A stretch of 64,000 nt of DNA, taken from positions 4,949-68,948 of the forward strand of contig NZ_CP108445.1 in the NCBI RefSeq assembly GCF_041435355.1, written 5' to 3'. Made by a program: the position numbers and the translations under genes. The notes beneath the pieces are model-generated. The model had not been told where the DNA came from. It saw only the letters and a list, made by a program, of their open reading frames with translations, and did no database searches. This stretch comes from Streptomyces sp. NBC_01276 (GTDB lineage: Bacteria; Actinomycetota; Actinomycetes; Streptomycetales; Streptomycetaceae). How positions within the stretch are numbered: position 1 is the stretch's first letter; each line of letters opens with the position of its first letter. Positions 1 through 64,000 of the stretch are shown piece after piece.

Positions 1-192
1 CTGCGGCTGGCCGCTGCGGTAGGCCTCGACCTGCTCCAAGTCCCACAGCAGCACCAGAGCACCCTCGGAGCTGACCGGTGAAGGGAAATCCTGCGCGTCG
101 TGCGGCTTGAGCCGACGGAATGTCGGCCACGTCATGCCAAGGGCTTCGGCAAGCTCTCGTCGGCCCACGGCGGTTCGTCCTGCACGGATCAT
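1..192 (-). CDS. Partial small HTH/excisionase-like protein
   Basis: Only the first 64 codons lie in the window; the gene runs off the left edge. The ATG at 192 has GGAGGAG just upstream, which fixes the start. The visible protein begins MIRAGRTAVGRRELAEALGM and continues with TWPTFRRLKP, which reads as a helix-turn-helix. A later WDLEQVEAYRSGQ segment resembles the hydrophobic strand and tail seen in excisionase or AlpA-like DNA-binding proteins. I infer a small regulator or recombination-directionality protein; the family is not proven because the C-terminus is missing. Confidence 0.65.
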   Translation of the reverse strand, partial: MIRAGRTAVGRRELAEALGMTWPTFRRLKPHDAQDFPSPVSSEGALVLLWDLEQVEAYRSGQPQ

Positions 193-1147
193 GGAACCTG
201 CTCCTCCAGAGAATGAGGCGCGTCGGCGCGCACCACGACGTGCGGGACCGCCAGGACGGCTCCACAGGCAGAAAAATGCTACCGCATCCAAGGAGCGCCG
301 TACGTGCGCATCCACCGCCCTTGACGCTATGCTCGCCCCGATGATGCACCGGGTTCTCTCGCGTGTGTTCTTCGGTAGGCCGGCGCCCTTGCCACCCGCC
401 AACGGCGGAATTGGGCGTCGGCCGCATTCATTTCACTTCCCGGCTCCCGCTCTGGTCCCTGCCCCGGCATCGCCAGCCCGCCGTCACCCGAGTCACTGCT
501 TCAACCCGACCCGCTCTCAACTTCGCCAGCAGCACCACCACCTGCAGCCGCCAACCATCCTGCCGACGTCCTGCTCCCCACCCGACCACCCCCCTGATCC
601 AGGACCGAAGCCCACGCACCCATTCCCCTTCCCCGCCCACCCCCACCTCTCTCTCCTCACCCGCGGCCTCAGGGGAAAGTCCGCCTACTCACCACCCGCC
701 AAAGGTCACCTGACCAGCGCACATCGCACCCTCACTCCAATTCCGCTTCCCCCCTTCTCTCCCCCTCCAACATCCCCCTACGCTTCCCCCGCCAACGTCC
801 CCCCATGGTTCCCCCCATGTGCGACACAGCCACCCACCCGGGCGGTCCAGGCGGTCCACGAGTCGAGAGCAACACGGCCGGCCCCCAGCCCCTGCCCCGA
901 TCGCCGCACGATCGCAGCGCAGCCCCGCCGGTGAACCAGCCGGCTGTTCCGCGACACTGGGCAGATGGACGAACGCCGCCCGCTGGGCACCGGCCCCCGC
1001 CCCTCTGCTCCCGCGCCCATGCCCTCAGCCGTGCGCCGGGCCCGACTTGCCGCCGAGGGATCCGAGGCGCCCGGCTCCTCCCCCGCCGAGCACAGCGACC
1101 GCGAGCACCGCAGCCGAGCGCGACGGACCCTGGGCCCCGGCAATACC

Positions 1148-1212
1148 CCGGACGGTGAGTGACCACTCGCAGGGTCAACCTCACCACTCACCCACCGGCT
1201 TCCTCACCGACG
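1148..1212. repeat. Direct repeat copy 1 (65 bp)
   Basis: This matches 1488-1552 except for three or four substitutions. It contains CCCACCGGCTTCCTCACC at 1191-1208, a form of the paired CTCACC element also found upstream of the tad, conjugation and right-end replication-like genes. Confidence 0.85.
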
Positions 1213-1487
1213 ACACTCACACTCCCCCGACAGCCGGACCAGCCTGGCAGCTGCCCGGCCGGTCCGGACAACGCGCTGACCAGGGCCGGGGACTGAAGCG
1301 GTGACTACAGAACCGCCAGTCACCGGCGCCGGAGCAGCATCACCGCAGCCGTCGTGTACAGGCCGCCCGTCCCGAGGGCGACCTGCGCGGGATCGGCCCA
1401 GCCCGGCGCCCACCGCACCAGCGCGGCCGCGCCGAGCATGAAAACGGCGCCGAGCGCCAGGACGAACAGGTTCCGCTGGCGCCGGAT

Positions 1488-1552
1488 CCGGACGGTGATT
1501 GACCACTCGCGGGGTCAACCTCACCACTCACCCACCGGCTTCCTCACCGACG
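1488..1552. repeat. Direct repeat copy 2 (65 bp)
   Basis: Second copy of the 1148-1212 repeat, 340 bp away in the same orientation, with the paired CTCACC element at 1531-1548. The sequence between the copies is unrelated to either flank, so this looks like a duplicated regulatory or recombination sequence rather than a gene duplication. Confidence 0.85.
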
Positions 1553-1629
1553 GCTCACACTTCCGCGGCAGCCGGCTTTGCCGCCCAGTGGCTGCCCCGC
1601 CGCTCAGGCATCAGCGAGCAGCACCCCTG

Positions 1630-2052
1630 CTACGCAACCGGCCTTGCCGCAGACGGTGGGGGCGCGGTGAAGTTCTTCTCGGCTTCGTACCAGTCGCGCA
1701 GCTCCCGGGCCGTGAAATAGGTGCCGCCCTCACGCACGATGCCCGCGGGAAAGGGCCGGCCTTGCTTCCGACCCCTGCTCTTGCGGTGACGGGCAGCGTC
1801 GTAACTCAGAGGAATGATCCCCATCTCGCACGCCTCCCGCAGCAGAAACAGCTTGGTCTCAGACTCGGGCCCAGCAGTCACCGGTCCGGTCCTGTCGGCG
1901 GTATCGGCGTTGCGTTGCTGCGCCAGCTGGACACGAACGCGGGATCCGGGTTCGGCGTGCAGCTCGATGTGCACGCTGTCGCATTCCGCAGCGTCGGGTG
2001 GGGTGTAGCGAACGGACAGGACCACGGGACCGCTCGCCTCCTGCAGAGTCAT
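1630..2052 (-). CDS. Hypothetical protein with C-terminal AlpA/excisionase-like motif
   Basis: 140 aa. I chose the internal ATG at 2052 because GGAGGGG lies just before it; the longer frame has no ribosome site. The N-terminal half has beta-strand character (GPVVLSVRYTPP, VHIELHAEPGSRVRVQL). The C-terminal part reads KQGRPFPAGIVREGGTYFTA followed by RELRDWYEAEKNF. That is the pattern of small DNA-binding proteins in which a proline-glycine wing precedes a W/Y-rich helix, similar to the partial gene at the left edge. Function unknown; a DNA-binding accessory protein is a reasonable inference. Confidence 0.6.
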   Translation of the reverse strand: MTLQEASGPVVLSVRYTPPDAAECDSVHIELHAEPGSRVRVQLAQQRNADTADRTGPVTAGPESETKLFLLREACEMGIIPLSYDAARHRKSRGRKQGRPFPAGIVREGGTYFTARELRDWYEAEKNFTAPPPSAARPVA

Positions 2053-2267
2053 GACCCCTCCAACGACCGAGCAGCACCTCCCGCTACCGGCCAAACCGGC
2101 GGCACCGCGAAGACGCCGTCAACAACAGGAATCCCCCCACCCGGCCCGCCGAGCGCACACCACCCTCCCTTCTCCAGGAACGCCCGGGGCGGTCCGGTAG
2201 GCGCTCAACGGCCCGCGCGGTGACCGGAGAAGCTGGCTCCCGCATCGCATCGAGTCGCGCTTGCCCC

Positions 2268-2562
2268 CTATGAGGTGATGGTGGTCTGGACGCCTCCGAC
2301 TGACGCCGCCCGGCGGCTCGCGGGCAGGCGCGAAACCGCATGGTCGACCCCGCACAGCAGGTCGGCTTCGGCAATGCCGTAGTGAGCCGACAGGCGGTCG
2401 AGGTCAGCCAGGGACCACGCAGAGCCCTGCCGGCGACGGACTGCTTCCTGGACACCTGCCCTGACTCAGCTTCAGCCCCGCGCCGAGGTCGGCCTGCGTC
2501 TCTCCCGTGGCGTACATCAGGGCAGCAACCGTGAGCTGCAGCAGGGCTTCTGCACTGGGCAT
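2268..2562 (-). pseudogene. Frameshifted small HTH regulator
   Basis: Three frames together give one protein. Frame one from the ATG at 2562 (RBS GGGAG) reads MPSAEALLQLTVAALMYATG and on to LGAGLKLSQG. A one-base shift gives QVSRKQSVAGRAL. A second shift gives WSLADLDRLSAHYGIAEADL and ends at a TAG at 2268. The joined protein has the LSQGQVSRKQ recognition helix of an XRE-type regulator and an LDRLSAHYGI tail. The two apparent single-base deletions mean an intact protein cannot be made as read. Confidence 0.7.
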
Positions 2563-2730
2563 ATGGGCATCTCCCATCAGTCATGAATTGGCTACATACC
2601 GGCCGGTGGGCCACTGAATGACCCATGCCCCAACCGCAAGCCCCACACGCCCCCCTGAGCGCCTCGCGGAGATCACCCCGACCTTGGGGGCAACTTCCGC
2701 TTCCGGGGCGCTCAGCGGGCCGCGTAGCGG

Positions 2731-4335
2731 CTAGAACGGGGCTGTGGCGGGCCGGTCCTGCGACTGCTGGGCGTAGGCGGCCAACTCCGGGTACTCCCGG
2801 GCCAGCTGCTCGCGCAGCCGGCGGGTCTCCTCCGCCTCGGCCGTCCGCCGGGCCCGTACGGCAGCGTCTCGGGCCACTTCCCGCTCGGTGTGCTCGGTGT
2901 ACGCGTCGTCCAGCATCTGCGCCCACTTTGCGGCCACCCTGGCCCGCTCCGCCTGCGCGGCGTACTCGGCCTCGGCCGCGGCCCGCAGGCCCGCCGTCGC
3001 CCGCTCGATCTGCCCGGCCTCGACCTCCGCGTGGCACTTCCAGCACAGGCCGTCCTCCGGCCTCGGTCCGTGCCCGGTCGCGTCGCAGTCCTCGCCCTGG
3101 CAGTCCCACCACACCGGCGCCGGGCCGGCCTCCCGCGGACCGGGCACCAGGCCCTGACGCCGGTCGGCCTTCCGGTCCGCCCGCCGCTGCTCGCACGCCG
3201 GGCACGCCGTGTCACGGTCGATCGTCACCCCGTCCTCGCACATCGGGTCCGGGCAGTCCGTCGACGGACGCACCAGGCCCACCGCGACCCCGACCGGGGA
3301 GCCGATGCCCGGCCCGCCCTCGGCCAGAGCCTCCCGGTAGCCGTGCGCCCACCACCGGCGCTCCACCCGCGCCGCCAGCTGCTCCGCGGTCCGCCCGCCG
3401 TCCAGCGCGGCCAGGATCGCGTCCCGCAGCACCGCCGGCCGATACTTCGGCAGCAGCGCGACCAGGGCCTCGGGCCAGGAAGCCTCCACCCGGGCCACCG
3501 CGGCGGCTTGCTCACGCGACATCCGCGCCCCGGGCTTGTCGTCCTTCCCCGACCGCGAACCCCGGTTCGGCGCGGCAGCGTCGGAGGACGCGGCGAAGCC
3601 GCCCCCGCCCTCTCGCGCGCCACCACCGGAAGAAGGCCTACGGCCGTCACCACCGGGATTCTTGGGTTCTGGAGAGGGGCTATGGACAGGGCTATAGACA
3701 TTGGGCAGCACCGGTGCTGCCACCGTGGCAGCACCGGTGCTGCTGTAGGTGGCAGCACCGGTGCTGCCACCTACGGAATCCTGAGATTCCTCAGCACCCG
3801 ATCCTGAGGAGTTGCCCGGCTCCTGTTCGGCATCCCGCTGGGCGTGCAGTTTCTTCGTGCTGACCCCCTTGGTCACGCCGCCCTTGCGGACGTGGCCAGC
3901 AGCCCGCTTCGCTGCTCGCCGCTCCTCGATGCGCGCCTTCGCAACGTCGGCCGCGATGGCACCTGGAGGTAGCGGGTCGACCCATTCACCATGGCCCGCG
4001 TACATCAGAGGGGCGTCGTGCAGCTCATAGACGTTGGCGTCGTGCAGCTTCGGATTGTCAGGGCTCGGCCTCTCATGGATGGTCCACATGCCGGCGACCT
4101 CCCCCTCGAAGAGGGTGCGGTCCAAGGTGGACAGGGAGCAGCCCAGCTGACGGGCGAGCTCCGGCCGGTACGGCCGCCCTCGCCGGGTGTTCCGAGTGTG
4201 GGTGTCCGCATACGAGACCAAGATCCCGTAGAGAGTTCGCACGTTCGTGGAGTACCGGGGGTCACACATCCACCGGTTGCACGACTGGCCGAAGGGCAGG
4301 TTCCCTCCTCGCCGCACCTCCGGGTACAGGCTCAC
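2731..4335 (-). CDS. Large winged-helix-like plasmid protein with zinc-binding Cys cluster
   Basis: 534 aa from the GTG at 4335, chosen for the GAGGA six bases upstream. Residues about 20-90 (YSTNVRTLYGILVSYADTHT, then RPELARQLGCSLSTLDRTLF) read as a winged-helix domain that follows a RepL-like or primosome-initiator-like pattern. A low-complexity Ser/Gly/Ala linker follows. The C-terminal half has a DALAxALDGGRTAEQLAARV-type helical segment, then eight or more cysteines (CPDPMCEDG, CPACEQR, CQGEDC, CWKCH) likely to bind zinc. It ends in an Ala/Glu/Arg-rich helix. A role in replication initiation is an inference, supported by the palindromic repeats inside the gene. Confidence 0.7.
   Translation of the reverse strand: MSLYPEVRRGGNLPFGQSCNRWMCDPRYSTNVRTLYGILVSYADTHTRNTRRGRPYRPELARQLGCSLSTLDRTLFEGEVAGMWTIHERPSPDNPKLHDANVYELHDAPLMYAGHGEWVDPLPPGAIAADVAKARIEERRAAKRAAGHVRKGGVTKGVSTKKLHAQRDAEQEPGNSSGSGAEESQDSVGGSTGAATYSSTGAATVAAPVLPNVYSPVHSPSPEPKNPGGDGRRPSSGGGAREGGGGFAASSDAAAPNRGSRSGKDDKPGARMSREQAAAVARVEASWPEALVALLPKYRPAVLRDAILAALDGGRTAEQLAARVERRWWAHGYREALAEGGPGIGSPVGVAVGLVRPSTDCPDPMCEDGVTIDRDTACPACEQRRADRKADRRQGLVPGPREAGPAPVWWDCQGEDCDATGHGPRPEDGLCWKCHAEVEAGQIERATAGLRAAAEAEYAAQAERARVAAKWAQMLDDAYTEHTEREVARDAAVRARRTAEAEETRRLREQLAREYPELAAYAQQSQDRPATAPF
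3704..3768. repeat. Three iterated palindromes, GGCAGCACCGGTGCTGCC
   Basis: Perfect or near-perfect copies start at 3704, 3727 and 3751, a spacing of 23 and 24 bp. Copies one and three are complete 18-bp palindromes; copy two has 17 matching bases. They lie in the linker of the 2731-4335 coding sequence, where they encode a repeated STGAAT/AAPVLP-type peptide. Helically spaced repeats inside a putative initiator gene resemble iterons. Confidence 0.8.
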
Positions 4336-4712
4336 CTGACATCCTCGGTCGCGAAGACCACCTGGAGCTCTGCAAGGAATGGCGCTGCGACCAGAACAGC
4401 GATCTTGCTGCCTGTGAGTCGCCGCCACGGCGCAGTGGTCGTGGACGAGTAAACGTGCAGGTCATGCACGGAAGGTCTCCCCGTGATCGGGGAGTCGCGG
4501 ACAGCGAATGTGACCAGACCGGGCCCCTGGAGTGGTGGCCCCTGTGTGACGGGCCACGTATTCTGGGGTACTGGTGACCACGAGGGCCCTTGGGCCCACG
4601 GGCATCACCCCGGCGAGGTCACCTCACCGGACACGACTCGGGCTCTGGAAAGGTAGCGAGTCGGTTGCTGTACGAGGCCGTTCCTGTTGGCGCAGGGGCG
4701 GCCTCAGCAGTT
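4336..4712. promoter_or_regulatory. Leader of the 2731-4335 gene
   Basis: A 377-bp stretch without a gene. It holds a hairpin at 4477-4494 (CTCCCCG, TGAT loop, CGGGGAG) that would lie in the 5' leader of the minus-strand gene starting at 4335. It also holds a GGGCCC-TTGGGCCC dyad near 4587. No clear -35/-10 pair could be assigned. Confidence 0.4.
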
Positions 4713-4973
4713 TTATGAACTTGTCGGAGTGGTAGGGCGATGGACCAGGCTCTTGAGGAGATGGCTGTAAGCCTTCCGCCGGACACCGCGTGGCTCTGCG
4801 ACGCCAGTCTCCCAACGAGCGACCTGGACGCGTCCTACGCCAACAGCCGTCGCCACCTGCTGCTGAGTCAGACCAGCAGCGCGGCGCAACGCGCCCCGTT
4901 CCTCAACGGCTGGCAGCCAGACCGCCTCGTGGAGCAGATCCTCCACCACTGAAAGGCGTGCTTGATCGATCAT
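4713..4973 (-). CDS. XRE-family helix-turn-helix regulator
   Basis: 86 aa; ATG at 4973 with GGAGG eight bases upstream. The frame could open three codons earlier at a GTG, but that codon overlaps the ribosome site. The core GALRRAAGLTQQQVATAVGV followed by GRVQVARWETGVAEPRG is a textbook XRE helix-turn-helix with the conserved Gln and Trp-Glu positions. It has no sensor domain. It lies between a GntR regulator and the putative replication gene, so a plasmid housekeeping repressor is a reasonable guess. Confidence 0.8.
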   Translation of the reverse strand: MIDQARLSVVEDLLHEAVWLPAVEERGALRRAAGLTQQQVATAVGVGRVQVARWETGVAEPRGVRRKAYSHLLKSLVHRPTTPTSS

Positions 4974-5072
4974 CAGATCCACCTCCGGTGCCTGATCTTC
5001 GAAAAAGATACACCCTGGCTACAGTGCGCCCTCCGTATCGGCGTCGGCGAGTTGCGGCACGACAAGCACCTA

Positions 5073-5828
5073 TCAGGTGCCAGACAGGGGCAAATTGTCA
5101 TAGGTGAACTTCAGCCGGTCAGCGGGGGCAACTGCGCGCAGAACCTCCAAGGCCCGGCCCTGGGTGTCGTGGGTGAGGCGCTCCAGGGCGATCACCCACA
5201 CGCGGCCGCCGATCCGCAACTGAGCAGCTTCATCCTCTGTAGGCGGGCGGGCTTCGACGGTCTCACTGGCACGGGCAGGCTTGTGCCCAGCATGGGTGAG
5301 GGCTCCGTAGACCCCGCCGTCGACCTTGCCATCTCTGTCGAGCCCCGCAGCCTCGGCGATCGGCGCCGGATACCAAGCATGCTGAAGCTGGACAACATCG
5401 GACGGCAGGATGACGGCCTGGCGTACGCGGTAGACGAGCTCGTCACCTTCGATGAGTCCTAGAAGCCCCGCCAGACCAGCGTCCGCGTGGACGCGCTCCA
5501 CGGAGACGAACTGCATGTGTCCGTCAAGCCCGAGAGCTGCCGTGGCGGATTCCCACGGGCCCGCGGGCCCGCCTGGCGCCAGCACCTGCCCGTACCTGCT
5601 CAGGGGCAAGGCAACCGAGCTGGTCGAGCGAACGATGGTGCCGGCGCGCTTTGACGAGAAGACCAGCCCCTCGTCCGCCAGGGATCCAATCGCCTTGGTC
5701 ACCGTTGCCTTCGAAACGCCGTACTCGGCCACGAGCTGCGCATTCGTGGGCAACTTGGCACCCACTGCGTACTCCCCCGCCGCGATACGCCGGCGCAGCT
5801 CGTCGGAGAGATCTCCCGAACTGGTCAT
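5073..5828 (-). CDS. GntR-family (HutC-type) transcriptional regulator
   Basis: 251 aa. Residues about 1-65 (LSDELRRRIAAGEYAVGAKL, PTNAQLVAEYGVSKATVTKA, AGTIVRS) are a GntR winged helix. The remainder (GDELVYRVRQAVI, VQLQHAWYPAPIAEAAG, VWVIALERLTHDTQGRALE) has the layout of a UTRA effector-binding domain. It is divergent from the spread-type operon that starts at 6070. Two CCTAGG-centred dyads lie in the shared promoter region. By analogy with the KorSA/KorA repressors of Streptomyces plasmids, I infer that it represses that operon and itself. Confidence 0.85.
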   Translation of the reverse strand: MTSSGDLSDELRRRIAAGEYAVGAKLPTNAQLVAEYGVSKATVTKAIGSLADEGLVFSSKRAGTIVRSTSSVALPLSRYGQVLAPGGPAGPWESATAALGLDGHMQFVSVERVHADAGLAGLLGLIEGDELVYRVRQAVILPSDVVQLQHAWYPAPIAEAAGLDRDGKVDGGVYGALTHAGHKPARASETVEARPPTEDEAAQLRIGGRVWVIALERLTHDTQGRALEVLRAVAPADRLKFTYDNLPLSGT

Positions 5829-5855
5829 GCGCTTCCACCTCCCATTCAGGTCACA

Positions 5856-5877
5856 CCTTATCGCCTAGGCGTTATTG
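5856..5877. promoter_or_regulatory. Candidate GntR operator 1
   Basis: Dyad centred on CCTAGG with flanks TTATCG and CGTTAT; its right half overlaps the -35 box at 5875. It shares its core and GGC-TAA half-site pattern with the second site at 5904-5925. Confidence 0.65.
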
Positions 5878-5903
5878 ACAACAGTCGGGCACCCAGGCAT
5901 TCT
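5875..5903 (+). promoter_or_regulatory. Promoter for the 6070-8756 operon
   Basis: Consensus TTGACA at 5875-5880, a 17-base spacer and CATTCT at 5898-5903. The promoter is bracketed by two palindromic sites, which fits simple steric repression. Confidence 0.55.
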
Positions 5904-5925
5904 CGTTAATGCCTAGGCAATAACG
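5904..5925. promoter_or_regulatory. Candidate GntR operator 2
   Basis: CGTTAATG-CCTAGG-CAATAACG with seven of eight flank bases in dyad symmetry. It starts directly after the -10 box. Confidence 0.7.
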
Positions 5926-6069
5926 AAGCGGCTGCCGCTTCGGTCCAGGTTTCATGCCCGCCTGCAAACGCAGGTGCCCGGCCGGTGAGGACACACCGGC
6001 CGGGCGGCGGAGCGCGGGGTTCCAGCCCCGCGCCCGCTGTCGGGTGGTCCGCTGTGAGAGGACGCCGAC

Positions 6070-6276
6070 GTGGCGATGGTGACAGAGGTAATGCACAGGT
6101 GGCGGCTGCGGCGCAGTGTGCGCTGCGCTGCGGTCCGGAGTCGGACGGTTCTGCCGTCCGGGTTCTGCACCGCGGCGCTCGCCGTGCCGGCCCAGGCGGC
6201 GCCGGAGGCGCTGGCCCTGGGTGGGGATGAGCTGCGGGTGCGGGCCGGTCTGCGGGCCCTGGGGGTCGAGCTGTGA
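6070..6276 (+). CDS. Small basic hypothetical protein, first gene of the spread-type operon
   Basis: 68 aa from the GTG at 6070 (AGAGGA seven bases upstream); an ATG two codons later is an alternative. The N-terminus is Arg-rich (MHRWRLRRSVRCAAVRSR), then Ala/Leu-rich. Its stop overlaps the next start (GTGA). No family recognised. Position and coupling suggest co-translation with the membrane proteins that follow. Confidence 0.5.
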   Translation: MAMVTEVMHRWRLRRSVRCAAVRSRTVLPSGFCTAALAVPAQAAPEALALGGDELRVRAGLRALGVEL

Positions 6277-6554
6277 GTGCCGTAGAAGGGGGGACCCCGC
6301 TGGCGGCGGACTGGTTGGACCGGTTGTGGGAGTACGCGGACCTGGCCCCCGCTCCGGCGGTGCGTCGGGAGCGGTCGGGCGGGCCGACCTGCACGGCCGT
6401 GGACCCCACGATGGTCTTCCCGGAGCCGCAGGAGTTGACCCCGGTGGAGCGTGAGGCGCCGAGGGTGTGCGTCGGCTGCCTGGTACGCGACCTGGGCTTG
6501 GCCGTCGTCTCGGTGTTCAACTTGTACTGGGCCGTGGCGAAGGCGGGTCTGTAA
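6273..6554 (+). CDS. Small hypothetical protein
   Basis: 93 aa, overlapping both neighbours (GTGA at its start, TAATG at its end). The N-terminal part is acidic and Pro-rich. There is a CVGC pair near residue 70 and a hydrophobic C-terminus (LGLAVVSVFNLYWAVAKAGL) that could be one membrane helix. Not recognised; a membrane-associated accessory of the transfer/spread operon is inferred from the gene order only. Confidence 0.6.
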   Translation: MSAVEGGTPLAADWLDRLWEYADLAPAPAVRRERSGGPTCTAVDPTMVFPEPQELTPVEREAPRVCVGCLVRDLGLAVVSVFNLYWAVAKAGL

Positions 6555-7261
6555 TGCGCCGCCGCCCGATCGAGCCGACCGTGATCATTCCGCCGCGGGC
6601 CGGGGGAGGAGACCCCCCGCCCCCCGCCCCACCCGCCCCGCCGACCGAGCCGCCGGCCGAGTGGTACGACGCTCCGGCGGACCCTCCGGCGGCCGGAGGG
6701 ACGCTCGTCGTCCGCGAGTCCGTGTACGTCGAGCACCACTACATCGAGGCGCCCCCGGCCGAGGCCCAGGCCAAGGCCAAGCAGCCCGGCTGGTACTCGA
6801 AGAACCCCCGGATCCGGTTCACCGCCTTCAACCTCTCGGCGGGGATGGTCGGCCTCTCGCTGATGACCACGTTCGGCGGTGGCGTGGACCTGCTCGCACG
6901 GGTGGCTGCGGACCCGGTCCCTATGTCGACCACGGTCGTCACCGTCGTTGCCGCTGCCGCCGGGTGGAAGTGCTGCCGCGTCTTCCGCCCCATCGGTCCG
7001 ATCGGTGGCGCGATCGTGGCCGCCTACTGGGGGCAGGGCACCAGCCCGTTGCTGGCCGACCTGTACGCCGACGCCGGGAAGGGGCCGGGGCTGATCGCCC
7101 CGCTCGCCGTCTCAGCCGGCGCCGCACTCGCCTGCTGGTTCTTCATCGACCGTCGCCCCCAGATCCGCCGTTGGCCCCTCTCCGCCCGGTGGGTCGCGCG
7201 GATCCCGCTCGCCGGTGTCGTCCTCTCCTGCCTCCTCTACACCTCCTGGAAGGCCTCATGA
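6554..7261 (+). CDS. Polytopic membrane protein, SpdB-like
   Basis: 235 aa. The first 90 residues are cytoplasmic-looking and Pro-rich (GGGDPPPPAPPAPPTEPPAE). About five hydrophobic segments follow (FNLSAGMVGLSLMTTFGG, VVTVVAAAAGW, PIGPIGGAIVAAYWG, LIAPLAVSAGAALACWFF, IPLAGVVLSCLLYT). The ATG overlaps the previous stop, and its own TGA overlaps the next ATG. Similar membrane proteins form the spread clusters of Streptomyces plasmids; assignment to SpdB rests on topology and context, not on a motif. Confidence 0.65.
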   Translation: MRRRPIEPTVIIPPRAGGGDPPPPAPPAPPTEPPAEWYDAPADPPAAGGTLVVRESVYVEHHYIEAPPAEAQAKAKQPGWYSKNPRIRFTAFNLSAGMVGLSLMTTFGGGVDLLARVAADPVPMSTTVVTVVAAAAGWKCCRVFRPIGPIGGAIVAAYWGQGTSPLLADLYADAGKGPGLIAPLAVSAGAALACWFFIDRRPQIRRWPLSARWVARIPLAGVVLSCLLYTSWKAS

Positions 7262-7722
7262 ACGTGCAGCTTGCCACCGAGACCGTGATCGCTGCGGGGC
7301 CCATCCTCGGTCAGGTCGGCGTCCCCGCCATCGCGATGGCGGACGGCATCTACCTCTTCCTCGGGCTGCGCGGTGCCAAGCGGGTGTCCCTCACCCGCGA
7401 CAAGGCCGCCAACATGGGAGCCGTCTTCGGTGCCCTCGGGACCGCCGCCGGAGGCACGCTCGCCCAGGCCGTCCAGGGTCTCGGCAAGGTCCCCACGAGC
7501 ATTTTCGACGGCGTCGGACAGTCCCTCTCCGGCGGTGACTTCGGACTCGCTGGTGCGGCGCTGATCCTCGGGATCGTCACGTACGTCCCCGACTGGAAGA
7601 AGCTCTCGATCCCCGCTTTCGGCGGGATCGGGCTCGGGTCGACCGCCGTCGCAGTCGGAGGCCTGTACCTGATCGTCAACAACGTCCTGATCATGGTGGC
7701 CCGAGGGCTGGGGGCACTGTGA
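7258..7722 (+). CDS. Gly/Ala-rich membrane protein of the spread-type operon
   Basis: 154 aa, starting at an ATGA overlap. Hydrophobic stretches include GPILGQVGVPAIAMADGIYL, GAVFGALGTAAGGTLAQAV, FGLAGAALILGIVTYV and TAVAVGGLYLIVNNVLIMVA, giving roughly four helices. Short polar loops contain a KRVSLTRDKAANM segment. No enzyme motif is present. Translational coupling on both sides suggests a membrane complex with the flanking proteins. Confidence 0.65.
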   Translation: MNVQLATETVIAAGPILGQVGVPAIAMADGIYLFLGLRGAKRVSLTRDKAANMGAVFGALGTAAGGTLAQAVQGLGKVPTSIFDGVGQSLSGGDFGLAGAALILGIVTYVPDWKKLSIPAFGGIGLGSTAVAVGGLYLIVNNVLIMVARGLGAL

Positions 7723-8756
7723 CCACGGGGGAGTCCGCAGCCTCGGTGCTGCGCGGGGTCGGCCCGGTGATGCGTGCGTGGTGGACCGGATCCCTGGTCA
7801 TGAGCCGGTGGACCTGCGGCTGCGTCCGCAGGGTGATCGGAGGCACGTGGCTGCTGCTGCGGACCGATCCGGAGGCCACCCGCTCCGTACAGGCCAAGGC
7901 CGACAAGGCCGCCACCGCGAAGGCGAGGGCCACGGCCAAGCGCCGTGCCCCCTCCGACGAGGGGGAGGGCGAGGCGGAAGAGGCTGAGGAGGTCAAGGCT
8001 CCCCCGGTCCAGCCGGTGCTCCGCCCGCTGACCGACACGCTCATGCTCGCCGCCGTCGCCGGGATGCTCGCGTCCGGCGCGGGCGGCGCAGCCGCGGCCG
8101 CAGCGTGGCCGTACGTGCAGCAGCTCGGGCAGTGGCGCGGGCTCATCTACTCCGGTGCCCTCGTTGTGTGGTCCGTCGGCGCCTGGATGCTCTCCCCGAC
8201 CCCTCCGCCCCTCGACATCGTCGAGGGCCAGGGCGAGGAGGACCCCGGGCCACCGGATGACGACCCCGCAGCCGGCGCCCCCGCCGACGAGCAGGTTCCC
8301 GACGACGATGACGGGACGTGGCTCGACCTTGCAGAGGTCGCGGCCATCGTGCAGGACGTCGCCGCCCGCCACGACCACACGGGCGTTCACCTCGCCGATC
8401 TGCTGGCCCACCCCGAGTTCGAGGGATGGGACCAGGCCGAGCTCCGCGCGGCGTTCGAAGACGACTGGCATGTACCAGTCGTGGAGTTCAAGCTCCGGTA
8501 CCCCGTCGAGGGCCTGAAGAAGAAGCGCGAGCGGGTGCGGATCGGGGTCCGCCTGGCGGACCTCCGGGACCGCCTCGCAGAGGCTCCCACAACGGTCCCC
8601 GAGAGGGGTCAGCAGACCCCCGCCGAGCACCCCGTCCAGGCCCCTGTTCAGGCTCCCGTCCAGCACCCCGTCCAGACCCCTTACCCGGGCCTGTATCTGG
8701 TGCGCTCCGAGCCCCTCCCCGAGCCCCCTCAGGGCCCCCGGACGGTCGCGGGGTAG
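7719..8756 (+). CDS. Membrane protein with cytoplasmic wHTH-like tail
   Basis: 345 aa from a GTG overlapping the previous stop. It has an Arg/Lys/Ala-rich region (about 55-80), an acidic stretch (DEGEGEAEEAEEV), then two membrane helices (MLAAVAGMLASGAGGAAAAA; GLIYSGALVVWSVGAWML). An acidic linker leads to a folded tail, WLDLAEVAAIVQDVAARHDH to AAFEDDWHVPVVEFKLRYPV. A Pro-rich end repeats VQAPVQAPVQHPVQTPYPG. Likely the last gene of this transcription unit, since two hairpins follow. Confidence 0.7.
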   Translation: MTTGESAASVLRGVGPVMRAWWTGSLVMSRWTCGCVRRVIGGTWLLLRTDPEATRSVQAKADKAATAKARATAKRRAPSDEGEGEAEEAEEVKAPPVQPVLRPLTDTLMLAAVAGMLASGAGGAAAAAAWPYVQQLGQWRGLIYSGALVVWSVGAWMLSPTPPPLDIVEGQGEEDPGPPDDDPAAGAPADEQVPDDDDGTWLDLAEVAAIVQDVAARHDHTGVHLADLLAHPEFEGWDQAELRAAFEDDWHVPVVEFKLRYPVEGLKKKRERVRIGVRLADLRDRLAEAPTTVPERGQQTPAEHPVQAPVQAPVQHPVQTPYPGLYLVRSEPLPEPPQGPRTVAG

Positions 8757-8847
8757 GCCGGTAGAACCCGCAGGTCAGAGCGCGTTCCTACCGCCCGCCT
8801 ACCGTCCTGCCTACCCCCTCTTCTACTGGGCTTCGCCGCCCGGAAGG

Positions 8848-8920
8848 GCCCCTCTCCGAGAGGGGCTGAAAGGCACGAAAAAACCCGCCCCGGGCCACCT
8901 ACCGAGCACCCCGGGACGGG
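8848..8920 (+). terminator. Double hairpin after the spread-type operon
   Basis: Stem one is GCCCCTCT / AGAGGGGC at 8848-8855 and 8859-8866, followed by an A-rich stretch. Stem two pairs CCCGCCCCGGG (8884-8894) with CCCGGGACGGG (8910-8920). They separate 7719-8756 from the small-gene cluster starting at 8950. Confidence 0.65.
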
Positions 8921-8949
8921 CGTCCACCCCAAGAGATGGAGAGACCATC

Positions 8950-9105
8950 ATGACACTTCGCCAGCCCAAGCCCGACCTCACCGACCCGCGCCTCCAGGGC
9001 CACGAGACCACCTACAGCGCCTCCCGCGGCGGCTGGATCAAGCAGCCCCCCAGGCCTACCCCTGGCGCGGGTGTGGGCAACACCAGCTCGAAGGGCGGTC
9101 GCTGA
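8950..9105 (+). CDS. Small hypothetical protein
   Basis: 51 aa, MTLRQPKPDLTDPRLQGHET then a Gly/Ser/Pro-rich basic tail. A purine-rich AGAGATGGAGAGA precedes the ATG. It has no membrane helix and no known motif. It heads a series of four tightly packed small ORFs (8950-9616). Confidence 0.6.
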   Translation: MTLRQPKPDLTDPRLQGHETTYSASRGGWIKQPPRPTPGAGVGNTSSKGGR

Positions 9106-9106
9106 G

Positions 9107-9250
9107 ATGGCGCGACACACCTCCCCGACCTGCCACGGTCGGCGCATGAAGCGGGACGCCACGCGGGGCACCTATCGGTGCGTGGAGTGCGGTACCTGGA
9201 CCGCCCGTCTGCTGGCCGCCGGTCTCGCTGTCTTCGGGAGTGCCCGATGA
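9107..9250 (+). CDS. Small zinc-ribbon-like protein
   Basis: 47 aa. It has CHGRRMKRD, then YRCVECGTW; the C-x2-C pair with the upstream C-H gives four possible zinc ligands. A hydrophobic C-terminus (RLLAAGLAVFGSA) follows. The start lies one base after the previous stop, and the end overlaps the next ATG. Confidence 0.6.
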   Translation: MARHTSPTCHGRRMKRDATRGTYRCVECGTWTARLLAAGLAVFGSAR

Positions 9251-9402
9251 CGCAGAACTTGCAGGCGGCGGCCGCGCAGGCCGCAACGCAGGCCGAGGCC
9301 GCGAAGCTGGCCGCCGAGGCCGCCGCCGAGGCTGCCCGCCGCGCCTCGGAGGCCGCCGCCGTCCTCGTGGCCGACATCGCCGCCCATCTGTCCGGCCGCT
9401 GA
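9247..9402 (+). CDS. Alanine-rich amphipathic small protein
   Basis: 51 aa, almost a single Ala/Glu helix (QAAAAQAATQAEAAKLAAEA and on). The heptad-like spacing of Glu/Lys suggests a coiled coil, and it resembles a short stretch of the coiled coil in the 9732-11432 protein, so the two may interact. Starts in an ATGA overlap. Confidence 0.6.
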   Translation: MTQNLQAAAAQAATQAEAAKLAAEAAAEAARRASEAAAVLVADIAAHLSGR

Positions 9403-9412
9403 GGAGGCATCC

Positions 9413-9616
9413 GTGACCGACAACCTGACGCAGGCCCTGGCCGCAGACGACGCGGACGAGGACGCCGGTATGCACCCCGACGACCGGACGGCCTGTCACA
9501 CCCACCAGGCGTGGGCGCACGACTGCTCCGGCCGGCACGTCCAGCCGACGGCCGGACAGCTGCTCGCCGCAGCACGGGAAGTCGACCGTATCCGCGCGCG
9601 AACCCACCACCACTAG
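9413..9616 (+). CDS. Small His-rich hypothetical protein
   Basis: 67 aa from the GTG at 9413 with GAGGAGG upstream. Acidic N-terminus, then a His/Cys-containing centre (MHPDDRTACHTHQAWAHDC) and a C-terminal helix ending in RARTHHH. The His/Cys pattern could bind a metal. No family recognised. Confidence 0.6.
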   Translation: MTDNLTQALAADDADEDAGMHPDDRTACHTHQAWAHDCSGRHVQPTAGQLLAAAREVDRIRARTHHH

Positions 9617-9681
9617 CCGCTTTCAGACCCGGAGGGCGCCCCGGGCAACATGGGGGCGCTACCGCAACAACACCAGCACCA

Positions 9682-9707
9682 CCGGGCGGGACTCCGGTCC
9701 CGCCCGG
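9682..9707 (+). terminator. Perfect hairpin upstream of the DUF2637 gene
   Basis: CCGGGCGGGAC / GTCCCGCCCGG, an 11-bp stem with a TCCG loop, between the small-gene cluster and the gene at 9732. It could terminate or attenuate transcription; there is no U-run, as is usual in Streptomyces. Confidence 0.55.
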
Positions 9708-9731
9708 CCGACCACCAGCAGAGGGAGACAG

Positions 9732-11432
9732 ATGACCACCACGATCGAGTCGGGCACGGTCCCGGCCCAGCACGCCCCGACGCCCGCTCCGGCGACCGAC
9801 CGCCCCGAGCCGGTCGCGCCGGAGGCCGCTCCGCCCATCGCACCGCCCGCTCCGGTCACGCCCGAAGCCGCTCCGGTCGCCCCCCGCGCCTGGTCCGCGA
9901 AGGCGATGCGCGCCCTGATCGTCGCCGCCGGACTCTGCGCCGCCGTCGTCGCCAGCATCGGGTTCGTCGGCTCGTACACCGCCCTGCGCGACCTTGCCAT
10001 GCGCCGCGGATTCGGAGACTTCTCCTACGTCTTCCCGGTCGGCATCGACGCCGGAATCGTGGCCATGTACGCCCTGGACCTGATCCTGGTCTGGCGGCGG
10101 ATGCCCAAGCCGGTCCTGCGGCTCCTGGCCCACCTCCTGACCCTTGCAACCATCGTCTTCAACGCCTACTCCGGCCGGTCGCCGCGAGAAGACCCGCTCG
10201 GCGCTGCCATGCACGCGGTCATGCCCGTGCTGTTCGTCGCGGTGGTTGAGGCCGTCCGGCATCTGATCATCAGGACCAACCGTCTGTCGATGAAGGCAGC
10301 CTCGGACAGGGTGCCGCTGCACCGCTGGGTGCTCGCCCCCTGGCCCACCTGGTGCCTGTACCGACGCATGCGGCTGTGGGAGATCACCTCATACGCGCAG
10401 ATGGTGGCCATGGAGAAGGACCGCACCGTCTACCGGGCATGGCTCCAGCACAAGCACGGGCGCGGCTGGAAGAGGAAGGCCGGCGCGACTGCACTGCTCC
10501 CCTTCACCATGGCGCCTTACGGCCTGACCGTGGATCAGGCCCTGGTGCTGCCTGAGGAGCAGAAGGCGGCCGAGGACGAGCGCGCGGCCGCCGAGCGGCA
10601 GCGGGCGGCAGATGCCGAGGCCCGTGAAGAGCAGCGGCAGCTGGAGGCTGACGAGCGCGCGGCCGCCGCACGCATTCGGCGTCGGGAGATTGCTGCCGGG
10701 GAGACCAGGGCGGAGCACCGGATCACGGCGGAGACCACCGCGGTCGAGGCGAAGTCGCGTGCTGCGGGGGCGGCGGCCCTTGCCGAAGCGCAGACGGCCG
10801 AGGCGACGGCGGCGGCCGACGCGGAGGCGGCGACGCACACCGCCCGCCTGTCGGCGGAGGCCACGCGGCGTCAGGCGGAGCGCGACGCGGAGGCAGCGGA
10901 GCGCGCCGCCGAGCGGCAGGAACTGGCCGAGCGTACGGCGGAGGAGGCCGAGGCGGAGGCCCGCGAGGAGGCCGCCCGGCGGAGCGCGGCGGAGGACCGC
11001 AGGCGCACGGCGGCTGCGACGGCGGAGGCCGAGGACAAGGAGCGGCGCGCGGCGGAAGACAAGCTGCGTGCGGCGGAGGCCAACCGCATTGCCAAGGAGC
11101 ACGGCCGCGCCGCGGCGGAGGCCGAGAAGGCGACGGCGGAGGCCGAGCGCTCGACGGCGGAGCACCGCGCCGCCGTCGAGCGCGCCGAACTCGCCGCCCT
11201 GGAGGCGGAGGACCTGGCCCGGCTCGGTATCCGGGAGCGGGCGGAGCGCAAGGTCGCCCGGATGATCCTCGCCGCCTGGTCCGCGCTGCCGGCCGGGGAG
11301 CGGCCCGAGAGGCCGCACATCAAGTTGGTGTCCCTGGAGGACGTCGGCAGCGTGCTCAACGTCTCGCGGACCATCGCCGGGGACCGCAGGCAGGCCGCCA
11401 TGGACCTGATTGAAGCCGGATACGCCGGCTGA
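9732..11432 (+). CDS. DUF2637 membrane protein with long coiled coil
   Basis: 566 aa. A Pro/Ala-rich start is followed by four membrane helices (ALIVAAGLCAAVVASIGFVG, FPVGIDAGIVAMYALDLILV, LLAHLLTLATIVFNAYSG, MHAVMPVLFVAVVEAVRHL). This is the pattern of the actinobacterial DUF2637 family found in plasmid transfer regions. Residues about 275-500 are an uninterrupted Ala/Glu/Arg coiled coil. The end (RAERKVARMILAAWSALPAG to VGSVLNVSRTIAGDRRQAAM) looks like a winged helix. A membrane-anchored DNA- or filament-binding protein for intramycelial spread is an inference. Confidence 0.8.
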   Translation: MTTTIESGTVPAQHAPTPAPATDRPEPVAPEAAPPIAPPAPVTPEAAPVAPRAWSAKAMRALIVAAGLCAAVVASIGFVGSYTALRDLAMRRGFGDFSYVFPVGIDAGIVAMYALDLILVWRRMPKPVLRLLAHLLTLATIVFNAYSGRSPREDPLGAAMHAVMPVLFVAVVEAVRHLIIRTNRLSMKAASDRVPLHRWVLAPWPTWCLYRRMRLWEITSYAQMVAMEKDRTVYRAWLQHKHGRGWKRKAGATALLPFTMAPYGLTVDQALVLPEEQKAAEDERAAAERQRAADAEAREEQRQLEADERAAAARIRRREIAAGETRAEHRITAETTAVEAKSRAAGAAALAEAQTAEATAAADAEAATHTARLSAEATRRQAERDAEAAERAAERQELAERTAEEAEAEAREEAARRSAAEDRRRTAAATAEAEDKERRAAEDKLRAAEANRIAKEHGRAAAEAEKATAEAERSTAEHRAAVERAELAALEAEDLARLGIRERAERKVARMILAAWSALPAGERPERPHIKLVSLEDVGSVLNVSRTIAGDRRQAAMDLIEAGYAG

Positions 11433-11452
11433 CCAACCGAGAGGAGAAGAGG

Positions 11453-11698
11453 ATGCCGACGTTCGGAAAGGTCGGAGGGTGCACCGCCACGGCGGTGTGG
11501 CTGATCGAGGGCTACAGCGGTGACGGCCAGGACGAGGACGACATGAGCCTGGACCTCACCGTGTACGCCTGCGAGCAGCACCGGGAGACGGCCGAGGACG
11601 AGTGGCTGCGGGGCCTCGCCCCGGAGACCCTGCCGGCCGGGCGGACGCTCCACTGGTGCGGCCAGTTCACCGACTACGACCCGGAGGCCGGCGGGTGA
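11453..11698 (+). CDS. Small acidic hypothetical protein
   Basis: 81 aa; GAGGAGAAGAGG precedes the ATG. Core: GGCTATAVWLIEGYSGDGQD, LTVYACEQHRETAEDEW, TLHWCGQFTDYDPE. Three cysteines and a central His could form a small metal-binding fold. Last gene of the rightward unit; a strong terminator follows 19 bases downstream. Confidence 0.7.
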   Translation: MPTFGKVGGCTATAVWLIEGYSGDGQDEDDMSLDLTVYACEQHRETAEDEWLRGLAPETLPAGRTLHWCGQFTDYDPEAGG

Positions 11699-11716
11699 CC
11701 GGCCAGCACGACATAG

Positions 11717-11772
11717 AGCGGGGCCCGCGGCGCTGGAATCGCCGCGGGCCCCGCCCCGTTTCTACCGTACGG
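11717..11772. terminator. Bidirectional terminator (repeat copy A)
   Basis: GGGGCCCGCGGCG / CGCCGCGGGCCCC hairpin with a short loop between the convergent genes ending at 11698 and 11830. The whole 56-bp segment, including the trailing CTACCGTACGG, recurs at 12310-12369. Confidence 0.85.
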
Positions 11773-11829
11773 CCCAACACGAGGGGCCGCCGACAAGCTG
11801 CGGTGGATACCGCGTTGATGAAGAACGTG

Positions 11830-12153
11830 CTACCTGGTCTCGATCCAGGTTCCGCGGATGATGTAGAAATCGTCGCTTCCGCACCAGGCGTTGGAATACC
11901 TGCTGGGTCCCGTCGTCGTCCAGGGACCGGGCTGCCACAGACCGAACTCATTCCCCCACTGGTCCCTGCCGACGCAGTTCGCCACCACGCGGAACTGCCC
12001 GGTGCCGCCATCACACCAGCCCCACGCGTGCAGGTCGGATTGGGAGGCGTACGAACCGCACTTGCTGGGTGCGGCGCTTGCTGTGACTGGTGTGGCTCCT
12101 AGGAGGGTGACAGCCATGATCACGGCTGCACCGAAAGTGCGACGCTTGTGCAT
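11830..12153 (-). CDS. Secreted small Cys/Trp-rich protein
   Basis: 107 aa from the ATG at 12153. A clear signal peptide (MHKRRTFGAAVIMAVTLLGA, cleavage near TASAA) precedes a mature domain of about 80 residues. This has four Cys and many aromatic residues (HAWGWCDGGTGQFRVVANC, GRDQWGNEFGLWQPGPW, NAWCGSDDFYIIRGTWIE). It probably forms a small disulphide-bonded beta fold. It is a single-gene cassette between two copies of a 56-60 bp terminator sequence. Function unknown; surface exclusion or a cell-wall role is only a guess. Confidence 0.75.
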   Translation of the reverse strand: MHKRRTFGAAVIMAVTLLGATPVTASAAPSKCGSYASQSDLHAWGWCDGGTGQFRVVANCVGRDQWGNEFGLWQPGPWTTTGPSRYSNAWCGSDDFYIIRGTWIETR

Positions 12154-12309
12154 GTGGTCCCCCGTCGGCTGCTGATGAGTTGCCTTGCCATCAAGGGAAG
12201 CAGCCATGTTCCCGCTTCCCACAGGGGCTTTCGCGTCAGCTGTCGAACCCTGGCTGACTCTGATACGCAGCTTCCGTGGCGAATGAGGCGCAGGGTGCGG
12301 AGAGGGCCA

Positions 12310-12369
12310 AGCGGGGCCCGCGGCGCTGGAATCGCCACGGGCCCCGCCCCGTGCAGTTCTACCGTACGG
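12310..12369. repeat. Repeat copy B of the terminator sequence
   Basis: Nearly identical to 11717-11772 (one stem mismatch, a four-base insertion before CTACCGTACGG), in the same orientation. With copy A it brackets the secreted-protein cassette. Confidence 0.8.
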
Positions 12370-12483
12370 ACCCCGACGGGGAAGTCGGCTCCAGCGGTCC
12401 CGTCGTGCGGGGTTGCTGCCCGACCGCACCACCAGTAGAGGATCATGAAACGTTTCCCGGGATGGGAAGGAATCGGAGGGGTC

Positions 12484-13041
12484 ATGGGGGTCGTCGGAGA
12501 CAGCCTGGACCGCGCAGGGGAAGCCGCGTTCACCCGGCCGATCCCGCGCAGCGCGGGCGCGCAGATGCGCTACCTGGTCAAGCAGCACAAAGGCTCCAGC
12601 AAGGCCGTGGCCGCCCTGCTGGGCATCTCGCAGCGCACGGTGGAGCGCTACGTGAAAGATCAGATCAAGCAGCCCAAGCCTGCGCTTGCGGAGCGGATGC
12701 GGGCCGAGGTGAGGCGCCGGTGGCAGCCCCTGGTGCGCAAGCGCGCCCGGGACCAGGCCGCGAAGTCCACCGGCCTGGTCATCGAGACCCGCGCCCGTTT
12801 CGGGTTCACCGCAGCCCCCGGGACGACGGACGACGGCCGGATGCGGCGCATCACCCAGCACCTGCCTCCCGAGTTCGCGGGCCGGCTGCTGGCAGCCCAG
12901 GATGCCGGCGCCGCCGAGGCCGAGTTGCAGCGGATCGCTGCCGAGGGACTGCAAGAGGTCTACTTCAAGGACAGTGGCGGCCGTGCCCAGCAGCTGCTGG
13001 TGGAGTTCACGGACATCGACTACATCGACGTGAACCTGTAG
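12484..13041 (+). CDS. tpg: Telomere terminal protein Tpg
   Basis: 185 aa, the normal size for Streptomyces terminal proteins. Start ATG at 12484 with GGAGGGG directly upstream; an earlier in-frame ATG would add 13 unsupported residues. Recognisable Tpg features: FTRPIPRSAGAQMRYLVKQH, a helix-turn-helix at residues 40-58 (KAVAALLGISQRTVERYVK), RRRWQPLVRKRARDQAAK, TRARFGFTAAPGTTDDGRMR, and the C-terminal EGLQEVYFKD and FTDIDYIDVNL. In this family the protein is covalently linked to the 5' ends of linear replicons and primes end patching. Its usual partner gene tap is not adjacent. Confidence 0.95.
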   Translation: MGVVGDSLDRAGEAAFTRPIPRSAGAQMRYLVKQHKGSSKAVAALLGISQRTVERYVKDQIKQPKPALAERMRAEVRRRWQPLVRKRARDQAAKSTGLVIETRARFGFTAAPGTTDDGRMRRITQHLPPEFAGRLLAAQDAGAAEAELQRIAAEGLQEVYFKDSGGRAQQLLVEFTDIDYIDVNL

Positions 13042-13172
13042 GCCGCTCCGTATCCGCGTTGCCGGACAGCGTCCAGGGCTGCGGCGATCCCAACGAAGGC
13101 GAGGAACGGGCGGTCCCGGCTTCCCCGCGAGGTTTTCCCCGTTTCACTGGAGCAGGCATGGCGTCATGGAGA

Positions 13173-13195
13173 CGCTGCCGAACGGTTCGGCAGCG
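13173..13195. promoter_or_regulatory. Perfect 23-bp odd palindrome
   Basis: CGCTGCCGAAC-G-GTTCGGCAGCG, 11-base arms around a single G, just upstream of the 13216 gene. The absence of a loop favours a protein-binding operator. A palindrome with the same geometry lies at 61113-61135. Confidence 0.6.
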
Positions 13196-13215
13196 AGCAC
13201 CGGAGGACCAAGCCC

Positions 13216-13389
13216 GTGAACACCAACCAGCTTGCCCCAGAAGGCGGCGGCGCCCCGTCCCTGTTGGCACTGCTCTTCGCGGCCGCCGCTGCCGTCGCAG
13301 CCGCACACAGCGACGCCTGGGCGGGCGCTGTGGGAACTGCGGCCGCCGTGTACTCCGTCCTCGTCACCGGAAACGACCAGAGGAACTGA
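13216..13389 (+). CDS. Small membrane protein
   Basis: 57 aa from the GTG at 13216 (GGAGGA eight bases upstream). One or two hydrophobic helices (SLLALLFAAAAAVAAAHSDA, GAVGTAAAVYSVLV) and a polar C-terminus. Located two bases before the next start, so likely co-translated with it. No family recognised. Confidence 0.65.
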   Translation: MNTNQLAPEGGGAPSLLALLFAAAAAVAAAHSDAWAGAVGTAAAVYSVLVTGNDQRN

Positions 13390-13391
13390 CC

Positions 13392-14516
13392 ATGGCCCGT
13401 ACACAGCCTTCCGCCGCCCACATCGCCCTCGTCAGCGCCATCGAGGAGCACGGGGAGACAGCCACCCCCACACAGATCGAACGGTGGCAACAACAGATCT
13501 GGCTGCCCAAAGCCGCGGAATGGTTCGAGCCCGACTCCTCCACCCTCAAGCCCAAGATCCTGACCCGGGCCGTGTGGCTGGCGCACACTGCCCGCGCCGG
13601 CCGCAGCATCGGGTGGCTGGGCTGGGTCTTCTGGGCTATCGATGACACCCCGGACAGCGCCCAGAGGCTCCGGGCCGCCCTGGTCACCACCATCAAACGG
13701 CCATTGGCACGGGCAGGCATCGAGCAACTCCCCGCGGGTGATTCAAACCAGGCCTTCCAGGCCCGCCAGGACGCGGCCGCCCGGATGACGGCCAACCTTC
13801 GGTCTCCCCGCCGGGACTTCGACGGGCTCCTGCGCGATGGCGCAGCCGCCGCAGGTATCCAATTGCCCCGCTCGCCCGCGACCGCCGTCCCGAACATCTT
13901 CGACCGGGCTCTTGTGGAACCCGGAGCCCGGCTACTGCTCGGCGGAGCAGCCGACGTCGGGATGGACGACCTGCTGAAGTCGTGGAAGAAGGCGTGGCCG
14001 GAGCACGCCGAGATGATCGAGTACATCCGCAAGGCGCACCAGGAGGCTGAACTCGCCGGGACGGACCTGATGGCGCAGTCGCCCATGGCCGAAGGCATGG
14101 CCGGGATGGTGCGCGCCATCGAGTCGGCCGAGGACAGGAAGCTGTGCGCGGCGGTGCGCAGCTGCACGAAGGCCTCCGGCGTCCTCGGCGTGCTGTTGCA
14201 GCGCGCGGCGTGCGAGCCGCAGATCCTTGGCCGGCTGACCGGGGATGCGATGTGGGACCAGTGGGCGCGCGTCGGCGGCATCACACCGGACGGGGCAGCC
14301 GGCGCGGCCGCCGTGGCGATCAGCACCTTTCAGTACCTGGCGATCCCCGAATGGGCTGCGGACCTCGACCGTTATTCAGCCGCCATGCACGCCCTGCTCG
14401 CCGCCTCTGCCGAAGGTTCGACGACCACCCCGCACATCCCCCTCGCCCAGGCCGAGGACACCGCACAATGCCCCCACGCGCGGCAGGGCACCGACCCGAT
14501 GCCGCCCAACTGCTGA
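13392..14516 (+). CDS. Hypothetical protein of plasmid maintenance region
   Basis: 374 aa, ATG at 13392 behind AGAGGAA. The protein looks soluble and largely helical. Segments include ALVSAIEEHGETATPTQIER, WLAHTARAGRSIGWLGWVFW, VPNIFDRALVEPGARLLLGG, MDDLLKSWKKAWPEHAEMIE and MVRAIESAEDRKLCAAVRSC, and it ends with a small Cys/His tail. I do not recognise the family. It lies between tpg and parAB, so a plasmid-maintenance role is possible but unsupported by motifs. Confidence 0.75.
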   Translation: MARTQPSAAHIALVSAIEEHGETATPTQIERWQQQIWLPKAAEWFEPDSSTLKPKILTRAVWLAHTARAGRSIGWLGWVFWAIDDTPDSAQRLRAALVTTIKRPLARAGIEQLPAGDSNQAFQARQDAAARMTANLRSPRRDFDGLLRDGAAAAGIQLPRSPATAVPNIFDRALVEPGARLLLGGAADVGMDDLLKSWKKAWPEHAEMIEYIRKAHQEAELAGTDLMAQSPMAEGMAGMVRAIESAEDRKLCAAVRSCTKASGVLGVLLQRAACEPQILGRLTGDAMWDQWARVGGITPDGAAGAAAVAISTFQYLAIPEWAADLDRYSAAMHALLAASAEGSTTTPHIPLAQAEDTAQCPHARQGTDPMPPNC

Positions 14517-14707
14517 CCCGGATTCGTCCCACGTCCAGCACACCCCCGGGCCACCTCGACCGCAGTCGACTCCCACATGGTGGGCGACTGCCACACCGGG
14601 CGCAGGGCAGTTGAGGATGCTCTGAGGTAATCGGCCGTACCTGCGGTATGGCACAGTCGCAGGCCGAAGCCGACCGATGCCGAGCACACGCGCGAGGCAA
14701 AAAACAG

Positions 14708-14727
14708 GTGTCAGAAAATTCTGACAC
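14708..14727. promoter_or_regulatory. Palindrome upstream of parA
   Basis: GTGTCAGAA-AA-TTCTGACAC, perfect nine-base arms, 80 bp before the parA start. It is a candidate ParB-binding centromere half-site or the operator for parAB autoregulation. It is unusually AT-rich for this DNA. Confidence 0.6.
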
Positions 14728-14807
14728 TCCAAATCCGGCGCCGGGCCACGTGAAGCCAGAGGGTACGCTGCGGGCCATACACCATGGGATTTTCAGAGAG
14801 GGCGGGC

Positions 14808-15617
14808 ATGTCAGGCAAGCGCGTAGCGTCGTACAGCGAGAAGGGCGGGGTGGGGAAAAGCGCGCTGGCCGCAGGCATGGCCGCAACGGCCCGCCGCCGC
14901 GCCCTCGCCGGCAAAATCGGGACCGTATACGCCACGGACTTGGACCCTCGTGGCACCCTCACCTCTGAACTAGGTCTCGACCCCGAGGCGCTGCCGTGCA
15001 GCCTCAACGACCTCCTGGCAGCTGACCCCAAGGGCGAAAAGGGTCTGGCAGCCGACGTCCTGCTGGAGGCCTCCGAGGCCTGGTCGGGCATCCGCGTCCT
15101 GGCCGCCGAGCGGGCCCTTGCCCACCGCGAGACGGACCAGTCCACCGGCATCGAGTTCCGGCTGCGGAACGGCCTGGACGGGGTCGTGAAGGACAAGGAC
15201 CTTGCGGTGATAGACCTTCCGCCCCGCGCTGGCGGCAAGCTGGTCGTCGCAGGACTGACGGCAGCCACCCACGTGGTCATCCCCGCCACGCTCGACGAGG
15301 ACGGCCGGATCGGCGCCCGCGAAGCACTCGACACGATTCGGCAGGTCCAGGAGACCTACAACCCCAGCCTTCAAGTGGTCGGCATTGTGCCCAGCATCGT
15401 GCCCGGCGGCAAAAGCACCCTCGGCGACGCCATCGGGAAGTTCCTCGCGGACACCTACGGCCCCCTCTACCGCGACGACCTCGCCATCCCCCGCTACTCG
15501 ATCCGCCAGCAGACCCGCTTCGCCAAGGTCCCGATCACCACCCAGACGGGCAAAGAAGCGGCTGCGCTCATGAAGGCGTACGACGACATCCTCTCCGCTG
15601 CAGGGGTGGCCGAATGA
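14808..15617 (+). CDS. parA: ParA-family partition ATPase
   Basis: 269 aa from the ATG at 14808; an upstream in-frame ATG lacks a ribosome site. The deviant Walker A (EKGGVGKSALAAG, residues 11-23) has the signature lysine. Walker A' is DLDPRGTLTSELGL, and AVIDLPPRAGGKLVVAGLTA supplies the second acidic motif. The ITTQTGKEAAALMKAYDDIL tail is typical of partition ATPases. It lacks an N-terminal HTH, so it is the short form. ATGA overlap with the next gene forms the parAB operon that segregates the replicon. Confidence 0.93.
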   Translation: MSGKRVASYSEKGGVGKSALAAGMAATARRRALAGKIGTVYATDLDPRGTLTSELGLDPEALPCSLNDLLAADPKGEKGLAADVLLEASEAWSGIRVLAAERALAHRETDQSTGIEFRLRNGLDGVVKDKDLAVIDLPPRAGGKLVVAGLTAATHVVIPATLDEDGRIGAREALDTIRQVQETYNPSLQVVGIVPSIVPGGKSTLGDAIGKFLADTYGPLYRDDLAIPRYSIRQQTRFAKVPITTQTGKEAAALMKAYDDILSAAGVAE

Positions 15618-16486
15618 GCAAGAAGAACCTTGTCGCCCAGGGGATCGCAAGCCTGGAGGCCGAGACCACTCAGCGTGCGAGCCGCGTCCCGCGGGCGGCC
15701 GACGCGAACCGGGATCCAGCCCTGCCTGCACAGTTCCAGCCGGCCGAGGTCCCCACTGTCGCCGCTCCGGCCCTGATGCCGCCCTCGTTCGAGACGTCCG
15801 CCCTGGAGGGGATGGACGAGGCCAAGCAGGTCGAGACCCTTGAAGCGGCCTACTGGGACGCGGACCGCGCGGAAGTCCGCAGCTTCCAGCTCGCCAAGAT
15901 GCGGGGCAGCGTCCTCAAGGGGGAACTGCTGCAGCTGCTGCTCGACCGGCGTGCCCATGAGCACCGCGGCCTAACCGTCGGGGATTACGCCGAGTCGTTG
16001 GGCGTCAAGCGGCAGTACGTGTACGACCTGATCGGGGCGGCCAACGACATCCGGGTGCTGGCCCCGCTCATCGAGGAGACCTCAACCCCCGTGGTGGCCT
16101 CTCAAGCCGCTGTCCTGGCTCCCCTGTACAAGGCCGATCCGGAAGCGGCCGGCCTGGTACTCCAGGCCGCCAAGGACACCGGCAAACTGTCCGCGGCCTC
16201 CCTGACCACGGCAGCACGTGACCTCGGACTTCTGCCCCCCGCAGAGACCCCCGCCCCGCAGCCGGCACCCCCTGCGCCCGCTACGGCCGCCGACGCGGCG
16301 AGCCGCCTGGCCTTCGCTGACGCCTACAAGGTGCTCGCGCCCAAGCGCATCGAGCAGTTGGTCCAAGAGAACCCTGCCGCAGTCCTGGACCAGGCCGAGG
16401 CGATCGAGGCGGAGATCATCAAGGTCCAGCGACGCGTGGAAGCCGCCAAGAAGGCGGCCCGCAAGGCCATCGGCACTGAAGCCTGA
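15614..16486 (+). CDS. parB: ParB-like centromere-binding partner
   Basis: 290 aa, start overlapping the parA stop. An Ala/Pro-rich N-terminus is followed by a helical domain. It includes RGLTVGDYAESLGVKRQYVY, a helix-turn-helix like the ParB/Spo0J DNA-binding centre, and ASQAAVLAPLYKADPEAAG. A Pro linker leads to a Lys/Ala-rich coiled C-terminus (IKVQRRVEAAKKAARKAIG). The GERR-box CTPase motif of chromosomal ParB is not visible, so it may be a plasmid-type adaptor. The name rests on operon context plus the HTH. Confidence 0.75.
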   Translation: MSKKNLVAQGIASLEAETTQRASRVPRAADANRDPALPAQFQPAEVPTVAAPALMPPSFETSALEGMDEAKQVETLEAAYWDADRAEVRSFQLAKMRGSVLKGELLQLLLDRRAHEHRGLTVGDYAESLGVKRQYVYDLIGAANDIRVLAPLIEETSTPVVASQAAVLAPLYKADPEAAGLVLQAAKDTGKLSAASLTTAARDLGLLPPAETPAPQPAPPAPATAADAASRLAFADAYKVLAPKRIEQLVQENPAAVLDQAEAIEAEIIKVQRRVEAAKKAARKAIGTEA

Positions 16487-16505
16487 CCCAGCCGTAGAAC
16501 CGGAG

Positions 16506-16530
16506 CCCCCGTACGCCAGACGTGCGGGGG
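16506..16530 (+). terminator. Terminator after parB
   Basis: CCCCCGTACG / CGTGCGGGGG hairpin with a CCAGA loop and one mismatch, followed by GTCTTGGTCT, 20 bases after the parB stop. Confidence 0.75.
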
Positions 16531-16570
16531 GTCTTGGTCTATCGGGCCCCGTGTGGCCCCCGCTTGATCA

Positions 16571-16654
16571 TTGACCGGTATACCTGTGTCGGCCGCAGGG
16601 CGGGGTGACCTTACGAACGACGAGTGGGTGCAACTTGCCCCACATCTGAAGGAG
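16571..16654 (+). pseudogene. N-terminal remnant of an IS-type transposase
   Basis: The frame reads RGDLTNDEWVQLAPHLKE, which matches the conserved opening (LTDxEWxxLxPxL) of IS4/IS5-superfamily transposases. The similarity stops after about 20 residues and the catalytic DDE parts are absent. A minute relic. Confidence 0.6.
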
Positions 16655-16796
16655 AGCATCACCCGGGCTCGTGGAACCCGGAGTCCCCGCAGCCTCACTC
16701 CAGGGCGCTTCGCCGCGGCGGATCGCCGTGCCAGACTCCCCTCAGGCAAACAGAACAAGCCAAACCGCCAACCGACTTACCTTGCGTCATCTTGCC

Positions 16797-16823
16797 TTGA
16801 GTGACATTGAGTGCGATTGAGTG
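16797..16823. repeat. Three TTGAGTG repeats at exact 10-bp phase
   Basis: TTGAGTG at 16797, 16807 and 16817, one per helical turn, about 95 bp upstream of the first leader unit. A regulator could bind them on one face of the DNA. Confidence 0.6.
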
Positions 16824-16916
16824 CCCATTCTCGGGAGACAGCACCGACTTGACCAGGTGGAACGTTGCCCGTGGCAGTTTTCGTCACGCGTCCTTTGGTC
16901 GCTGGCTTACTGGCCC

Positions 16917-17007
16917 TACTCTCCAGATGCCGAGCCGGATCCGGCAGCTCCGATCACTTCCATATCCACTGAAAGGGGACTTCGTCGTGCCTGAAAACGG
17001 CTGCTGA
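16917..17007 (+). promoter_or_regulatory. Leader unit 1 with a six-residue ORF
   Basis: TACTCTCC at 16917, then the GCCGGATCCGGC palindrome, the SD-like GAAAGGGGA, and GTG at 16987 encoding MPENGC. This is the first of four similarly built units (others at 17177, 17879 and 18154). The tiny ORF may be a truncated version of the longer ORFs in the other units. Confidence 0.55.
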
Positions 17008-17176
17008 GTGGAGTACGTGCCCACAGAGTCACGAACCGGCCATTTCGGCGCGCATTCTCACTACGCTCTGGCTACACCCTGACTACGTTCTCGCGCCCTC
17101 ATCCCCTGGTCAGGGGCCATGCAGTGCTGCTGGCGACTTCCGATGGCTGTGCCCGATGCCCTCGGCGGCCGAGCCC

Positions 17177-17250
17177 TACTCTCGCTGCACCAGGCCGGAT
17201 CCGGCCCGTATCCCAGTCACAGCCACGCCTTCACCGAAGGGATCTCCGCC
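17177..17250 (+). promoter_or_regulatory. Leader unit 2
   Basis: TACTCTC box at 17177, perfect GGCCGGATCCGGCC palindrome, SD GAAGGGA, then the ATG at 17251. Same order and spacing (74 bp box to start) as unit 1 (70), unit 3 (67) and unit 4 (71). Confidence 0.55.
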
Positions 17251-17394
17251 ATGCCTAAAAACACCCCGCCAGCGCCGAAGAGCGCACTCAGCCGACTTCT
17301 TCACAGCGCCGGGCAGTCCGCCCTCCAGGGCGCCGCCTTCAAGCTCGGCGCCGGGGCGGTGACGTTGCTGATTCTGTGGGCTCAGGCGATGTAG
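17251..17394 (+). CDS. Small membrane peptide behind leader unit 2
   Basis: 47 aa: a polar start (MPKNTPPAPKSALSRLLHSA) then a hydrophobic helix (GAAFKLGAGAVTLLILWAQA). The size and a single C-terminal helix recall small membrane toxins or regulatory peptides, but no family is recognised. SD GAAGGGA lies eight bases before the ATG. Confidence 0.6.
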   Translation: MPKNTPPAPKSALSRLLHSAGQSALQGAAFKLGAGAVTLLILWAQAM

Positions 17395-17510
17395 CACACG
17401 CCGCATCGCGGACCGTCGCTCGTCTCCGACCCTCGCGCGGAACGACTCGGCCATCGCCGGGGCAACGGCACATGTAACGAGGGGCCCGCCCCCCCTACTG
17501 CCAGGCAGCC

Positions 17511-17747
17511 CTAACCAGACATGTTCCCGGCGCCTGCCGTGACGCGGTTCCGTGCGGTTCCGTGCGGTTCCATGCGGTTCCGTGCGGTTCCGTGCGGTTC
17601 CACGCGGAAGCCTGCTGGATGCCGCGCCGAATGCGTGGCCGGGACAAGTCCGAGCCGCTTCGCCTTGCGTGGCCGCTCTGCCACACTCCCGTCAGGCAGG
17701 GAGAACCAGCCAATCCCGCCGTGGGGTTGGTCGGCGTAGTTAGTCAT
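17511..17747 (-). CDS. Small basic protein with repeat-encoded tail
   Basis: 78 aa from the ATG at 17747 (AGGGGG seven bases upstream). The N-terminal half, GGIGWFSLPDGSVAERPRKA then KRLGL, looks like a genuine conserved peptide. A decayed homologue (FCLPEGSLARRSAAAKRPG) lies on the minus strand around 16700-16758. The C-terminal half (EPHGTARNRMEPHGTARNR) is produced by the 10-bp tandem repeat at 17541-17606. It is divergent from leader unit 3. Confidence 0.5.
   Translation of the reverse strand: MTNYADQPHGGIGWFSLPDGSVAERPRKAKRLGLVPATHSARHPAGFRVEPHGTARNRMEPHGTARNRVTAGAGNMSG
17541..17606. repeat. Tandem 10-bp repeat, CGTGCGGTTC
   Basis: Six consecutive 10-bp units ending in GCGGTTC, with single-base variants, plus a partial seventh. 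The exact helical period and the location about 1 kb downstream of parB make it a candidate centromere or iteron array. It is also translated in the 17511-17747 ORF. Confidence 0.85.
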
Positions 17748-17878
17748 GGTTGCCCCCTGGTTAGCCACAGTTCGCCGTCCGACCAGAACAGATCGGCTCC
17801 ACAAGGGAATCCATCAGCGCAAACAGCGCTCATGGCGGGTTCCGGAGGAGCTGTTCGACCCGGTTCAGCGCCACGCTC

Positions 17879-18032
17879 TACTCTCCATTCAGCAGGCCGA
17901 ATCCGGCCGATCCACCGCTAGGCCGCCATGGAAAGGATCTTCGTCGTGCCCGAAACCTGCTCCGTGTGTGGCGGCGACCGCCCGAGGTCGCGATCTGGTC
18001 ATCCCCTACTGCGGCGGCTTAGAGCGTTCTAG
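17879..18032 (+). CDS. Leader unit 3 with a 28-residue CxxC peptide
   Basis: TACTCTCC at 17879, imperfect GGCCGAATCCGGCC palindrome, SD GAAAGGA, then GTG at 17946. The ORF 17946-18032 reads MPETCSVCGGDRPRSRSGHP and ends LLRRLRAF. It resembles the start of the 77-residue CxxC protein of unit 4 and may be its truncated relative. The 5' flank of this unit (17655-17745) is homologous to that of unit 1 (16703-16770). Confidence 0.45.
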
Positions 18033-18153
18033 AGCGTTCTCGACCTATCTCGACCCTGCTCTACCTCGCGGTGCCTGGAACTGCCTTTCACCTGCGACAA
18101 CGCGCCTGTGTCGGCTTTTGCACATGGCCGTCGCCAGGTCCAGTCGGCGCTCC

Positions 18154-18224
18154 TACTCTCCAAACACACCCCGGTTCTCGGGGACGTACCTCTTCAACCT
18201 GCCTTCGACGAAGGGAACTTCGCC
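18154..18224 (+). promoter_or_regulatory. Leader unit 4
   Basis: TACTCTCC at 18154, then CCCCG-GTTCT-CGGGG. The dyad is kept although its sequence differs from the GCCGGATCCGGC of the other units, which suggests that pairing or symmetry is what matters. SD GAAGGGA precedes the ATG at 18225. Confidence 0.55.
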
Positions 18225-18458
18225 ATGCCCTCTTGGCTGCGTATCGCCTGCCCTGCCTGCCGTCGCTCCGTCGCCGTGAGCCCGGACACCCGTCACCTGG
18301 CCCGGCACGACCCGCCGGGCCCCCAGAACCGCCGCCACGGCCTTCCACCGATCTCCTGCATCGCCTCAGGTCGCCTCATCCCGACGGGTTCGGATCTGCT
18401 GCTGCCGATGTTCGAGGACGCCGAACCAACAGGCGACGAGGAACTCCAGCTCTTCTGA
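18225..18458 (+). CDS. Small CxxC protein
   Basis: 77 aa: MPSWLRIACPACRRSVAVSP, then DTRHLARHDPPG. One CxxC and two His suggest a small zinc knuckle of a kind common as short ORFs in Streptomyces. The C-terminus is acidic (FEDAEPTGDEELQLF). It is the longest ORF among the four repeated leader units. Confidence 0.6.
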   Translation: MPSWLRIACPACRRSVAVSPDTRHLARHDPPGPQNRRHGLPPISCIASGRLIPTGSDLLLPMFEDAEPTGDEELQLF

Positions 18459-18536
18459 TCAGTCGCACGGCCAGTACCCGAGGCCGGGGCGAGGCGGGAT
18501 TCGGTACGCGCACCGAGAACGCAAAGCCAGCGCCGT

Positions 18537-18830
18537 GTGCAGCGGCGCGGGCTGTACGACGTGCTCTCCGGGCAGCCCGCCGCCGACAGCGGCTTCGAGG
18601 GATTCAACGACCTACGCCTGATCGAGATCCTGAAGAACCTCACCGAGGAAGAGCGCGTGGTGGCCATCGCACGCAGCCGTCCAGGGGTCGCAAGCTGGCC
18701 CGAAGCCGCTCGAATCGCCGGCTTCCTGAAGCCGGAGAAGGTCGGCGAGCAAGTCCGCCGGAAGGTGAAGCGGCTTGCCAATCAGCTCACCGGCCGCGAG
18801 ACCGAGGATGGTACTGGGAGCGGCCGGTGA
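18537..18830 (+). CDS. Small sigma-region-4-like DNA-binding protein
   Basis: 97 aa from a GTG at 18537 with only a weak ribosome site. After DLRLIEILKNLTEEERVVAI comes ARSRPGVASWPEAARIAGFL and KPEKVGEQVRRKVKRLANQL. This has the helix-turn-helix spacing and Arg/Lys-rich recognition helix of sigma-factor region 4 or a related repressor. No sigma region 2 is present. A plasmid regulator is inferred. Confidence 0.6.
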   Translation: MQRRGLYDVLSGQPAADSGFEGFNDLRLIEILKNLTEEERVVAIARSRPGVASWPEAARIAGFLKPEKVGEQVRRKVKRLANQLTGRETEDGTGSGR

Positions 18831-18886
18831 GCGCCGCAGATGACGAATCCCGCCAGCTGAGGGACTCAGGCAAAGGAGTTGTTGAC

Positions 18887-19333
18887 ATGGAGGTCACCGT
18901 GGGGACAGCGCTACGGATCGACGTAGATGGGGCGGTCGTCGTACTGCCGTGGGCGGATGACGATGCAGCATGCTCGGCTCAGGTGAGGGAGGTGGTTGGC
19001 GGCCCTGCGGACCGGGCGATCTACCACCGGAAGGCGCACCTTCATGTGCACGGCAATGGGGCAGCTGAGGGGCTGCCCATGAACCTGGCTGCCTGGGTGC
19101 TGGCGTCGCAGTGGCGGGGGATGGAGATCTCGTACGGCTTCTACGGGCCGGTGCTGGTGACGGGACCTGATCGGTCTGCTCTCCCTGAGGGGATGGCCGC
19201 GGAGGTGCGCGCGGTGTGTGCGGCAGTCGCCGAGGTGCGACTGGAGTGGATGACCCGGCCGCCGGCAGGGGAGGCCGCGGCCCGTGCGGAGGTTCTGGCT
19301 GCTGCCCGGCATGCGGTAGCGGCGTTGATCTGA
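18887..19333 (+). CDS. Hypothetical protein of a plasmid/phage type
   Basis: 148 aa; ATG at 18887 with AAAGGAG eight bases upstream. The first half (ALRIDVDGAVVVLPWADDDA, VREVVGGPADRAIYHRKAHL) resembles the DUF3846-type proteins of actinophages and plasmids (weak match by eye). The second half is Ala-rich and helical. Function unknown. It is convergent with the 19396-22758 gene, with a terminator between them. Confidence 0.65.
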   Translation: MEVTVGTALRIDVDGAVVVLPWADDDAACSAQVREVVGGPADRAIYHRKAHLHVHGNGAAEGLPMNLAAWVLASQWRGMEISYGFYGPVLVTGPDRSALPEGMAAEVRAVCAAVAEVRLEWMTRPPAGEAAARAEVLAAARHAVAALI

Positions 19334-19350
19334 TCTCTTCCGAGCCTGTT

Positions 19351-19378
19351 GTGGGGGCCTGCGTCGGCAGGCCCCCAC
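19351..19378. terminator. Bidirectional terminator
   Basis: GTGGGGGCCTGC-GTCG-GCAGGCCCCCAC: perfect 12-bp stem, four-base loop, between convergent genes ending at 19333 and 19396. Confidence 0.9.
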
Positions 19379-19395
19379 GTGCATGTCGTGACGGG

Positions 19396-22300
19396 TCAGG
19401 GAGTTTTGGTGAGGGCGGCGCGGGGTGTGAGGACGCGGTCGATCGTGTCTTCGGTGGGGCCGTCGAGGGTGATGTCGTAGGTGCGGGCCATCTGCTGGAG
19501 GCGGGCGACCGTTTTGCGGATGGCGTGGTGGTTGTCGGCGGCCCATTCGATGTGCAGGAGGTCGCGGTAGAGGACCTCGGAGGTTTCCTCGATGTCGAGG
19601 GCGTGGAGGACGGTGCGGCGGGCGGCGTCGAGGTCGGGGGTGTCGCCGTCGGTGTGCCAGCGGGCGAGGGTGTGGGCGGTGTCGGTGATCCGGGACAGCA
19701 TTTCCTGGGTGACGGCGTCGGCCCAGGGCAGGGTGCGGCCGTCGAAGGGCTTTCCGCGTACGAGGGCCATGGCCGCTTCGAGGTAGGCGATGCCGGTCTG
19801 CGGGCCGGCTGCGAGTCCGTGGGAGGCCAGGTCCTGGAATTCCTGCCAGTCGGAGGTAACCGAGGGGTGGAAGGTGTAGGCGCCGTTCTTGGGCCGGGGC
19901 AGCAGGGGGAGCCCGTCCGGGGTGGTGCCGATTTCGGCGCGGAGTTCGGAGAGGCGTGACTGCAGGGTGCGGACCGACCAGGGGGTGACGGGGTCGATGG
20001 CCGTGCACAGATAGTCGGCGCTGCGTCCGGGGCGGAGGTGGATGAGGGCGGCGACGGCGGTGGTGCGTGGTGCGTGGGCGGATCCCGTACCGCCGGTGAT
20101 GCGCAGCGTGCCGAGCATGTCGATACGGACCGAGTCGGCGGTGGCCTCGGCTCCGGCCGGGCCCGGCTGCGGGCGTGTACCGGGGTTGTGGCCGGCTGTC
20201 TGCTGGAGGAGCGGCGCGGGCACGGGCGCGGCGGCTGGGCTCTGCTCCCTTTCCTCACGGCCACCGGTGTCACCGGCGGCAGCGTCGTCCTCGGCCTTGG
20301 CTTCGGAGTCCGCGGTGTCGGTGGTGGCTGTTCCTGTGGGGCTGGCGAGGAGTGAGGGGAATGGGTTGCCCGGGTCCTGGGCGTCGTCGCTGGTGACGTG
20401 CACGCTTAGGGGCAGCCCCGAGGCGGCCGGCTGCTGGTGGCTCTCGGCGAACTCCCATGCCCCGGTGGCCGGCTCGGCGTCCTGGACGGCGACCTGCAGG
20501 GCGTGGACGTACTGCCGGTACTGCTCGTCGCTCACGCGCTGCAGGGTGACCGGTGTCTCCAGCGAGGCCAGGACGCCGTCCTGGTCGCGTGCGGCGTCGA
20601 GGATCTCCGCGTGCGGGAACACCAGGCGGGCATGGGGGGTGGCGGGCAGGACGACAGCAGTCTTCAGGTCGCGGGCGGAGGCGATGGCGTCGGCGAGGAG
20701 GGCGAGGTCCTGCTCGGTGTGGTCGCCAGCGCCGATCATCAGCCAGGGCAGGACCTGCTCCCCGGACTGGTGGGCTTCCACGAGGAGTTCACCGAGGTCG
20801 GTGGCGACGGCCGCCAGGTGGGGCATGGTGCGGATCCGGCCCTGCGGGAGGAGTCCGGACAGGCGGCTGCCGAGTCCGGCGGTCAGGATCTCTGCATAGT
20901 CGGTCCACCCGCTCGTCCCGAGCTCCAGGGCCAGGGCGCGGGCGACTTCGAGGACCTCCTCGGGGCTGCCGTCCAGAAGCAGGATCCGGCAGGTGGTGAG
21001 GTCGGCCAGCAGCAGACCGGTGTCGTCGGCGCCGAGCGTGACCAGGCCGGGATACGGGGCGTGGACGTCGGCGAGGTCGTCGGCGCGGGGGAGGACGGCC
21101 TCGTTGTCGAGGACCCAGGTGCGGCTGTCCGGGCCGGCGGTGAACGGGGTGACAGGGTCGGCGGGTTCGTCCAGCAGCAGCGCCACGCCCTCGGCGGAGA
21201 GCCGTGCGCCGCGCAGCGCGGGCAGATCCCTGTGGTCGGCGGCGGCATGGTGGGCGAGGGCGCGCAGGACGCGGTCGAGGAGCTCTACGCCCTCTGGTTC
21301 GGCGACCGCGGCGAGAACCTGCTCGACGTTGGTGGGATCGTCGTCCTGGGCGATGGTCTCGCCCGCGCGGCGGGCCCGCTGCTGCAGGATCCGCCGTACT
21401 CCGAGCGCTCCGGCGAGGGAGGCGGCGAGCAGCGTACCGATCCCGGCGACCAGCGCCCAGTTCACCCGGTGCGAGGTCGCGGCGCCCTCGGCTGTGTCCG
21501 GCGCCGCGGTGGTGGCGGCTGTGGTGGCCGGGGAGGCGGCCGGGCTGGCCGCGGATGGCGGCGTGGCCTGCTTGGGGACCTGGCCGGGGTTCGGGCTGGC
21601 GGTGGGGGCCAGCGTCGTGGTGTTCGCGGTTGCCGGGCTCGGTGCCGAAGCGATCGCCGTGGGGCCGGGGGTGGGTGTCACCGCCGACGGGGTGGCGGGC
21701 TTGACGGTGGGAGCGGGTGACGCCGGTGCAGCGGGCGGGGTGGTGTCGTTGCCGGACGGGAACTGCGGCGATGCAGGAGTGAGAGCCGGGGGGAGGGTGA
21801 GTTGCTGGCCGGGGTAGATCAGGTTCGGGTCGGTGAACGTCCCGCCGCCGGGCAGAGGCGTGCCCTTGTTCAGCTCGAACACCTCTGGGTACCGGTCGGG
21901 GCTGCCGAGGTGCTCGTGGGCGATGGAGGAGAGGCTCTCTCCCGCGCGGACGGTGTACTGCGTCCCTGCGGCTTCAGTGGCGACAGCGTTGCCGTGCTCG
22001 CCCTGGGCGCGGAGGTTTGTGGGCGCGGGTAGGGCGGCATCGCGGGGGAGGGTGAGGACCCATCCAGGCTGGATCGGCTGGTCGGCACGGAAGACCGCAC
22101 CGTCGGCCATCACGTGGCCCTCGTTGAGGGCGGCGATCTCCTCCCACCGCGATCCGTTCCCCATCGCGGTCTCGGCGATCGACCACAGGCTCTCGGCCGG
22201 CCGGACATCCCGCACCGTGTGCGTCACCACCCCGGCCCCCGCGCTCTCGGCCGCTGCGGCACCCGCGGCCGTGGCCGCGTTGGCGTCCGTGCCGGGTACG

Positions 22301-22758
22301 GGGGTCGCGCTGGCACTCACCGGCGCGGCCTGGGCGGGTGCGGCGGGCACAGCAAGGGCAGTTCCGGCGGGCAGGGCCAGCAGGACGGCCCCGACCAGCG
22401 TTGCGGCGGCCCGCTGCCCTACCAGGCCCCGGATGTGCGGGGCGCTGCGGCCGCGCAGCTGGGCGGGGATCTCCAGCAGGACCGCGATGGCGAACAGGCC
22501 CCAGCCGATCCAGCCGGCGGCGGCGAGGAGCAGCAGGAAGACCTGTCCGGAGTCGTCGGTGGACAGCAGGTTCGCCAGTGCGGTGGTGCCGGGCGGTCCT
22601 ACCTGGGTGGTGGCCCACCACAGCAGGATCGGCAGGCCGGCCAGGAGGGCGGCGAGGATGGTCAGGGAGAGCAGGCCGCGCACGAGGGCGGCCGCCGTCT
22701 GGGCGCGCCCGCGCCCGGGGCGGGGCCGGGGGGCGGGGCCGGGGGTGGGCTGGCTCAT
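19396..22758 (-). CDS. LysM-BTAD fusion membrane protein of the tad locus
   Basis: 1120 aa. The N-terminal helices (LLSLTILAALLAGLPILLWW, VFLLLLAAAGWIGWGLFAIA, GAVLLALPAGTALA) are followed by two LysM repeats: about 185-240 (RPAESLWSIAETAMGNGSRW) and 260-320 (YTVRAGESLSSIAHEHLGSP). A Pro/Thr-rich linker and one more helix (WALVAGIGTLLAASLAGALG) precede a long cytoplasmic region. The last 250 residues read as a winged-helix plus BTAD segment (RTLQSRLSELRAEIGTTPDG, GKPFDGRTLPWADAVTQEML, EVLYRDLLHIEWAADNHHAI). A membrane sensor coupling cell wall to pilus or transfer expression is an inference. Confidence 0.85.
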   Translation of the reverse strand: MSQPTPGPAPRPRPGRGRAQTAAALVRGLLSLTILAALLAGLPILLWWATTQVGPPGTTALANLLSTDDSGQVFLLLLAAAGWIGWGLFAIAVLLEIPAQLRGRSAPHIRGLVGQRAAATLVGAVLLALPAGTALAVPAAPAQAAPVSASATPVPGTDANAATAAGAAAAESAGAGVVTHTVRDVRPAESLWSIAETAMGNGSRWEEIAALNEGHVMADGAVFRADQPIQPGWVLTLPRDAALPAPTNLRAQGEHGNAVATEAAGTQYTVRAGESLSSIAHEHLGSPDRYPEVFELNKGTPLPGGGTFTDPNLIYPGQQLTLPPALTPASPQFPSGNDTTPPAAPASPAPTVKPATPSAVTPTPGPTAIASAPSPATANTTTLAPTASPNPGQVPKQATPPSAASPAASPATTAATTAAPDTAEGAATSHRVNWALVAGIGTLLAASLAGALGVRRILQQRARRAGETIAQDDDPTNVEQVLAAVAEPEGVELLDRVLRALAHHAAADHRDLPALRGARLSAEGVALLLDEPADPVTPFTAGPDSRTWVLDNEAVLPRADDLADVHAPYPGLVTLGADDTGLLLADLTTCRILLLDGSPEEVLEVARALALELGTSGWTDYAEILTAGLGSRLSGLLPQGRIRTMPHLAAVATDLGELLVEAHQSGEQVLPWLMIGAGDHTEQDLALLADAIASARDLKTAVVLPATPHARLVFPHAEILDAARDQDGVLASLETPVTLQRVSDEQYRQYVHALQVAVQDAEPATGAWEFAESHQQPAASGLPLSVHVTSDDAQDPGNPFPSLLASPTGTATTDTADSEAKAEDDAAAGDTGGREEREQSPAAAPVPAPLLQQTAGHNPGTRPQPGPAGAEATADSVRIDMLGTLRITGGTGSAHAPRTTAVAALIHLRPGRSADYLCTAIDPVTPWSVRTLQSRLSELRAEIGTTPDGLPLLPRPKNGAYTFHPSVTSDWQEFQDLASHGLAAGPQTGIAYLEAAMALVRGKPFDGRTLPWADAVTQEMLSRITDTAHTLARWHTDGDTPDLDAARRTVLHALDIEETSEVLYRDLLHIEWAADNHHAIRKTVARLQQMARTYDITLDGPTEDTIDRVLTPRAALTKTP

Positions 22759-22789
22759 GGGCGGGTCCTTCGTGCGCGGGCGAAGCGGG

Positions 22790-23290
22790 CTACTGGGGTT
22801 GGGTGATGCCGTGCAGGAGGCGGGCGGTGCCGTGGCCGGTCACGTTCATGGACCCGATCCCGGCGACCGCGAGGAATTTCGTGTTGTAGGTGTCGTGGAC
22901 GGTCACGGTGAGCTCGGTTCCGTCCCCGGACAGGGCAGTGCTGCCGCGGGTGCCGGCGCGTGCGAGGTAGGCCTGGGCTGCGGCCTGCGCGGCCGCGGGG
23001 TCGGCACGGACCTGCTGGCCGGTGATCGCGGCGGCGGGGTCGATGGCCTGCCCTGCGGCGCGGGCGGCCTCCATGGCGATGGCGTCGGCGCGTTCGGTGG
23101 CGCGGAGTTTCCCGCTGCCGTCGATGGCCAGGCCGATGATGCCCAGCAGGGCCACGGTGACGATCGCGGTATAGATCGCGATGCCGCCTTCGTCGTCGCG
23201 CAGGCTCCGCCGTACCCGCCGCCGCGGTGCGGCGGGGGCCGGGGACAGGCCGGGGGCGGGCGGGGCGGTGGCGGGGTCCGGTGTGGGCAT
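22790..23290 (-). CDS. TadG-like pilus-associated protein
   Basis: 166 aa. A Pro-rich start is followed by DDEGGIAIYTAIVTVALLGI, the Gly-rich TadE/TadG processing-site and membrane-helix pattern. Then comes AIDGSGKLRATERADAIAME, typical of TadG-type Flp accessory proteins. The mature part is a secreted beta-rich domain. Last of three consecutive pilin-like genes; 31 bp upstream of the LysM-BTAD gene. Confidence 0.8.
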   Translation of the reverse strand: MPTPDPATAPPAPGLSPAPAAPRRRVRRSLRDDEGGIAIYTAIVTVALLGIIGLAIDGSGKLRATERADAIAMEAARAAGQAIDPAAAITGQQVRADPAAAQAAAQAYLARAGTRGSTALSGDGTELTVTVHDTYNTKFLAVAGIGSMNVTGHGTARLLHGITQPQ

Positions 23291-23294
23291 GTGG

Positions 23295-23771
23295 TTATCC
23301 CTCCCGGGAGCGGTAGGCGTCCACTACCGAGGTGAAAGTGCTGGTCAGTGTCTTGGATCCGGGGATGCCGGGGATCAGTAGGTCGGACAGGGGCACGGTG
23401 CAGGAGATGGTGACTGTCACGGTGCCGACGTCGCCGAGCGGTACGGCCAGCCCGGAGGCGTCGACGCTGGTGTGGGTCGAGGTGCAGTGGATGCCCTGGT
23501 CGGCGAGGGAGCGCGCGGCAGCTCCGGATGCTTCGGCTTGGGCGCCTGAGTAGGTGCGGGAGATGGAGGCGGCGCGGGCGGCGTCCTCGGCGGCGGCGTC
23601 GATCTTCGCGCCGGAGGTGACGATGCGTCCGCCCGCGATGGCCAGGCAGAGCAGCATCAGCAGCAGCGGGGTGACGATCGCGGCCGCGATGGACTCGCTG
23701 CCCCGGTCCTCGCGCAGCCGTGTGCCCAGGCGGCTCCAGCTCGTGGTGGCCGGCGGCAGGTGGTGGGTCAT
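23295..23771 (-). CDS. TadE/F-like minor pilin
   Basis: 158 aa from the ATG at 23771, which overlaps the previous stop (ATGA); a GTG four codons upstream is possible. The prepilin-like stretch is REDRGSESIAAAIVTPLLLM, then LLCLAIAGG with the conserved Glu near the helix start. The exported part has a Cys pair and ends in a VDAYRSREG tail. Part of a TadE-TadF-TadG triplet. Confidence 0.8.
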   Translation of the reverse strand: MTHHLPPATTSWSRLGTRLREDRGSESIAAAIVTPLLLMLLCLAIAGGRIVTSGAKIDAAAEDAARAASISRTYSGAQAEASGAAARSLADQGIHCTSTHTSVDASGLAVPLGDVGTVTVTISCTVPLSDLLIPGIPGSKTLTSTFTSVVDAYRSREG

Positions 23772-24226
23772 GGGGTTGTCCACCGTTCGCGTGGGGCACC
23801 GGCCGACTGGGACACGCTCAGTCCGGACAGGCCCGGAATCAGTGAGGGGGCTTGTCCGGTGACGGTGACGCGGACCTCGGTGGCGGTGCTGCCCGAGGTG
23901 CTGACCGTGGCCTGCCCGAGGCTGTCACCGGCGATGCGGTCCAGGGTTTCCCGGGCTCGGGCCGCGCCCGCGCCTTCCGGGGCCTGGTAGGTGCGGGCTG
24001 CGGCGACCCCTTCACGGGCGGCGGTGAGCGCGATGTTCCGGGCGAAGACCCACATGGACGCCTGGACCACAGCGACGGTGATCAGGATGACGAACGGGAA
24101 CACGATCGCCATCTGGATCGATGCCTCCCCCCGGTCCCAGGGGCGCCGGACTCGGCCCTCGGCCCGTTCCGGATCCGCCTGCCCCGCCTCGGCCTTCTGC
24201 GAGTCATTGCCCGCCGTGCTCTTCAC
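23768..24226 (-). CDS. TadE-like minor pilin
   Basis: 152 aa from a GTG. DRGEASIQMAIVFPFVILIT is a clear TadE signature: GE-Ax5 prepilin motif followed by the hydrophobic helix. Then AREGVAAARTYQAPEG matches the conserved TadE region after the helix. The C-terminal 70 residues are exported and beta-rich. Confidence 0.85.
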   Translation of the reverse strand: MKSTAGNDSQKAEAGQADPERAEGRVRRPWDRGEASIQMAIVFPFVILITVAVVQASMWVFARNIALTAAREGVAAARTYQAPEGAGAARARETLDRIAGDSLGQATVSTSGSTATEVRVTVTGQAPSLIPGLSGLSVSQSAGAPRERWTTP

Positions 24227-24265
24227 CGCATCCCCTTCGCCGCCTGCTCGCGTCCGCCGGGCCTG

Positions 24266-24472
24266 TCAGATCCCGCTGAGCTTGCCCTGGTACTTGACGA
24301 CGACGACCGCGATCGTCCCGGCGATGGCGAGAGCACCGGCAACGGCAGCAGTCCAGATGATGATCGTCGTGATGGAGATGTCGCCCCGGTCCTGGTCGCC
24401 GCGGCTGTGGGCCTGGATCTTCTCCCAGTGGGCTTTGGCGGCGAGGGACAGGCGGATGGCCAGCTTCGTCAT
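24266..24472 (-). CDS. Flp-like major pilin candidate
   Basis: 68 aa from the ATG at 24472 (AGGGA upstream). It has a polar N-terminus, then RGDQDRGDISITTIIIWTAA and a membrane helix (VAGALAIAGTIAVVVV), then only eight residues. The size and single helix after a G-D/E-rich cleavage zone fit a Flp/Tad pilin. It sits between tadC and the tadE-like genes, as expected. The canonical G/XXXXEY motif is replaced by GDISIT, so processing is uncertain. Confidence 0.7.
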   Translation of the reverse strand: MTKLAIRLSLAAKAHWEKIQAHSRGDQDRGDISITTIIIWTAAVAGALAIAGTIAVVVVKYQGKLSGI

Positions 24473-24492
24473 GTGGGATTCCCTTGCGTGGG

Positions 24493-25377
24493 TCAGGTGG
24501 TGAGCATGCGGATGATGGCGGGGAAGGCGATCAGCAGCATGACCAGGACGGCGAGGAGCGCGCCGGGGGCGGTCATCTTCTCGCTGTTGGAGTTGGCTTC
24601 TGCTGCCTGATCGGCCAGGAGCTCGGTGCGCAGGTTCTTTGCGCGGGAGCGGAGGGTGGAGTAGACGGAGGCGCCGTCGTCGGCGGACTGCCGCATGATC
24701 GCGGCGAGGTCGTCCAGGACGGGCAGGTCGAGTTCTGCGGTCAGACGGGCCAGGGATTCCCAGTGCGCGACCTTGTCGACCCGGGACTGCGCCAGCGCTC
24801 CCCGGATCCGCTGGAAGGCCCAGCCTTCGCCGACCTGGGCGGCCTGTTCCATGGCCTGCTCGGCGGAGACGTTCCCGGCCCGGCGCAGCGCGACGAGGTC
24901 GAGGTAGGCGGCCATGGCGTGCGCGAACTCGCTGCGGGCGCGTTTGGCTTTGTCCCGGGTGGCGAGGTCGGGGGCGAACCAGAGCACGACCGCGGCCAGG
25001 ATCCCGACGATCGCGGGCAGGTAGAGCGGCACGCCGAGGAGCAGCAGCGGGATGGTGGACAGCGGTGGCAGCAGCAGCCCTCCGCCGGCCAGGGCGACCT
25101 TGGTCAGCATGAACCGGGCGGGGGTGGTGCCGGTCAGGGCGAGGTCCTTGTAGGGGATCCGTACGCCGGGTACGTCCGTCATCCGCTCGACGAGCCACTG
25201 TCCCCACCGCTCGTCGCGGTCGGCGCTCTCGCCGTCGGGGCGCGGGGGCGGTGCGGGCTGGTTGAGGCGGCGCAGCGCGGGCCCGAGCGCGGGCGCGGGG
25301 CGCAGGACTTCGCGGACCAGGAGTGCGCAGCCGGCTCCGATGGCCGCGCCGGACAGGATCGCGGCTACCGGCATCAT
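24493..25377 (-). CDS. tadC: TadC-like pilus platform protein
   Basis: 294 aa from the ATG at 25377 (ATGA overlap with tadB). An N-terminal helix is followed by a long cytoplasmic part. This includes RARSEFAHAMAAYLDLVALR and GNVSAEQAMEQAAQVGEGWA, the T2SS/TadC core sequence. The end is hydrophobic (APGALLAVLVMLLIAFPAII). With TadB it forms the inner-membrane platform on which TadA works. Confidence 0.88.
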   Translation of the reverse strand: MMPVAAILSGAAIGAGCALLVREVLRPAPALGPALRRLNQPAPPPRPDGESADRDERWGQWLVERMTDVPGVRIPYKDLALTGTTPARFMLTKVALAGGGLLLPPLSTIPLLLLGVPLYLPAIVGILAAVVLWFAPDLATRDKAKRARSEFAHAMAAYLDLVALRRAGNVSAEQAMEQAAQVGEGWAFQRIRGALAQSRVDKVAHWESLARLTAELDLPVLDDLAAIMRQSADDGASVYSTLRSRAKNLRTELLADQAAEANSNSEKMTAPGALLAVLVMLLIAFPAIIRMLTT

Positions 25378-26321
25378 GCGGTCACCTCCGCACTCGTTGC
25401 CCCGGCCCCGGCTGTGGGTTCGTCGTCGGGGAGGGGGGCGGGGGAGACGGCGCTGCGGGGGTCGGTGATCAGGAAGCGGGGAACGGGCTTGGTGTCGGCG
25501 ATCTGCCGCATCATCGCCAGGACGCCCACGAACCCGGCCAGCAGGGCCGCCAGGACCAGCTGGCCCAGCATGGTGCCGTAGGGAGCGGTGTAGGAGGGGA
25601 TGAGGAAGCCGGCACCGATGACGCCGAGGGTGATGATCGTCATCCACCGCATCGTCGTGCGTGGCTTGGCCCGGTCGGCCTCGATCGCACGCCTGCGGGC
25701 GACTTCCTCGTGGACGGACTCGGCGAGGTCGTCCAGGGCCTGGGCGAGGCCGGGGCCGCGGTCGGCGGCCGACAGGATCAGGGCGGCCACCACCTTGTCC
25801 GCGGTCACATCGTTCAGGGCGTCACCGAACTCGCGCAGGGCGTCCGTCGGCCGCCATCCCACCTGGAGCCGGTCGACCAGGTCGGCGACCTCCTCTGCGA
25901 TGGCCTCCGGGCAGCCCTTGCGGGAGATGTGCAGGGCTTCGTCCAGGCCCCGCCCGAGGCGGAGCACGTTGGCCAGGCGCTGCGTCCAGTCTCCGAGCGA
26001 CTCCAGTTTCGCGATCCGCGCGGTCGCGGACTTCGTGGGCGAGAGCAGCCACGGCACGCCAGTCACGGCCAGGAGCAGCATCGCTCCCGCCACGAACACG
26101 CCTGTGACCAGCCACAGCACGATCCCGGCAACCGCGCCGACGACCAGCCGGGTACGGCGGGCCATCTGCTCGTCGCGGCCCGCCAGCTGACGCCCGGCCC
26201 TTATCCGGGCGGCCAGCGTGGGCCCCTTGGGCGTGGTGGTACCGATGACCCCGGCGACCAGTCCCACCAGGCCGCCGGTGACGGCGAGGCCGGCCACCAC
26301 CCACAGCAGCAGCGTTGTCAC
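25374..26321 (-). CDS. tadB: TadB-like pilus platform protein
   Basis: 315 aa. Helices lie at both ends (LLLWVVAGLAVTGGLVGLVA, IVLWLVTGVFVAGAMLLLAV, MRWMTIITLGVIGAGFLIPS). The T2SS-type core is ESLGDWTQRLANVLRLGRGL, DEALHISRKGCPEAIAEEVA, VGWRPTDALREFGDALND. Overlaps tadA and tadC by four bases each, so the three are translationally coupled. Confidence 0.88.
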   Translation of the reverse strand: MTTLLLWVVAGLAVTGGLVGLVAGVIGTTTPKGPTLAARIRAGRQLAGRDEQMARRTRLVVGAVAGIVLWLVTGVFVAGAMLLLAVTGVPWLLSPTKSATARIAKLESLGDWTQRLANVLRLGRGLDEALHISRKGCPEAIAEEVADLVDRLQVGWRPTDALREFGDALNDVTADKVVAALILSAADRGPGLAQALDDLAESVHEEVARRRAIEADRAKPRTTMRWMTIITLGVIGAGFLIPSYTAPYGTMLGQLVLAALLAGFVGVLAMMRQIADTKPVPRFLITDPRSAVSPAPLPDDEPTAGAGATSAEVTA

Positions 26322-27871
26322 CGGACGTCCTCCGTGATCATCAGCGGCAGGGCTGCCGGCCAGGCACCGCCCGGCTCGGACAGCAGCGCGGGATCGAAGC
26401 CCACGCGCCTCAGGTCGTTGATGCAGCGGGGGAGCATGAGCGGCACCCCGCGGTGCTCACCCCACTCCGGGCGCGGCCCGAAGATCTGGTTGGTGTCCGG
26501 GCGCCCGCCCTCGCCGATCCCGGTGACCTCCAGGACGTGGGAGACGAAACGATGACGGTGCCCGCCGATCTTGGTCTCATCGATGGAGGACACGAACACG
26601 ATGAAGTGCAGCCCGTTCGCGGCCTGCCGGTAGGCCAGAGCCTCCGACATGTTGGCCTGCGCGAGGAGATACAGCTCGGCGATCCGGTCGAACACGACGC
26701 TGGGACGGATGGCGTGCAGGGTGCACAGGTTGCCGCCCGCACCGTTCGTCATCGCCTGCAGCATCGCGACGATCTCGGGGCCGCGGACCTCACCGACGAC
26801 GATCCGCGTCAGCGTCATGCGCAGCGCCCGGTACATCAGGTCCATGAGGGAGATCGCGCCGGCGGCCTGCCCGCCGACCATCTCCCCGTTGGACTCGCGG
26901 GCCTCCATCGGCACGACCTGGCGGTGGTACCCGTTCTCGTGGGCGAACAATTCGTGTTCGGTCTCCAGGGTCGCGAACCGCTCGTCGGGATCGATCTCCC
27001 GAAGGAGCGCCCGCAGCAGCGTCGTCTTCCCGGCCGCCTGACCACCGACGATCATCACGTTTTTCTCCGCGCGCACGCAGGCCCGCAGGAACGACTCCAG
27101 GGTGCTGTCCAGCATCCCGCGCGCCACCAGCTCGGGCAGGTCCGCATGCCGCATCGTGTGCCGGCGGATCGTCACGAACGTGCCCGGGGTGACATCGGTG
27201 ACCGCCTGCAGACGGGACCCGTCCGCCAGACGCAGCGCGAGGAACGGATCCGCCGTCGACAGGGAGCGCTCGTTCTGACCGGTCGTGCGCCGCGCGAGGT
27301 CGCGCAGGAGTTCACGCAGCTCCTCGTCGGAGTCCGCCACCGGCGCGACCTCCACGCGGCGCCCGTCGGTGAAGTCCAGCCACGTGCGCGTGTGCCCGTT
27401 GATGAAGATGTTCTCGACCAGCGGGTTGTCGAGATGCTGCTGGAGACGACCGGCCCGGAACTGGAGGTCGAACACGGCCTGAGCGGTCGCCGCGTCCTCA
27501 CTGGCCGACGTCGCGAAACCCCGCTTGACGGCCTCGGCATCCGACCACACCGCCACCTGCTCGTTGATCAGGTGGCGGCCCTGCTGCTCCTGCGCGGCCA
27601 GGCTCATGCCCGGCCGGCTGCGCAGCATCTCGGTGAGCCGCTCCCCGACCTCCTTCTTGATCAGCCGGACCGCCGTGTAGTCCACGGCGGCCGGTGCGCT
27701 GGCCACGGCCTGGGAGGGGAAGCCGGCGCGCGGATCCACGGGTACGGCCGCGCCGGGCACCGGCCCTCCCCCGGGAGGCTGAGTCATACGGTGCGGGGGG
27801 AGACCGCGCGGGGCCGCGAGGCGTGCTTCCAGCGAGACCTGGGGGTTGCTGTGGAGAGGGTTAGCGCGCAC
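26318..27871 (-). CDS. tadA: TadA/CpaF secretion ATPase
   Basis: 517 aa, GTG start. The N-terminal domain is typical of CpaF (NPLVENIFINGHTRTWLDFT; DPFLALRLADGSRLQAVTDV). Walker A is IVGGQAAGKTTLLRALL. An Asp box (LATLETEHELFAHENGYHRQ) and Walker B/His box (RIVVGEVRGPEIVAMLQAMT, NGAGGNLCTLHAIRPSVVFD) follow. It is a hexameric motor that powers assembly of Flp pili. Complete, with all catalytic motifs intact. Confidence 0.95.
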   Translation of the reverse strand: MRANPLHSNPQVSLEARLAAPRGLPPHRMTQPPGGGPVPGAAVPVDPRAGFPSQAVASAPAAVDYTAVRLIKKEVGERLTEMLRSRPGMSLAAQEQQGRHLINEQVAVWSDAEAVKRGFATSASEDAATAQAVFDLQFRAGRLQQHLDNPLVENIFINGHTRTWLDFTDGRRVEVAPVADSDEELRELLRDLARRTTGQNERSLSTADPFLALRLADGSRLQAVTDVTPGTFVTIRRHTMRHADLPELVARGMLDSTLESFLRACVRAEKNVMIVGGQAAGKTTLLRALLREIDPDERFATLETEHELFAHENGYHRQVVPMEARESNGEMVGGQAAGAISLMDLMYRALRMTLTRIVVGEVRGPEIVAMLQAMTNGAGGNLCTLHAIRPSVVFDRIAELYLLAQANMSEALAYRQAANGLHFIVFVSSIDETKIGGHRHRFVSHVLEVTGIGEGGRPDTNQIFGPRPEWGEHRGVPLMLPRCINDLRRVGFDPALLSEPGGAWPAALPLMITEDVR

Positions 27872-28682
27872 CGCTCACCACCCGTCCCAGACCGGAGGCG
27901 GGTGGCCGCGGGGCCAGGCGGGAGCGGCGGATCGCCACCAGCTCCTGCACCCGCAGAGCGGCCGAACGGGCCGCCCTCATGAGCTCGCCCGACTCGAACC
28001 GGCGCGGCTGCTCCGCCCCGTCGGACAGCACCGCGGCTTCCTTCGGCCGCCACGGCAGCACCGCGGTCACCGTGACACCCAGGTTCGCGCGGACCTCCTC
28101 CTTGGAGAACGGACCGCTGTCGATGAGGAACATGCCGATTTCGGTGCTGGTGCCGAGCTGCTCACGCAATGCGTCCAGGCGGACCTGGGCGCTCTGCAGC
28201 CCGCGCAGAGTGTTCCGGGCGACCAGCACCAGAGCGTCGGCGCGCTGCGCGAGGACGGAGGACGGGCCGAACGCGCCGCGCCTGCCGAGGTCGATCAGCA
28301 CGTCGTGCCCGTGCTCCTCGATGCCCGAGAACAGCCCGGCGAGCGGCTTCCACACCGGCTCCATCGCGGAGGCGTGCGCGGGATCGTAGAGGCCCGGCAG
28401 CACCAGCCGGTCGCGGGTCCCCGCGTCGGTGATGTCCACGAGCTGCCGCCAGAACGCCTCACCGAGCTGCCCCTGGCGCCCCGCCACCGCCAGATTCCGC
28501 AGGCCGTGGGCGTTGTCGAGGGTGCCCTGCAAGGCGCCGGGCAGGATCGCCCCACCGTCCGGGTCCGCCTCCGCCAGGATCACCCGATGCCCTTCCGGCT
28601 GCGGCCACGTCATCAGCAGCGCCATCGCGGCCGTGGTCACTCCGGGCGCACCAAGCCCGCCCGCAAGCGCGATCACCGTCAT
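27861..28682 (-). CDS. CpaE-like MinD/ParA-family protein
   Basis: 273 aa. The N-terminal P-loop region reads ALAGGLGAPGVTTAAMALLM. The invariant lysine before GVTT found in true deviant Walker A motifs is replaced (GAPGVTT), which is common in TadZ/CpaE proteins and suggests weak or no ATPase. EADPDGGAILPG and DVLIDLGRRGAFGPSSVLAQ complete the fold. In other Tad systems this protein marks the site of pilus assembly. Confidence 0.85.
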   Translation of the reverse strand: MTVIALAGGLGAPGVTTAAMALLMTWPQPEGHRVILAEADPDGGAILPGALQGTLDNAHGLRNLAVAGRQGQLGEAFWRQLVDITDAGTRDRLVLPGLYDPAHASAMEPVWKPLAGLFSGIEEHGHDVLIDLGRRGAFGPSSVLAQRADALVLVARNTLRGLQSAQVRLDALREQLGTSTEIGMFLIDSGPFSKEEVRANLGVTVTAVLPWRPKEAAVLSDGAEQPRRFESGELMRAARSAALRVQELVAIRRSRLAPRPPASGLGRVVSGAR

Positions 28683-29413
28683 CAGCTGCCGCCCTGCGCC
28701 GCGACGATCAAAGCGACCGCGCCGGTCGCCGCGCGCGCGGCCAGCGTGGGGCCATCGGCGGCGGGTACCGCAACGTCCACCGTCGCCACCCCCGTTGCCG
28801 GAGCCGCCTCACCGACGGCAACCACCGTCGCGGCCAGCGTCTTGGGAGCCCCGGCCGGCTCACCCGCCTTGCCTCCGGCCGCGGCTGCGGCCGCCTGCGC
28901 CGGATCCGGCGTCGACACGATCAGCACCTTCTGCCCCGGGCTCAGCCGGCTCGCGGGAAGCTGCGAGGGTTTCAGCGCCACACCCACCAACTGCTCACCC
29001 GCCTGGACCAGCGAAGACGAAGTGACCTGCGCGGGGGACAGAAGGGAGCCGGCCGCCAAGGCGACGGCGGCGCGCTTGCCGACCATCTCGCCCTTCCGCG
29101 CGACGGGGACGGCCTTGACCGCCGGATCCAGCGCCAGAGACGCGGGAGCAAGGTCTGCCTCGGTGACAGCGGTGCCCACCGGCACATCCCGCGCTACCAC
29201 CAGCACGGCGGACCGCTGCCCGGACGCGGTGAACAGAAGCGCGCCCGACAACCCCCCGGCCGCGATGAGGGCAACGGACAGGGCGATCAGGCCCGGCCGG
29301 CGGCGCCGCTGACGCACGACGCGCGGCGCGGCCGCCGGATTCCCCGGCCCGCCCGTCCCTCCGGTCCCCGGAACAGCCGCCCGGCCGGGCGTGGGCGTGG
29401 TGGTGGTGCTCAC
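28682..29413 (-). CDS. CpaB/RcpC-like SAF-domain protein
   Basis: 243 aa, GTG start. A basic Pro/Gly-rich N-tail and one membrane helix (LIALSVALIAAGGLSGALLF) are followed by a SAF domain (VLVVARDVPVGTAVTEADLA, LAPASLALDPAVKAV, GKRAAVALAAGSLLSPAQVT). A second beta-rich part (LSPGQKVLIVSTPDPAQAAA) follows. This is the architecture of the Flp pilus assembly protein CpaB, here without an outer membrane to serve. Confidence 0.85.
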   Translation of the reverse strand: MSTTTTPTPGRAAVPGTGGTGGPGNPAAAPRVVRQRRRRPGLIALSVALIAAGGLSGALLFTASGQRSAVLVVARDVPVGTAVTEADLAPASLALDPAVKAVPVARKGEMVGKRAAVALAAGSLLSPAQVTSSSLVQAGEQLVGVALKPSQLPASRLSPGQKVLIVSTPDPAQAAAAAAGGKAGEPAGAPKTLAATVVAVGEAAPATGVATVDVAVPAADGPTLAARAATGAVALIVAAQGGS

Positions 29414-29461
29414 GTGCAGTGCCTCCAGAATGGGAAGGAAGTGTTGTCGCTGCCGGGCCTG

Positions 29462-30364
29462 CTACTGGCCGACGACCTGAAGCTCTCCGACGGCGACCGT
29501 GAACGCCGACTGGCGGACCTCGGTCAGCTGACCGGTCTGCCCGCCACCGGTCACTGCCCAGTCGATGCTCCAGGTGGACGTCGCGGTGCCCTGGTACTTG
29601 CCGCCGGGGCTGCGGGCCGACGTCGCCTTGTAGCGGTGGCCGCAGTCCGGTGACTCCGCCATACCGCGCGAAGCCGCATACGGGGTGCCGGGACCGGTAC
29701 AGGTCACGCTCGATCCGTCACCCATGCTCCACACCACCCGCGACACCCTGGCCGTCGCGGTGACGGTGATCCCGCCTGCCGACGCAGACGCCGAGTTGGG
29801 CCCCCACGTCGTCTGGCTCTGGCTCACCCACATCCACACAGGCACGCCCACCGTGTAGGTGCCCGCAGCCCTCGGGCTGACGACCGCCGGACCTTCCAAG
29901 AGCATGCTGTCGACCGCCCGTTGCGCCAGGACAGCCGGATCGACAGCCGGGGCCGGGGCGTTCTGCGACCAAAATGCTGATCCCGCGATGTCCATATTCT
30001 TGATGCCGTCAGGGCCGGCGCCCAGGCATGGGTTGACGTAGATCGCGCCGTCACCTGGGCTGTGCCCCTGCCATAGAGCACTGCCCGCGGGCGGCTGCGG
30101 TTCTAGCCGACGAACTGCGCAGCTCGGATCGTCCGTCCAGTCGCTGATGTGCCCGGCTGATGGCCTGCTCCCCCCGGCCCCGCTGTTCCCCCCGTCCGAA
30201 GGGCCTCTTCCCACGCCGCCTCCGGGTACAGCTGGCACACCGACTTCCACGCAGAACCTGTTGTCGGCACACCTGCCCACGCCGGTATCCGCGAGGGCTG
30301 CGGGCACCACTCCGACAGCAAGGGCAAAAGCGCCCAGCACGGTACCGACACCACCTCTCAGCAT
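29462..30364 (-). CDS. Secreted protein of the tad locus
   Basis: 300 aa from the ATG at 30364, overlapping the lipoprotein gene. Signal peptide (LGAFALAVGVVPAALADTGV), then a Gly/Ser-rich linker with Cys residues. A beta-rich C-terminal half (GVPVWMWVSQSQTTWGPNSA, VSRVVWSMGDGSSVTCTGPG, PDCGHRYKATSA) follows; the WSMGDGSSVTCTGPG stretch recalls a PKD-like fold. Similar exported proteins accompany actinobacterial Tad loci. It may coat or anchor the pilus in the wall, which is an inference. Confidence 0.75.
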   Translation of the reverse strand: MLRGGVGTVLGAFALAVGVVPAALADTGVGRCADNRFCVEVGVPAVPGGGVGRGPSDGGNSGAGGSRPSAGHISDWTDDPSCAVRRLEPQPPAGSALWQGHSPGDGAIYVNPCLGAGPDGIKNMDIAGSAFWSQNAPAPAVDPAVLAQRAVDSMLLEGPAVVSPRAAGTYTVGVPVWMWVSQSQTTWGPNSASASAGGITVTATARVSRVVWSMGDGSSVTCTGPGTPYAASRGMAESPDCGHRYKATSARSPGGKYQGTATSTWSIDWAVTGGGQTGQLTEVRQSAFTVAVGELQVVGQ

Positions 30365-30954
30365 GCCTGTCCCGGGATCTTCTCCTCGATGACGACCCAG
30401 CCGGTGGGCCATTTCTCGGCGGTGAGCTCAGTGACATACCGCACGAGACGCGTCTGGGGGAGCGGGGCTTCAGTGCCGGTCTGCTTGTCGACAGGCTTCC
30501 ACTGAGCGACATCAACGCAGTCGGTGATCACCGCAGTTTTCAGCTTCTGGCCGTCCTTGAAAATGACAGAGGTTCCAGAGTGCTTTGCCTCACCGATGAC
30601 GACCTGCCCTGCGCTGCGGAGCCCCGCAAGACCGGCCTCCGTCTGGGCGTACGCGGAACCGCTCGCCACATCCTTCAGGCCCGTGCCCGCCGAGTCCGAC
30701 TTCGCGTAGGCCTCAGTGAGGACGCGCCAGTACCGGTCGTAGGCCGTCTGTACCTCTGTCTTATCGGTGTCCACTGGACTGACCGAAGGACTCGGCGAAG
30801 ACGAAGTAACCCTGGGGCTCGCAGAGGCCGCTTTGTTGTCACCGCCGTCGTTGCCGCAGCCAGCCGTGAGGACCGCGACGGTCGCGGTGATGGCGGCGGC
30901 TGCGAGCAGCCGGCGGTGAGCGGTGCGGGTGTAGTGCTGTCGTGCCGTTGTCAC
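30358..30954 (-). CDS. Lipoprotein, first gene of the tad half
   Basis: 198 aa from the GTG at 30954 (GGGGAG upstream). Signal peptide with lipobox VLTAGC, then a Ser/Pro-rich tether and a domain of about 130 residues (VQTAYDRYWRVLTEAYAKSD, DVASGSAYAQTEAGLAGLRS, AVITDCVDVAQWKPVDKQTG, WPTGWVVIEEKIPGQAC). The alpha-plus-beta pattern resembles an NTF2-like fold such as that in VirB8/TcpC proteins. It is preceded by the 378-bp regulatory gap. Confidence 0.78.
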   Translation of the reverse strand: MTTARQHYTRTAHRRLLAAAAITATVAVLTAGCGNDGGDNKAASASPRVTSSSPSPSVSPVDTDKTEVQTAYDRYWRVLTEAYAKSDSAGTGLKDVASGSAYAQTEAGLAGLRSAGQVVIGEAKHSGTSVIFKDGQKLKTAVITDCVDVAQWKPVDKQTGTEAPLPQTRLVRYVTELTAEKWPTGWVVIEEKIPGQAC

Positions 30955-31332
30955 GGAGATCTCCCCGGTGGTCACCTCGGCGGGCGGGCGTGCAGAACAG
31001 CCCGGCCGCGCCGTCTCATCGCTTGTGCAACGTGTTTATTTCATAGCGGTGCGTCGTACTGGGCACCTTACGATGACAACGCCTCAGCTCCTACGGGGTT
31101 CTTGAGGCTCACGTTCCCGACTGTCATGCTTTGCCCAGCATTGTCGAAAAGTCATATGCGGAAAGCCTTCTGACGTGCAGCCTTACGCCTCGGCTGTCGG
31201 ATGACGGCTGCCCCGGCGGGCCTGCCGCCAGCGTGGCCGGATTCCATCCCTCTGGCTGGTTCTTTGCTTCCGTAATCGTCGGGTTCGCCGCTCACCGGTT
31301 TGCTCACCACTGCCTCCCCCACGCAATAACGT
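30955..31332 (-). promoter_or_regulatory. Regulatory gap upstream of the tad half
   Basis: 378 bp without a gene and with locally lower GC. It holds CTCACCGGTTTGCTCACC at 31291-31308, i.e. GGTGAGCAAACCGGTGAG in the sense of the downstream minus-strand genes. This is one of a family of such sites. No unambiguous -35/-10 pair was identified. Confidence 0.55.
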
Positions 31333-32241
31333 TCACAGCTGGGTCCAGCCACGGGGTTCGGCGTCACCGGCCAGTGGGGTCCAGACGGCGGCCTGCGGTC
31401 CGTGCTCCTCGATGTCTTCGAGGACGGCGGCGCCGAGGGGGACGTGGGCGGCGAGTCGGGTGACGAGGTCGTGGTCGGCGGTCATGCTGCGCAGGTCCTG
31501 GATCCGGGCGGCGAGCGTGGTGCGGGAGGCACCGGTGAGGACGAACAGGATCCGGGGAAAGCGCGGGTAGAGACGCTGCCAGGCGAGCAGGGAGCCCTGG
31601 TCGGCGACGGTGCCCCGGCGCCCAGGCGACTGGGGGGTGTAGTCGTGGAAGCGGGCGTAGCTGATGAGCTTGCGGGCCAGGCGTTCGCTGCTCATGGTGG
31701 TGCGGTCGATCTCCACGAAGGCCCGGTACTGCAGGCGCCGGGGGCTGGTGGCGGTGTAGTGGAAGACGGCGTCGGCGATGAGCCGGTCCTCGCCGCCCGT
31801 GTCGGGGAGGCGGTGGGTGACCTCGGGCATCCAGTCCAGGGGCTCGTACTCGTCGCCGCGGGCGCGGGCGTCGGCAAGGAAGGCGAGGTGGGCGCGAACA
31901 CCGGTGAGAGTGTGTGCGGCACGCAGTGAGGCGGCGGCCGCCGAGACGATGGGCGTGGCGGTGCGTCCGCGCAGCTCAGGCCAGTCCGTGACCATCGCAA
32001 TACCGTCCGGGGTGAGGAAATGCGCTTGGAGGCGGCTGCTGGATCCCAGGGTGGTGTGGTTGATCAGGCCCTGCTCGCGGAGCGGTACGAGGACGCGGTG
32101 GATCCTGCGTGCGTCAGAGCGGGGAGTGAGCATCTGGTGGAGCTGGGTGGTAGTCAGCAGCCGGTGCTGAGCAAGCAGAGCGAGGGCCCGGTGCGCGTGG
32201 GTGTCTTCAGTGGAGGGCTGGATCCTGGTCGCGGTGGTCAT
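31333..32241 (-). CDS. Replication-relaxation family protein
   Basis: 302 aa. The winged-helix start (ALALLAQHRLLTTTQLHQML, ARRIHRVLVPLREQGLINHT) is followed by HFLTPDGIAMV. A nuclease-like core (LIADAVFHYTATSPRRLQYR, AFVEIDRTTMSSERLARKLI, YARFHDY) fits the actinobacterial replication-relaxation family (PF13814). The E-x-D-R motif recalls PD-(D/E)XK folds. It directly follows the coupling-protein gene (four-base overlap) and probably acts as the conjugative relaxase or its partner. Confidence 0.85.
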   Translation of the reverse strand: MTTATRIQPSTEDTHAHRALALLAQHRLLTTTQLHQMLTPRSDARRIHRVLVPLREQGLINHTTLGSSSRLQAHFLTPDGIAMVTDWPELRGRTATPIVSAAAASLRAAHTLTGVRAHLAFLADARARGDEYEPLDWMPEVTHRLPDTGGEDRLIADAVFHYTATSPRRLQYRAFVEIDRTTMSSERLARKLISYARFHDYTPQSPGRRGTVADQGSLLAWQRLYPRFPRILFVLTGASRTTLAARIQDLRSMTADHDLVTRLAAHVPLGAAVLEDIEEHGPQAAVWTPLAGDAEPRGWTQL

Positions 32242-34820
32242 GCGTACGTCTCTCCTGTGGTCTTGCGGTCGGTCGGTGTGCTGCCGGTGAGGTAGGTGCG
32301 GACGGCGTCCTCCTGGGCGAGAGCGAGCGCGGTCCGTTCCCTGAGAGGCAGTGCTGAGGTGGCGGTGTGTGCGGCTTTGCGCAGCGCCCCGATGTGAGCC
32401 GGCCGGGCGCGGTCGCCGAATACTTCACGCAGCTCGGGGCCCCGGACCGCGACGGGTCCGATCCGCCTGCCGGCGACGGTGAAGCTGGCGTAGTGCCGCC
32501 ACCTGGGCAGTGAAGCGATGTCGCGGGGGGTGACCGTGTCCGGCCACTGGGAGGTGATCTGTGTGATGGCCTCCACGGACCCGGCCGTCGTGGACAGGCA
32601 GGAGGCGTTCTGCATCAGGGCGGCGCGGGTGGAGGGGCTGAGGCGGTGCATGAGCTGTGTCATGCCGTGCATCCGGCAGCCGAACTTGCGCAGTTGCTCG
32701 GTGATCTGGGCGAGGACGTCCGATTCGCCGTGGTCGAGGGAGATCATCTCGTCCAGGTAGAAACGGAATGGCCGCCGCCGGTTCTCGGGCAGGTCGCGGC
32801 GGGAGAGACCGGCGCGCAGGAAGTCGTGGACGATGAGGGAGATGAGCAGCGAGTTGGTGGGCCCGGTGCCGGGCGGGCAGATCCACAGCACCTGGCCCTC
32901 GTCCATGGCCCGGCGGATGTCGTAGGCGCTGACCGGGCATCCGAGGAAGGCCCGTACCACCGGACTCGCGCCGAGCCGCTCCAGAGGGTTGAGGACCGTC
33001 GCCAGCGCATCACGGGGAAGGTCGGGAAAGCTCCCGGTCCACCACTTCCTCGCTTCTGCGTCCAGTGTGGCCACCACGAGTTGACGGAAGGCCGGGTCGG
33101 TCAGCAGCGCCCGGACCTGGAACACCGTTGCTTGCTGCTCGGGCCTCTGGGCGGCGACGGCCCTGGTGTTGACGGCGACGAGAGCCTCGATCGCCTTCGT
33201 CATGATGGTGAGCGCGCGGGGCGCGGTGACGTCCCCCCAGCCCAGCGCCCCGGCGAACGCCCCGACGACCGCGGCGGTCACCTCGTGCGGCGGCTGCTGG
33301 GCACTCATGTCCAGCAGGTTCCAGCAGGACAGGAGGTCCGTGTCGGCGCGGATGGTCAGGTCGAACAGCGCGACCCGGTCGATGAGGTGGTCGTGGGCGA
33401 GGTAGCGGGCGACGTCGGCGAAGGAGTCGCCGTGCGGGTCCACGAACGCGAGCCCCCGCCCGTTGTGGGCGCTGGCGACGGCGTGGACCTGGGCGCGCAT
33501 GGTTTTGCCCCATCCGGCCTTGCCGGACTGGATTTCGAAGAGGGTGTCGTCCTCGTGGGTGGCCAGCAGCCGCTCGCGGCCGTCGGGCCCCCGGTGCCAG
33601 CCCTGGGGCAGCAGGTCCGCACCGGGTGCATAGGTCGGCATGTCGCTTTCCAGCAGGCTCACCCGCGCGGTGACGGTGGGCGGCTTCAGGAGTCCCGCCA
33701 GCTCCTCGATGTGAGCCCACCCCCTTCGCGCCGGGCGCAGCAGACCGCTCGCCCACCGGGCATCGAAGCGGTCGCGCCACGGCCACCGGTCTGGGCCGAT
33801 CCTCAGCGGTCCCAGTGCCCATCCCTGCCCGGCCAGCCGGGACGCTCCCGCGTACACGTCCATGGCCGCCCCGATCCGGGCCAGACGCTGCTCCGCCCGC
33901 CCGGCCGTGTCGGACGCGCACCGCACCAGGACCTGCACGCGCACCAGGCCGGGGGAGTGGGCGAGCTTGCCGAGGACTGCGTCGCGGTCGACGCGCCGGG
34001 GCTGAGGTGACATCACCATCTGGCCCCGGGGCGTGCCGCGCCATTCGGCCGGGTCCAGGAGCCGGCCCACGGAGGCGGGCAGGCTCTCGGCGGGCTGACG
34101 GACGAGCCAGCGCGCTTCGCGCTGCGCCTCACGGCGGGACTTCTCCCGGGCCCGCTGCACGGTGTGGAAGCGGTACACGGCAAGTCGCCAGCGTGAGGCG
34201 GGGGCCAGGTCGACGCACACCTCGGCGAGGTCGCCCAGCTCGGCGTTCAGGTCGGCGACCGCATCGAGCAGCGGCTGGAGCGGATCGGGGTCCAGAGGGA
34301 CCTCGCGCAGACGTGACCCGGGTTCTCCGTGCAGGGTCAGCACCGCCCGTACCGTGTGCTCGCGCCGCTTGTCGGCGACCGGATCCGCGGCCTTGACCTG
34401 GACCCGGGCCCCGTAGGGGGTCTGGGCGAGCAGCGCGCGGGCGGAGGCGGGGGCTTCGATGCGGTAGGCGAGGGACCTGTGGCCGTCGGCGCGCAGCCGC
34501 AGCCGCAGCGTCCGGGCCCGCCGCGGCGTCCACCACGGGCCGGAGCCGGCGGCGCGGACCAGCTGCATGCCCTGACGCCAGATCTGCTCCGCGCTCGGAT
34601 CGAACTGGGCGGTGGGGACGAGTTCCATGTACGTCCGGCGGCTGAGGGCCTCGGCGGCCAGGCGCTGTTGCAGGGCCTCCCAGCCGGCCAGCACCGCGGC
34701 CGCGATCAGGGCAAGCCACCAGAGGTTGGCCAGCGTCCAGTCGGTGACGGCCGCGAGGGCGTCAAGAAGGTCAGCGCCGAAGCTGAAGGCCCCGGAGGCC
34801 GTCAGGTGGTGCGGTTCCAT
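32238..34820 (-). CDS. VirD4/TraG-like coupling ATPase
   Basis: 860 aa. One N-terminal helix (LANLWWLALIAAAVLAGWEA) is followed by a large domain and Walker A FEIQSGKAGWGKTMRAQVHA near residue 430. Then come GLAFVDPHGDSFADVARYLA and a Walker B-like stretch RFYLDEMISLDHGESDVLAQ. The terminal motif ITEQLRKFGCRMHGMTQLMH is typical of TraG/TrwB-type proteins. It would recruit the plasmid DNA complex to the secretion channel. It overlaps the neighbouring genes on both sides. Confidence 0.88.
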   Translation of the reverse strand: MEPHHLTASGAFSFGADLLDALAAVTDWTLANLWWLALIAAAVLAGWEALQQRLAAEALSRRTYMELVPTAQFDPSAEQIWRQGMQLVRAAGSGPWWTPRRARTLRLRLRADGHRSLAYRIEAPASARALLAQTPYGARVQVKAADPVADKRREHTVRAVLTLHGEPGSRLREVPLDPDPLQPLLDAVADLNAELGDLAEVCVDLAPASRWRLAVYRFHTVQRAREKSRREAQREARWLVRQPAESLPASVGRLLDPAEWRGTPRGQMVMSPQPRRVDRDAVLGKLAHSPGLVRVQVLVRCASDTAGRAEQRLARIGAAMDVYAGASRLAGQGWALGPLRIGPDRWPWRDRFDARWASGLLRPARRGWAHIEELAGLLKPPTVTARVSLLESDMPTYAPGADLLPQGWHRGPDGRERLLATHEDDTLFEIQSGKAGWGKTMRAQVHAVASAHNGRGLAFVDPHGDSFADVARYLAHDHLIDRVALFDLTIRADTDLLSCWNLLDMSAQQPPHEVTAAVVGAFAGALGWGDVTAPRALTIMTKAIEALVAVNTRAVAAQRPEQQATVFQVRALLTDPAFRQLVVATLDAEARKWWTGSFPDLPRDALATVLNPLERLGASPVVRAFLGCPVSAYDIRRAMDEGQVLWICPPGTGPTNSLLISLIVHDFLRAGLSRRDLPENRRRPFRFYLDEMISLDHGESDVLAQITEQLRKFGCRMHGMTQLMHRLSPSTRAALMQNASCLSTTAGSVEAITQITSQWPDTVTPRDIASLPRWRHYASFTVAGRRIGPVAVRGPELREVFGDRARPAHIGALRKAAHTATSALPLRERTALALAQEDAVRTYLTGSTPTDRKTTGETYA

Positions 34821-35434
34821 GATCCGTCTCCGGTCTGGGTGAAGTGGACGGCGGCGGGGCGGCCGTCGAGGAGGGTCCCGGCTCGGTCGGCGCCCGCCCA
34901 GACCAGCCGGACCACCGCGCGGGAGGGGGTGCCGTCCTGGCGGGCGGTGGCGGCCTGGATGCGGACCTGGCTGTAGCTGGAGGTCTCGGCCAGCCAGGCC
35001 GTACGGCCGAGTCCGAGCAGCAGCCGCTCGTCGGCGGCCGGGAGGTCCGGGCTGCTGGCCTGGTCGAGGGCCTGCTGGATGAGCGGGTCGGCCGCGGGTC
35101 CGGATCCGGGCGGCGGCAGCTGCTGAAAGCGAGGGGCTGGGCCACTGTTCGGCGCGCTGCCGGACGACGCCGGCACGTGGGCTGACGGGGAGGCCGCGGT
35201 GTCTGTTCCGGCCTGCGCTGCCGGCGAGGCAGATGGCGGGGCAGGCGAACGCACGGGCGACAGCATGGGTGCCGGGTGCGGGCTCCGGACCGGCATCGCC
35301 GCGGGCGGGGTCTGTCTGGCTGACGGGGGAGTTCCAGCGCTGTGCAGTCCCGTGTAGAGCAGGAAGGCTCCGGTGGCGGTGAGGACGGCGGCGGTGGTGA
35401 TCAGGCGCGCGCCTGTCCAGGGGGCGGTGGTCAC
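34802..35434 (-). CDS. Membrane-anchored conjugation accessory protein
   Basis: 210 aa. A single N-terminal helix (LITTAAVLTATGAFLLYTGL) is followed by a Pro/Ser/Ala tether of about 80 residues. An exported domain of about 100 residues (DPLIQQALDQASSPDLPAAD, VRIQAATARQDGTPSRAVVR, VWAGADRAGTLLDGRPAAVH) ends the protein. No family is recognised. A wall-spanning strut of the conjugation channel would fit its shape and position. Confidence 0.7.
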   Translation of the reverse strand: MTTAPWTGARLITTAAVLTATGAFLLYTGLHSAGTPPSARQTPPAAMPVRSPHPAPMLSPVRSPAPPSASPAAQAGTDTAASPSAHVPASSGSAPNSGPAPRFQQLPPPGSGPAADPLIQQALDQASSPDLPAADERLLLGLGRTAWLAETSSYSQVRIQAATARQDGTPSRAVVRLVWAGADRAGTLLDGRPAAVHFTQTGDGSWNRTT

Positions 35435-36549
35435 AGGAGCCGTGCCCCTCCCGCGTAGTCGGGCATCGCGGTCACCGGGTCGATCTGCACCTGCTTGCCC
35501 GGCCTGGGCGCGTTGATCATCTTTCCGTCGCCGAGGTAGATCCCGACGTGATGGATGGTGGAGTCGGATGTGGCGCTGTAGCCGTAGAAGATGAGGTCAC
35601 CGGGGACCAGGGCGCCGAAGCCGGCTGAGGCAGGGATCCGGCGTCCGGCACTCGCCTGCTCGGCCGCGGTGCGGGGGAGGTTGATACCGGCCTTGGCGTA
35701 GGCGTACTGGGTCAGACCGGAGCAGTCGAAGCCGCTGACGGTGCCGCCGTCCTGCCCGCCGGGGGAGCAGCAGATCCCGGTGGTCGGGCCGGAGGGGCCG
35801 CCGCCGCCCCAGGAGTAGGGCTGCCCCTGCTGGGCCAGTGCGGCCTGGATGACCGCGCCGACATTTCCGGACGGGAGGGCGGGGACGCGGCCGAGGGCGT
35901 CGTAGCGGTCGATCCCTGACATGACGTCGTCCACGTACGCCCAGGACAGGTTGTAGGTGTGGATCGCGGCGCGGAGCTGGTCCCGGTCGCCCAGGTCGCG
36001 GCCGTTGCCGCACAGGTAGACGGCCGCCGACAGAGCGGCGTCGTCCACGTTGTGCGGGCTGATGACCCCGTCCCCGTTCCCGTCTTTGCCGTAGGCGCGG
36101 AAGGTCTCGGGCAGGAACTGGAACGGGCCGACGGCCCGCTCGTATTCGCTGTCGTTGTCCCAGGCGCCGCCGTCGGTGTCGCGGATGGCGGTGGTGTTTC
36201 CGCCGGCCCCGGAGCCGTCCAGGCGCAGGCCCACGATGAACGGCTGGATGTCCCCGCCCGCGCCGACCAGGTGGCCGGAGGCGTGGTCGGATTCGACGCG
36301 GGCGATCCCGGCGAGGATCTGCCAGCGCATGCCCTTGCACCCGCTGACGTACCGGGTGACCTGGGCGGCGCCGGTGAGATAGCCCGCGAGCATCCGCTCA
36401 GGGATCCCGGCCGCCGCCGCGCTGACCGTGCCGCCGCCACCGGTCCGGCTTTTGGCCGTTGCGGCGGCGAGCAGGACGGGCCCGGTGCAGCACACGGCCG
36501 CCACTGCCAGCAGCACGCCCAGACATCCCAGCTTCTTCCACCCCTTCAC
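35431..36549 (-). CDS. Bifunctional lytic transglycosylase / NlpC-P60 hydrolase
   Basis: 372 aa, GTG start. After a signal/anchor (GCLGVLLAVAAVCCTGPVLL) comes a transglycosylase-like domain (ILAGIARVESDHASGHLVGA, AVGPFQFLPETFRAYGKDGN; Glu of the ARVES motif). The C-terminal NlpC/P60 domain has catalytic Cys in GFDCSGLTQYAYAKAGINLP and His in STIHHVGIYLGDGKMINAPR. It would open peptidoglycan for the conjugation machine. Closest analogues are VirB1-like and TcpG-type enzymes of Gram-positive systems. Confidence 0.92.
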   Translation of the reverse strand: MKGWKKLGCLGVLLAVAAVCCTGPVLLAAATAKSRTGGGGTVSAAAAGIPERMLAGYLTGAAQVTRYVSGCKGMRWQILAGIARVESDHASGHLVGAGGDIQPFIVGLRLDGSGAGGNTTAIRDTDGGAWDNDSEYERAVGPFQFLPETFRAYGKDGNGDGVISPHNVDDAALSAAVYLCGNGRDLGDRDQLRAAIHTYNLSWAYVDDVMSGIDRYDALGRVPALPSGNVGAVIQAALAQQGQPYSWGGGGPSGPTTGICCSPGGQDGGTVSGFDCSGLTQYAYAKAGINLPRTAAEQASAGRRIPASAGFGALVPGDLIFYGYSATSDSTIHHVGIYLGDGKMINAPRPGKQVQIDPVTAMPDYAGGARLL

Positions 36550-39281
36550 TGGCCGCCGTCCTCGCGTGGGTGGCGTCCAGCAGCACGCGGGGCCTGCAGG
36601 AGTGCCAGCAGCCGGTCCCGGTCGGTCGAGGCCGGGCCGTGGCTTTCGCCCCGTGCACCGGCCCGGCGGGGCTGGCCCGGTGACTCCTGACGGCGGTCTG
36701 AAGGCGGGGCAGACGCGCGGGCAGGTTCCGCGCCGGCCGATGCGGCTGTGTCCAGACGGCTGATCGTGGTGCGCGGCCCGCCTGCGCGGCCGGTGTGGAG
36801 CGGGGCGGTGTGGATGGCCGCCGCGATGGCGGCGTCACGGACGGAGCCGATGGGGTCGTGGACCTGCCACGCAGTAGCGAGGGCCTGCCCGGTGTGGTCG
36901 ACGCGGTCACGGACCGCGCGTCCGCCGTCCGCCCACCGCCCGCCGTCCTCACGGACCTGGAGAGAAGCCACCCGCAGCTGTGTCCGGGCGTCCTCGGTGA
37001 ACTGCGATGCCGCGCCGTGGGCACGGCCGATGTTGCGGGGCAGACCCAGGGTCGCGCCGTAGGCAAGGCGGGCGCTGCGGGAGGCGATGCGGTAGCCGCG
37101 CAGCCGGGAGGCACGGGCGTGGACGCGTGATCCGAGCAGAGGAGGGTCGGTGTCGGGGTCGTGGAGAATCTCACCGGTCCACTGGTCCACCACCATTGCG
37201 CCCCCGGCTCCCGGCCGGATGTTTCCGTGCCCGGGCAGGGCACCGTTTGCGGCGTGGTGCAGCCGTGCGGCCGCGGGGTGCCTGCCGGGCCTGGGGCCGA
37301 TCAGAGCGGTGTGCGCGCCGCGCAGCGCCATGTGCGTGCCGCGCAGTGCCATCGCCAGCGGGGCAATCCCGCGCCGGCCCTCGGCCAGAGCGTCGCCGAG
37401 CAGCCGGCCCGACGCCATCGGCATCCCGCTGCCGTCCGTGAGCGACGCGAGGCTGCCCAGGGACCGCAGCCGCGCCCCGAACGCACTGTGCGCGGCCGAC
37501 GGCCCGCCGTAGCGTCCCAGACCGCCACCGCCGCCACCTGCAGGGCCGTTCATGGCGAGGGCGGCGCCGAGTTCGGAGCTGTCGCCGCGCAGGTGGGTAC
37601 CGCCGATCTTCGAGTACCGCATCCGGGTCGCCATGCGCTGCCCAAAACTGGCGGTCGCGGCCAGGATCCGGCGGTGCATGATCAGAAACGCCACGGCGAG
37701 GGCGTCGACGAGCAGCAGCCGTTCCACGATCAGCTCGGGCCCGCTGTCGGACAGCAGGGCATCCACGCCGATCCCGAAGAGCGGCAGAGCCATCGCGGCC
37801 ATGAAAGAGACCAGGGCAGAGACGACGAACACGCCAAGCCACCGCCACAGCACCATCCGGGAGGGCCCGGGAAGCATCGCCCACACCCAGGCGACGGGGC
37901 CTGCCGCAGCCGTCGCGGCATCCGACGCCTGCGCACCGAGCATCACCACCGCCATCGAGACGATCATCAGCGTGACGACGACGACGGCGACGAGGAGGGC
38001 AATGACGGACCACACCCGGTCCCAGGAGGGCTTCACCGCATAGTCGGCGCAGGCCGATCCGACCGGACCCGCCTTGTCCAGCTCCTTCACGAGCGTCGAG
38101 AACGCGGAGTCCCTATCGGTTCTGCCGGTTCCGGTGCCGTCCTCGCAGAATTCACGGGCGGGAGCCTTCAGCTCCGCGCACGGGTTGGCCTGGCTCTCGG
38201 TTCCCTGTCGTTTGCACGTCTCCTTGGCCATCCCGAAAAGCAGCTTGCAGTCCGGATTGGCAGCCGCCTGGCCGCCGGATTCGGCGACGCTGCGTTCACA
38301 GTCCTGCTTGAGTGGCCCGACCACCCTTTTGCACTTCGAGAGGTCGACGCCGCTCGGCCCCTGCTCATCCTGACCACTCTGGACCCACTTCACGTGAGCC
38401 TTGTACGCGGCGGCGTCACCAGGGGCCTTCGGGTCAAGGATCCGGCCGTACTGGAGCAGCATGTAGGGCTTGACGACCAGGGCGTCCGTGAGCGCGTTCT
38501 GGATCGGCCCGGTCACGGTCTTTGCCTCGGCCCGCTCCTTCACACACGCCTCGTGGGCCGGGCCGACCGCACTGTCGCACGGGCGCGCCCCCCGGGCCGG
38601 GGTATCGAAGTAGGAGCTGGTGGTGATGGCCGCGACCTCGATGGCGGCCTGGTGCGTCTGTGCGAGGGGCCCGTCCCTTCCCAGCAGGTAGTCGGGCCTG
38701 ATGAGCGCGCTGGTGGCCAAGGCCGCGATGACCAGGGTCATCACGATCTCTCCGAGCCCCGTGCCGACCTTGCCGCGCACAAACAGGATCAGCCCGAACA
38801 CGAAAGCCCACGCCAGCAGCAGCTCGGTGAGCCCGAGCGCGCCCACGACATGCCGCTCGTACGCGTCGGCGAGACGCTGCGCCGGATTCGTCAGCAGGGT
38901 CAGCAAGGGGAACTTGAACACGAAGTCGAGCAGCCAGCAGCACAGCCCGACCAGCAGGCGCACCAGGGTGAACAGGCCGGACAGCACCAGGCGCTGGGTC
39001 TGTCCCGCCACATCAAGGTCCGGCACCCCGCCGTTTTCGATCAGCTTGACCGCCGGAACGCCGTCCGGCGTGCCGGCCACGGCCTCCAGCTGGTAGCCGC
39101 TGAGCAGTGCACCCTCACGGGTGTGAATGTCCAGCGGGCTCAGCAGCCCGCCGCCCGAGGCATCGCCCCCGTCGGCTGCGGCCGCGACCGCGGTGTTCGT
39201 CACCAGGAACACGACGGTGAGCAGCGCGACGAACCCGGCTGCCCGCACCGTCCCCCGGTCGACGGGGAAGTAGCCCCTCAC
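36546..39281 (-). CDS. VirB6/TrbL-like polytopic membrane protein
   Basis: 911 aa, GTG overlapping the previous stop. Signal-like first helix, then helices around 85-125 (LFTLVRLLVGLCCWLLDFVF) and 140-200. An exported Cys-rich insert follows (CKRVVGPLKQDCERSV, CKLLFGMAKETCKRQGTESQ). A second set of helices comes next (VWSVIALLVAVVVVTLMIVS, LGVFVVSALVSFMAAMALPL), and then a 350-residue Arg/Gly/Ala-rich cytoplasmic tail. The topology matches the channel component VirB6/TrbL of Gram-positive conjugation systems. Confidence 0.8.
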   Translation of the reverse strand: MRGYFPVDRGTVRAAGFVALLTVVFLVTNTAVAAAADGGDASGGGLLSPLDIHTREGALLSGYQLEAVAGTPDGVPAVKLIENGGVPDLDVAGQTQRLVLSGLFTLVRLLVGLCCWLLDFVFKFPLLTLLTNPAQRLADAYERHVVGALGLTELLLAWAFVFGLILFVRGKVGTGLGEIVMTLVIAALATSALIRPDYLLGRDGPLAQTHQAAIEVAAITTSSYFDTPARGARPCDSAVGPAHEACVKERAEAKTVTGPIQNALTDALVVKPYMLLQYGRILDPKAPGDAAAYKAHVKWVQSGQDEQGPSGVDLSKCKRVVGPLKQDCERSVAESGGQAAANPDCKLLFGMAKETCKRQGTESQANPCAELKAPAREFCEDGTGTGRTDRDSAFSTLVKELDKAGPVGSACADYAVKPSWDRVWSVIALLVAVVVVTLMIVSMAVVMLGAQASDAATAAAGPVAWVWAMLPGPSRMVLWRWLGVFVVSALVSFMAAMALPLFGIGVDALLSDSGPELIVERLLLVDALAVAFLIMHRRILAATASFGQRMATRMRYSKIGGTHLRGDSSELGAALAMNGPAGGGGGGLGRYGGPSAAHSAFGARLRSLGSLASLTDGSGMPMASGRLLGDALAEGRRGIAPLAMALRGTHMALRGAHTALIGPRPGRHPAAARLHHAANGALPGHGNIRPGAGGAMVVDQWTGEILHDPDTDPPLLGSRVHARASRLRGYRIASRSARLAYGATLGLPRNIGRAHGAASQFTEDARTQLRVASLQVREDGGRWADGGRAVRDRVDHTGQALATAWQVHDPIGSVRDAAIAAAIHTAPLHTGRAGGPRTTISRLDTAASAGAEPARASAPPSDRRQESPGQPRRAGARGESHGPASTDRDRLLALLQAPRAAGRHPREDGGQ

Positions 39282-39610
39282 AGCCGCCGCCCCGCGCTGC
39301 TCACAAGCCCGATCGCAGCTGAGACCGCGAGGGCGGAGAACAGCAGCAGTGCGGTGCGGTGGTTGAGACCGGCAGGCCAGACGGAGGCCTGCGAGGCCGG
39401 TCCCGGCATCCGGCTCATGCCGCAGTAGGCGACGGTAGGCCCTGCCGTCAGGTGGCAGTCCTGGCCCGTGCCCTCTTCGAACGGTGCAGCAACTGCGGGC
39501 GTCGGGCGGGTGTGGGGCATGGCCCAGGCGCCGACGGTGCACGTGATCAGGAGCAGCGCGACGGCGGCGACGAGCAGTCGCCGCACACCGGCGGTGGTGG
39601 TGCGGGTCAC
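39278..39610 (-). CDS. Two-helix membrane protein of the conjugation operon
   Basis: 110 aa, GTG start. Helices at both ends (LLVAAVALLLITCTVGAWAM, ALLLFSALAVSAAIGLVSSA) flank a short exported loop with a Cys pair (QDCHLTAGPTVAYCGMS). It overlaps the VirB4-like and VirB6-like genes by four bases each, so it likely belongs to the channel. Not recognised otherwise. Confidence 0.7.
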   Translation of the reverse strand: MTRTTTAGVRRLLVAAVALLLITCTVGAWAMPHTRPTPAVAAPFEEGTGQDCHLTAGPTVAYCGMSRMPGPASQASVWPAGLNHRTALLLFSALAVSAAIGLVSSAGRRL

Positions 39611-42174
39611 GAGGTCCCCCTGTCGGCCGGGGCGTGTGGCGTCCGGCCGGGTGTAGTGAAGATCGATTCCTTGAGGCGGGGCACGGGCGGGACGACGACT
39701 TTGATCCGGCCGACCTGCATCCGCGGATCACGCAGGAACATCTCGCCCTCGCGGCCGCTCTGTCCCACGGGGGACAGGCCGGTGGTGACCATCCGTACGA
39801 GGTCTTCGTCGTCGCCGTCCAGGCCGATGAAGTGCAGCCCCTTGGCGGCGCGGGCGCGGTCGCTGGTGCGGGCGAGGAACCGGTAGGCGATCAGGGCCGC
39901 GTCGGCTCCGAGTTCGTCTTTGTCGTGGGCGCCGAGGAAGCAGCCGGCGCCGTGCTTGCGGCCGTCGTGGAGGATCTCGTGGACCAGCGCGGAGCCCTCC
40001 GCGGAGGAGGTCAGCCAGTACACCTCGTCCATCGACACCAGGCAGAACCGCTCCGGGTCGGTGAAAGCGGCCTGGCGGGCGATCGCGGCGATCAGATACA
40101 GCACGGCCCGCCCGATCAAGGCCTCCAGAGGCTGCTGGCGCAGGACCTCGGCGTCGGCGAACGCCTCCTTCGGCGGCAGGGTCAGGCCGGTGGTGGTGAC
40201 CACCACCAGGTCCGCGCCCAGGTCCCCGTCCAGGGTGACCGGTGGCAGGTCCGCATCGAAGACCATCGCCGCGAGGGGGTTGCCGCGCACGATCCGCAGC
40301 AGGTCGGCCATCGTCGCTGCCGCGTCCGACCGGGTCGCGGTACCGGTCTCGGCGAGGCCGGCGAGGACGTCCAAGACCTTTCCCATGGACGGATCCGGGC
40401 CCGCGCACACCTCCTGGACCGCGTGATGCAGTACCGCCCCGGACGCGGTCATCGCCCCCACCCCCAGCTGCAGGGTGAGGTAGGAGAGGGCGTAGTGGGC
40501 GCCGACGGCTCCGCCGAACACGCGCAGCGGGTCGATGGACACCTCGGCGCGGGCGGCGTCGATCACCTCGCACCGCTCACCCATCGCGGCCCGCCCGAAG
40601 CTCGCCCACTCCCGGATCGGCGTCCGGTCGATGACGATCGCCCGCCCGCCCTGGTCCACGACCGCCGCGGTGACGAGTTTCTCCAGCACGCTTTTCCCGG
40701 CGCCGAGATCCCCGACCACAGCCAGCGACGCGGACGCGTTCACCTGCGGCGCGTTGGCCGGGTTCAGCAGGACGGGGCGGATGGTGCCGCTGTCCAGGTC
40801 GTGACCGACCAGCATCCCGCCCGGGTCCCCCACCCCCGACAAGGTGAACGCCCCCGCGGCGGCCCAGTCCTCCGACAGCTGGTGCTGGGTGAACTGGCCC
40901 AGCTTCGCCGGACGGGCAGTGCCGGGAAGGGACAGGGCGAACAGGTCTTCCTGCATGCCGTAGGGGCGCTCCACCCGGTAGTCACCCCCCGACAGAGCCG
41001 CAGACAGCTCCCGCGCCCGCTCATCACACGTGGCCGTGTCGGGCCCCCACACGGACAGCACCGTCACCGACTGGACCTCGACCTCCACCGACGTCCGCGC
41101 CATCCGCGCGTCCTGCTCGGCAAGATCCCCCGCCGCCTCAGGAAGGGAATGCGGCATCCCGGTCGGCTGTGCCCCGTACTGTCCGGCCTGGTCCAGGAGT
41201 TCGCGCTTCTTGCGCTGGACCTGGGCTCGGGCCTTCTTCGCCGGGACGATCCGCAGATCCACACACACGTCGACCGGAAAGTGAAGCTGCTCCAGCTGCG
41301 CGAGGACGTCCGCGCTGTCGACTGCCACGGCGGGCGGAAGCTCGGCGAGCACGAGGTGGGACTGGTAGCCGGTCCCGGCCTCGGATTCGACCTGCACCCA
41401 CCGGCGGCCCAGAGGGGACGCGGTGCCGGCCTTGCGCCACCACGGCCGATCGGAGGCCGTCGCCTTGCCCGGGATCCGGGTGTCCTGCCCGCCTTCGGCG
41501 AGACGGATCTGCCCCAGATCCGCATACGAGGGGGAGGAGAGCCGGCCCGCGTGGACGCGGCTGCCGTAGAGCGGGCTGTGCTCGGCGTCCGACAGCAGCG
41601 GCTCCTGCGCGAGGCCGCGATGGACGGCGTGCTGCACCATCCACACGATTTCCGCCGGGGACGCGGGCCGCAGCCCGAGCCCGCCACCCAAAGAGGTCTG
41701 GATCCGCTCAGCCTCCGCGAACGCAGCCCTCAGCTCCGCCTCGGGCACCGGTACCGGCGGGAGGTCAAGTGCGGCGGACAGCTCCCCGTACAGGGCGTTC
41801 AGGGAAGCGGTCGCAGTCCGGCCCGGGAGGGGCACGGCCAGCCACAGGGTCCGCTCATGCATGTCCTGGTCGGCCAGCAGGTCCACCGCCGCCGCGCAGG
41901 TTTCCGCCCAGGCGGGCAGGCGCTGCCAGTCCAGGCCGGCCACCATCCGCTCGGCGATCTCGCCCGGGTCGGTACGCGCAGCCAGGACGAACAGCCTCGG
42001 CTCCATCGCAGGCATCGACCGCACCAGGGAAGTGACCCGGTCCAGCAGGTCCTGGCGCACCCGGGCGGGAAGATAGCCGCCCGCCAGCGGCGTCACCCGC
42101 CACACCGCCCAGACCCGGGAGGAAGCCGACCACAGCAGATGACCGGCAACATGCCGGAACGGAGGAGTACGCAT
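39607..42174 (-). CDS. VirB4-like conjugation ATPase
   Basis: 855 aa from the ATG at 42174 (AGGAGG eight bases upstream; a GTG one codon earlier is possible). The N-terminal half resembles the SCO6880/PrgI-associated part of actinobacterial VirB4 proteins. Walker A is LAVVGDLGAGKSVLEKLVTA, then VIDRTPIREWASF. Walker B is ERFCLVSMDEVYWLTSS, and GCFLGAHDKDELGADAALIA resembles the motif near the arginine finger. It powers channel assembly and substrate transfer. Confidence 0.88.
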   Translation of the reverse strand: MRTPPFRHVAGHLLWSASSRVWAVWRVTPLAGGYLPARVRQDLLDRVTSLVRSMPAMEPRLFVLAARTDPGEIAERMVAGLDWQRLPAWAETCAAAVDLLADQDMHERTLWLAVPLPGRTATASLNALYGELSAALDLPPVPVPEAELRAAFAEAERIQTSLGGGLGLRPASPAEIVWMVQHAVHRGLAQEPLLSDAEHSPLYGSRVHAGRLSSPSYADLGQIRLAEGGQDTRIPGKATASDRPWWRKAGTASPLGRRWVQVESEAGTGYQSHLVLAELPPAVAVDSADVLAQLEQLHFPVDVCVDLRIVPAKKARAQVQRKKRELLDQAGQYGAQPTGMPHSLPEAAGDLAEQDARMARTSVEVEVQSVTVLSVWGPDTATCDERARELSAALSGGDYRVERPYGMQEDLFALSLPGTARPAKLGQFTQHQLSEDWAAAGAFTLSGVGDPGGMLVGHDLDSGTIRPVLLNPANAPQVNASASLAVVGDLGAGKSVLEKLVTAAVVDQGGRAIVIDRTPIREWASFGRAAMGERCEVIDAARAEVSIDPLRVFGGAVGAHYALSYLTLQLGVGAMTASGAVLHHAVQEVCAGPDPSMGKVLDVLAGLAETGTATRSDAAATMADLLRIVRGNPLAAMVFDADLPPVTLDGDLGADLVVVTTTGLTLPPKEAFADAEVLRQQPLEALIGRAVLYLIAAIARQAAFTDPERFCLVSMDEVYWLTSSAEGSALVHEILHDGRKHGAGCFLGAHDKDELGADAALIAYRFLARTSDRARAAKGLHFIGLDGDDEDLVRMVTTGLSPVGQSGREGEMFLRDPRMQVGRIKVVVPPVPRLKESIFTTPGRTPHAPADRGTS

Positions 42175-42719
42175 CACGCCGCCCTCCTTCCGGAGCCCGC
42201 CAGGAGCGAGTCCAAGCCCGACCCCGCCGCCGCCCGCCCCGACACAGCGGGCAGCCGTACGACGGCTCCGCCCGCTCCGGCCGACCCGCTCGCCCGGCTC
42301 GCCGCGCCCGAAGGGGCCGCGAGCAGCACCGAGCCGGGGGCAGTCTGGATGACGAACCTGCCGCGCAGGCGGGAGGACCGGCGCTCACGGGCGATCCGCC
42401 CACCGATCCGCCCCGCCGGATGCCGCAGCAGCAGCACCACCACACCGGCCACCGCCGTGAACGGGTTCTGACCGGCGATCTGCGCACCACGCACCGCCCA
42501 CACCGCCACCAGCCACAGCGCAACCGGCACCGGCCCGGCCCACGACCACCAGTCGTAGCCCTTGACCAGCGCGAACGCCCCACCACCGAGCACAACCAGC
42601 TGCGCGGGCGTGTACGGGCCGAACGGAACCATCCAGTCACCGAGCTTGCCCAGCACCCACGGGTGGCGACGCGCACCGGTGTAGACACGCGCGACCCGAG
42701 GACGCGCCGCCGCGCTCAC
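42174..42719 (-). CDS. TcpE-like conjugation membrane protein
   Basis: 181 aa from the GTG at 42719. RVYTGARRHPWVLGKLGDWM then VPFGPYTPAQLVVLGGGAFA and PVPVALWLVAVWAVRGAQIA is the short two-helix pattern of TcpE. A basic Gly/Ala-rich cytoplasmic tail follows. In the ICE/Tn916 and pCW3 systems the TcpE homologue helps place the ATPases in the membrane, and this gene directly precedes the VirB4-like gene as in those systems. Confidence 0.75.
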   Translation of the reverse strand: MSAAARPRVARVYTGARRHPWVLGKLGDWMVPFGPYTPAQLVVLGGGAFALVKGYDWWSWAGPVPVALWLVAVWAVRGAQIAGQNPFTAVAGVVVLLLRHPAGRIGGRIARERRSSRLRGRFVIQTAPGSVLLAAPSGAASRASGSAGAGGAVVRLPAVSGRAAAGSGLDSLLAGSGRRAA

Positions 42720-43012
42720 AGGACCTGCCCGTCCGTCGGAGCCTGCGGGTTGAGGGGAGCGGACCCGGTCGAGGGGCTCTTGATCTTCTCGGAGAAGAGC
42801 CCGGCCAGGGTGTCGCGGGCGTTGTAGATGCCCAGCGCGAGCGCCATGGCCAGCAGCGCTCCGATGCCGGCCTTGAGGGAGAACTGGCGGCAGATGACCA
42901 CCAGGACGATCACCACGAGAGCGACCTTGAGGCCGCGGTCGGCCCACTTGCCCAGCATGTCGAAGACGCCGTTGCCGAGGTCGTCAAGCTGACTCGCGAG
43001 AAACATGCTCAT
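42716..43012 (-). CDS. Small membrane protein of the conjugation operon
   Basis: 98 aa, ATG at 43012 overlapping the TcpC-like stop, with AGGAGG upstream. Two helices (LKVALVVIVLVVICRQFSLK, AGIGALLAMALALGIYNARD). The position between TcpC- and TcpE-like genes matches small VirB2/VirB3- or TcpD-like subunits; sequence alone does not decide which. Confidence 0.72.
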   Translation of the reverse strand: MSMFLASQLDDLGNGVFDMLGKWADRGLKVALVVIVLVVICRQFSLKAGIGALLAMALALGIYNARDTLAGLFSEKIKSPSTGSAPLNPQAPTDGQVL

Positions 43013-44094
43013 CGGGTACCTCCTGAGGTGGCGGTGGACGGGGCGGTGGGGGATGCGGCGCCTGCCGACGCCGGGGCGGGCGATCCGGTATCCAGGGCGC
43101 TGACCTCCCAGCGGCCAGCGCGGGCCGTCACAGCCAGGCGGTACTCCAGCGGCCACCGTGTACCGGCCGCGTCCGATCCTTCGACGCGCACGCGGACGCG
43201 CGCCCGGCTCCCGTCGCCCGGTACGGCCGTCCCGGCCGCGGCCTCCGTGTCAGCCGCGACGTCCTTGACCTCGACCCGCGTGTAGACGGCTGCCGTCGGC
43301 GCAGACAGGCGCACCCCGGGCGACAGGTACCGTTCCACGCCCGCACCCTGCCCGCCGGGACCGGCGAGGTAGGTCCGCAGGAACTCGGTCAGCGAGACAG
43401 CCAGGGGGCCCGTAGAAGGGACGGCGCGGCCGAAGACGGACGGGCTGCTCTGGGCCGCCTCAGGGGCGGCAACCTCAGCGGGCGAACCGGTGACGACCAA
43501 CGGCCCGCCGTCCTGGCCTCCAGTGCCGTTGACGGCGAAGTACCGCGCTGCGGGCTGCACGACCGCCTGGTCCGAGCCGCCACCCGGCGACGGCGCGCGC
43601 CGCTCGTCGGTGACGGCGGCGACGGTCACCGTCCAGCCACCGCCTCCCGGCATGACGACCGTACGCAGCGGAGTTACCCGCACCGCCGCCGGGCTGCCGG
43701 CGTCACGGGAACGGGACGGGAGTTCGGCCTGGGGCGCCATCCTCCGCACCTCCGCCGCCACCGGGCCGTCGGGGGCGGCGGCGTCGGCGCGCAGCCACAG
43801 CTCCACGAAGTGGGCGGCCGTCCCCGAGGGGTCAGCCTGTACACGGCTGCTGCTCGGTGCCGGGGCCGGAGCCGCCTGGGCAGCACTTCCGGCCGGGGCT
43901 GCCAGAGCGACGGCCAGCGCCAGGGGGCCGGCCGCAAGCGCAGTCCAGACCCCCATCCGGGCCAGCCGCGGCCCGTATGAGACGGGGCCGCCGACGGGGA
44001 CGGTCTCCGGCCGCGAAGCCCGCAACTGCTGCGAGACCGCGCCCTGGCGGGCGGGCCGCTCCCGTCCAGGCGGGAGAGTACGACGACGGGTCAT
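43009..44094 (-). CDS. TcpC-like (VirB8-type) conjugation protein
   Basis: 361 aa from the ATG at 44094; the longer frame has no ribosome site. A basic cytoplasmic tail, one helix (GVWTALAAGPLALAVALAAP), then two exported alpha/beta modules: about 110-240 (AAHFVELWLRADAAAPDGPV) and 245-340 (LTEFLRTYLAGPGGQGAGVE, RWPLEYRLAVTARAGRWEVS). Two NTF2-like modules after one helix is the TcpC layout. First gene of the conjugation half, 50 bp downstream of a GGTGAG element. Confidence 0.82.
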   Translation of the reverse strand: MTRRRTLPPGRERPARQGAVSQQLRASRPETVPVGGPVSYGPRLARMGVWTALAAGPLALAVALAAPAGSAAQAAPAPAPSSSRVQADPSGTAAHFVELWLRADAAAPDGPVAAEVRRMAPQAELPSRSRDAGSPAAVRVTPLRTVVMPGGGGWTVTVAAVTDERRAPSPGGGSDQAVVQPAARYFAVNGTGGQDGGPLVVTGSPAEVAAPEAAQSSPSVFGRAVPSTGPLAVSLTEFLRTYLAGPGGQGAGVERYLSPGVRLSAPTAAVYTRVEVKDVAADTEAAAGTAVPGDGSRARVRVRVEGSDAAGTRWPLEYRLAVTARAGRWEVSALDTGSPAPASAGAASPTAPSTATSGGTR

Positions 44095-44144
44095 GGGGGC
44101 GCCTTCCGAGGTGGGGATGCTTGCTCCCACACAACGGCGCCCTC

Positions 44145-44308
44145 TTCACCGCTTCGCTCACCACAGCAACCCCCGCTCCGTCACGGCTGGACCACAGCCG
44201 TCGTGGTGAGTCCCCGGTGACTCACCACCACCTCCCCACCGCAGGTCACAGCCTCAAAGACGCCGAACTCACCGGCTTCGTGAAAACTCACCACCCACGA
44301 ACTCACCG
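44145..44308. promoter_or_regulatory. GGTGAG/CTCACC site cluster in the divergent promoter
   Basis: TTCACCGCTTCGCTCACC lies at 44145-44162. An inverted GGTGAGT...ACTCACC pair lies at 44205-44226. CTCACC recurs at 44268, 44287 (within ACTCACC) and 44303. These six half-sites lie between the conjugation operon start (44094, minus) and the secreted-protein gene (44409, plus). Confidence 0.65.
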
Positions 44309-44408
44309 CATCTCGAACATCCACCGTCGACGGTTCTTCGTGTCCCTCGTGCGGAGTGCCTTCCGGCCGGGCCCGTGCCGTCCGGCCTCTGTCCGGCCTT
44401 GACTGGGC

Positions 44409-44939
44409 ATGAACACCACGCACACCCTGCTGGCCGTCGCAGCCGCCCTCGCTGTTGCCGCGCCCCCGGCTGCTGCATCCCCGGCCACCGCCGCGCTCAG
44501 CTACCGCTGTTCGACGAGCACACAGACGATCGACGACGCCGGATACAGCGGCCCTGCCCCCGACAACTGGGACATCCGGATCCAGGTGTGCGCGGCGCGC
44601 TCCGGAACCACCGTCTACGCCTACGCCGACATCAGCTGGGACGGGCCCGCCTTCTACGCCAGCAACGACGCGGTGATCTTCGACGGGGCCAAAATCCGGC
44701 TGCAGATCATGCAGTCCCGCCAGGGCACTGACCCCGTTGTCGCCGAGCGCGACGTCGAGATCAAAGACCGGCTGGAGAAGGCGTCGTCCAGCGGCGACCG
44801 CGACGGGCGCTACCGCACCCCGACGATCAGCCACCGCGCCGGGACCGGCGCGTACGGGAACACGGTTCTATACCTCGACTGGCACAAAGACGGCCGGGGA
44901 TACCAGGGCCACGATTTCAAGGGCTCACCGACCGTGTGA
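44409..44939 (+). CDS. Secreted hypothetical protein
   Basis: 176 aa. Signal peptide MNTTHTLLAVAAALAVAAPP ending at AAASPATA, then a beta-rich domain of about 150 residues. Segments are YRCSTSTQTIDDAGYSG, WDIRIQVCAARSGTTVYAYA, IRLQIMQSRQGTDPVVAERD and GAYGNTVLYLDWHKDGRGYQ. One Cys pair probably forms a disulphide. It is divergent from the conjugation operon and shares its operator-rich promoter region, so a role at the donor or recipient surface is possible. Confidence 0.72.
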   Translation: MNTTHTLLAVAAALAVAAPPAAASPATAALSYRCSTSTQTIDDAGYSGPAPDNWDIRIQVCAARSGTTVYAYADISWDGPAFYASNDAVIFDGAKIRLQIMQSRQGTDPVVAERDVEIKDRLEKASSSGDRDGRYRTPTISHRAGTGAYGNTVLYLDWHKDGRGYQGHDFKGSPTV

Positions 44940-45240
44940 CCATCCAGGGGGCCGACGAGGAACCAGTGCGTGCGGCTGACACAGTGAGAGGCCCCCGACT
45001 GCTGGCGGTGAAGCAGCACGAGGGTATAGAGCGCGAGGCGGCTACTCGGCGAAGGCCCGCGAGGCGGCCTCAGCCTGATTCCCAAGGTGGGCGCCAGGGT
45101 CACCTCTGGCGCAGGCGCCGATGACGGCCAGGGCCTGCGCGACTCCAGCCCCGGCATGCCAGCGCGAGTCCGGGAGAGCGGACCTCCCCACCGTCAACGC
45201 GGACAGAGCTGGCCGCTCGTTCTGGTGACAGCCCTCGTGA
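44940..45240. other. Intergenic stretch, no supported gene
   Basis: A minus-strand frame ending at 45042 (tail HAGAGVAQALAVIGACARGD then LGNQAEAASRAFAE) looks protein-like. It has no credible start, however, and overlaps the 45241-45819 gene in another frame, so it may be a remnant. No hairpin terminator was obvious. Confidence 0.35.
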
Positions 45241-45819
45241 TCACCCTGCTGCTGCGGCCGGTGGCCGGGACACTCGCGCCGTGGCCGACGCGAAACCCAG
45301 CGCATCGGACGGTTCCGGCACCGCTCCTGACCGCGGTAGCTCCCGCCCCTCGATGGGACCAACGGCGTCGGCGGCCGGCCGGGTGAGATTCTCCGCCGCG
45401 CGCTGGCTCCTCGCCCCCAGGACTACGTGGCAGGCTCGCAACCTGGCGGCCCGCTTCGGGCCGGGCATGGATGCCCGTACGGCCTGGACGATGGCCCGGC
45501 TCCGCCGCCACTCGGCGGCCTCGATCTCCGCCTGTTGAACCCAAGGAGGGTTGTCGGGGTGGGACCGCTCGATCAGCTGCTGGAACTCCACCTCGCGCCG
45601 GCGGGAGCGTTCGCGCTCGGCACCTCGGGGGCATCGGATCGTGACCTCTCCGGACGTGATGGGAAGGGTGGAGGCGGTGCTGGCGAGCGCCTGGAGCCGG
45701 TCGAAGTCCTCGTCGGTCAGCAGGCCGCCGTCGGCGCGGGCGTAGTCGATGACAATCGGAGGCTTGGGCTGCGGGAACAGTGCTCCCTGGTCGGGGTGGA
45801 CCTGTACGGGCTCGTTCAT
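45241..45819 (-). CDS. Hypothetical protein
   Basis: 192 aa; ATG at 45819 with AAGGAG ten bases upstream. It begins MNEPVQVHPDQGALFPQPKP, then has a charged helical centre (GAERERSRRREVEFQQLIER, QQAEIEAAEWRRSRAIVQAV) and a Pro/Ala-rich end. No family or catalytic motif seen; probably soluble. Confidence 0.65.
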   Translation of the reverse strand: MNEPVQVHPDQGALFPQPKPPIVIDYARADGGLLTDEDFDRLQALASTASTLPITSGEVTIRCPRGAERERSRRREVEFQQLIERSHPDNPPWVQQAEIEAAEWRRSRAIVQAVRASMPGPKRAARLRACHVVLGARSQRAAENLTRPAADAVGPIEGRELPRSGAVPEPSDALGFASATARVSRPPAAAAG

Positions 45820-45906
45820 CGGACGGGCTCCTTGCTGGTCAGGTCCTGTGGGGTGCAGCCACGCAGCATTCTCGCCCTGCGCCCAAGACCAGTCAGAGAG
45901 GTGGAC

Positions 45907-46419
45907 CTACGCTGCTGCCTTCATCATCACCGCGTATACCGGGGAATCCGCGAAGGGCTGGTTCTCCCCGATCTTCCGGTAGCCCCAGCCTTCGTACATC
46001 GCCTGAAGGCGGGGCCGTTTGGTGTCCACTGTGAGGACCGCCCACGTCTCGGGGCGGCCGCTGAGAAGAGCGTCGTGCAGGCGCGGACCCAGTCCGGTTT
46101 TCCGCCATTTCGGGCGCACCATCAGCTCTGAGACGGAGAAGGTGGACGACTCCTGCGGCGTTGTCTCAAGGTGTCCTTGCCACCACTCCCGCCCTGGGGT
46201 GGCCGGGGCGCCGTAGGAGAACCCGACGGGCACGTCTTGTTCCCAGGCGATGACGCAGGAGAAGCCGGGGTTGGCGCCCCAGTGGTCGACGAACCAGGGG
46301 AAGCGCTGTACGAACTCCTCGTGCCGGCGATCGGCGTACGCGTCCTCGTGTACGTCAAGGAGGGTCTGGCGGATGTCGCCGAGGTCGGTGTGGCCGTAGT
46401 GCTTTATCTCGGTGGTCAC
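45907..46419 (-). CDS. GNAT-family acetyltransferase
   Basis: 170 aa from the GTG at 46419, which overlaps the regulator stop and has GGAG before it; an ATG four codons upstream is an alternative. Strand-helix order follows GNAT: CVIAWEQDVPVGFSYGAPAT, then FSVSELMVRPKWRKTGLGPR (acetyl-CoA loop with R-x-x-G-L-G), LHDALLSGRPETWAVLTVDT, and MYEGWGYRKIGENQPF near the end. Substrate unknown. Coupled to a TPR regulator next to the RiPP-like operon, but on the opposite strand. Confidence 0.85.
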   Translation of the reverse strand: MTTEIKHYGHTDLGDIRQTLLDVHEDAYADRRHEEFVQRFPWFVDHWGANPGFSCVIAWEQDVPVGFSYGAPATPGREWWQGHLETTPQESSTFSVSELMVRPKWRKTGLGPRLHDALLSGRPETWAVLTVDTKRPRLQAMYEGWGYRKIGENQPFADSPVYAVMMKAAA

Positions 46420-47669
46420 GAGGCGCTCCATTGGGTGCGGTATTGGTCTGCCCACTCCCGGGCCGCCTGGGCGGAGGGGGCGGTGGTGAACAGCGTGCGG
46501 TGGAAGTCGCCGAGCATCGTGCGCAGGCGCCCGGGCAGCGGGTCGCCGGCCATCAGCTCGAAGGCGTGGCCGGTCGTGGCGCATGCCTGCTCGACCTCGC
46601 CCTGGTGGAGTTGAGCGGAGGCGAGGCGGACCGTGGTCATCGACCGGTTTCGCCGCAGTCTCACGGACAGGGAGGCGAGTGCCTGGTGCGATGCTGCTTC
46701 GGCGTGTGCAGGCTCGCCAAGGAGTTCACGGACGATCGCGGTGAGTGCCGCGAGTTCGGCTGGTCCGTAGAAGCTGATCCATGACGGGCTCTGGGTGGTG
46801 GGGTCTGCTTTCGCGAGGGCGGCTTCCGCGTGCCCAAGGGAACGCAGCGCGGGCTGTCTGTCCCCGCATGAGGCGTGCCCGATCGCGGTCCGGGCGTGCG
46901 CGAGAGAGGAGAACAGGGGGTTGCGGCGGGCGGCAGTGGTGGCCTGCGCGGCTTGAGAGGCGGCGATGCCCTCGCCGTACTCGTGGCGCTGATGCGCGAG
47001 CATCGCGGTGGAATTCCAGACCCGCAGCTGCGCCGTGGAGTCCTGCGCCATGCCCGCCATGCGCAGAGCCTCACTCAGGTGGACACGGGCCCGGTCCAGT
47101 TGCCGGGCGTCGATGCAGGACCACGCCGCCGATGCCGTGTAGTGGGCGGCCACCGACAGAAGCCGCTGCCGTACGGTCTGTGAAACGGCGTTGCGCTGCA
47201 GCCCGATGGCCTCTGCTGCCCCGGCGAGCGCGGCTCTCTCCAGCGCGGCATGCCCTCCCCGGGACTGGTCGAGGGCAGTCAGGGTTGCCATCCCCTCACG
47301 GAGCCGGACCACATCCGAGGTGCCCACCGACCGGCGGCCCGCGACCTTCGAGACGGAGCCGATGACCACGCCAGTGGTGGCGGTGCAGAAGGAGCGGCGG
47401 AGCACAGATTCCTCCGGTGGTGCGGCAGCAGCGGTCGAGGCGAAACCTAAGTCGCCGATCGGGCATCCGAACACCCGCTCCAGGGCGACCCTGGTACGCC
47501 CGATCGGGCGCCGGGTGGCGCCGCTGACCAGGTTCCTCACAGTGCGGGCCGAGACATCCCCCAGGCGGCCGGTGATCTCCAGCAGAGCGGCGTTCATCTG
47601 AGCTGCCAGTTCCTCCTGGGTGAGGCCCCGCTCAGCCATCCGCGCCCGTAAGGCGGCGTTCTCCGTCAT
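46416..47669 (-). CDS. XRE regulator with TPR-like sensor domain
   Basis: 417 aa from the ATG at 47669. The N-terminus (MAERGLTQEELAAQMNAALL, DVSARTVRNLVSGATRRPIG) is a helix-turn-helix of the Streptomyces type; the remaining 300 residues form repeated helix pairs (ALERAALAGAAEAIGLQRNA, ARVHLSEALRMAGMAQDSTA, GPAELAALTAIVRELLGEPA) like TPRs. Such regulators often control neighbouring natural-product operons. Divergent from 47944, about 1.3 kb from the precursor-peptide gene. Weak ribosome site, possibly leaderless. Confidence 0.82.
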   Translation of the reverse strand: MTENAALRARMAERGLTQEELAAQMNAALLEITGRLGDVSARTVRNLVSGATRRPIGRTRVALERVFGCPIGDLGFASTAAAAPPEESVLRRSFCTATTGVVIGSVSKVAGRRSVGTSDVVRLREGMATLTALDQSRGGHAALERAALAGAAEAIGLQRNAVSQTVRQRLLSVAAHYTASAAWSCIDARQLDRARVHLSEALRMAGMAQDSTAQLRVWNSTAMLAHQRHEYGEGIAASQAAQATTAARRNPLFSSLAHARTAIGHASCGDRQPALRSLGHAEAALAKADPTTQSPSWISFYGPAELAALTAIVRELLGEPAHAEAASHQALASLSVRLRRNRSMTTVRLASAQLHQGEVEQACATTGHAFELMAGDPLPGRLRTMLGDFHRTLFTTAPSAQAAREWADQYRTQWSAS

Positions 47670-47943
47670 GGCACAGAACGTAGCGAGCAAGTCACCCGCA
47701 GACGAGAGGGCCAGGTATTGCGACCGTAAAGTCTTCCGGTCGCATGCGCCCACCGCGCCCGCCACTCTTCCTGTCACCAGCGGCTTTGGCGCCGTTGACT
47801 GGTCATCGTGCCGCCCGGGGCCGAGTTGGTCGACCCCCTACCCCCGGGCGGCAGCACCTCTCGCATCACCGCGGCGCCGGACGCGCCGCGCGGTGACTGC
47901 CTGCGTGGATCTGGGACACGAACGTCACCTTCGGGAGGCCCTC

Positions 47944-48363
47944 ATGCCGGACACCTTCGCCGCCTTCAGCGCCCTCATCCCGCCCGGGGCGGGGGCGGCA
48001 CCGGTCGGCTCGGTAGCGGTGTACGCCGTCGTCCCGTCCGAGGCCGACTGCGCACAGGTACTGGACGGACTGCGGTCCTACGCCGCTGGACGCGGCTGGC
48101 ACGTTCCGGCCGGCTGCGCGGCGACGGATGTCGGCCCGCTCGGCGCGGGCCTGAACCGGTCGGGGTGGCGGCGGGTGCGGCGCGCGGTCCAGGCCCAGGC
48201 GGTCACCGGGCTCGTCGTGCCCTGCTTCGCACACATCGGCTACCGGTGGGCGGACTGGGACCGCGAGCGGACGTGGCTGCTGCGGCGCGGGCTCTTCGTC
48301 ATGGCCACCGATCCCACCGAACTGCACGTCGGGATCTCCCCGGAGGAAGTGATCCGCCCGTGA
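47944..48363 (+). CDS. Resolvase-N-like small protein
   Basis: 139 aa; ATG at 47944 behind GGGAGG. The sequence GSVAVYAVVPSEADCAQVLD, GLRSYAAGRGWHVPAG, ATDVGPLGAGLNRSGWRRVR, TGLVVPCFAHIGY follows the strand-helix order of a serine-recombinase N-terminal domain. The catalytic Ser region is not conserved and no DNA-binding tail follows. It may be a derived regulator. Coupled by a GTG overlap to the next gene and divergent from the TPR regulator. Confidence 0.65.
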   Translation: MPDTFAAFSALIPPGAGAAPVGSVAVYAVVPSEADCAQVLDGLRSYAAGRGWHVPAGCAATDVGPLGAGLNRSGWRRVRRAVQAQAVTGLVVPCFAHIGYRWADWDRERTWLLRRGLFVMATDPTELHVGISPEEVIRP

Positions 48364-48815
48364 GCGGCTACCACGGCGTCGTGCACGATCCGGAGGGGCG
48401 ACTCGGGCACGAGCTGCCACTCGACCGAGAGCCGCACCTGCGACTGGCCGCTTCGGCCCTGTCCTGGACTGCGCAGTCGGTGCCGCCGGCGGCAGACACC
48501 GCTCTCACCGTGCTGGAGCTGACCGGGCATGCGCGGTTGCTGCGCGACGAACTCGCCGACCAGGTCGAGCGGCTGCCGGCTGACTGCGAGCTTCGCCAGC
48601 CGCTCGCCCACACCTTGGATGAGGCACAGCGCCGGCTGACGCCCGCGGCGACATCCCCGTGCGGTGATCTCACCCACGCACACAACCGCGCCCGCCTCGT
48701 CCAGAACCTCTACACCGCGCTGGACCGGCTGGAGGCAGAGCACCCCGTACGCGGCTCGTGCCCTCACCCGCGGCCCGGCACACGAGCCCACGAGGACCGC
48801 CCCCTCGGCGGCTGA
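48360..48815 (+). CDS. Hypothetical helical protein upstream of the RiPP-like operon
   Basis: 151 aa from a GTG overlapping the previous stop. It begins VSGYHGVVHDPEGRLGHELP and is helical in the centre (ALTVLELTGHARLLRDELAD, HTLDEAQRRLTPAATSPCGD, LVQNLYTALDRLEAEHP). No family recognised. It precedes the precursor peptide by 126 bp, so it may share its promoter region or regulate it. Confidence 0.6.
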   Translation: MSGYHGVVHDPEGRLGHELPLDREPHLRLAASALSWTAQSVPPAADTALTVLELTGHARLLRDELADQVERLPADCELRQPLAHTLDEAQRRLTPAATSPCGDLTHAHNRARLVQNLYTALDRLEAEHPVRGSCPHPRPGTRAHEDRPLGG

Positions 48816-48941
48816 CCCCCTCAGCTCCCGCCCCGGCCAGGGACGGGCAAGCGGGCCGCCGGAGAGAACCCGTGCGGCCCGAGACACCACCGGATGCGGG
48901 CAACAGACCCGCACCGCCGGCACCAGACGAAGGAGAACACC

Positions 48942-49055
48942 GTGGAACAGTCCAAGTCCAGCCTCGCCGCCGCCAGCACCTCGGCATCGGTGGAGGGCAC
49001 CGAGACCATCACCCAGCCCATCGTCGTCGCCGTCGACGTGGAGGACGAGGAGTAA
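48942..49055 (+). CDS. Candidate RiPP precursor peptide
   Basis: 37 aa; GTG at 48942 with AAGGAG six bases upstream, too short for ordinary ORF calling. It starts MEQSKSSLAAASTSASVEG, continues TETITQPIVVAV and ends DVEDEE. It is acidic and lacks Cys, so a lanthipeptide is excluded. It has a Ser/Thr/Ala-rich front and a hydrophobic ITQPIVVAV stretch. It is followed by a strong hairpin and a TfuA-YcaO pair, the enzymes that install thioamides in peptide backbones. The role as substrate is inferred from size, position and ribosome site. Confidence 0.7.
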   Translation: MEQSKSSLAAASTSASVEGTETITQPIVVAVDVEDEE

Positions 49056-49083
49056 TCCCCGCCCGCCCGTAGCCCCCTGACAT

Positions 49084-49134
49084 GGGCGCCCCTCCCGTTC
49101 CACACGCCCCTCGTGGGCCCAGGGAGGGGCGCCC
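49084..49134 (+). terminator. Attenuator hairpin between precursor and tfuA
   Basis: Perfect 13-bp stem GGGCGCCCCTCCC / GGGAGGGGCGCCC with a 25-base loop that itself can pair (CACG / CGTG). Such a partial terminator would give more precursor than enzyme transcript, as in many RiPP operons. Confidence 0.75.
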
Positions 49135-49158
49135 CTGGCACTTCACCGCGGAGGCGCA

Positions 49159-50409
49159 GTGATTCACCTCTACACCGGGCCGACGCTCTCGGCGTCCGAG
49201 CCCGCACTTGCAGCACCAGGCCTGCGGGTGCTGCCCCCGGCACGGCACGGCGACCTGTTCGACACCGCGATCGCCGCCGGCGACACCGTCGTACTCATCG
49301 ACGGGGCGTACCACCAGGCACCGGCACTCAGGCACAAGGAGATCCTGGCCGTGATGGGCCGGGGCGTCACGGTGCTGGGGGCGGCGAGCATCGGCGCGCT
49401 GCGGGCGGCCGAGCTGGCGCCGTACGGCATGGTCGGCGTCGGCAGCATCTACACCGCCTACGTCCGCGGGGACATCGACGGGGACGACGAGGTCGCGGTC
49501 GGGCAGGCCCCCGACGGAGCGTTCGCTGCGCTGACCTGGCCGCTGGTCAACCTCCGGTACGTCCTGGACCTGGCGGTCGCGGCCAGGGTCCTCGACGGCG
49601 TGCGGGCCGCCAAGTTGCTGGCGGCGCTGCGCGCGGTCTACTACCCGCAGCGCACCGGGGCCGCCGTGCGCGCCGTGTGCCGCCGCGAGGGCGAGGAGGA
49701 GTTCGCCCGGTGGCTGACCCGGCAGCGTAAGCAGGATCAGCACTTCGGCGACCTCAAGCGGGCCGACGCGCTCGCCGCCGTACGCGCCGCGCTCGCCGGC
49801 ACTGCTGCGCCGCAGGCGTCCACCGGGCTGCCGGTGGGGGAGACGGCGTACTTCCGGCGCTGGTCGAATGCCGCCGTGCGTGAACGCGTGGACGGCGTGG
49901 AGCTGTCCACCGAGGACCGCGTGGTCTACCAGCAGGTCTTCGACCCCGCCTTCGGTACGCGGTGGACCGCCTACCTCGAACACCTCTCCCGGCATCCCGC
50001 CGACGGAGAACCGGGGATGCCGCTCGCCGAACGCCTGGCCCGCGCAACGGGCGGTCACCTGAGCGCCCACCGGGTCTTCCACCCGGCGGTCGACCTGCGG
50101 GATCCGCAGACGGTGGCGCTGCTGCTGGCGGGCGAAGGCGCGGCAGACCGGCGCGCCGTCGCCCGGTATGCCGAGGTGCTCGCGCATGCCCGCCACAGCC
50201 GCCCCGGTTTCTGCGCGAACGCGGTCCACGACAGCCTGGCCCGCGACCTGCTGTTGCAGGTGTGGGGCTGCTCGGAGGAGGAGCTCGATGCACAGGCCTC
50301 CGCCCGCGGACTGGTCCGGGCGGCCGGCGCGGTGGAGGCGGCCAAGCAACTCGTGCCCGGGTTCCTGGACGAATCGAACAGAACGGAGGCGGCCCATGCC
50401 GGGCGTTGA
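49159..50409 (+). CDS. tfuA: TfuA-like thioamidation partner protein
   Basis: 416 aa; GTG at 49159 behind GGAGG. The TfuA core is clear at residues 40-125: TVVLIDGAYHQAPALRHKEI, VTVLGAASIGALRAAELAPY, GMVGVGSIYTAYVRGDIDGD, DEVAVGQAPDGA. The protein then extends for about 200 residues with no known domain (FRRWSNAAVRERVDGVELST, RYAEVLAHARHSRPGFCANA). In known pathways TfuA supplies sulfide for YcaO-catalysed backbone thioamide formation. It overlaps the YcaO gene by 14 bases. Confidence 0.9.
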   Translation: MIHLYTGPTLSASEPALAAPGLRVLPPARHGDLFDTAIAAGDTVVLIDGAYHQAPALRHKEILAVMGRGVTVLGAASIGALRAAELAPYGMVGVGSIYTAYVRGDIDGDDEVAVGQAPDGAFAALTWPLVNLRYVLDLAVAARVLDGVRAAKLLAALRAVYYPQRTGAAVRAVCRREGEEEFARWLTRQRKQDQHFGDLKRADALAAVRAALAGTAAPQASTGLPVGETAYFRRWSNAAVRERVDGVELSTEDRVVYQQVFDPAFGTRWTAYLEHLSRHPADGEPGMPLAERLARATGGHLSAHRVFHPAVDLRDPQTVALLLAGEGAADRRAVARYAEVLAHARHSRPGFCANAVHDSLARDLLLQVWGCSEEELDAQASARGLVRAAGAVEAAKQLVPGFLDESNRTEAAHAGR

Positions 50410-51544
50410 GGAGCCGGTGGCGCTGGCGGGCACCGTACGGGCGCGAACGGCGGAGCAGACCTGGGCGGCGGTTGCCGACCACCTGCCGGGATTCGGCATC
50501 ACCCGGGTCGCGGACCTGACAGGCCTGGATGTGATCGGGCTGCCGGTGTGGACGGCGATCCGCCCCGCCTCGAAGACCCTGAGCACCTCGCAGGGCAAGG
50601 GCGCCACACCCCTGCTGGCGAAGCTGTCCGCAGTGATGGAAGCGATCGAACTGTGGCACGCCGAGCAACCGCTGCCCGCCGCTGCGGTGGGCCCGGCCGT
50701 CGAGGTCGCCCCCCACTGCCCGGTGGCCGCGCTACCACTGACCGCCCCCCATCCCGCTGACGCTCTGGCCCGGGTGGTGTGCGAGTGGACGGCCGGCACC
50801 ACGCTGCTGAGCGGAACGACGACGCTGCTGCCGACCGACCTGGTCCGGCGCCGCGGCCAGCGCCCCGCGTGGACCCCGGACGTGTGGCGCGCGACCAGTA
50901 CCGGACTCGCGTGCGGCAACACCCGCGACGAGGCGCTGCTTCACGCCTTGTTCGAGGTGGCCGAGCGTGACGTGCTCTACCGGGACGGGCAGCAGCACGG
51001 ACGGCTGCGCACGCTGATCGACCCGGGCACGGTCGACGACCCGCACGGCCAGGAGGTGATCGGCCGTCTCCGTGCCGCAGGCATGGCCCTGGAGGTGTCG
51101 CTGGTCGACGGCCCGTACGGGCTGCCGGTGTGCCTGGCCTACCTGTGGTCGGAGGACTACCCGGTGCTCTTCGCCGGCGGCGGATGCCACAGCGTCCCCG
51201 GGATCGCGCTGACGCGGGCGGTGACCGAGGCCGCGCAGTCCAGGCTCGCCGCCATCGCAGGAACCCGGGACGACCTCCCCACCGCCCCGCCCGCCTTCGA
51301 CACCCCCTCTGTCCCGCAACCAGAGCCTGGCCGGCCTGAGGCGTGGCCGGAGGTTGCGGCCCGCTACAGGCCGCCTGGCGGCGGCTTCGCCGACCAGGTC
51401 CGCGCCGTGGCCCGGCGCTTCGAGTCCGTCACCGGACACCAGCCCGTTGCCCTGGACCTGTCCGGCCCACACTGCCCGGTCCATGCCGTGCAGGTCCTGT
51501 GCCCCGGCACCCGCTCCCGGATCAGAAGGTCGATGCCCCGATGA
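50396..51544 (+). CDS. YcaO ATP-dependent backbone-modifying enzyme
   Basis: 382 aa from the ATG at 50396. ATP-binding motifs are present: STSQGKGATPLLAKLSAVME then AIELWHAE (residues about 62-90), TGLACGNTRDEALLHALFEV then AERD, and the GGGCHSVPGIALTRAVTEAA then QSRLAAIAG segment. There is no E1-like or ocin-ThiF partner and no C-terminal PxPxP. This argues against azoline formation and, together with TfuA, for thioamidation. The substrate is presumably the 48942 peptide. Confidence 0.92.
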   Translation: MPGVEEPVALAGTVRARTAEQTWAAVADHLPGFGITRVADLTGLDVIGLPVWTAIRPASKTLSTSQGKGATPLLAKLSAVMEAIELWHAEQPLPAAAVGPAVEVAPHCPVAALPLTAPHPADALARVVCEWTAGTTLLSGTTTLLPTDLVRRRGQRPAWTPDVWRATSTGLACGNTRDEALLHALFEVAERDVLYRDGQQHGRLRTLIDPGTVDDPHGQEVIGRLRAAGMALEVSLVDGPYGLPVCLAYLWSEDYPVLFAGGGCHSVPGIALTRAVTEAAQSRLAAIAGTRDDLPTAPPAFDTPSVPQPEPGRPEAWPEVAARYRPPGGGFADQVRAVARRFESVTGHQPVALDLSGPHCPVHAVQVLCPGTRSRIRRSMPR

Positions 51545-52401
51545 ACACCCATAGCCCCGCGAGGTCGGCCGAGTACGACGCCTTCCACGCCGCCCGAGCC
51601 CGCACCGACGTCGTGGCACGCCTGTACGCCGAGGCGATGGGCGAGGACTACCCCGCCGAGGTCGCCGCATCCAGCTCCTGCGACTGGCCCCTGCTCGGCC
51701 TCCTGGCCGCCCGGCTGCGGATGCGTCCCGGTCAGCTGCTCGTGGACGCCGGATGCGGTACCGGCGGCATCGGCCTGTGGCTGGCCCGCGCCCTCACCGT
51801 CCGCCTGCACGGCTTCGACCTCTCGCCCGTCGCCGCCGCCCAGGCCGCCGCCCGCCGCACCCACTTCCTCGGCCCGCACGCCGGCCGCGCCCACTTCCGC
51901 GTCGCAGAGCTGGAGGACACCGGCCTGCCGGACGGCTGCGCTCACGGCATCTTCTGCGTGGACGCCCTTGGTCGCGCCGCCGACCGCGGGGCGGCGCTGC
52001 GCGAGCTGGGCCGGCTCCTGGCCCCGGGCGGCGCTCTGGTGGTCACCCGTGCACTGCGGCGCGGCGCCGACCCTGGGTGGCAGCACGAGCTCGCTGCCGC
52101 CGGACTGACACAGGAGCACGTAGACGAGCGACCCCGTGAACCCGCAATGTGGGAACGGCTCTACCGCCTGTGGATCGCCCACGCCGATCAGCTGCGCCGC
52201 GAACTGGGCGAGACGGCCGCCGAGAACATGCTCCGCGAGGCACACCAGAAGCTCCCCACCCTGCCCGGCCGACGGGCCGTCCTGCTGACCCTGCGCCGCC
52301 CTGCAGAGGCCCCGGCCGGGCCCGGGGCGGCCGATAGGATGGGCGAGGGCGGCCGCCAGGGCGGCGACAGGCCCGTGCCCGACGAGAGGACCCCGCAGTG
52401 A
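51541..52401 (+). CDS. SAM-dependent methyltransferase
   Basis: 286 aa, ATGA overlap with ycaO. Class I fold: motif I LLVDAGCGTGGIGLWLARAL, acidic end of strand 2 HGFDLSPVAAAQAAARR, LGRLLAPGGALVVTRALRRG before the last strands. An N-terminal helical lid (FHAARARTDVVARLYAEAMG EDYP) resembles small-molecule or peptide methyltransferases. The C-terminal 30 residues are disordered. It probably tailors the peptide product; the site is unknown. Confidence 0.88.
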   Translation: MNTHSPARSAEYDAFHAARARTDVVARLYAEAMGEDYPAEVAASSSCDWPLLGLLAARLRMRPGQLLVDAGCGTGGIGLWLARALTVRLHGFDLSPVAAAQAAARRTHFLGPHAGRAHFRVAELEDTGLPDGCAHGIFCVDALGRAADRGAALRELGRLLAPGGALVVTRALRRGADPGWQHELAAAGLTQEHVDERPREPAMWERLYRLWIAHADQLRRELGETAAENMLREAHQKLPTLPGRRAVLLTLRRPAEAPAGPGAADRMGEGGRQGGDRPVPDERTPQ

Positions 52402-53411
52402 ACCAGGACCGTCCCGCCCGCGCGGCGGTGTTCTCGGCCGGTTCCTGGGGCACCGCCGTCGGCAAGATCATGGCCGACACAGGCACCCACGTCGTCATGC
52501 ACGCCCGGCGAGCCGAGATCGCCGACGCGATCAACACGACACACCACAACCCCGGGTACTTCCCCGACATCGAGCTCCCGCACACGGTGAGCGCCACCAC
52601 CGATCCGGCCACCGCGCTGGACGGCGCCGACTTCCTCGTCCTGTCCATCCCCGCCCAGTCCCTGCGCACCAGCCTGGCAGCCTGGGCCCCGCACATCGGT
52701 CCGGACACAGTGATCGTGTCGCTGATGAAGGGCATCGAGACCGGCAGCGGCCTGCGGGCCAGCCAGGTAATCACCGAAGTGACCGGCATCCCCACCGAGC
52801 GGATCGCGGTGCTGTCCGGCCCGAACCTGGCCCGCGAGATCATGGACGGCCAGCCCGCAGCCGCCACCATCGCCTGCCCCGACGAAGCCGCCGCCCACCG
52901 CGTCCAGCGGGCCTGCCACACCCCGTACTTCCGCCCCTACACCTCCGCCGACGTCATCGGCTGCGAACTGGGCGGCGCCGTGAAGAACGTCATCGCCCTC
53001 GCGGTCGGCATCGCCTCCGGCATGGGGCTGGGCCACAACGCGCAGGCCATGCTCATCACCCGCGGCCTCGCGGAAACCACCCGCCTGGCCACAGCCATGG
53101 GCGCCCACCCCTCCACCCTCGCCGGACTCGCCGGACTCGGCGACCTCGTGGCCACCTGCTCCTCCCCGCTCTCCCGCAACCGCACCTTCGGCCACCACCT
53201 CGGCCAGGGCATGACGATGGCCGAGGCCACCGCCGCCACCCGCCAGACCACCGAGGGCGTCAAGAGCGCCCAGGCGATCCTCGCCCTGGCCGACACCCAC
53301 AACATCGAGATGCCGATCACGAACGTCATCTCCGCCCTTCTGCACGAGAAGGTCACCCTCGACCAGGCCGCGGGCGCGCTGATGCAGCGGCCCCCCAAGC
53401 CCGAGCAGTGA
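52398..53411 (+). CDS. gpsA: Glycerol-3-phosphate dehydrogenase-like protein
   Basis: 337 aa, GTG overlapping the methyltransferase stop. GpsA features: dinucleotide motif AVFSAGSWGTAVGKIMADTG (first Gly of GxGxxG is Ser), LVLSIPAQSLRTSLAAWAPH, MKGIETGSGLRASQVI, catalytic Lys in GCELGGAVKNVIALAVGIAS, and LAGLGDLVATCSSPLSRNRT. Full length. It normally reduces dihydroxyacetone phosphate to glycerol 3-phosphate for lipid synthesis. Within this operon it may be a repurposed dehydrogenase or provide a glycerol phosphate donor; both are speculation. Confidence 0.9.
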   Translation: MNQDRPARAAVFSAGSWGTAVGKIMADTGTHVVMHARRAEIADAINTTHHNPGYFPDIELPHTVSATTDPATALDGADFLVLSIPAQSLRTSLAAWAPHIGPDTVIVSLMKGIETGSGLRASQVITEVTGIPTERIAVLSGPNLAREIMDGQPAAATIACPDEAAAHRVQRACHTPYFRPYTSADVIGCELGGAVKNVIALAVGIASGMGLGHNAQAMLITRGLAETTRLATAMGAHPSTLAGLAGLGDLVATCSSPLSRNRTFGHHLGQGMTMAEATAATRQTTEGVKSAQAILALADTHNIEMPITNVISALLHEKVTLDQAAGALMQRPPKPEQ

Positions 53412-53484
53412 TCCCCGCGGCACCCCGCACCCCGGGGCCCGCCGCTCCTCACCCTCACCCTCCCGACCCGGAGGTCCCTCACCC

Positions 53485-53841
53485 ATGCGCGAATCCGTGC
53501 TGCCCGCCGTCCAAACCGCCGCCACCCTCGCCCTCGTAGCCTGGATGATCACCGGCTTCACCCCCGCGCCCGGCCGCTGGCTGCGCTGGAAGATGTTCTG
53601 CCGGGCCACCTTCACAATCGTCGAGCTCACCGGCATCACCAAGAACGGCGCCACCGAGACGGTCAACGTCTACGACCACCTCTCACCCGGCTCCTTCATC
53701 CTGGGACCGCCCCAGCTCCAGGCGATCCTCGACCACCTCACCGCAAGCGGCCGCTACGAACGCATCGACGGCACCGGACGCGTCCTGTCCGCCCGCGGCG
53801 AGCAGCCCGTGAAGGTGGTGGCCGGCCGTGTGGTTCTTTGA
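53485..53841 (+). CDS. Small membrane-anchored protein paired with HTTM gene
   Basis: 118 aa. One N-terminal helix (LPAVQTAATLALVAWMITGF) and a soluble part (RATFTIVELTGITKNGATET, VNVYDHLSPGSFILGPPQLQ, AILDHLTASGRYERIDGTGR). The stop lies inside the next gene (14-base overlap), so the two are translationally coupled and probably form a complex. Family not recognised. Confidence 0.75.
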   Translation: MRESVLPAVQTAATLALVAWMITGFTPAPGRWLRWKMFCRATFTIVELTGITKNGATETVNVYDHLSPGSFILGPPQLQAILDHLTASGRYERIDGTGRVLSARGEQPVKVVAGRVVL

Positions 53842-54682
53842 CGCGCTCCTCTCCGGCTTCACCCGCCCCACCGACCCGGGCAGGCTCCAGCTGTTCCGGA
53901 TCACCTTCGCCACCGTGCTCACCGCCCGGTTCACGCTCGCCCTCGGCCAAGGCGGCTGGGACCGCCTCACCCCGGGATCACTCAGCCTCCACCTCACCGA
54001 ACAGCGCTTCGGACCCCGACGGGCCCAGCTCCTCGCGAGCGTGTACCGCCCCACCCTGATCCTCCGCACGATCGCCGCCCTCACCCTGGCCGCCGGATTC
54101 GCCCCCCGCCTCGCACTGCTGGCCGCCCTGGCCGGCGCCGCCATGGAACTGGTCTACCTCCGCAGCCCCAACGCCGTCCGCTACACCCTGCTGACCGGCG
54201 CATGCCTCGCCGTCGGCGGCAACCTCGGCCACGGCCTGACCATCGAGCACACCCCGAGCACCGCGAACACGTGGGCCCTGTGCCTACTCGTGCTGATCAC
54301 CACGGACATCTACTGGAACTCCGCCTGGCAGAAACTCCGCAGCCCCCAGTTCCGCACCGGCCTCTACCTCGCCCAATGGATTCACACCTACACCAAGGTC
54401 CGCGAACGCCTCCCGCACGCCCGAGGGCAGTACGCGGTCCCGGCATTCGTCCGCCGACACCTGGGCAACCTCACCGACCGAGACATCCGCATCTGGCGCC
54501 TGGCAGCCGCGACCGTCATCGCGGCCGAACTTGTGCTGCCGGTCGCGCTGTCCATCCCGCAGACGATGCCGTATGCCGTCGCCGCCGGCATCGCGATGCA
54601 TGCGGCGTTCACCTGTCTCAAGCCCCGCCAGCTCATCACCTTCTCCGGCCTGACCCTCGGCACGTACGTCGCCTTCGGCTGA
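53828..54682 (+). CDS. HTTM-domain (vitamin-K-carboxylase-like) membrane protein
   Basis: 284 aa, GTG at 53828. The FRITFATVLTARFTLALGQG start, then helices LILRTIAALTLAAGFAPRLA, LLALLAALAGAAMELVYL, TWALCLLVLITTDIYWNSAW and WRLAAATVIAAELVLPVALS, give the horizontally transferred transmembrane (HTTM) domain layout. The conserved WQKLRSPQFRTGLYLAQWIH follows the fourth helix. The soluble C-terminal domain of true gamma-glutamyl carboxylases is absent. Last gene of the operon. A membrane-bound oxidative or carboxylating tailoring step is an inference. Confidence 0.82.
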   Translation: MWFFDALLSGFTRPTDPGRLQLFRITFATVLTARFTLALGQGGWDRLTPGSLSLHLTEQRFGPRRAQLLASVYRPTLILRTIAALTLAAGFAPRLALLAALAGAAMELVYLRSPNAVRYTLLTGACLAVGGNLGHGLTIEHTPSTANTWALCLLVLITTDIYWNSAWQKLRSPQFRTGLYLAQWIHTYTKVRERLPHARGQYAVPAFVRRHLGNLTDRDIRIWRLAAATVIAAELVLPVALSIPQTMPYAVAAGIAMHAAFTCLKPRQLITFSGLTLGTYVAFG

Positions 54683-55775
54683 CTTCAACTGCGCGATCTG
54701 GGACGTACGCGAGGCCCGCTTCGCGGACGGGCTCGCCGCGTGCCGCCGCTACCGCGACCACCACGGCGACCTCGCCGTCCCCGTCAATCACGTCGATGCC
54801 GAGGGATACAACCTCGGTGACTTCATCGCCTACCAGCGGGGCTTGGCCGCGGGCAGCGTTCGCGACCCCTCCGGCCGACCCCGCACCCTGGATCCCGAGC
54901 GCCGTACCGCCCTGGACGAACTGGGCATGGTCTGGGCCGCCGCCACCCCGAAGCGTCCTCCCACGCAGGAGGAAATCGCCGCCCTGCGAGCCTTCCCCCA
55001 CCAGCGCGGCAAACCGTTCGCCGAAGCCCTCCTCGCCCTAGTCGAAGCGGGCGTCGAACAGAAGGCACTCGCCGAAGCCTTGGCCCTCAACACCAGCACC
55101 CTGAGCCAGCGGCTCAAGCGCGCCCGAACCAACGTCTACGCCGTCGACCCCTTCGCCCAGCACCTTGATGCCGCCCGCGCCTTCCACGAACGCCACGGAC
55201 ACCTGAGGCCACTGGAGACCTCCGACGACCCCGAAGTCCGCAGCCTCGCCGGTTGGCTGACCGGACAACGCGGCGCCCGCCGCAACGGGCAGCTAAGCGA
55301 CAAGCAGATCGCAGCCCTGGACGAACTCGGGATGGACTGGGAGCCCCTGGGATCCCGCTGGCAGCAAGCCCTCCAGGCTGCCCGCAGCTACCAGCAGGAG
55401 CACGGACACCTCCGCCCCCCGACCGGCACGACCGTCAGCGGAGTCGACCTGCCTGTATGGCTCCGCCGCCAGCGCACCGCCCACCAACGCGGCACCCTCC
55501 CGCCAGACCGTGTCGCCGCGCTCAATGAACTCGGCATTGACTGGACTCCCGGCCGCGGCGTCGCCGACGTACGGATCGATCAGGCCTGGCAGGCCCGCCT
55601 CGACGACGCCCGCCAGTACCAGGCCGCACACGGCCACCTTCGCCCGCCCGCCGGCACGAACGTCAACGGCAAACGCCTCGACGCCTGGCTCAACGTCCAA
55701 CGCGCCCGCAACCGCGAAGGCCGCCTTACCCCCCAGCAGATCGCCGCCCTTGACGAGCTGGGTATCCACTGGTGA
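54681..55775 (+). pseudogene. 5'-truncated helicase-associated-domain gene
   Basis: The protein-like frame starts directly at the HTTM stop codon (FNCAIWDVREARFADGLAAC onward) but contains no ATG or GTG before residue 55; the first usable start is a TTG at 54843. It contains repeated helicase-associated modules of about 70 residues, each ending in IAALDELGMDWxP-type sequence (ALDELGMVW, ALDELGMDW, ALNELGIDW, ALDELGIHW). In Streptomyces telomere-linked helicases such modules form the C-terminus, so the helicase domains have been lost here. Confidence 0.75.
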
Positions 55776-55813
55776 GGAACGGCGCGGGGTGCGCGGTAGG
55801 AGTCGGCCACGGC

Positions 55814-56158
55814 TCATTCCAGCACTCCGAGGGCGGTGTCGGGCCGGCAGTGCGGGCACGCGGAGACACCCTCGGCCAGCGCCCGCCGCGCCTGGTCGGC
55901 GGTGGCGGGCTTGCAGCGGGTGCGGGTGTCCCAACACTGGCCGGTGTGGACGCGGGCGGGCAGCCGGCCGGTGCCGATGCCGTGCTCGATGAGCCAATCG
56001 GGCGGGGGAGGGGCGGACCGGCGTTCGCCCTGGGCGGCGACGAGCTGCTCTTCGGTGGCTATCCAGTCGCGGGTGCGCTTAAGGTCTTGCAACTGCACGC
56101 GTTCCAGGAAGCGCAGGAGGTCCAGGCGCGGGGTGCTGGCCGGTGGTGGTGCGGACAT
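55814..56158 (-). CDS. DUF6233-like protein
   Basis: 114 aa from the ATG at 56158. LDLLRFLERVQLQDLKRTRD then WIATEEQLVAAQGER is the conserved helical opening. PPPPDWLIEHGIGTGRLPAR, VHTGQCWDT and ALAEGVSACPHCRPDTALGV match the DUF6233 family, which is widespread in Streptomyces and of unknown function. The Cys/His residues may bind a metal. Confidence 0.85.
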   Translation of the reverse strand: MSAPPPASTPRLDLLRFLERVQLQDLKRTRDWIATEEQLVAAQGERRSAPPPPDWLIEHGIGTGRLPARVHTGQCWDTRTRCKPATADQARRALAEGVSACPHCRPDTALGVLE

Positions 56159-56162
56159 GGTG

Positions 56163-56330
56163 CTACTTCCCGTATTGCGCCGCCCGTGCTTCCCTGCACG
56201 CCGCGCACAGGGGCGACGCGCTGACCCCGTATCTGCATGTCTGGGCGTGGCAGCGCGCACACGGTCCGGTCTGGCTGGGTGCCCAGGTGACGGGCTGGGG
56301 TCTGGCAGGTGCGGGGGCGGGGGTGGTCAC
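56163..56330 (-). CDS. Small zinc-binding protein upstream of the DUF6233 gene
   Basis: 55 aa; GTG at 56330 with AAGGAG upstream, missed by length cut-offs. Pro/Ala-rich start, then PCARCHAQTCRYGVSASPLC and AACREARAAQYGK. Two CxxC pairs plus extra Cys/His suggest a zinc ribbon. It lies four bases upstream of the DUF6233 start, so the two form an operon. Confidence 0.7.
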   Translation of the reverse strand: MTTPAPAPARPQPVTWAPSQTGPCARCHAQTCRYGVSASPLCAACREARAAQYGK

Positions 56331-56624
56331 AGAAGGCTCCTTCTGGGGGTCCGGAGGCTGTCACTCCCATTAGATCTCATGTTCGATTTTCTGGCCTAGT
56401 GGACCGGCCCTGCCACGCCGTTGTGATGTGACTGAGCGTCGTAGTTGGCCAGTGAGCGTGATAGTTGGCCATTCTGAGCACTGGCGTTCGTGCAGGTCAG
56501 GGGCGCCGCACAGCTATGCCCGCACCATGGAGGAGGCAGCTTCGACCCTGCCCCCAGTGCGCCGAAACAGGCATCTCCGCAGGTCAGACAGCGTGGCCAA
56601 CCGCGATGCGGTAGGGAACTGCTT

Positions 56625-56963
56625 TCACAGGCAGCCGCATCCTGTGCCATAGAACAACAGGAACACGCCTGTCGCAGCGGTCAGGGTGAAGCCGGCCGCG
56701 GTCACGGCAGCGAGGCCCCGACGGCTGCGACCCTTGGTGGGGTCGCGGAAGGTCCTCCAGGCGCCGTGGGCGAGGAAGAGGCTGAGCAGTCCGGCGCCAG
56801 TCACAGTCAAGCGCGGGCTGAAGGACCAGCTCAGGTAGGCGATCAGAGCCAGGCAAGCGAGCAGGGCGCAGGCGAGCAGGGTGAGGATCACCTCGGCGAC
56901 GGCTTCCCCAACCATCTCCATCAGGAACTCGCTGACACCCTTCGCTGCCCGTCGGACTCCCAC
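56625..56963 (-). CDS. Small membrane protein carried by the element
   Basis: 112 aa from a GTG. Three helices (VAEVILTLLACALLACLALI, LTVTGAGLLSLFLAHGAWR, LAAVTAAGFTLTAATGVFLL) with a basic loop (RDPTKGRSRRG) and a terminal GCGCL. No family recognised. A passenger of the 56427-58297 element. Confidence 0.6.
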   Translation of the reverse strand: MGVRRAAKGVSEFLMEMVGEAVAEVILTLLACALLACLALIAYLSWSFSPRLTVTGAGLLSLFLAHGAWRTFRDPTKGRSRRGLAAVTAAGFTLTAATGVFLLFYGTGCGCL

Positions 56964-57201
56964 GCCGTTCCCCCATCCTCACGCGCCACGTGGGCCGCCC
57001 GGGGCCCCGATATGGAGACCCATGCAGGGCCGGAACGGTTGCGGGGGCAGCGTGGGCCAGGCCGTAACGACGCGGTAGGTGGCGTGCATCACAGGTAGCG
57101 GATCAGCCCGGCACCCTCACCCTGCCGCGCAACGGGTCGAGTGATCATGCAGGGCGCGCATGGACCTGTTCGCACAGGTCAAGAGCACTTAGCCTGCCAG
57201 G

Positions 57202-57597
57202 ATGCGCTATCTGGTCGAGTCTTTCGCTCTCGGAGCCCTCAGTCGGGGGCGATCGGTCGAGCAGTTCCTTGGAGGAGCGGGGACAGCGGAGAGGCCGGAA
57301 GTCCGCTGGGTCGAGATCCGCCCGGTAGCTGAGGGCTTCGTCGTGATTCTCCATGAGGTCGAGGACATCGGCCGCGAGGACTTCTGCGACCTGCATGGGC
57401 TCCCCGAGGTCGAGCGTGAGGACGGCGAGCAGAACTTTGGTCACGAGATCGCTGTCGTAGACGAAGGTGCTGGGGCCCTGTACCTGGCCGAGCAAGAACT
57501 CGGCGCACACCCCGCCCGCTGGTGCAATCAAGGTGTAGCCGGTGGCGACTACCTGGACTACGTGCGAGCCGGACGCCCGGACGCTACCCCTCGCTGA
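57202..57597 (+). CDS. Hypothetical cargo protein
   Basis: 131 aa from the ATG at 57202, no clear ribosome site. MRYLVESFALGALSRGRSVE, then RWVEIRPVAEGFVVILHEVE, GREDFCDLHGLPEVEREDGE and AVVDEGAGALYLAEQELGAH. Acidic, globular and probably single-domain. The pattern suggests an immunity-like or stress protein, but nothing specific can be assigned. Confidence 0.65.
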   Translation: MRYLVESFALGALSRGRSVEQFLGGAGTAERPEVRWVEIRPVAEGFVVILHEVEDIGREDFCDLHGLPEVEREDGEQNFGHEIAVVDEGAGALYLAEQELGAHPARWCNQGVAGGDYLDYVRAGRPDATPR

Positions 57598-57625
57598 GTG
57601 ACAACGGCGCGCTCGTCGGCCGTTG

Positions 57626-58172
57626 TCAGTAATGGATCTCTTTGGCCTCGTACCCTTCGAGCCCTGCCGTGACGAGGGCGGGGACGAGGGCGTGCAGGTA
57701 CCAGGCGAGGTCGGTGAACTCCGGCGCCACCGGGATGCGCCGACGGTCCATGGCGGGCACGAAAGAGACATCTGTACGACCGGGCATGCGACAGCACCTC
57801 GACCACCCCGCCGGCGAAGTCCAAGACCAACAGCAGGCGGCGCTCCGCCAGGCTCTCAAAGCCGTGCTGCCGACCGGTCGAGACCAGGAACTCCAGCCCC
57901 GGCCTGTGCCTCTGGCCCGCTCGCCACGAAAACCGGCGTACCGGCACGGACAACGACGTTGGCGCGGACGCGAGGTCGCGTACGGGCACCATGACCTTGG
58001 CTCTGCCCGCCTTCCAGACCGTTGTCCACGTACGCTGCCAATCCAGGTCGCCGGTGAGCCGACCGACAGCCTGCTGCGGCACGGTGTACGGCAGGAAGAG
58101 TTCATCGAGGGCGCAGGTGTGCGACCACACCGGCCCGTCTTCGCACACAGCACGCTGTTTCGAGGACTCCAC
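57626..58172 (-). pseudogene. Broken TnsA-like endonuclease gene
   Basis: From the ATG at 58172 the frame gives VPVRRFSWRAGQRHRPGLEF, then STGRQHGFESLAERRLLLVL and DFAGGVVEVLSH. This resembles TnsA-like transposase endonuclease subunits up to the first catalytic Glu (ESLAER). A frameshift near 57790 then leads to an unrelated tail (VPAMDRRRIPVAPEFTDLAW, ending EGYEAKEIHY at 57626). The downstream catalytic Asp (PDxF) and Lys are missing. Part of the mobile element relic. Confidence 0.6.
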
Positions 58173-58388
58173 GAGGCCACCTCATCGCAGTCCCACTGCA
58201 CCGTCGGCGAGATCGCCGGAAATCGCCCCTTTAGCCCTGGTCCGCGCTACCCTGCCCGCCTCCGCGCTCAACTGGCCAACTAGAACGCTCAGTCACACCC
58301 GGTCACCCGTGTCCCGTGCCGCTGGATCTTGACCGTTTGCCATCGGACTTTAACGGACGCGAGTTTGTGTCATCGGAGTTTGATCACC

Positions 58389-58437
58389 GCAGGTCAGCGA
58401 CTCAGTGCACCGAAGGTGCGCTGAGTCGCTGACCTGC
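58389..58437 (-). terminator. Long perfect hairpin inside the mini-transposon
   Basis: A 23-bp stem (58389-58411 with 58415-58437, one mismatch) and a GAA loop, 82 bp downstream of the DUF4232 stop. A very strong terminator that would also insulate the cargo from the host DNA. Confidence 0.8.
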
Positions 58438-58518
58438 ACTTATGTGCAGTTTCTCGTAGACGTGTAGGTCAGAGCCTTGCGATCGTCATGCAGGCTGCTC
58501 GATTTGTGAGGACGGGGG

Positions 58519-59067
58519 TCAGGAAGGCTCGACCGCCGAGACCGGGGTGGCTGTCACCTTGTTGTCACACTGGGCCCACCACCCGTCCTTCAGGGCGACC
58601 TTGTGCTCCCCGGAGTGCGGCAGCCCGATGACCATCGTCGGATACGCCGCCGGGGTATTGCCCGAGACGCAGTAGCCGTCGCCTTCCCCCTGGACCTGGA
58701 CGAAGGTCAGCTTCACCCATGCCTTGCCCTGCGGCCGGACCGTCACAGTGGCCGCCGTGCCGGTGGGGGTGACCTTGAGCGGGGTGTTGCCGGCGCCCGC
58801 GACCGTCGGATAGCCCTTCAGGACGCACGTCTTCTGGGAGACGTTGGTGAACTGCACGACCGCCGCCCCGGTCCCGGTCCCGACGGGCCGGTGGGCGGCC
58901 TGCCAGGCGCTGACCTGGAGGGCGGAGGCCGGGCAGGCGGGCGGCGGGGAGGTGGTGGTGCTGGCCGCCATGGCGGTGCCGGGCAGGATGCCGGTCACCG
59001 CCGCCGCGACGGCCATGACCGCCGTCGTCGCCAGAGCCGTCCTGTGAATGCCGTTGCTGTGACGCAT
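58519..59067 (-). CDS. Secreted DUF4232 protein
   Basis: 182 aa from the ATG at 59067 (AGGGGG upstream). Signal peptide (TALATTAVMAVAAAVTGILP ending at AMAA), then CPASALQVSAWQAAHRPVGT, AAVVQFTNVSQKTCVLKGYP, WVKLTFVQVQGEGDGYC. This matches the DUF4232 family, with its Cys-containing beta-sandwich. Such proteins are exported in Streptomyces and of unknown role. It is the sole cargo of the 938-bp mini-transposon. Confidence 0.88.
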   Translation of the reverse strand: MRHSNGIHRTALATTAVMAVAAAVTGILPGTAMAASTTTSPPPACPASALQVSAWQAAHRPVGTGTGAAVVQFTNVSQKTCVLKGYPTVAGAGNTPLKVTPTGTAATVTVRPQGKAWVKLTFVQVQGEGDGYCVSGNTPAAYPTMVIGLPHSGEHKVALKDGWWAQCDNKVTATPVSAVEPS

Positions 59068-59315
59068 GCTGTCGTCCCCCTGAGTCGTCTCGTCCGCGGG
59101 CTTCGGTCGTCGGTTGTTGCCCCGCGGTACGCGTGGTACGTGAGTGAAGATATGGGCGGGAGAGCTGCAGGGTTCCGTGTGGCGACTACCTGTGACGCAA
59201 CGGTCAAACTCCGATGGCAAACGGTCAAGATCCAGTGGCACGGGACAACCCGGTCGCCGCTCGGCCGTCCGGCGTCCTGCGGGGGCTGCGGGAGAAGGCA
59301 GGGGGCAGGCTGGGC

Positions 59316-60383
59316 ATGGGGACCAGCACGACGGGGTGGAGGTGGGTGGAGGTGGTGCTGCGGCCGCCGGTCGCGCCGATGCTGGCGCAGGCCGCCGAGA
59401 CGATCCCGGTCCCGCCCCGCTCCGGGCCGGGTCTGGCGTATGAGTACAAGTTCGACGGACACCGGTTGCTCGTGTTCACCCCGGACGGTCCGGGCGGGCG
59501 GGTGCTGCTCCAGACCCGCCGCGGCGCCCTGGTCCAGGACGCGTTCCCCGATCTAGTGACCGCCGCCGCCCAGCTGCCTGACGGCCTGGTCCTCGACGGC
59601 GAAGTCCTCGCCTGGGACGTGGAGGCCGGCGCCCTGTCATTTGAGGGCCTGCAACGCCGCGCCGCCGCCCGCGCCCGCAACGCCCCCGCCCTCGCGGGCC
59701 GCCTGCCCGCTTTCTACGTCGCCTTCGACATCTTGATGGCCGACAGCACCGAACTGCTCACGCTCCCGTACGAGGAGCGCAGGCGCCGCCTTGAAGTCCT
59801 GTTCACCTCCCGCGCACTCACCTCACCGTGGACGCTGTGCCCCATGACCACCGACACGGCGACGGCGGGGGAGTGGCTGGAGTCCTGGACCAACGTGCCT
59901 GGCCTCGAAGGCGTCGTGGCCAAGCCGATGGGCGCGCCGTATCAGATGGGCCGCCGAGGCTGGACCAAGATCAAAAGAAGAGACACCAGCGAAGCCATCG
60001 TCGGCGCGATCACCGGCACCCTCACCCACCCCAAACTCCTCGTCCTCGGCCGCCACGACACCGGCGGCCGGCTGCGCACCGTCGGCCGCACCACCACACT
60101 CCGCCCGGGGCAGGCCCGCCAGGTCGCCGAACATCTGGCCCCGGCCGACCCCGGACACCCCTGGGAAGGGACGAAGTTCGCCGCTTCGTGGGGTTCGCGC
60201 GAGGTCCTGGACGTCACCCTCGTCCGCCCGGACCTGGTGGCCGAGATCAGCGCCGACCGGGCCGTCGACCACGGCGGCGCCTGGCGCCACCCGGTGCGCT
60301 TCAAGCGCCTGCGCGTGGACATGGGCCCCGGGGATGTTCCGGGTTTCGGGGAGGGAGACCCGAGCCGCCCGCAGCGTCCCTGA
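59316..60383 (+). CDS. ATP-dependent DNA ligase
   Basis: 355 aa if started at the ATG 59316; a GTG at 59352 with GGAGG nine bases upstream is equally good. Nucleotidyltransferase motifs: adenylation Lys in YEYKFDGHRLLVF (Lys45), LDGEVLAWD, FYVAFDILMAD, EGVVAKPMGAPYQ, and WTKIKRRDTSEAIVGAITG leading into the OB domain. The protein ends just after the OB fold, like LigC-type ligases. The mini-transposon ends 69 bp upstream of the ATG, so its original promoter may be displaced. Confidence 0.9.
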   Translation: MGTSTTGWRWVEVVLRPPVAPMLAQAAETIPVPPRSGPGLAYEYKFDGHRLLVFTPDGPGGRVLLQTRRGALVQDAFPDLVTAAAQLPDGLVLDGEVLAWDVEAGALSFEGLQRRAAARARNAPALAGRLPAFYVAFDILMADSTELLTLPYEERRRRLEVLFTSRALTSPWTLCPMTTDTATAGEWLESWTNVPGLEGVVAKPMGAPYQMGRRGWTKIKRRDTSEAIVGAITGTLTHPKLLVLGRHDTGGRLRTVGRTTTLRPGQARQVAEHLAPADPGHPWEGTKFAASWGSREVLDVTLVRPDLVAEISADRAVDHGGAWRHPVRFKRLRVDMGPGDVPGFGEGDPSRPQRP

Positions 60384-60567
60384 GGGGGTGGGCGGTGTGA
60401 GCGGCGGGGCGGGCCGGGCAGCCTTTATGGGGTGCTGTGGATCACATCGAGGTGGGTTGCGGGGCTAAGGGTCCGGTGGTGTATCACGCACACGACTCCC
60501 ACCCTCTACTGCTCTGACCTGCGGTTTTAGTGGACTTGCGGGGCTTACCCCTCGGCGTTCGAAAGTG

Positions 60568-60600
60568 CGGCCATCCCCCTCCGTCCGGAGGAGGTGGCCG
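60568..60600 (+). terminator. Hairpin upstream of 60627
   Basis: CGGCCATCCCCCTCC / GGAGGAGGTGGCCG with a short loop, in the 243-bp gap after the ligase. It may end the ligase transcript or attenuate the next gene. The rest of this gap shows no gene. Confidence 0.5.
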
Positions 60601-60626
60601 TGTTTTCGCATGAGGAGTGAGCTGTC

Positions 60627-60893
60627 ATGGGCATGTCTGAAATGGCTGGGGAGCCGGTGGGCGGGGAGTCCGGCCGGGAGGAGGACGGGCGCCCACAGGA
60701 GCCGGCGTCGCCCCGCCGGGCCACCGTCCGGCGCTGGGCGGTCCGGGCGGCCGTGGAACTGGCCGTCGAAGCGGGGCAGATGGCCGTAGATGCGTGGGCG
60801 CCGCAGTGGTCGGGCGCGGCATGGGCCCTGGGCAAGGCCGTGAACCTTGCCGCACACCGCCGCAAGCGCCGGGACCGCCGCCTGCGCGGCTAG
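60627..60893 (+). CDS. Small hypothetical protein
   Basis: 88 aa; ATG behind GAGGAG. An acidic Gly/Glu-rich start, then RRATVRRWAVRAAVELAVEA, an amphipathic helix, and a strongly basic end (AAHRRKRRDRRLRG). Not recognised. Bounded by hairpins on both sides, so probably monocistronic. Confidence 0.65.
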   Translation: MGMSEMAGEPVGGESGREEDGRPQEPASPRRATVRRWAVRAAVELAVEAGQMAVDAWAPQWSGAAWALGKAVNLAAHRRKRRDRRLRG

Positions 60894-60900
60894 CCCGTGG

Positions 60901-60939
60901 CCGGTTCCCGGGCCGCCCGCGAGGCGGCTCGGGAACCGG
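60901..60939. terminator. Strong terminator
   Basis: 17-bp stem CCGGTTCCCGGGCCGCC / GGCGGCTCGGGAACCGG with a five-base loop, directly after the stop at 60893. Confidence 0.88.
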
Positions 60940-61088
60940 GGGTGCGTCGCCGACCGGCATCCCGCCAACATGGCGGCCGCAGGGCCCCGCGGTTCACCCG
61001 TCTGGGTGGCGCGGGGCCTCGCGTACGCGTAGGCGACTTGTGCGGTGCGCTCCCAACCCGCCCCAGAATCAGGGCTATTGACAACACA

Positions 61089-61135
61089 TAGGATCTTTCG
61101 GCATGTTTCGGGCGCGGCCTGACGGTCAGGCCGCG
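61089..61135 (+). promoter_or_regulatory. TAGGAT -10 box and 23-bp palindrome upstream of 61158
   Basis: TAGGAT at 61089-61094 is a consensus Streptomyces -10; a TTGACA at 61078 is too close to act as its -35. Downstream, CGCGGCCTGAC-G-GTCAGGCCGCG (61113-61135) is a perfect 11-1-11 palindrome placed where it would overlap the early transcript, 22 bp before the start codon. Confidence 0.55.
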
Positions 61136-61157
61136 ATGGGTGATCGGAGTGTGTTCC

Positions 61158-62561
61158 GTGGTGCGTTCGGTTCGTGAGAGTTACGACGTGTACGGGGCGG
61201 CGTCCCGGCTGCGGGTGCCGGTAGCGGCGTGGCGGTGGGCTACCGGGTCGGGCCTGGTCCCGCCGCCGGATGCCGGCCCCGGGATGTGGTCGCGGGCGGT
61301 GGTGGAGGCCACCGACCCCGAGGCGGTGCGTGCAGCGCTGCGGGGCCCGATGGGTGCCGGGGTGGCGGCGGACCGGCTGACGGAGGCCCTCGGGGTGCCG
61401 CTGCCGATCCTCCGGCCGAGGGTGACCGCTGCGGCGGTCGGCCACCTCGTGAAGGCCGGTTTCCTGGTCTACCTCGGCGGCGATGTGCAATTCCCGGACG
61501 TCCATCCGGACCAGGTGGCCGCGCTCGCCCGCCGCCGCGACCTGCCCGCCCTCCTCGACCGGCACGTCCCCCTCGGCCCGGACCAAGCCGCCCGTCGGCT
61601 CGGGGTGCGCCGGGCCGACTTCGACCAGGTGGTCAGGCTCGGATGGCTGTCCCCGGTCGCCTCGGTGGACATCGACTACAAGCACCACGGCGGGGTAACC
61701 ACGGTCCCCCTCTACTCAGCCGTGGACGTCGCGCTCCTGGAGGTGGTCCGGCCCTCGGTGGACTGGCGGGCTGTGCGCACCGTCACTGCGGGCCGACGCT
61801 CCCCGCTCGCCGTCCTCGACGCGGTCGCCCCGGCCGATGACCGGGTGTTCCTGGCGGGGGTGGCGCGGATCGCCGGGGTGGGCCGGGCCGCAGTGGTGAA
61901 CTGGCGCCGCCGCCACCTCGACTTCCCCAACCCAGTCGCCGGTACGGACGTGCACCCGCTGTTCGACCCCCGTCAGGTCGTCGCCTGGCTCCTGGCCCAC
62001 GACAAGATCGGGGTACCCACGGGGCCCACAGTCGCCTCGCTGGTACTGGCCGACCTCAAGGGAGGCATGCACCGGTTCCGGCTCGATGACCCATGGCTCG
62101 CCCTGGCCGAGGACCCGGCTGGCGAGGACCAGTTGTCCGGCTGGTCCACCGACACGGACGCCGACGCCCTGGCCGAGCTGGCGGCGGGGGAGTTCGGGGC
62201 ATCAGTGCGCCGGCTGACGGCCCCGGGCACGGGGCCGTTGGCGGTGCCGGGCCGCGTGCAGGTGATCGACCGGTTCCGGTCGGGGTCGGGCGGCCTGCGG
62301 GTCACGCTGGCGTGGCCGGCTGGCCTGCGGGGCGCCGCCTCAGAGGGGGCGACGGGCGGACCGGCGCATCACGGGGTGGCGTACGTGACCCCGGGCGACA
62401 ACTGCGTATGCCGTCGCTTCGCCTGCGGCGGGGTGACCACGGTGAGCTGGTGCCAGCAACACGGGCAGGACGCTGACCCAGTGATGGAGTGGCACCCCGA
62501 GGGGGGCCTGCGCTGCACGGCCCTGGCCGCGCAGCGGACGAAGACGGCCGCGCGCGGTTGA
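61158..62561 (+). CDS. Repeated-HTH DNA-binding-like protein with Cys-rich tail
   Basis: 467 aa from the GTG at 61158 (GGAG eight bases upstream; the frame could open at 61140). Successive short helix-turn-helix-like modules are visible: SYDVYGAASRLRVPVAAWRW, AADRLTEALGVPLPILRPRV, PDQAARRLGVRRADFDQVVR, GVARIAGVGRAAVVNWRRRH. The C-terminus has NCVCRRFACGGVTTVSWCQQ H, a probable zinc site. No catalytic motif seen. A plasmid DNA-binding or replication accessory protein is inferred. Confidence 0.7.
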   Translation: MVRSVRESYDVYGAASRLRVPVAAWRWATGSGLVPPPDAGPGMWSRAVVEATDPEAVRAALRGPMGAGVAADRLTEALGVPLPILRPRVTAAAVGHLVKAGFLVYLGGDVQFPDVHPDQVAALARRRDLPALLDRHVPLGPDQAARRLGVRRADFDQVVRLGWLSPVASVDIDYKHHGGVTTVPLYSAVDVALLEVVRPSVDWRAVRTVTAGRRSPLAVLDAVAPADDRVFLAGVARIAGVGRAAVVNWRRRHLDFPNPVAGTDVHPLFDPRQVVAWLLAHDKIGVPTGPTVASLVLADLKGGMHRFRLDDPWLALAEDPAGEDQLSGWSTDTDADALAELAAGEFGASVRRLTAPGTGPLAVPGRVQVIDRFRSGSGGLRVTLAWPAGLRGAASEGATGGPAHHGVAYVTPGDNCVCRRFACGGVTTVSWCQQHGQDADPVMEWHPEGGLRCTALAAQRTKTAARG

Positions 62562-62581
62562 CCGGTCCGCCCGCGTCGGGT

Positions 62582-62620
62582 GCTGAGGGCCTCTCCGCGC
62601 CCGCTGGAGGGGCCCTCAGC
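62582..62620. terminator. Bidirectional terminator
   Basis: GCTGAGGGCCTCTCC / GGAGGGGCCCTCAGC, 15-bp stem with a nine-base loop, between convergent genes ending at 62561 and 62669. Confidence 0.85.
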
Positions 62621-62668
62621 CCTCTGACAGCCCGTGGCCCCGGTTGCCGTCCACAGGGAGGATCTGGG

Positions 62669-63160
62669 TCAGGTGACGCTGCGGAGGTGGCCGCGGGCGG
62701 TGCTGGTCTTCCGCTTCTCTGCTTTCTCGGCCTTCTCCTGCTGGTGCAGCGCGAGGCGTCGTTCGTACTCCTCTTCGAAGTGGCCAACGTCGAGGCGTTC
62801 TTCGATGGGGAGGGCTGTGATGGCGTCGTAGCGATGTTGGGCTGATTCATGCTTGGCGAGCATGGCGTGGATCTGGAGCTTGCCGCGGCCCTTCACTCGG
62901 ACAAGGCGGGCTGCTACGAGGTAGGCCATGGCACGGCTGATAACGCCGCGGTCCATGGCGACGCCTTCGGCGAGTTCTTCGTGGGTGGCTCGGACGAGGC
63001 CGCCGATTTGCTGTCGGTTGAGCATGTGAAGGAGCAGCGTGTAGCTGGTCGGCGGAAGCCTGGGAACGTAGTCAAGACCGTCGTAGGAAATGTACCCAGT
63101 TGCCTGCTGGTGGCGCGGGAGCGGGGTTGCTGATCCGTGCTCGGCTGCGGCCGTGGTCAT
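62669..63160 (-). CDS. Winged-helix replication/regulatory protein 2
   Basis: 163 aa, start overlapping the upstream stop. RLPPTSYTLLLHMLNRQQIG, GLVRATHEELAEGVAMDRGV, ISRAMAYLVAARLVRVKGRG is a MarR/RepL-like winged helix. A charged C-terminal helix follows (HFEEEYERRLALHQQEKAEK). Co-transcribed with the related gene upstream. Paired winged-helix genes of this type occur in plasmid replication regions. Confidence 0.75.
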   Translation of the reverse strand: MTTAAAEHGSATPLPRHQQATGYISYDGLDYVPRLPPTSYTLLLHMLNRQQIGGLVRATHEELAEGVAMDRGVISRAMAYLVAARLVRVKGRGKLQIHAMLAKHESAQHRYDAITALPIEERLDVGHFEEEYERRLALHQQEKAEKAEKRKTSTARGHLRSVT

Positions 63161-63780
63161 TCGGCGGCCCTTCCCTTCTCCCCGTCGTGGGGGTCTTCCG
63201 GCAGTTCGCCGTTGGCCATCGCCTTGAACGCGGCGGGTGCGTCTGGGTCCTGGAGGATCTCTCGGAGGAGGTCCAGTTGCTGCACGCGTTCGGTTCTGGC
63301 TCCTGGCACTTTACGCGTTCCCCCGCGGAGGACTGCTGAGGGGACGAGTTGGTAGACGCCCCGCCGGACCCGTCGAAGCACGCCATCTGCCATCAGTCGG
63401 CGCTGAGCTCCCCCGACGTGTCGACGGCTGTATCCGAGGTGCTCGGCGATCTCTTCCTGCTTCTTGGTGATGTGTCCGCCGATGTCCTGGGAACCGATCA
63501 AGGCGACCAGGACCACGAGGATGAACCGGTCCTCGGAGGCGGCGTAGTGCTTGGAGGCCCAGAGCATGAAGGTGAGCGAGTCCATGCTGTAGGAGCCGCC
63601 GATGAAGGCGGTTGAGGTCGCCAGCGGGTACACGTAGGCGCCGTGGCCGGCAGGGACATCGATCTGCTGACTCGCCCGTGGGGCAATGTCCGGTACCGGT
63701 AGGTCTGTTGCGGGTAGCGGCCTACGCCGTCGAGTCGGCTTCCCCGGGAGAGGGAATGCGGGGTTGGTACCTGAGCTCAT
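63157..63780 (-). CDS. Winged-helix replication-initiator-like protein 1
   Basis: 207 aa from the ATG at 63780 (GAGGGG about 13 bases upstream); the longer frame from 63981 has no ribosome site and crosses the operator region. MDSLTFMLWASKHYAASEDR, FILVVLVALIGSQDIGGHIT, KKQEEIAEHLGYSRRHVGGA, QRRLMADGVLRRVRRGVYQL form a winged helix like RepL/MarR-type plasmid proteins. Its promoter region holds a large palindrome and a GGTGAG element, as expected for an autoregulated replication gene. Confidence 0.72.
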   Translation of the reverse strand: MSSGTNPAFPLPGKPTRRRRPLPATDLPVPDIAPRASQQIDVPAGHGAYVYPLATSTAFIGGSYSMDSLTFMLWASKHYAASEDRFILVVLVALIGSQDIGGHITKKQEEIAEHLGYSRRHVGGAQRRLMADGVLRRVRRGVYQLVPSAVLRGGTRKVPGARTERVQQLDLLREILQDPDAPAAFKAMANGELPEDPHDGEKGRAAE

Positions 63781-64000
63781 CGTTCGGGGCCCCTCGTTGT
63801 CCTGAGTCGCAGTCAGTAGCCTAGCCCACCGTTGCGCTACTGCCACGGATAACGTGCCGGTAGCGCAACGAAAGGTCGAGAAATGGCAGTGCAGGGCTGC
63901 CGCATCCTCATTTCGAGCATCGGCTCGGGAGCTCACCGACTTGCTCACCGAATTGACTCGGTGGACGTCACAGGAGGACAACTTCCGTCTGATGCACTCA
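63781..64000 (-). promoter_or_regulatory. Operator/promoter region of the right-end winged-helix operon
   Basis: An imperfect 18-bp-arm palindrome at 63830-63870 (GTTGCGCTAC ... GTAGCGCAAC, loop GATAA). Further upstream CTCACCGACTTGCTCACC at 63932-63949 reads GGTGAGCAAGTCGGTGAG toward the genes. No other gene was seen up to the window edge. Confidence 0.65.

Follow-up and report, generated by a model that had tools for sequence, protein, structure and literature searches.

In the TfuA-YcaO clusters for thioamidated RiPPs of Actinobacteria (thiovarsolins, thioamitides), as presented in the accessible part of PMC6511847, adjacent TfuA and YcaO genes lie behind a short conserved precursor gene, an arrangement likewise displayed by the operon described here. 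The same part of this 2019 survey reports RiPPER 'Network 2', composed of 25 related Streptomyces peptides heading a conserved operon, which may correspond to the present operon family. Thioamitides (thioviridamide-like) differ by their lanthipeptide-type dehydration and decarboxylation genes for AviMeCys, none of which was encountered among the seven operon proteins scanned (Pfam, NCBIfam); nor did these scans match any operon protein to a heme-oxygenase-like family. The terms 'glycerol-3-phosphate' and 'HTTM' are absent from the main text of PMC6511847, as are both of them and 'GpsA' from that of PMC8120280. No paper combining TfuA, YcaO, glycerol-3-phosphate dehydrogenase and a methyltransferase was found in a literature search on these four terms.

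The window, i.e. the whole stretch of DNA analysed, comprises 64,000 nt from Streptomyces sp. NBC_01276 (GCF_041435355.1, NZ_CP108445.1 positions 4,949-68,948, forward strand). The contig bearing the operon is plasmid-like, and the window gave no hit with Rfam (at the gathering threshold) or in a tRNA scan. The operon and its divergent neighbour are organized as follows:

46416..47777, minus strand: divergent gene for an NsdA-family TPR-like regulator (NCBIfam NF053720, E 1.4e-87)
48930..48935, plus strand: ribosome-binding site AAGGAG of the precursor gene (sequence)
48942..49055 (including stop), plus strand: precursor peptide gene, 37 aa, GTG start, C-terminus IVVAVDVEDEE (family conservation)
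49084..49134, plus strand: hairpin with a 13-bp stem between the precursor gene and tfuA (arms about 49084-49096 and 49122-49134)
49159..50409, plus strand: TfuA, sulfide delivery partner of YcaO (PF07812, 2.5e-41)
50396..51544, plus strand: YcaO, ATP-dependent amide activation, the expected thioamide former (PF02624, 1.6e-56)
51541..52401, plus strand: class I SAM methyltransferase, MT (PF13649, 1e-13)
52398..53411, plus strand: GpsA, NAD(P)H-dependent glycerol-3-phosphate dehydrogenase (PF07479, 1.7e-53; PF01210, 3.1e-48; NF000942, 451.7 bits for a cut-off of 257)
53485..53841, plus strand: SMALL, 118 aa, one N-terminal TM helix and a beta-rich domain (no family)
53828..54682, plus strand: HTTM-type membrane protein (only a sub-threshold MauE match)

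Gene ends and starts overlap throughout the operon, except before TfuA and before SMALL. All the elements named in the initial annotation (a 37-aa ORF with its ribosome site, a hairpin, and genes for TfuA, YcaO, a methyltransferase, GpsA, a small protein and HTTM) were recovered from the sequence, Pfam, NCBIfam and the HTTM fold, the HTTM label being drawn from this fold and from the source names of some homologues. The NsdA-family gene is a possible regulator of the operon. Nine upstream genes were picked from related loci by size and orientation, and NF053720 scored above cut-off in eight of them (L053, L054, L061, L089, L090, L092, L095 and L097, not L055).

Of the 33 loci in this TfuA lineage, 31 had a peptide of the same family upstream of tfuA, a count to be read as a recognition test since the scoring rule used the family's own motif. 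A search of 19 loci by ribosome site only, without the motif, had already shown most of these peptides. The short peptide gene expected beside TfuA-YcaO in the initial annotation is thus present nearly throughout the lineage; the two loci devoid of it were L042, which belongs to another operon, and L049, a TfuA fragment. None of the seven other TfuA loci read had a family peptide. A chance ORF was ruled out by these 31 occurrences. Family members begin with SKSxxAA and end in an acidic C-terminus, whose codons are constrained: pN/pS was 0.028 over the last 11 codons of six 'EGP' precursors and 0.39 over the last 15 codons of 15 'DEE' precursors. The middle of the precursor appeared unconstrained (pN/pS 1.1, with an uncertain register). 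The downstream hairpin had an MFE of -53.3 and a z of -2.6 (60 approximate shuffles), and z was -2 or lower in 24 of 31 related precursor-tfuA intergenic regions (all but L002, L036, L043, L061, L062, L092 and L093). As no T run follows it, it is perhaps an attenuator or a processing site.

On sequence grounds, the operon belongs to a Streptomycetaceae operon family. The order TfuA-YcaO-MT-GpsA was matched in 29 of 32 loci of the TfuA lineage, and GpsA still accompanied TfuA-YcaO-MT at TfuA identities as low as 44%. TfuA residues K60 and S77 were conserved in 39/39 and 36/39 aligned rows, respectively. HTTM and SMALL occurred together in all 17 plasmids which, among the matches listed, had a TfuA at least 60% identical over nearly full length, versus none of nine plasmids with TfuA at 50-53%. 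These plasmids came from a plasmid-only collection (with named plasmid loci examined in 16 of the 26 records H27-H52) that overlaps our set of 295 same-genus genomes (the T12 plasmid is as long as G103:C2), so that counts from the two sets are not summed. The joint conservation of GpsA and HTTM with TfuA-YcaO, which the initial annotation had put forward, therefore holds for GpsA (29/32 loci), while HTTM, together with SMALL, is confined to the near clade. HTTM and SMALL were also found beside a P450 standing in place of GpsA. Such a replacement by P450 was observed in one S. anulatus operon, and one Amycolatopsis operon has an MFS transporter at this position.

The operon GpsA is a second copy in its genome, 62% identical to the chromosomal one, and operon-bearing genomes carry both. 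The Lys of SLMKG was kept in 46/46 operon-type and orphan GpsA rows, across which motifs VKN, GDLxxTC and SRN displayed few changes. With its catalytic motifs kept, the operon GpsA should be a working enzyme. Distinctive residues were observed: Ala86 in 46/46 operon-type copies versus Ser in 14/14 chromosomal ones, and, in the near and mid clades, His35 in 40/40 versus Trp in 14/14 and Ser13 in 39 of 40 (one gap) versus Gly in 12/14. Far-clade GpsA displayed neither Ser13 nor His35 (0/6). A quick tree had suggested two recruitments (far versus near and mid), which were not retained as a one-clade tree was not rejected (AU p 0.31).

Operon-type GpsA was found inside an operon in 10 of the 295 genomes, and as an orphan, i.e. 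operon-type with an open frame and no TfuA-YcaO alongside, at 16 loci, of which 8 belong to the near, 5 to the mid and 3 to the far clade. At least two GpsA matches were recorded in 30 genomes, all of which were followed up: 10 had the operon, 8 a near-clade, 3 a mid-clade and 2 a further mid-clade orphan; the remainder had two far-like copies assigned solely by tree distance, three broken copies of 68-76% identity, a broken copy without placement (G195) and a remote 43% homologue (G254). One genome (G151) displayed both an operon and an orphan. As the broken copies (G074, G165, G019, G195) show, GpsA may decay as well. Eight of the 16 orphan loci (L103, L104, L105, L107, L109, L114, L168 and L169) had a partial or broken MT immediately upstream. 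On plasmids, orphans were located behind an MT stub (L056), behind a YcaO fragment and an almost complete MT (L059) or with a broken HTTM (L057, L058). Independent gpsA duplications were ruled out as the origin of those orphans that adjoin a partial MT (the eight genome loci and plasmid L056). Similarly, an apparent stand-alone GpsA-SMALL-HTTM module from NBC_00161 was recognized as a decayed operon by its upstream MT stub. Six of the 16 loci displayed no operon relic, three of them being barely read (L112 at a contig edge, L178 and L179 with 1.5-kb flanks). In the GpsA tree, the starred branches force at least five orphan changes; loci L103, L104 and L107 share flanks, so not all orphans are independent.

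Near-clade orphans had dN/dS values of 0.12-0.46 to their nearest copy, with a median of 0.275 to operon copies versus 0.272 among operon copies. Since orphans were found by a GpsA query, search bias is controlled for only by setting GpsA against other genes of these genomes, for which YcaO, TfuA and HTTM were used. There were no YcaO orphans (E <= 1e-60, a cut-off at which fragments are invisible), no intact and two partial TfuA orphans, and one intact HTTM orphan, plus HTTM fragments in six genomes. The near-clade ratio of intact to broken orphans was 8:3 for GpsA versus 1:6 for HTTM (Fisher two-sided p 0.050), and versus 1:8 for HTTM and TfuA together (one-sided p 0.009, or 0.025 if the three shared-flank loci are counted once).

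This retention bears on the role of GpsA. GpsA might be an oxidoreductase taken over from central metabolism for tailoring, reducing a peptide carbonyl or imine or supplying glycerol 3-phosphate for attachment. Such a role would fit the overlap of gpsA with the methyltransferase gene, matched in 29 of the 32 lineage loci, and the P450 occupying its place in a related operon. Yet GpsA has kept the motifs of a normal glycerol-3-phosphate dehydrogenase, and it persists with an open frame at the 16 genome loci without TfuA and YcaO, where a tailoring enzyme should have no substrate; we regard this role as unlikely. The purifying selection on open-frame orphans needs no peptide, and the enzyme looks active. 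GpsA could accordingly be kept for extra glycerol-3-phosphate dehydrogenase use in the lipid or glycerol metabolism of plasmid hosts, the peptide being unrelated and the operon merely a carrier. It would be odd, however, for nearly all extra gpsA genes in the 295 genomes to be operon-type if dosage alone were useful. The linkage persisting to 44% TfuA identity also speaks against such a benefit, which we regard as rather improbable. Our best inference, from gene content and decay, is that GpsA behaves like an immunity gene and would duplicate the peptide's target in resistant form. The initial annotation had assigned the genes beyond TfuA and YcaO to modification or export of the product, which is doubtful for GpsA because of this resemblance to an immunity gene.

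A product that never leaves the cell was also considered, TfuA-YcaO thioamidating a peptide for an internal plasmid role (maintenance or signalling) with SMALL-HTTM and GpsA acting on membranes. No exporter or protease family was found among the operon proteins scanned (Pfam, NCBIfam), plasmid location is frequent (17 near-clade plasmids among the matches listed, in a plasmid-only collection) and cellular proteins are known to be thioamidated, namely McrA (PMC5589413) and uL16 (PMC13063428), according to the accessible parts of these papers. Chromosome-size contigs nonetheless also carry several operon copies (G252, G093, G192, G089), and the operon's repeated decay, like the variable C-terminal tails, is reminiscent of a trait used in competition. 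The operon moreover differs from the McrA-glycine thioamidation pair, scoring under the NCBIfam cut-offs (158.3 versus 235.2 for NF033432, 147.5 versus 365 for TIGR03266). We see little chance for an internal role.

About even chances are given to the competition reading, in which a plasmid-borne operon would make a small thioamidated RiPP and provide its own immunity, GpsA being the resistant copy of the target. The 37-aa precursor would be made in excess over the enzymes, owing to the hairpin after its gene. TfuA-YcaO would turn at least one backbone amide of the conserved C-terminal part (VVxxxDVEDE) into a thioamide, and the methyltransferase would methylate the peptide. In the near clade, SMALL-HTTM, perhaps a two-chain vitamin K-dependent carboxylase fold, would modify it further at the membrane with reduced menaquinone, by Glu gamma-carboxylation, epimerisation or other proton-abstraction chemistry. 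The product would act on neighbours by inhibiting their essential glycerol-3-phosphate dehydrogenase, the operon GpsA being a working, resistant version that keeps producers alive; such protection would account for GpsA being most often left intact during operon decay. The most specific version is doubtful: a thioamidated peptide, its acidic tail modified by a two-chain, menaquinol-driven relative of gamma-carboxylase, would inhibit the glycerol-3-phosphate dehydrogenase of competitors, plasmid GpsA would be resistant, and what is left of decayed operons throughout Streptomyces would serve as free-standing immunity genes.

By model, HTTM shares its fold with the membrane domain of GGCX, the vitamin K-dependent gamma-carboxylase of humans. 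SMALL weakly matches the GGCX domain next to the membrane part and is proposed as the counterpart of its linker and propeptide-binding part, and SMALL-HTTM may be a menaquinol-dependent, peptide-modifying pair. Lys169 of HTTM is invariant (62/62) and, judging from a sequence motif and the SdpB profile, may be the equivalent of the GGCX Lys218 base; an equivalent of GGCX His160 was not evident. In contrast to SMALL-HTTM, GGCX is encoded by one gene, identity is about 14%, and PDB sequence profiles of HTTM and SMALL retrieved nothing but designed proteins and one ligase, GGCX being absent. Glu gamma-carboxylation (Gla chemistry) by the pair is a possibility, not a claim. SdpA-SdpB, involved in SDP maturation in Bacillus subtilis, offers a second likeness, as an HTTM gene there adjoins a gene for a small protein with one TM helix. 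In hhalign, HTTM aligned with seven Streptomyces SdpB (prob 36.6, pairwise P 3.7e-4), with Lys169 on an SdpB Lys. SMALL was rejected as an SdpA, with no profile signal and 0/70 SMALL members matching an SdpA model at E 1. At E 0.1, no NCBIfam family (SdpA and SdpB models included) matched HTTM or SMALL. An HTTM protein is also encoded by a linaridin cluster, according to the accessible part of PMC9927463.

If the competition reading is right, sequence alone would reveal, for an uncharacterised peptide family found repeatedly on Streptomyces plasmids, which gene confers immunity and what the peptide hits, namely an essential enzyme of phospholipid synthesis. Most extra gpsA genes in Streptomyces would then have an explained origin, and the chemistry underlying vitamin K-dependent carboxylation would gain a compact bacterial system of two subunits. 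A limited literature search found no natural peptide inhibitor of glycerol-3-phosphate dehydrogenase. No paper was found joining this enzyme, self-resistance and a biosynthetic gene cluster, and the 12 of 82 matches listed by a looser search included no GpsA self-resistance case. Antibiotic clusters may carry self-resistant second copies of target enzymes. As in these, the operon GpsA appears to be a second copy, with intact catalytic residues, of an essential enzyme, encoded within a biosynthetic operon and still kept where biosynthesis has disappeared.

Relatives of the operon were taken from named plasmids, three named genomes and same-genus genomes, the named ones being all Streptomyces except one Embleya, a Kitasatospora with a decayed operon and a more remote Amycolatopsis. 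By TfuA identity to the window, loci were classed as near (about 65% and above), mid (52-57%) or far (44-51%), and 33 with a related TfuA composed the lineage. Since L041 stops within the class I methyltransferase gene (MT) at a contig end, 32 were left for the gene-order count; 29 of these (17 near, 8 mid, 4 far) displayed, by tblastn, the order TfuA-YcaO-MT-GpsA, where GpsA is a glycerol-3-phosphate (G3P) dehydrogenase. They include L040 (TfuA split over two frames), L092 (YcaO match stopping at residue 307) and L035 (HTTM-type membrane protein, HTTM, in two pieces). The three without that order were L046, where the TfuA match spans 237 residues and the other operon genes were unmatched, L049, with a TfuA fragment, and L042 (see below). 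One genome, G244, carries two different operon copies, L037 (contig C21) and L040 (C20), one with TfuA in two frames. SMALL, a 118-aa one-helix protein, and HTTM followed downstream in 15/17 near loci, the exceptions being L037 (SMALL to residue 48 only, HTTM absent) and L040 (running into the contig end), and downstream of GpsA in none of the 12 mid and far loci. Likewise, TfuA at 60-80% occurred in 19 records of the plasmid collection and the match was nearly full-length in 17, all of which also encode HTTM (the other two are H59, 34% covered, and one beyond the matches listed); of the 9 plasmid records whose TfuA matched at 50-53%, none encoded HTTM. In the window, a divergently oriented regulator of the NsdA family stands upstream of the operon; 8/9 further upstream genes, picked for scanning by size and orientation, belong to this family too.

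The contig has 68,948 bases (genome of 9.37 Mb in five contigs), of which the window covers bases 4949-68948, and all seven features described in the initial annotation were found at the coordinates it gave. Three window genes bear on the nature of the contig:

14784-15617, ParA-type ATPase
26318-27871, T2SSE-type ATPase
39607-42177, AAA_10 ATPase

Because of these ATPases, the contig looks like a plasmid. It also encodes a 1119-aa LysM-domain protein (19396-22758) and, directly downstream of the operon, a protein with three Helicase-associated (PF03457) stretches (54843-55775).

Precursors upstream of tfuA were searched twice, scored by motif or by ribosome site only. The family opens with (M)xxSKSxxAA and carries VV-x-x-x-D-V-E-D-E, or near it, toward the C-terminus, followed by a variable tail. 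Motif scoring placed it 5' of tfuA in 31/33 lineage loci (missing L042 and L049) and in 0/7 other TfuA loci read. Near-group peptides had the tail DEE or NDDPFVPA, mid-group ones EGP, DDW or EGGVA, and far-group ones ECYTF, ECFTF or GPFTI; the L046 peptide has DEW. When 30 of the 31 peptides were aligned, K5, V28 and D32 were invariant. The C-terminal part is likely the modified region, because its codons were constrained and those of the middle were not. A hairpin between precursor and tfuA reached z <= -2 in 24/31 loci.

By family score the window GpsA is a full G3P dehydrogenase with known motifs kept, and the chromosome has another copy, 62% identical to it. Among 14 genomes searched, GpsA was present in two or three copies in the 10 operon carriers and in a single copy in the remaining four. 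At E <= 1e-40, with up to 7 candidates scored per genome, 30/295 same-genus genomes displayed at least two GpsA matches, and all 30 were followed. Ten were operon carriers (the G028 operon apparently lying over two contigs), including G151 with a second, orphan copy (L114), i.e. without TfuA-YcaO beside it. Copies outside the operon were near-clade in eight (L102-L109), mid-clade in three (L110-L112, L112 starting at a contig edge), mid-clade behind a partial MT in two more (L168, L169) and far-like in two (L178, L179, assigned by tree distance). Three had a broken GpsA at 68-76% identity (G074, G165, G019), G195 one broken copy whose clade was not assignable, and G254 a remote homologue (43%). 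Ala86 was present in all 46 operon-type copies and Ser in 14/14 chromosomal ones; near and mid copies further shared Ser13, inside the dinucleotide-binding motif, and His35, just past that motif, both missing from far copies.

Orphan GpsA with an open frame thus occurred at 16 loci, a G253 copy present near both contig ends being counted once. A partial or broken MT remained 5' of GpsA at eight (L103, L104, L105, L107, L109, L114, L168, L169) and pieces of SMALL or HTTM at L106, L108 and L109; operon relics were absent at six (L102, L110, L111, L112, L178, L179). Similar decay was seen at four plasmid loci, L056-L059. The 15 orphan loci scanned (L056-L059, L102-L112) displayed neither precursor motif nor TfuA, and a YcaO piece at L059 only; genome searches with TfuA and YcaO found neither lineage gene in orphan-GpsA genomes except G151. 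Near-clade orphans were under the same constraint as operon copies. L103, L104 and L107 share chromosomal flanks. Parsimony placed 8 orphan changes on the GpsA tree, and starred branches force at least 5 of them, indicating that near-clade orphans arose several times.

The comparison with other genes in the same genomes covered GpsA, YcaO, TfuA and HTTM. YcaO matches at 49% identity or more all fell within TfuA loci already counted, at a threshold (E <= 1e-60) that keeps fragments hidden. TfuA matched in 44 genomes at E <= 1e-20, for the most part other families, with partial lineage matches in G053 and G051 and no intact lineage orphan in the same-genus genomes searched. HTTM matched in 11 genomes, with one intact orphan (G274, adjoining a broken GpsA) and fragments in G130, G253, G141, G064, G051 and G291. 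Intact to broken near-clade orphans were 8:3 for GpsA, 1:6 for HTTM and 0:2 for TfuA (GpsA versus HTTM, Fisher two-sided p 0.050; versus HTTM plus TfuA, one-sided 0.009, or 0.025 with shared-flank loci counted once). GpsA is therefore the operon part most often outliving the rest.

Other genes may stand in the place of GpsA. L060 (Streptomyces anulatus plasmid NZ_CP107824.1, 3145-8849) reads TfuA-YcaO-MT-cytochrome P450-SMALL-HTTM, the P450 occupying that position. In L055 (Amycolatopsis plasmid NZ_CP024895.1, 7770-12532), TfuA and YcaO come after a gene for a short peptide and are followed by a 272-aa protein, unmatched in a Pfam search, and an MFS transporter. The lineage TfuA (50%) and YcaO (56%) of G172 sit in another operon, L042 (G172:C11:36000-53102, 5215-7753, minus strand), followed by HemB (ALAD) and HemC (porphobilinogen deaminase) homologues with a methyltransferase between, replacing MT-GpsA; predicted paralogues of essential enzymes here once more adjoin this TfuA-YcaO type.

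In peptide-toxin systems, the gene expected to outlive the rest is the immunity gene. Since GpsA duplicates an essential enzyme and is predicted to work, immunity would in its simplest form be a target enzyme that the product cannot inhibit.

A previous survey, as far as its available text goes, reported 229 actinobacterial TfuA-like proteins and a 'Network 2', in which 25 related Streptomyces peptides stand first in a conserved operon (PMC6511847); this network may be the same family. The available part of PMC8120280 makes no mention of GpsA, glycerol-3-phosphate or HTTM. Literature searches returned no paper joining TfuA, YcaO, glycerol-3-phosphate dehydrogenase and methyltransferase, none joining G3P dehydrogenase, self-resistance and biosynthetic gene cluster, and, among titles, none on topic for G3P dehydrogenase, RiPP, Streptomyces and gene cluster. 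The cluster is perhaps already listed; a description was not found in the literature searched. What is new is the sequence-based evidence that GpsA shows the retention expected of an immunity gene, pointing to a target, and the possibility that the last two operon genes, SMALL and HTTM, form a pair resembling GGCX, the human vitamin K-dependent gamma-carboxylase.

SdpA family genes, named after an SDP maturation protein of Bacillus subtilis, occurred in 10/150 same-genus genomes (L157-L166), and a membrane protein gene overlapped or closely trailed SdpA in 7/10 loci. In these seven the arrangement resembles that of SMALL and HTTM in the operon.
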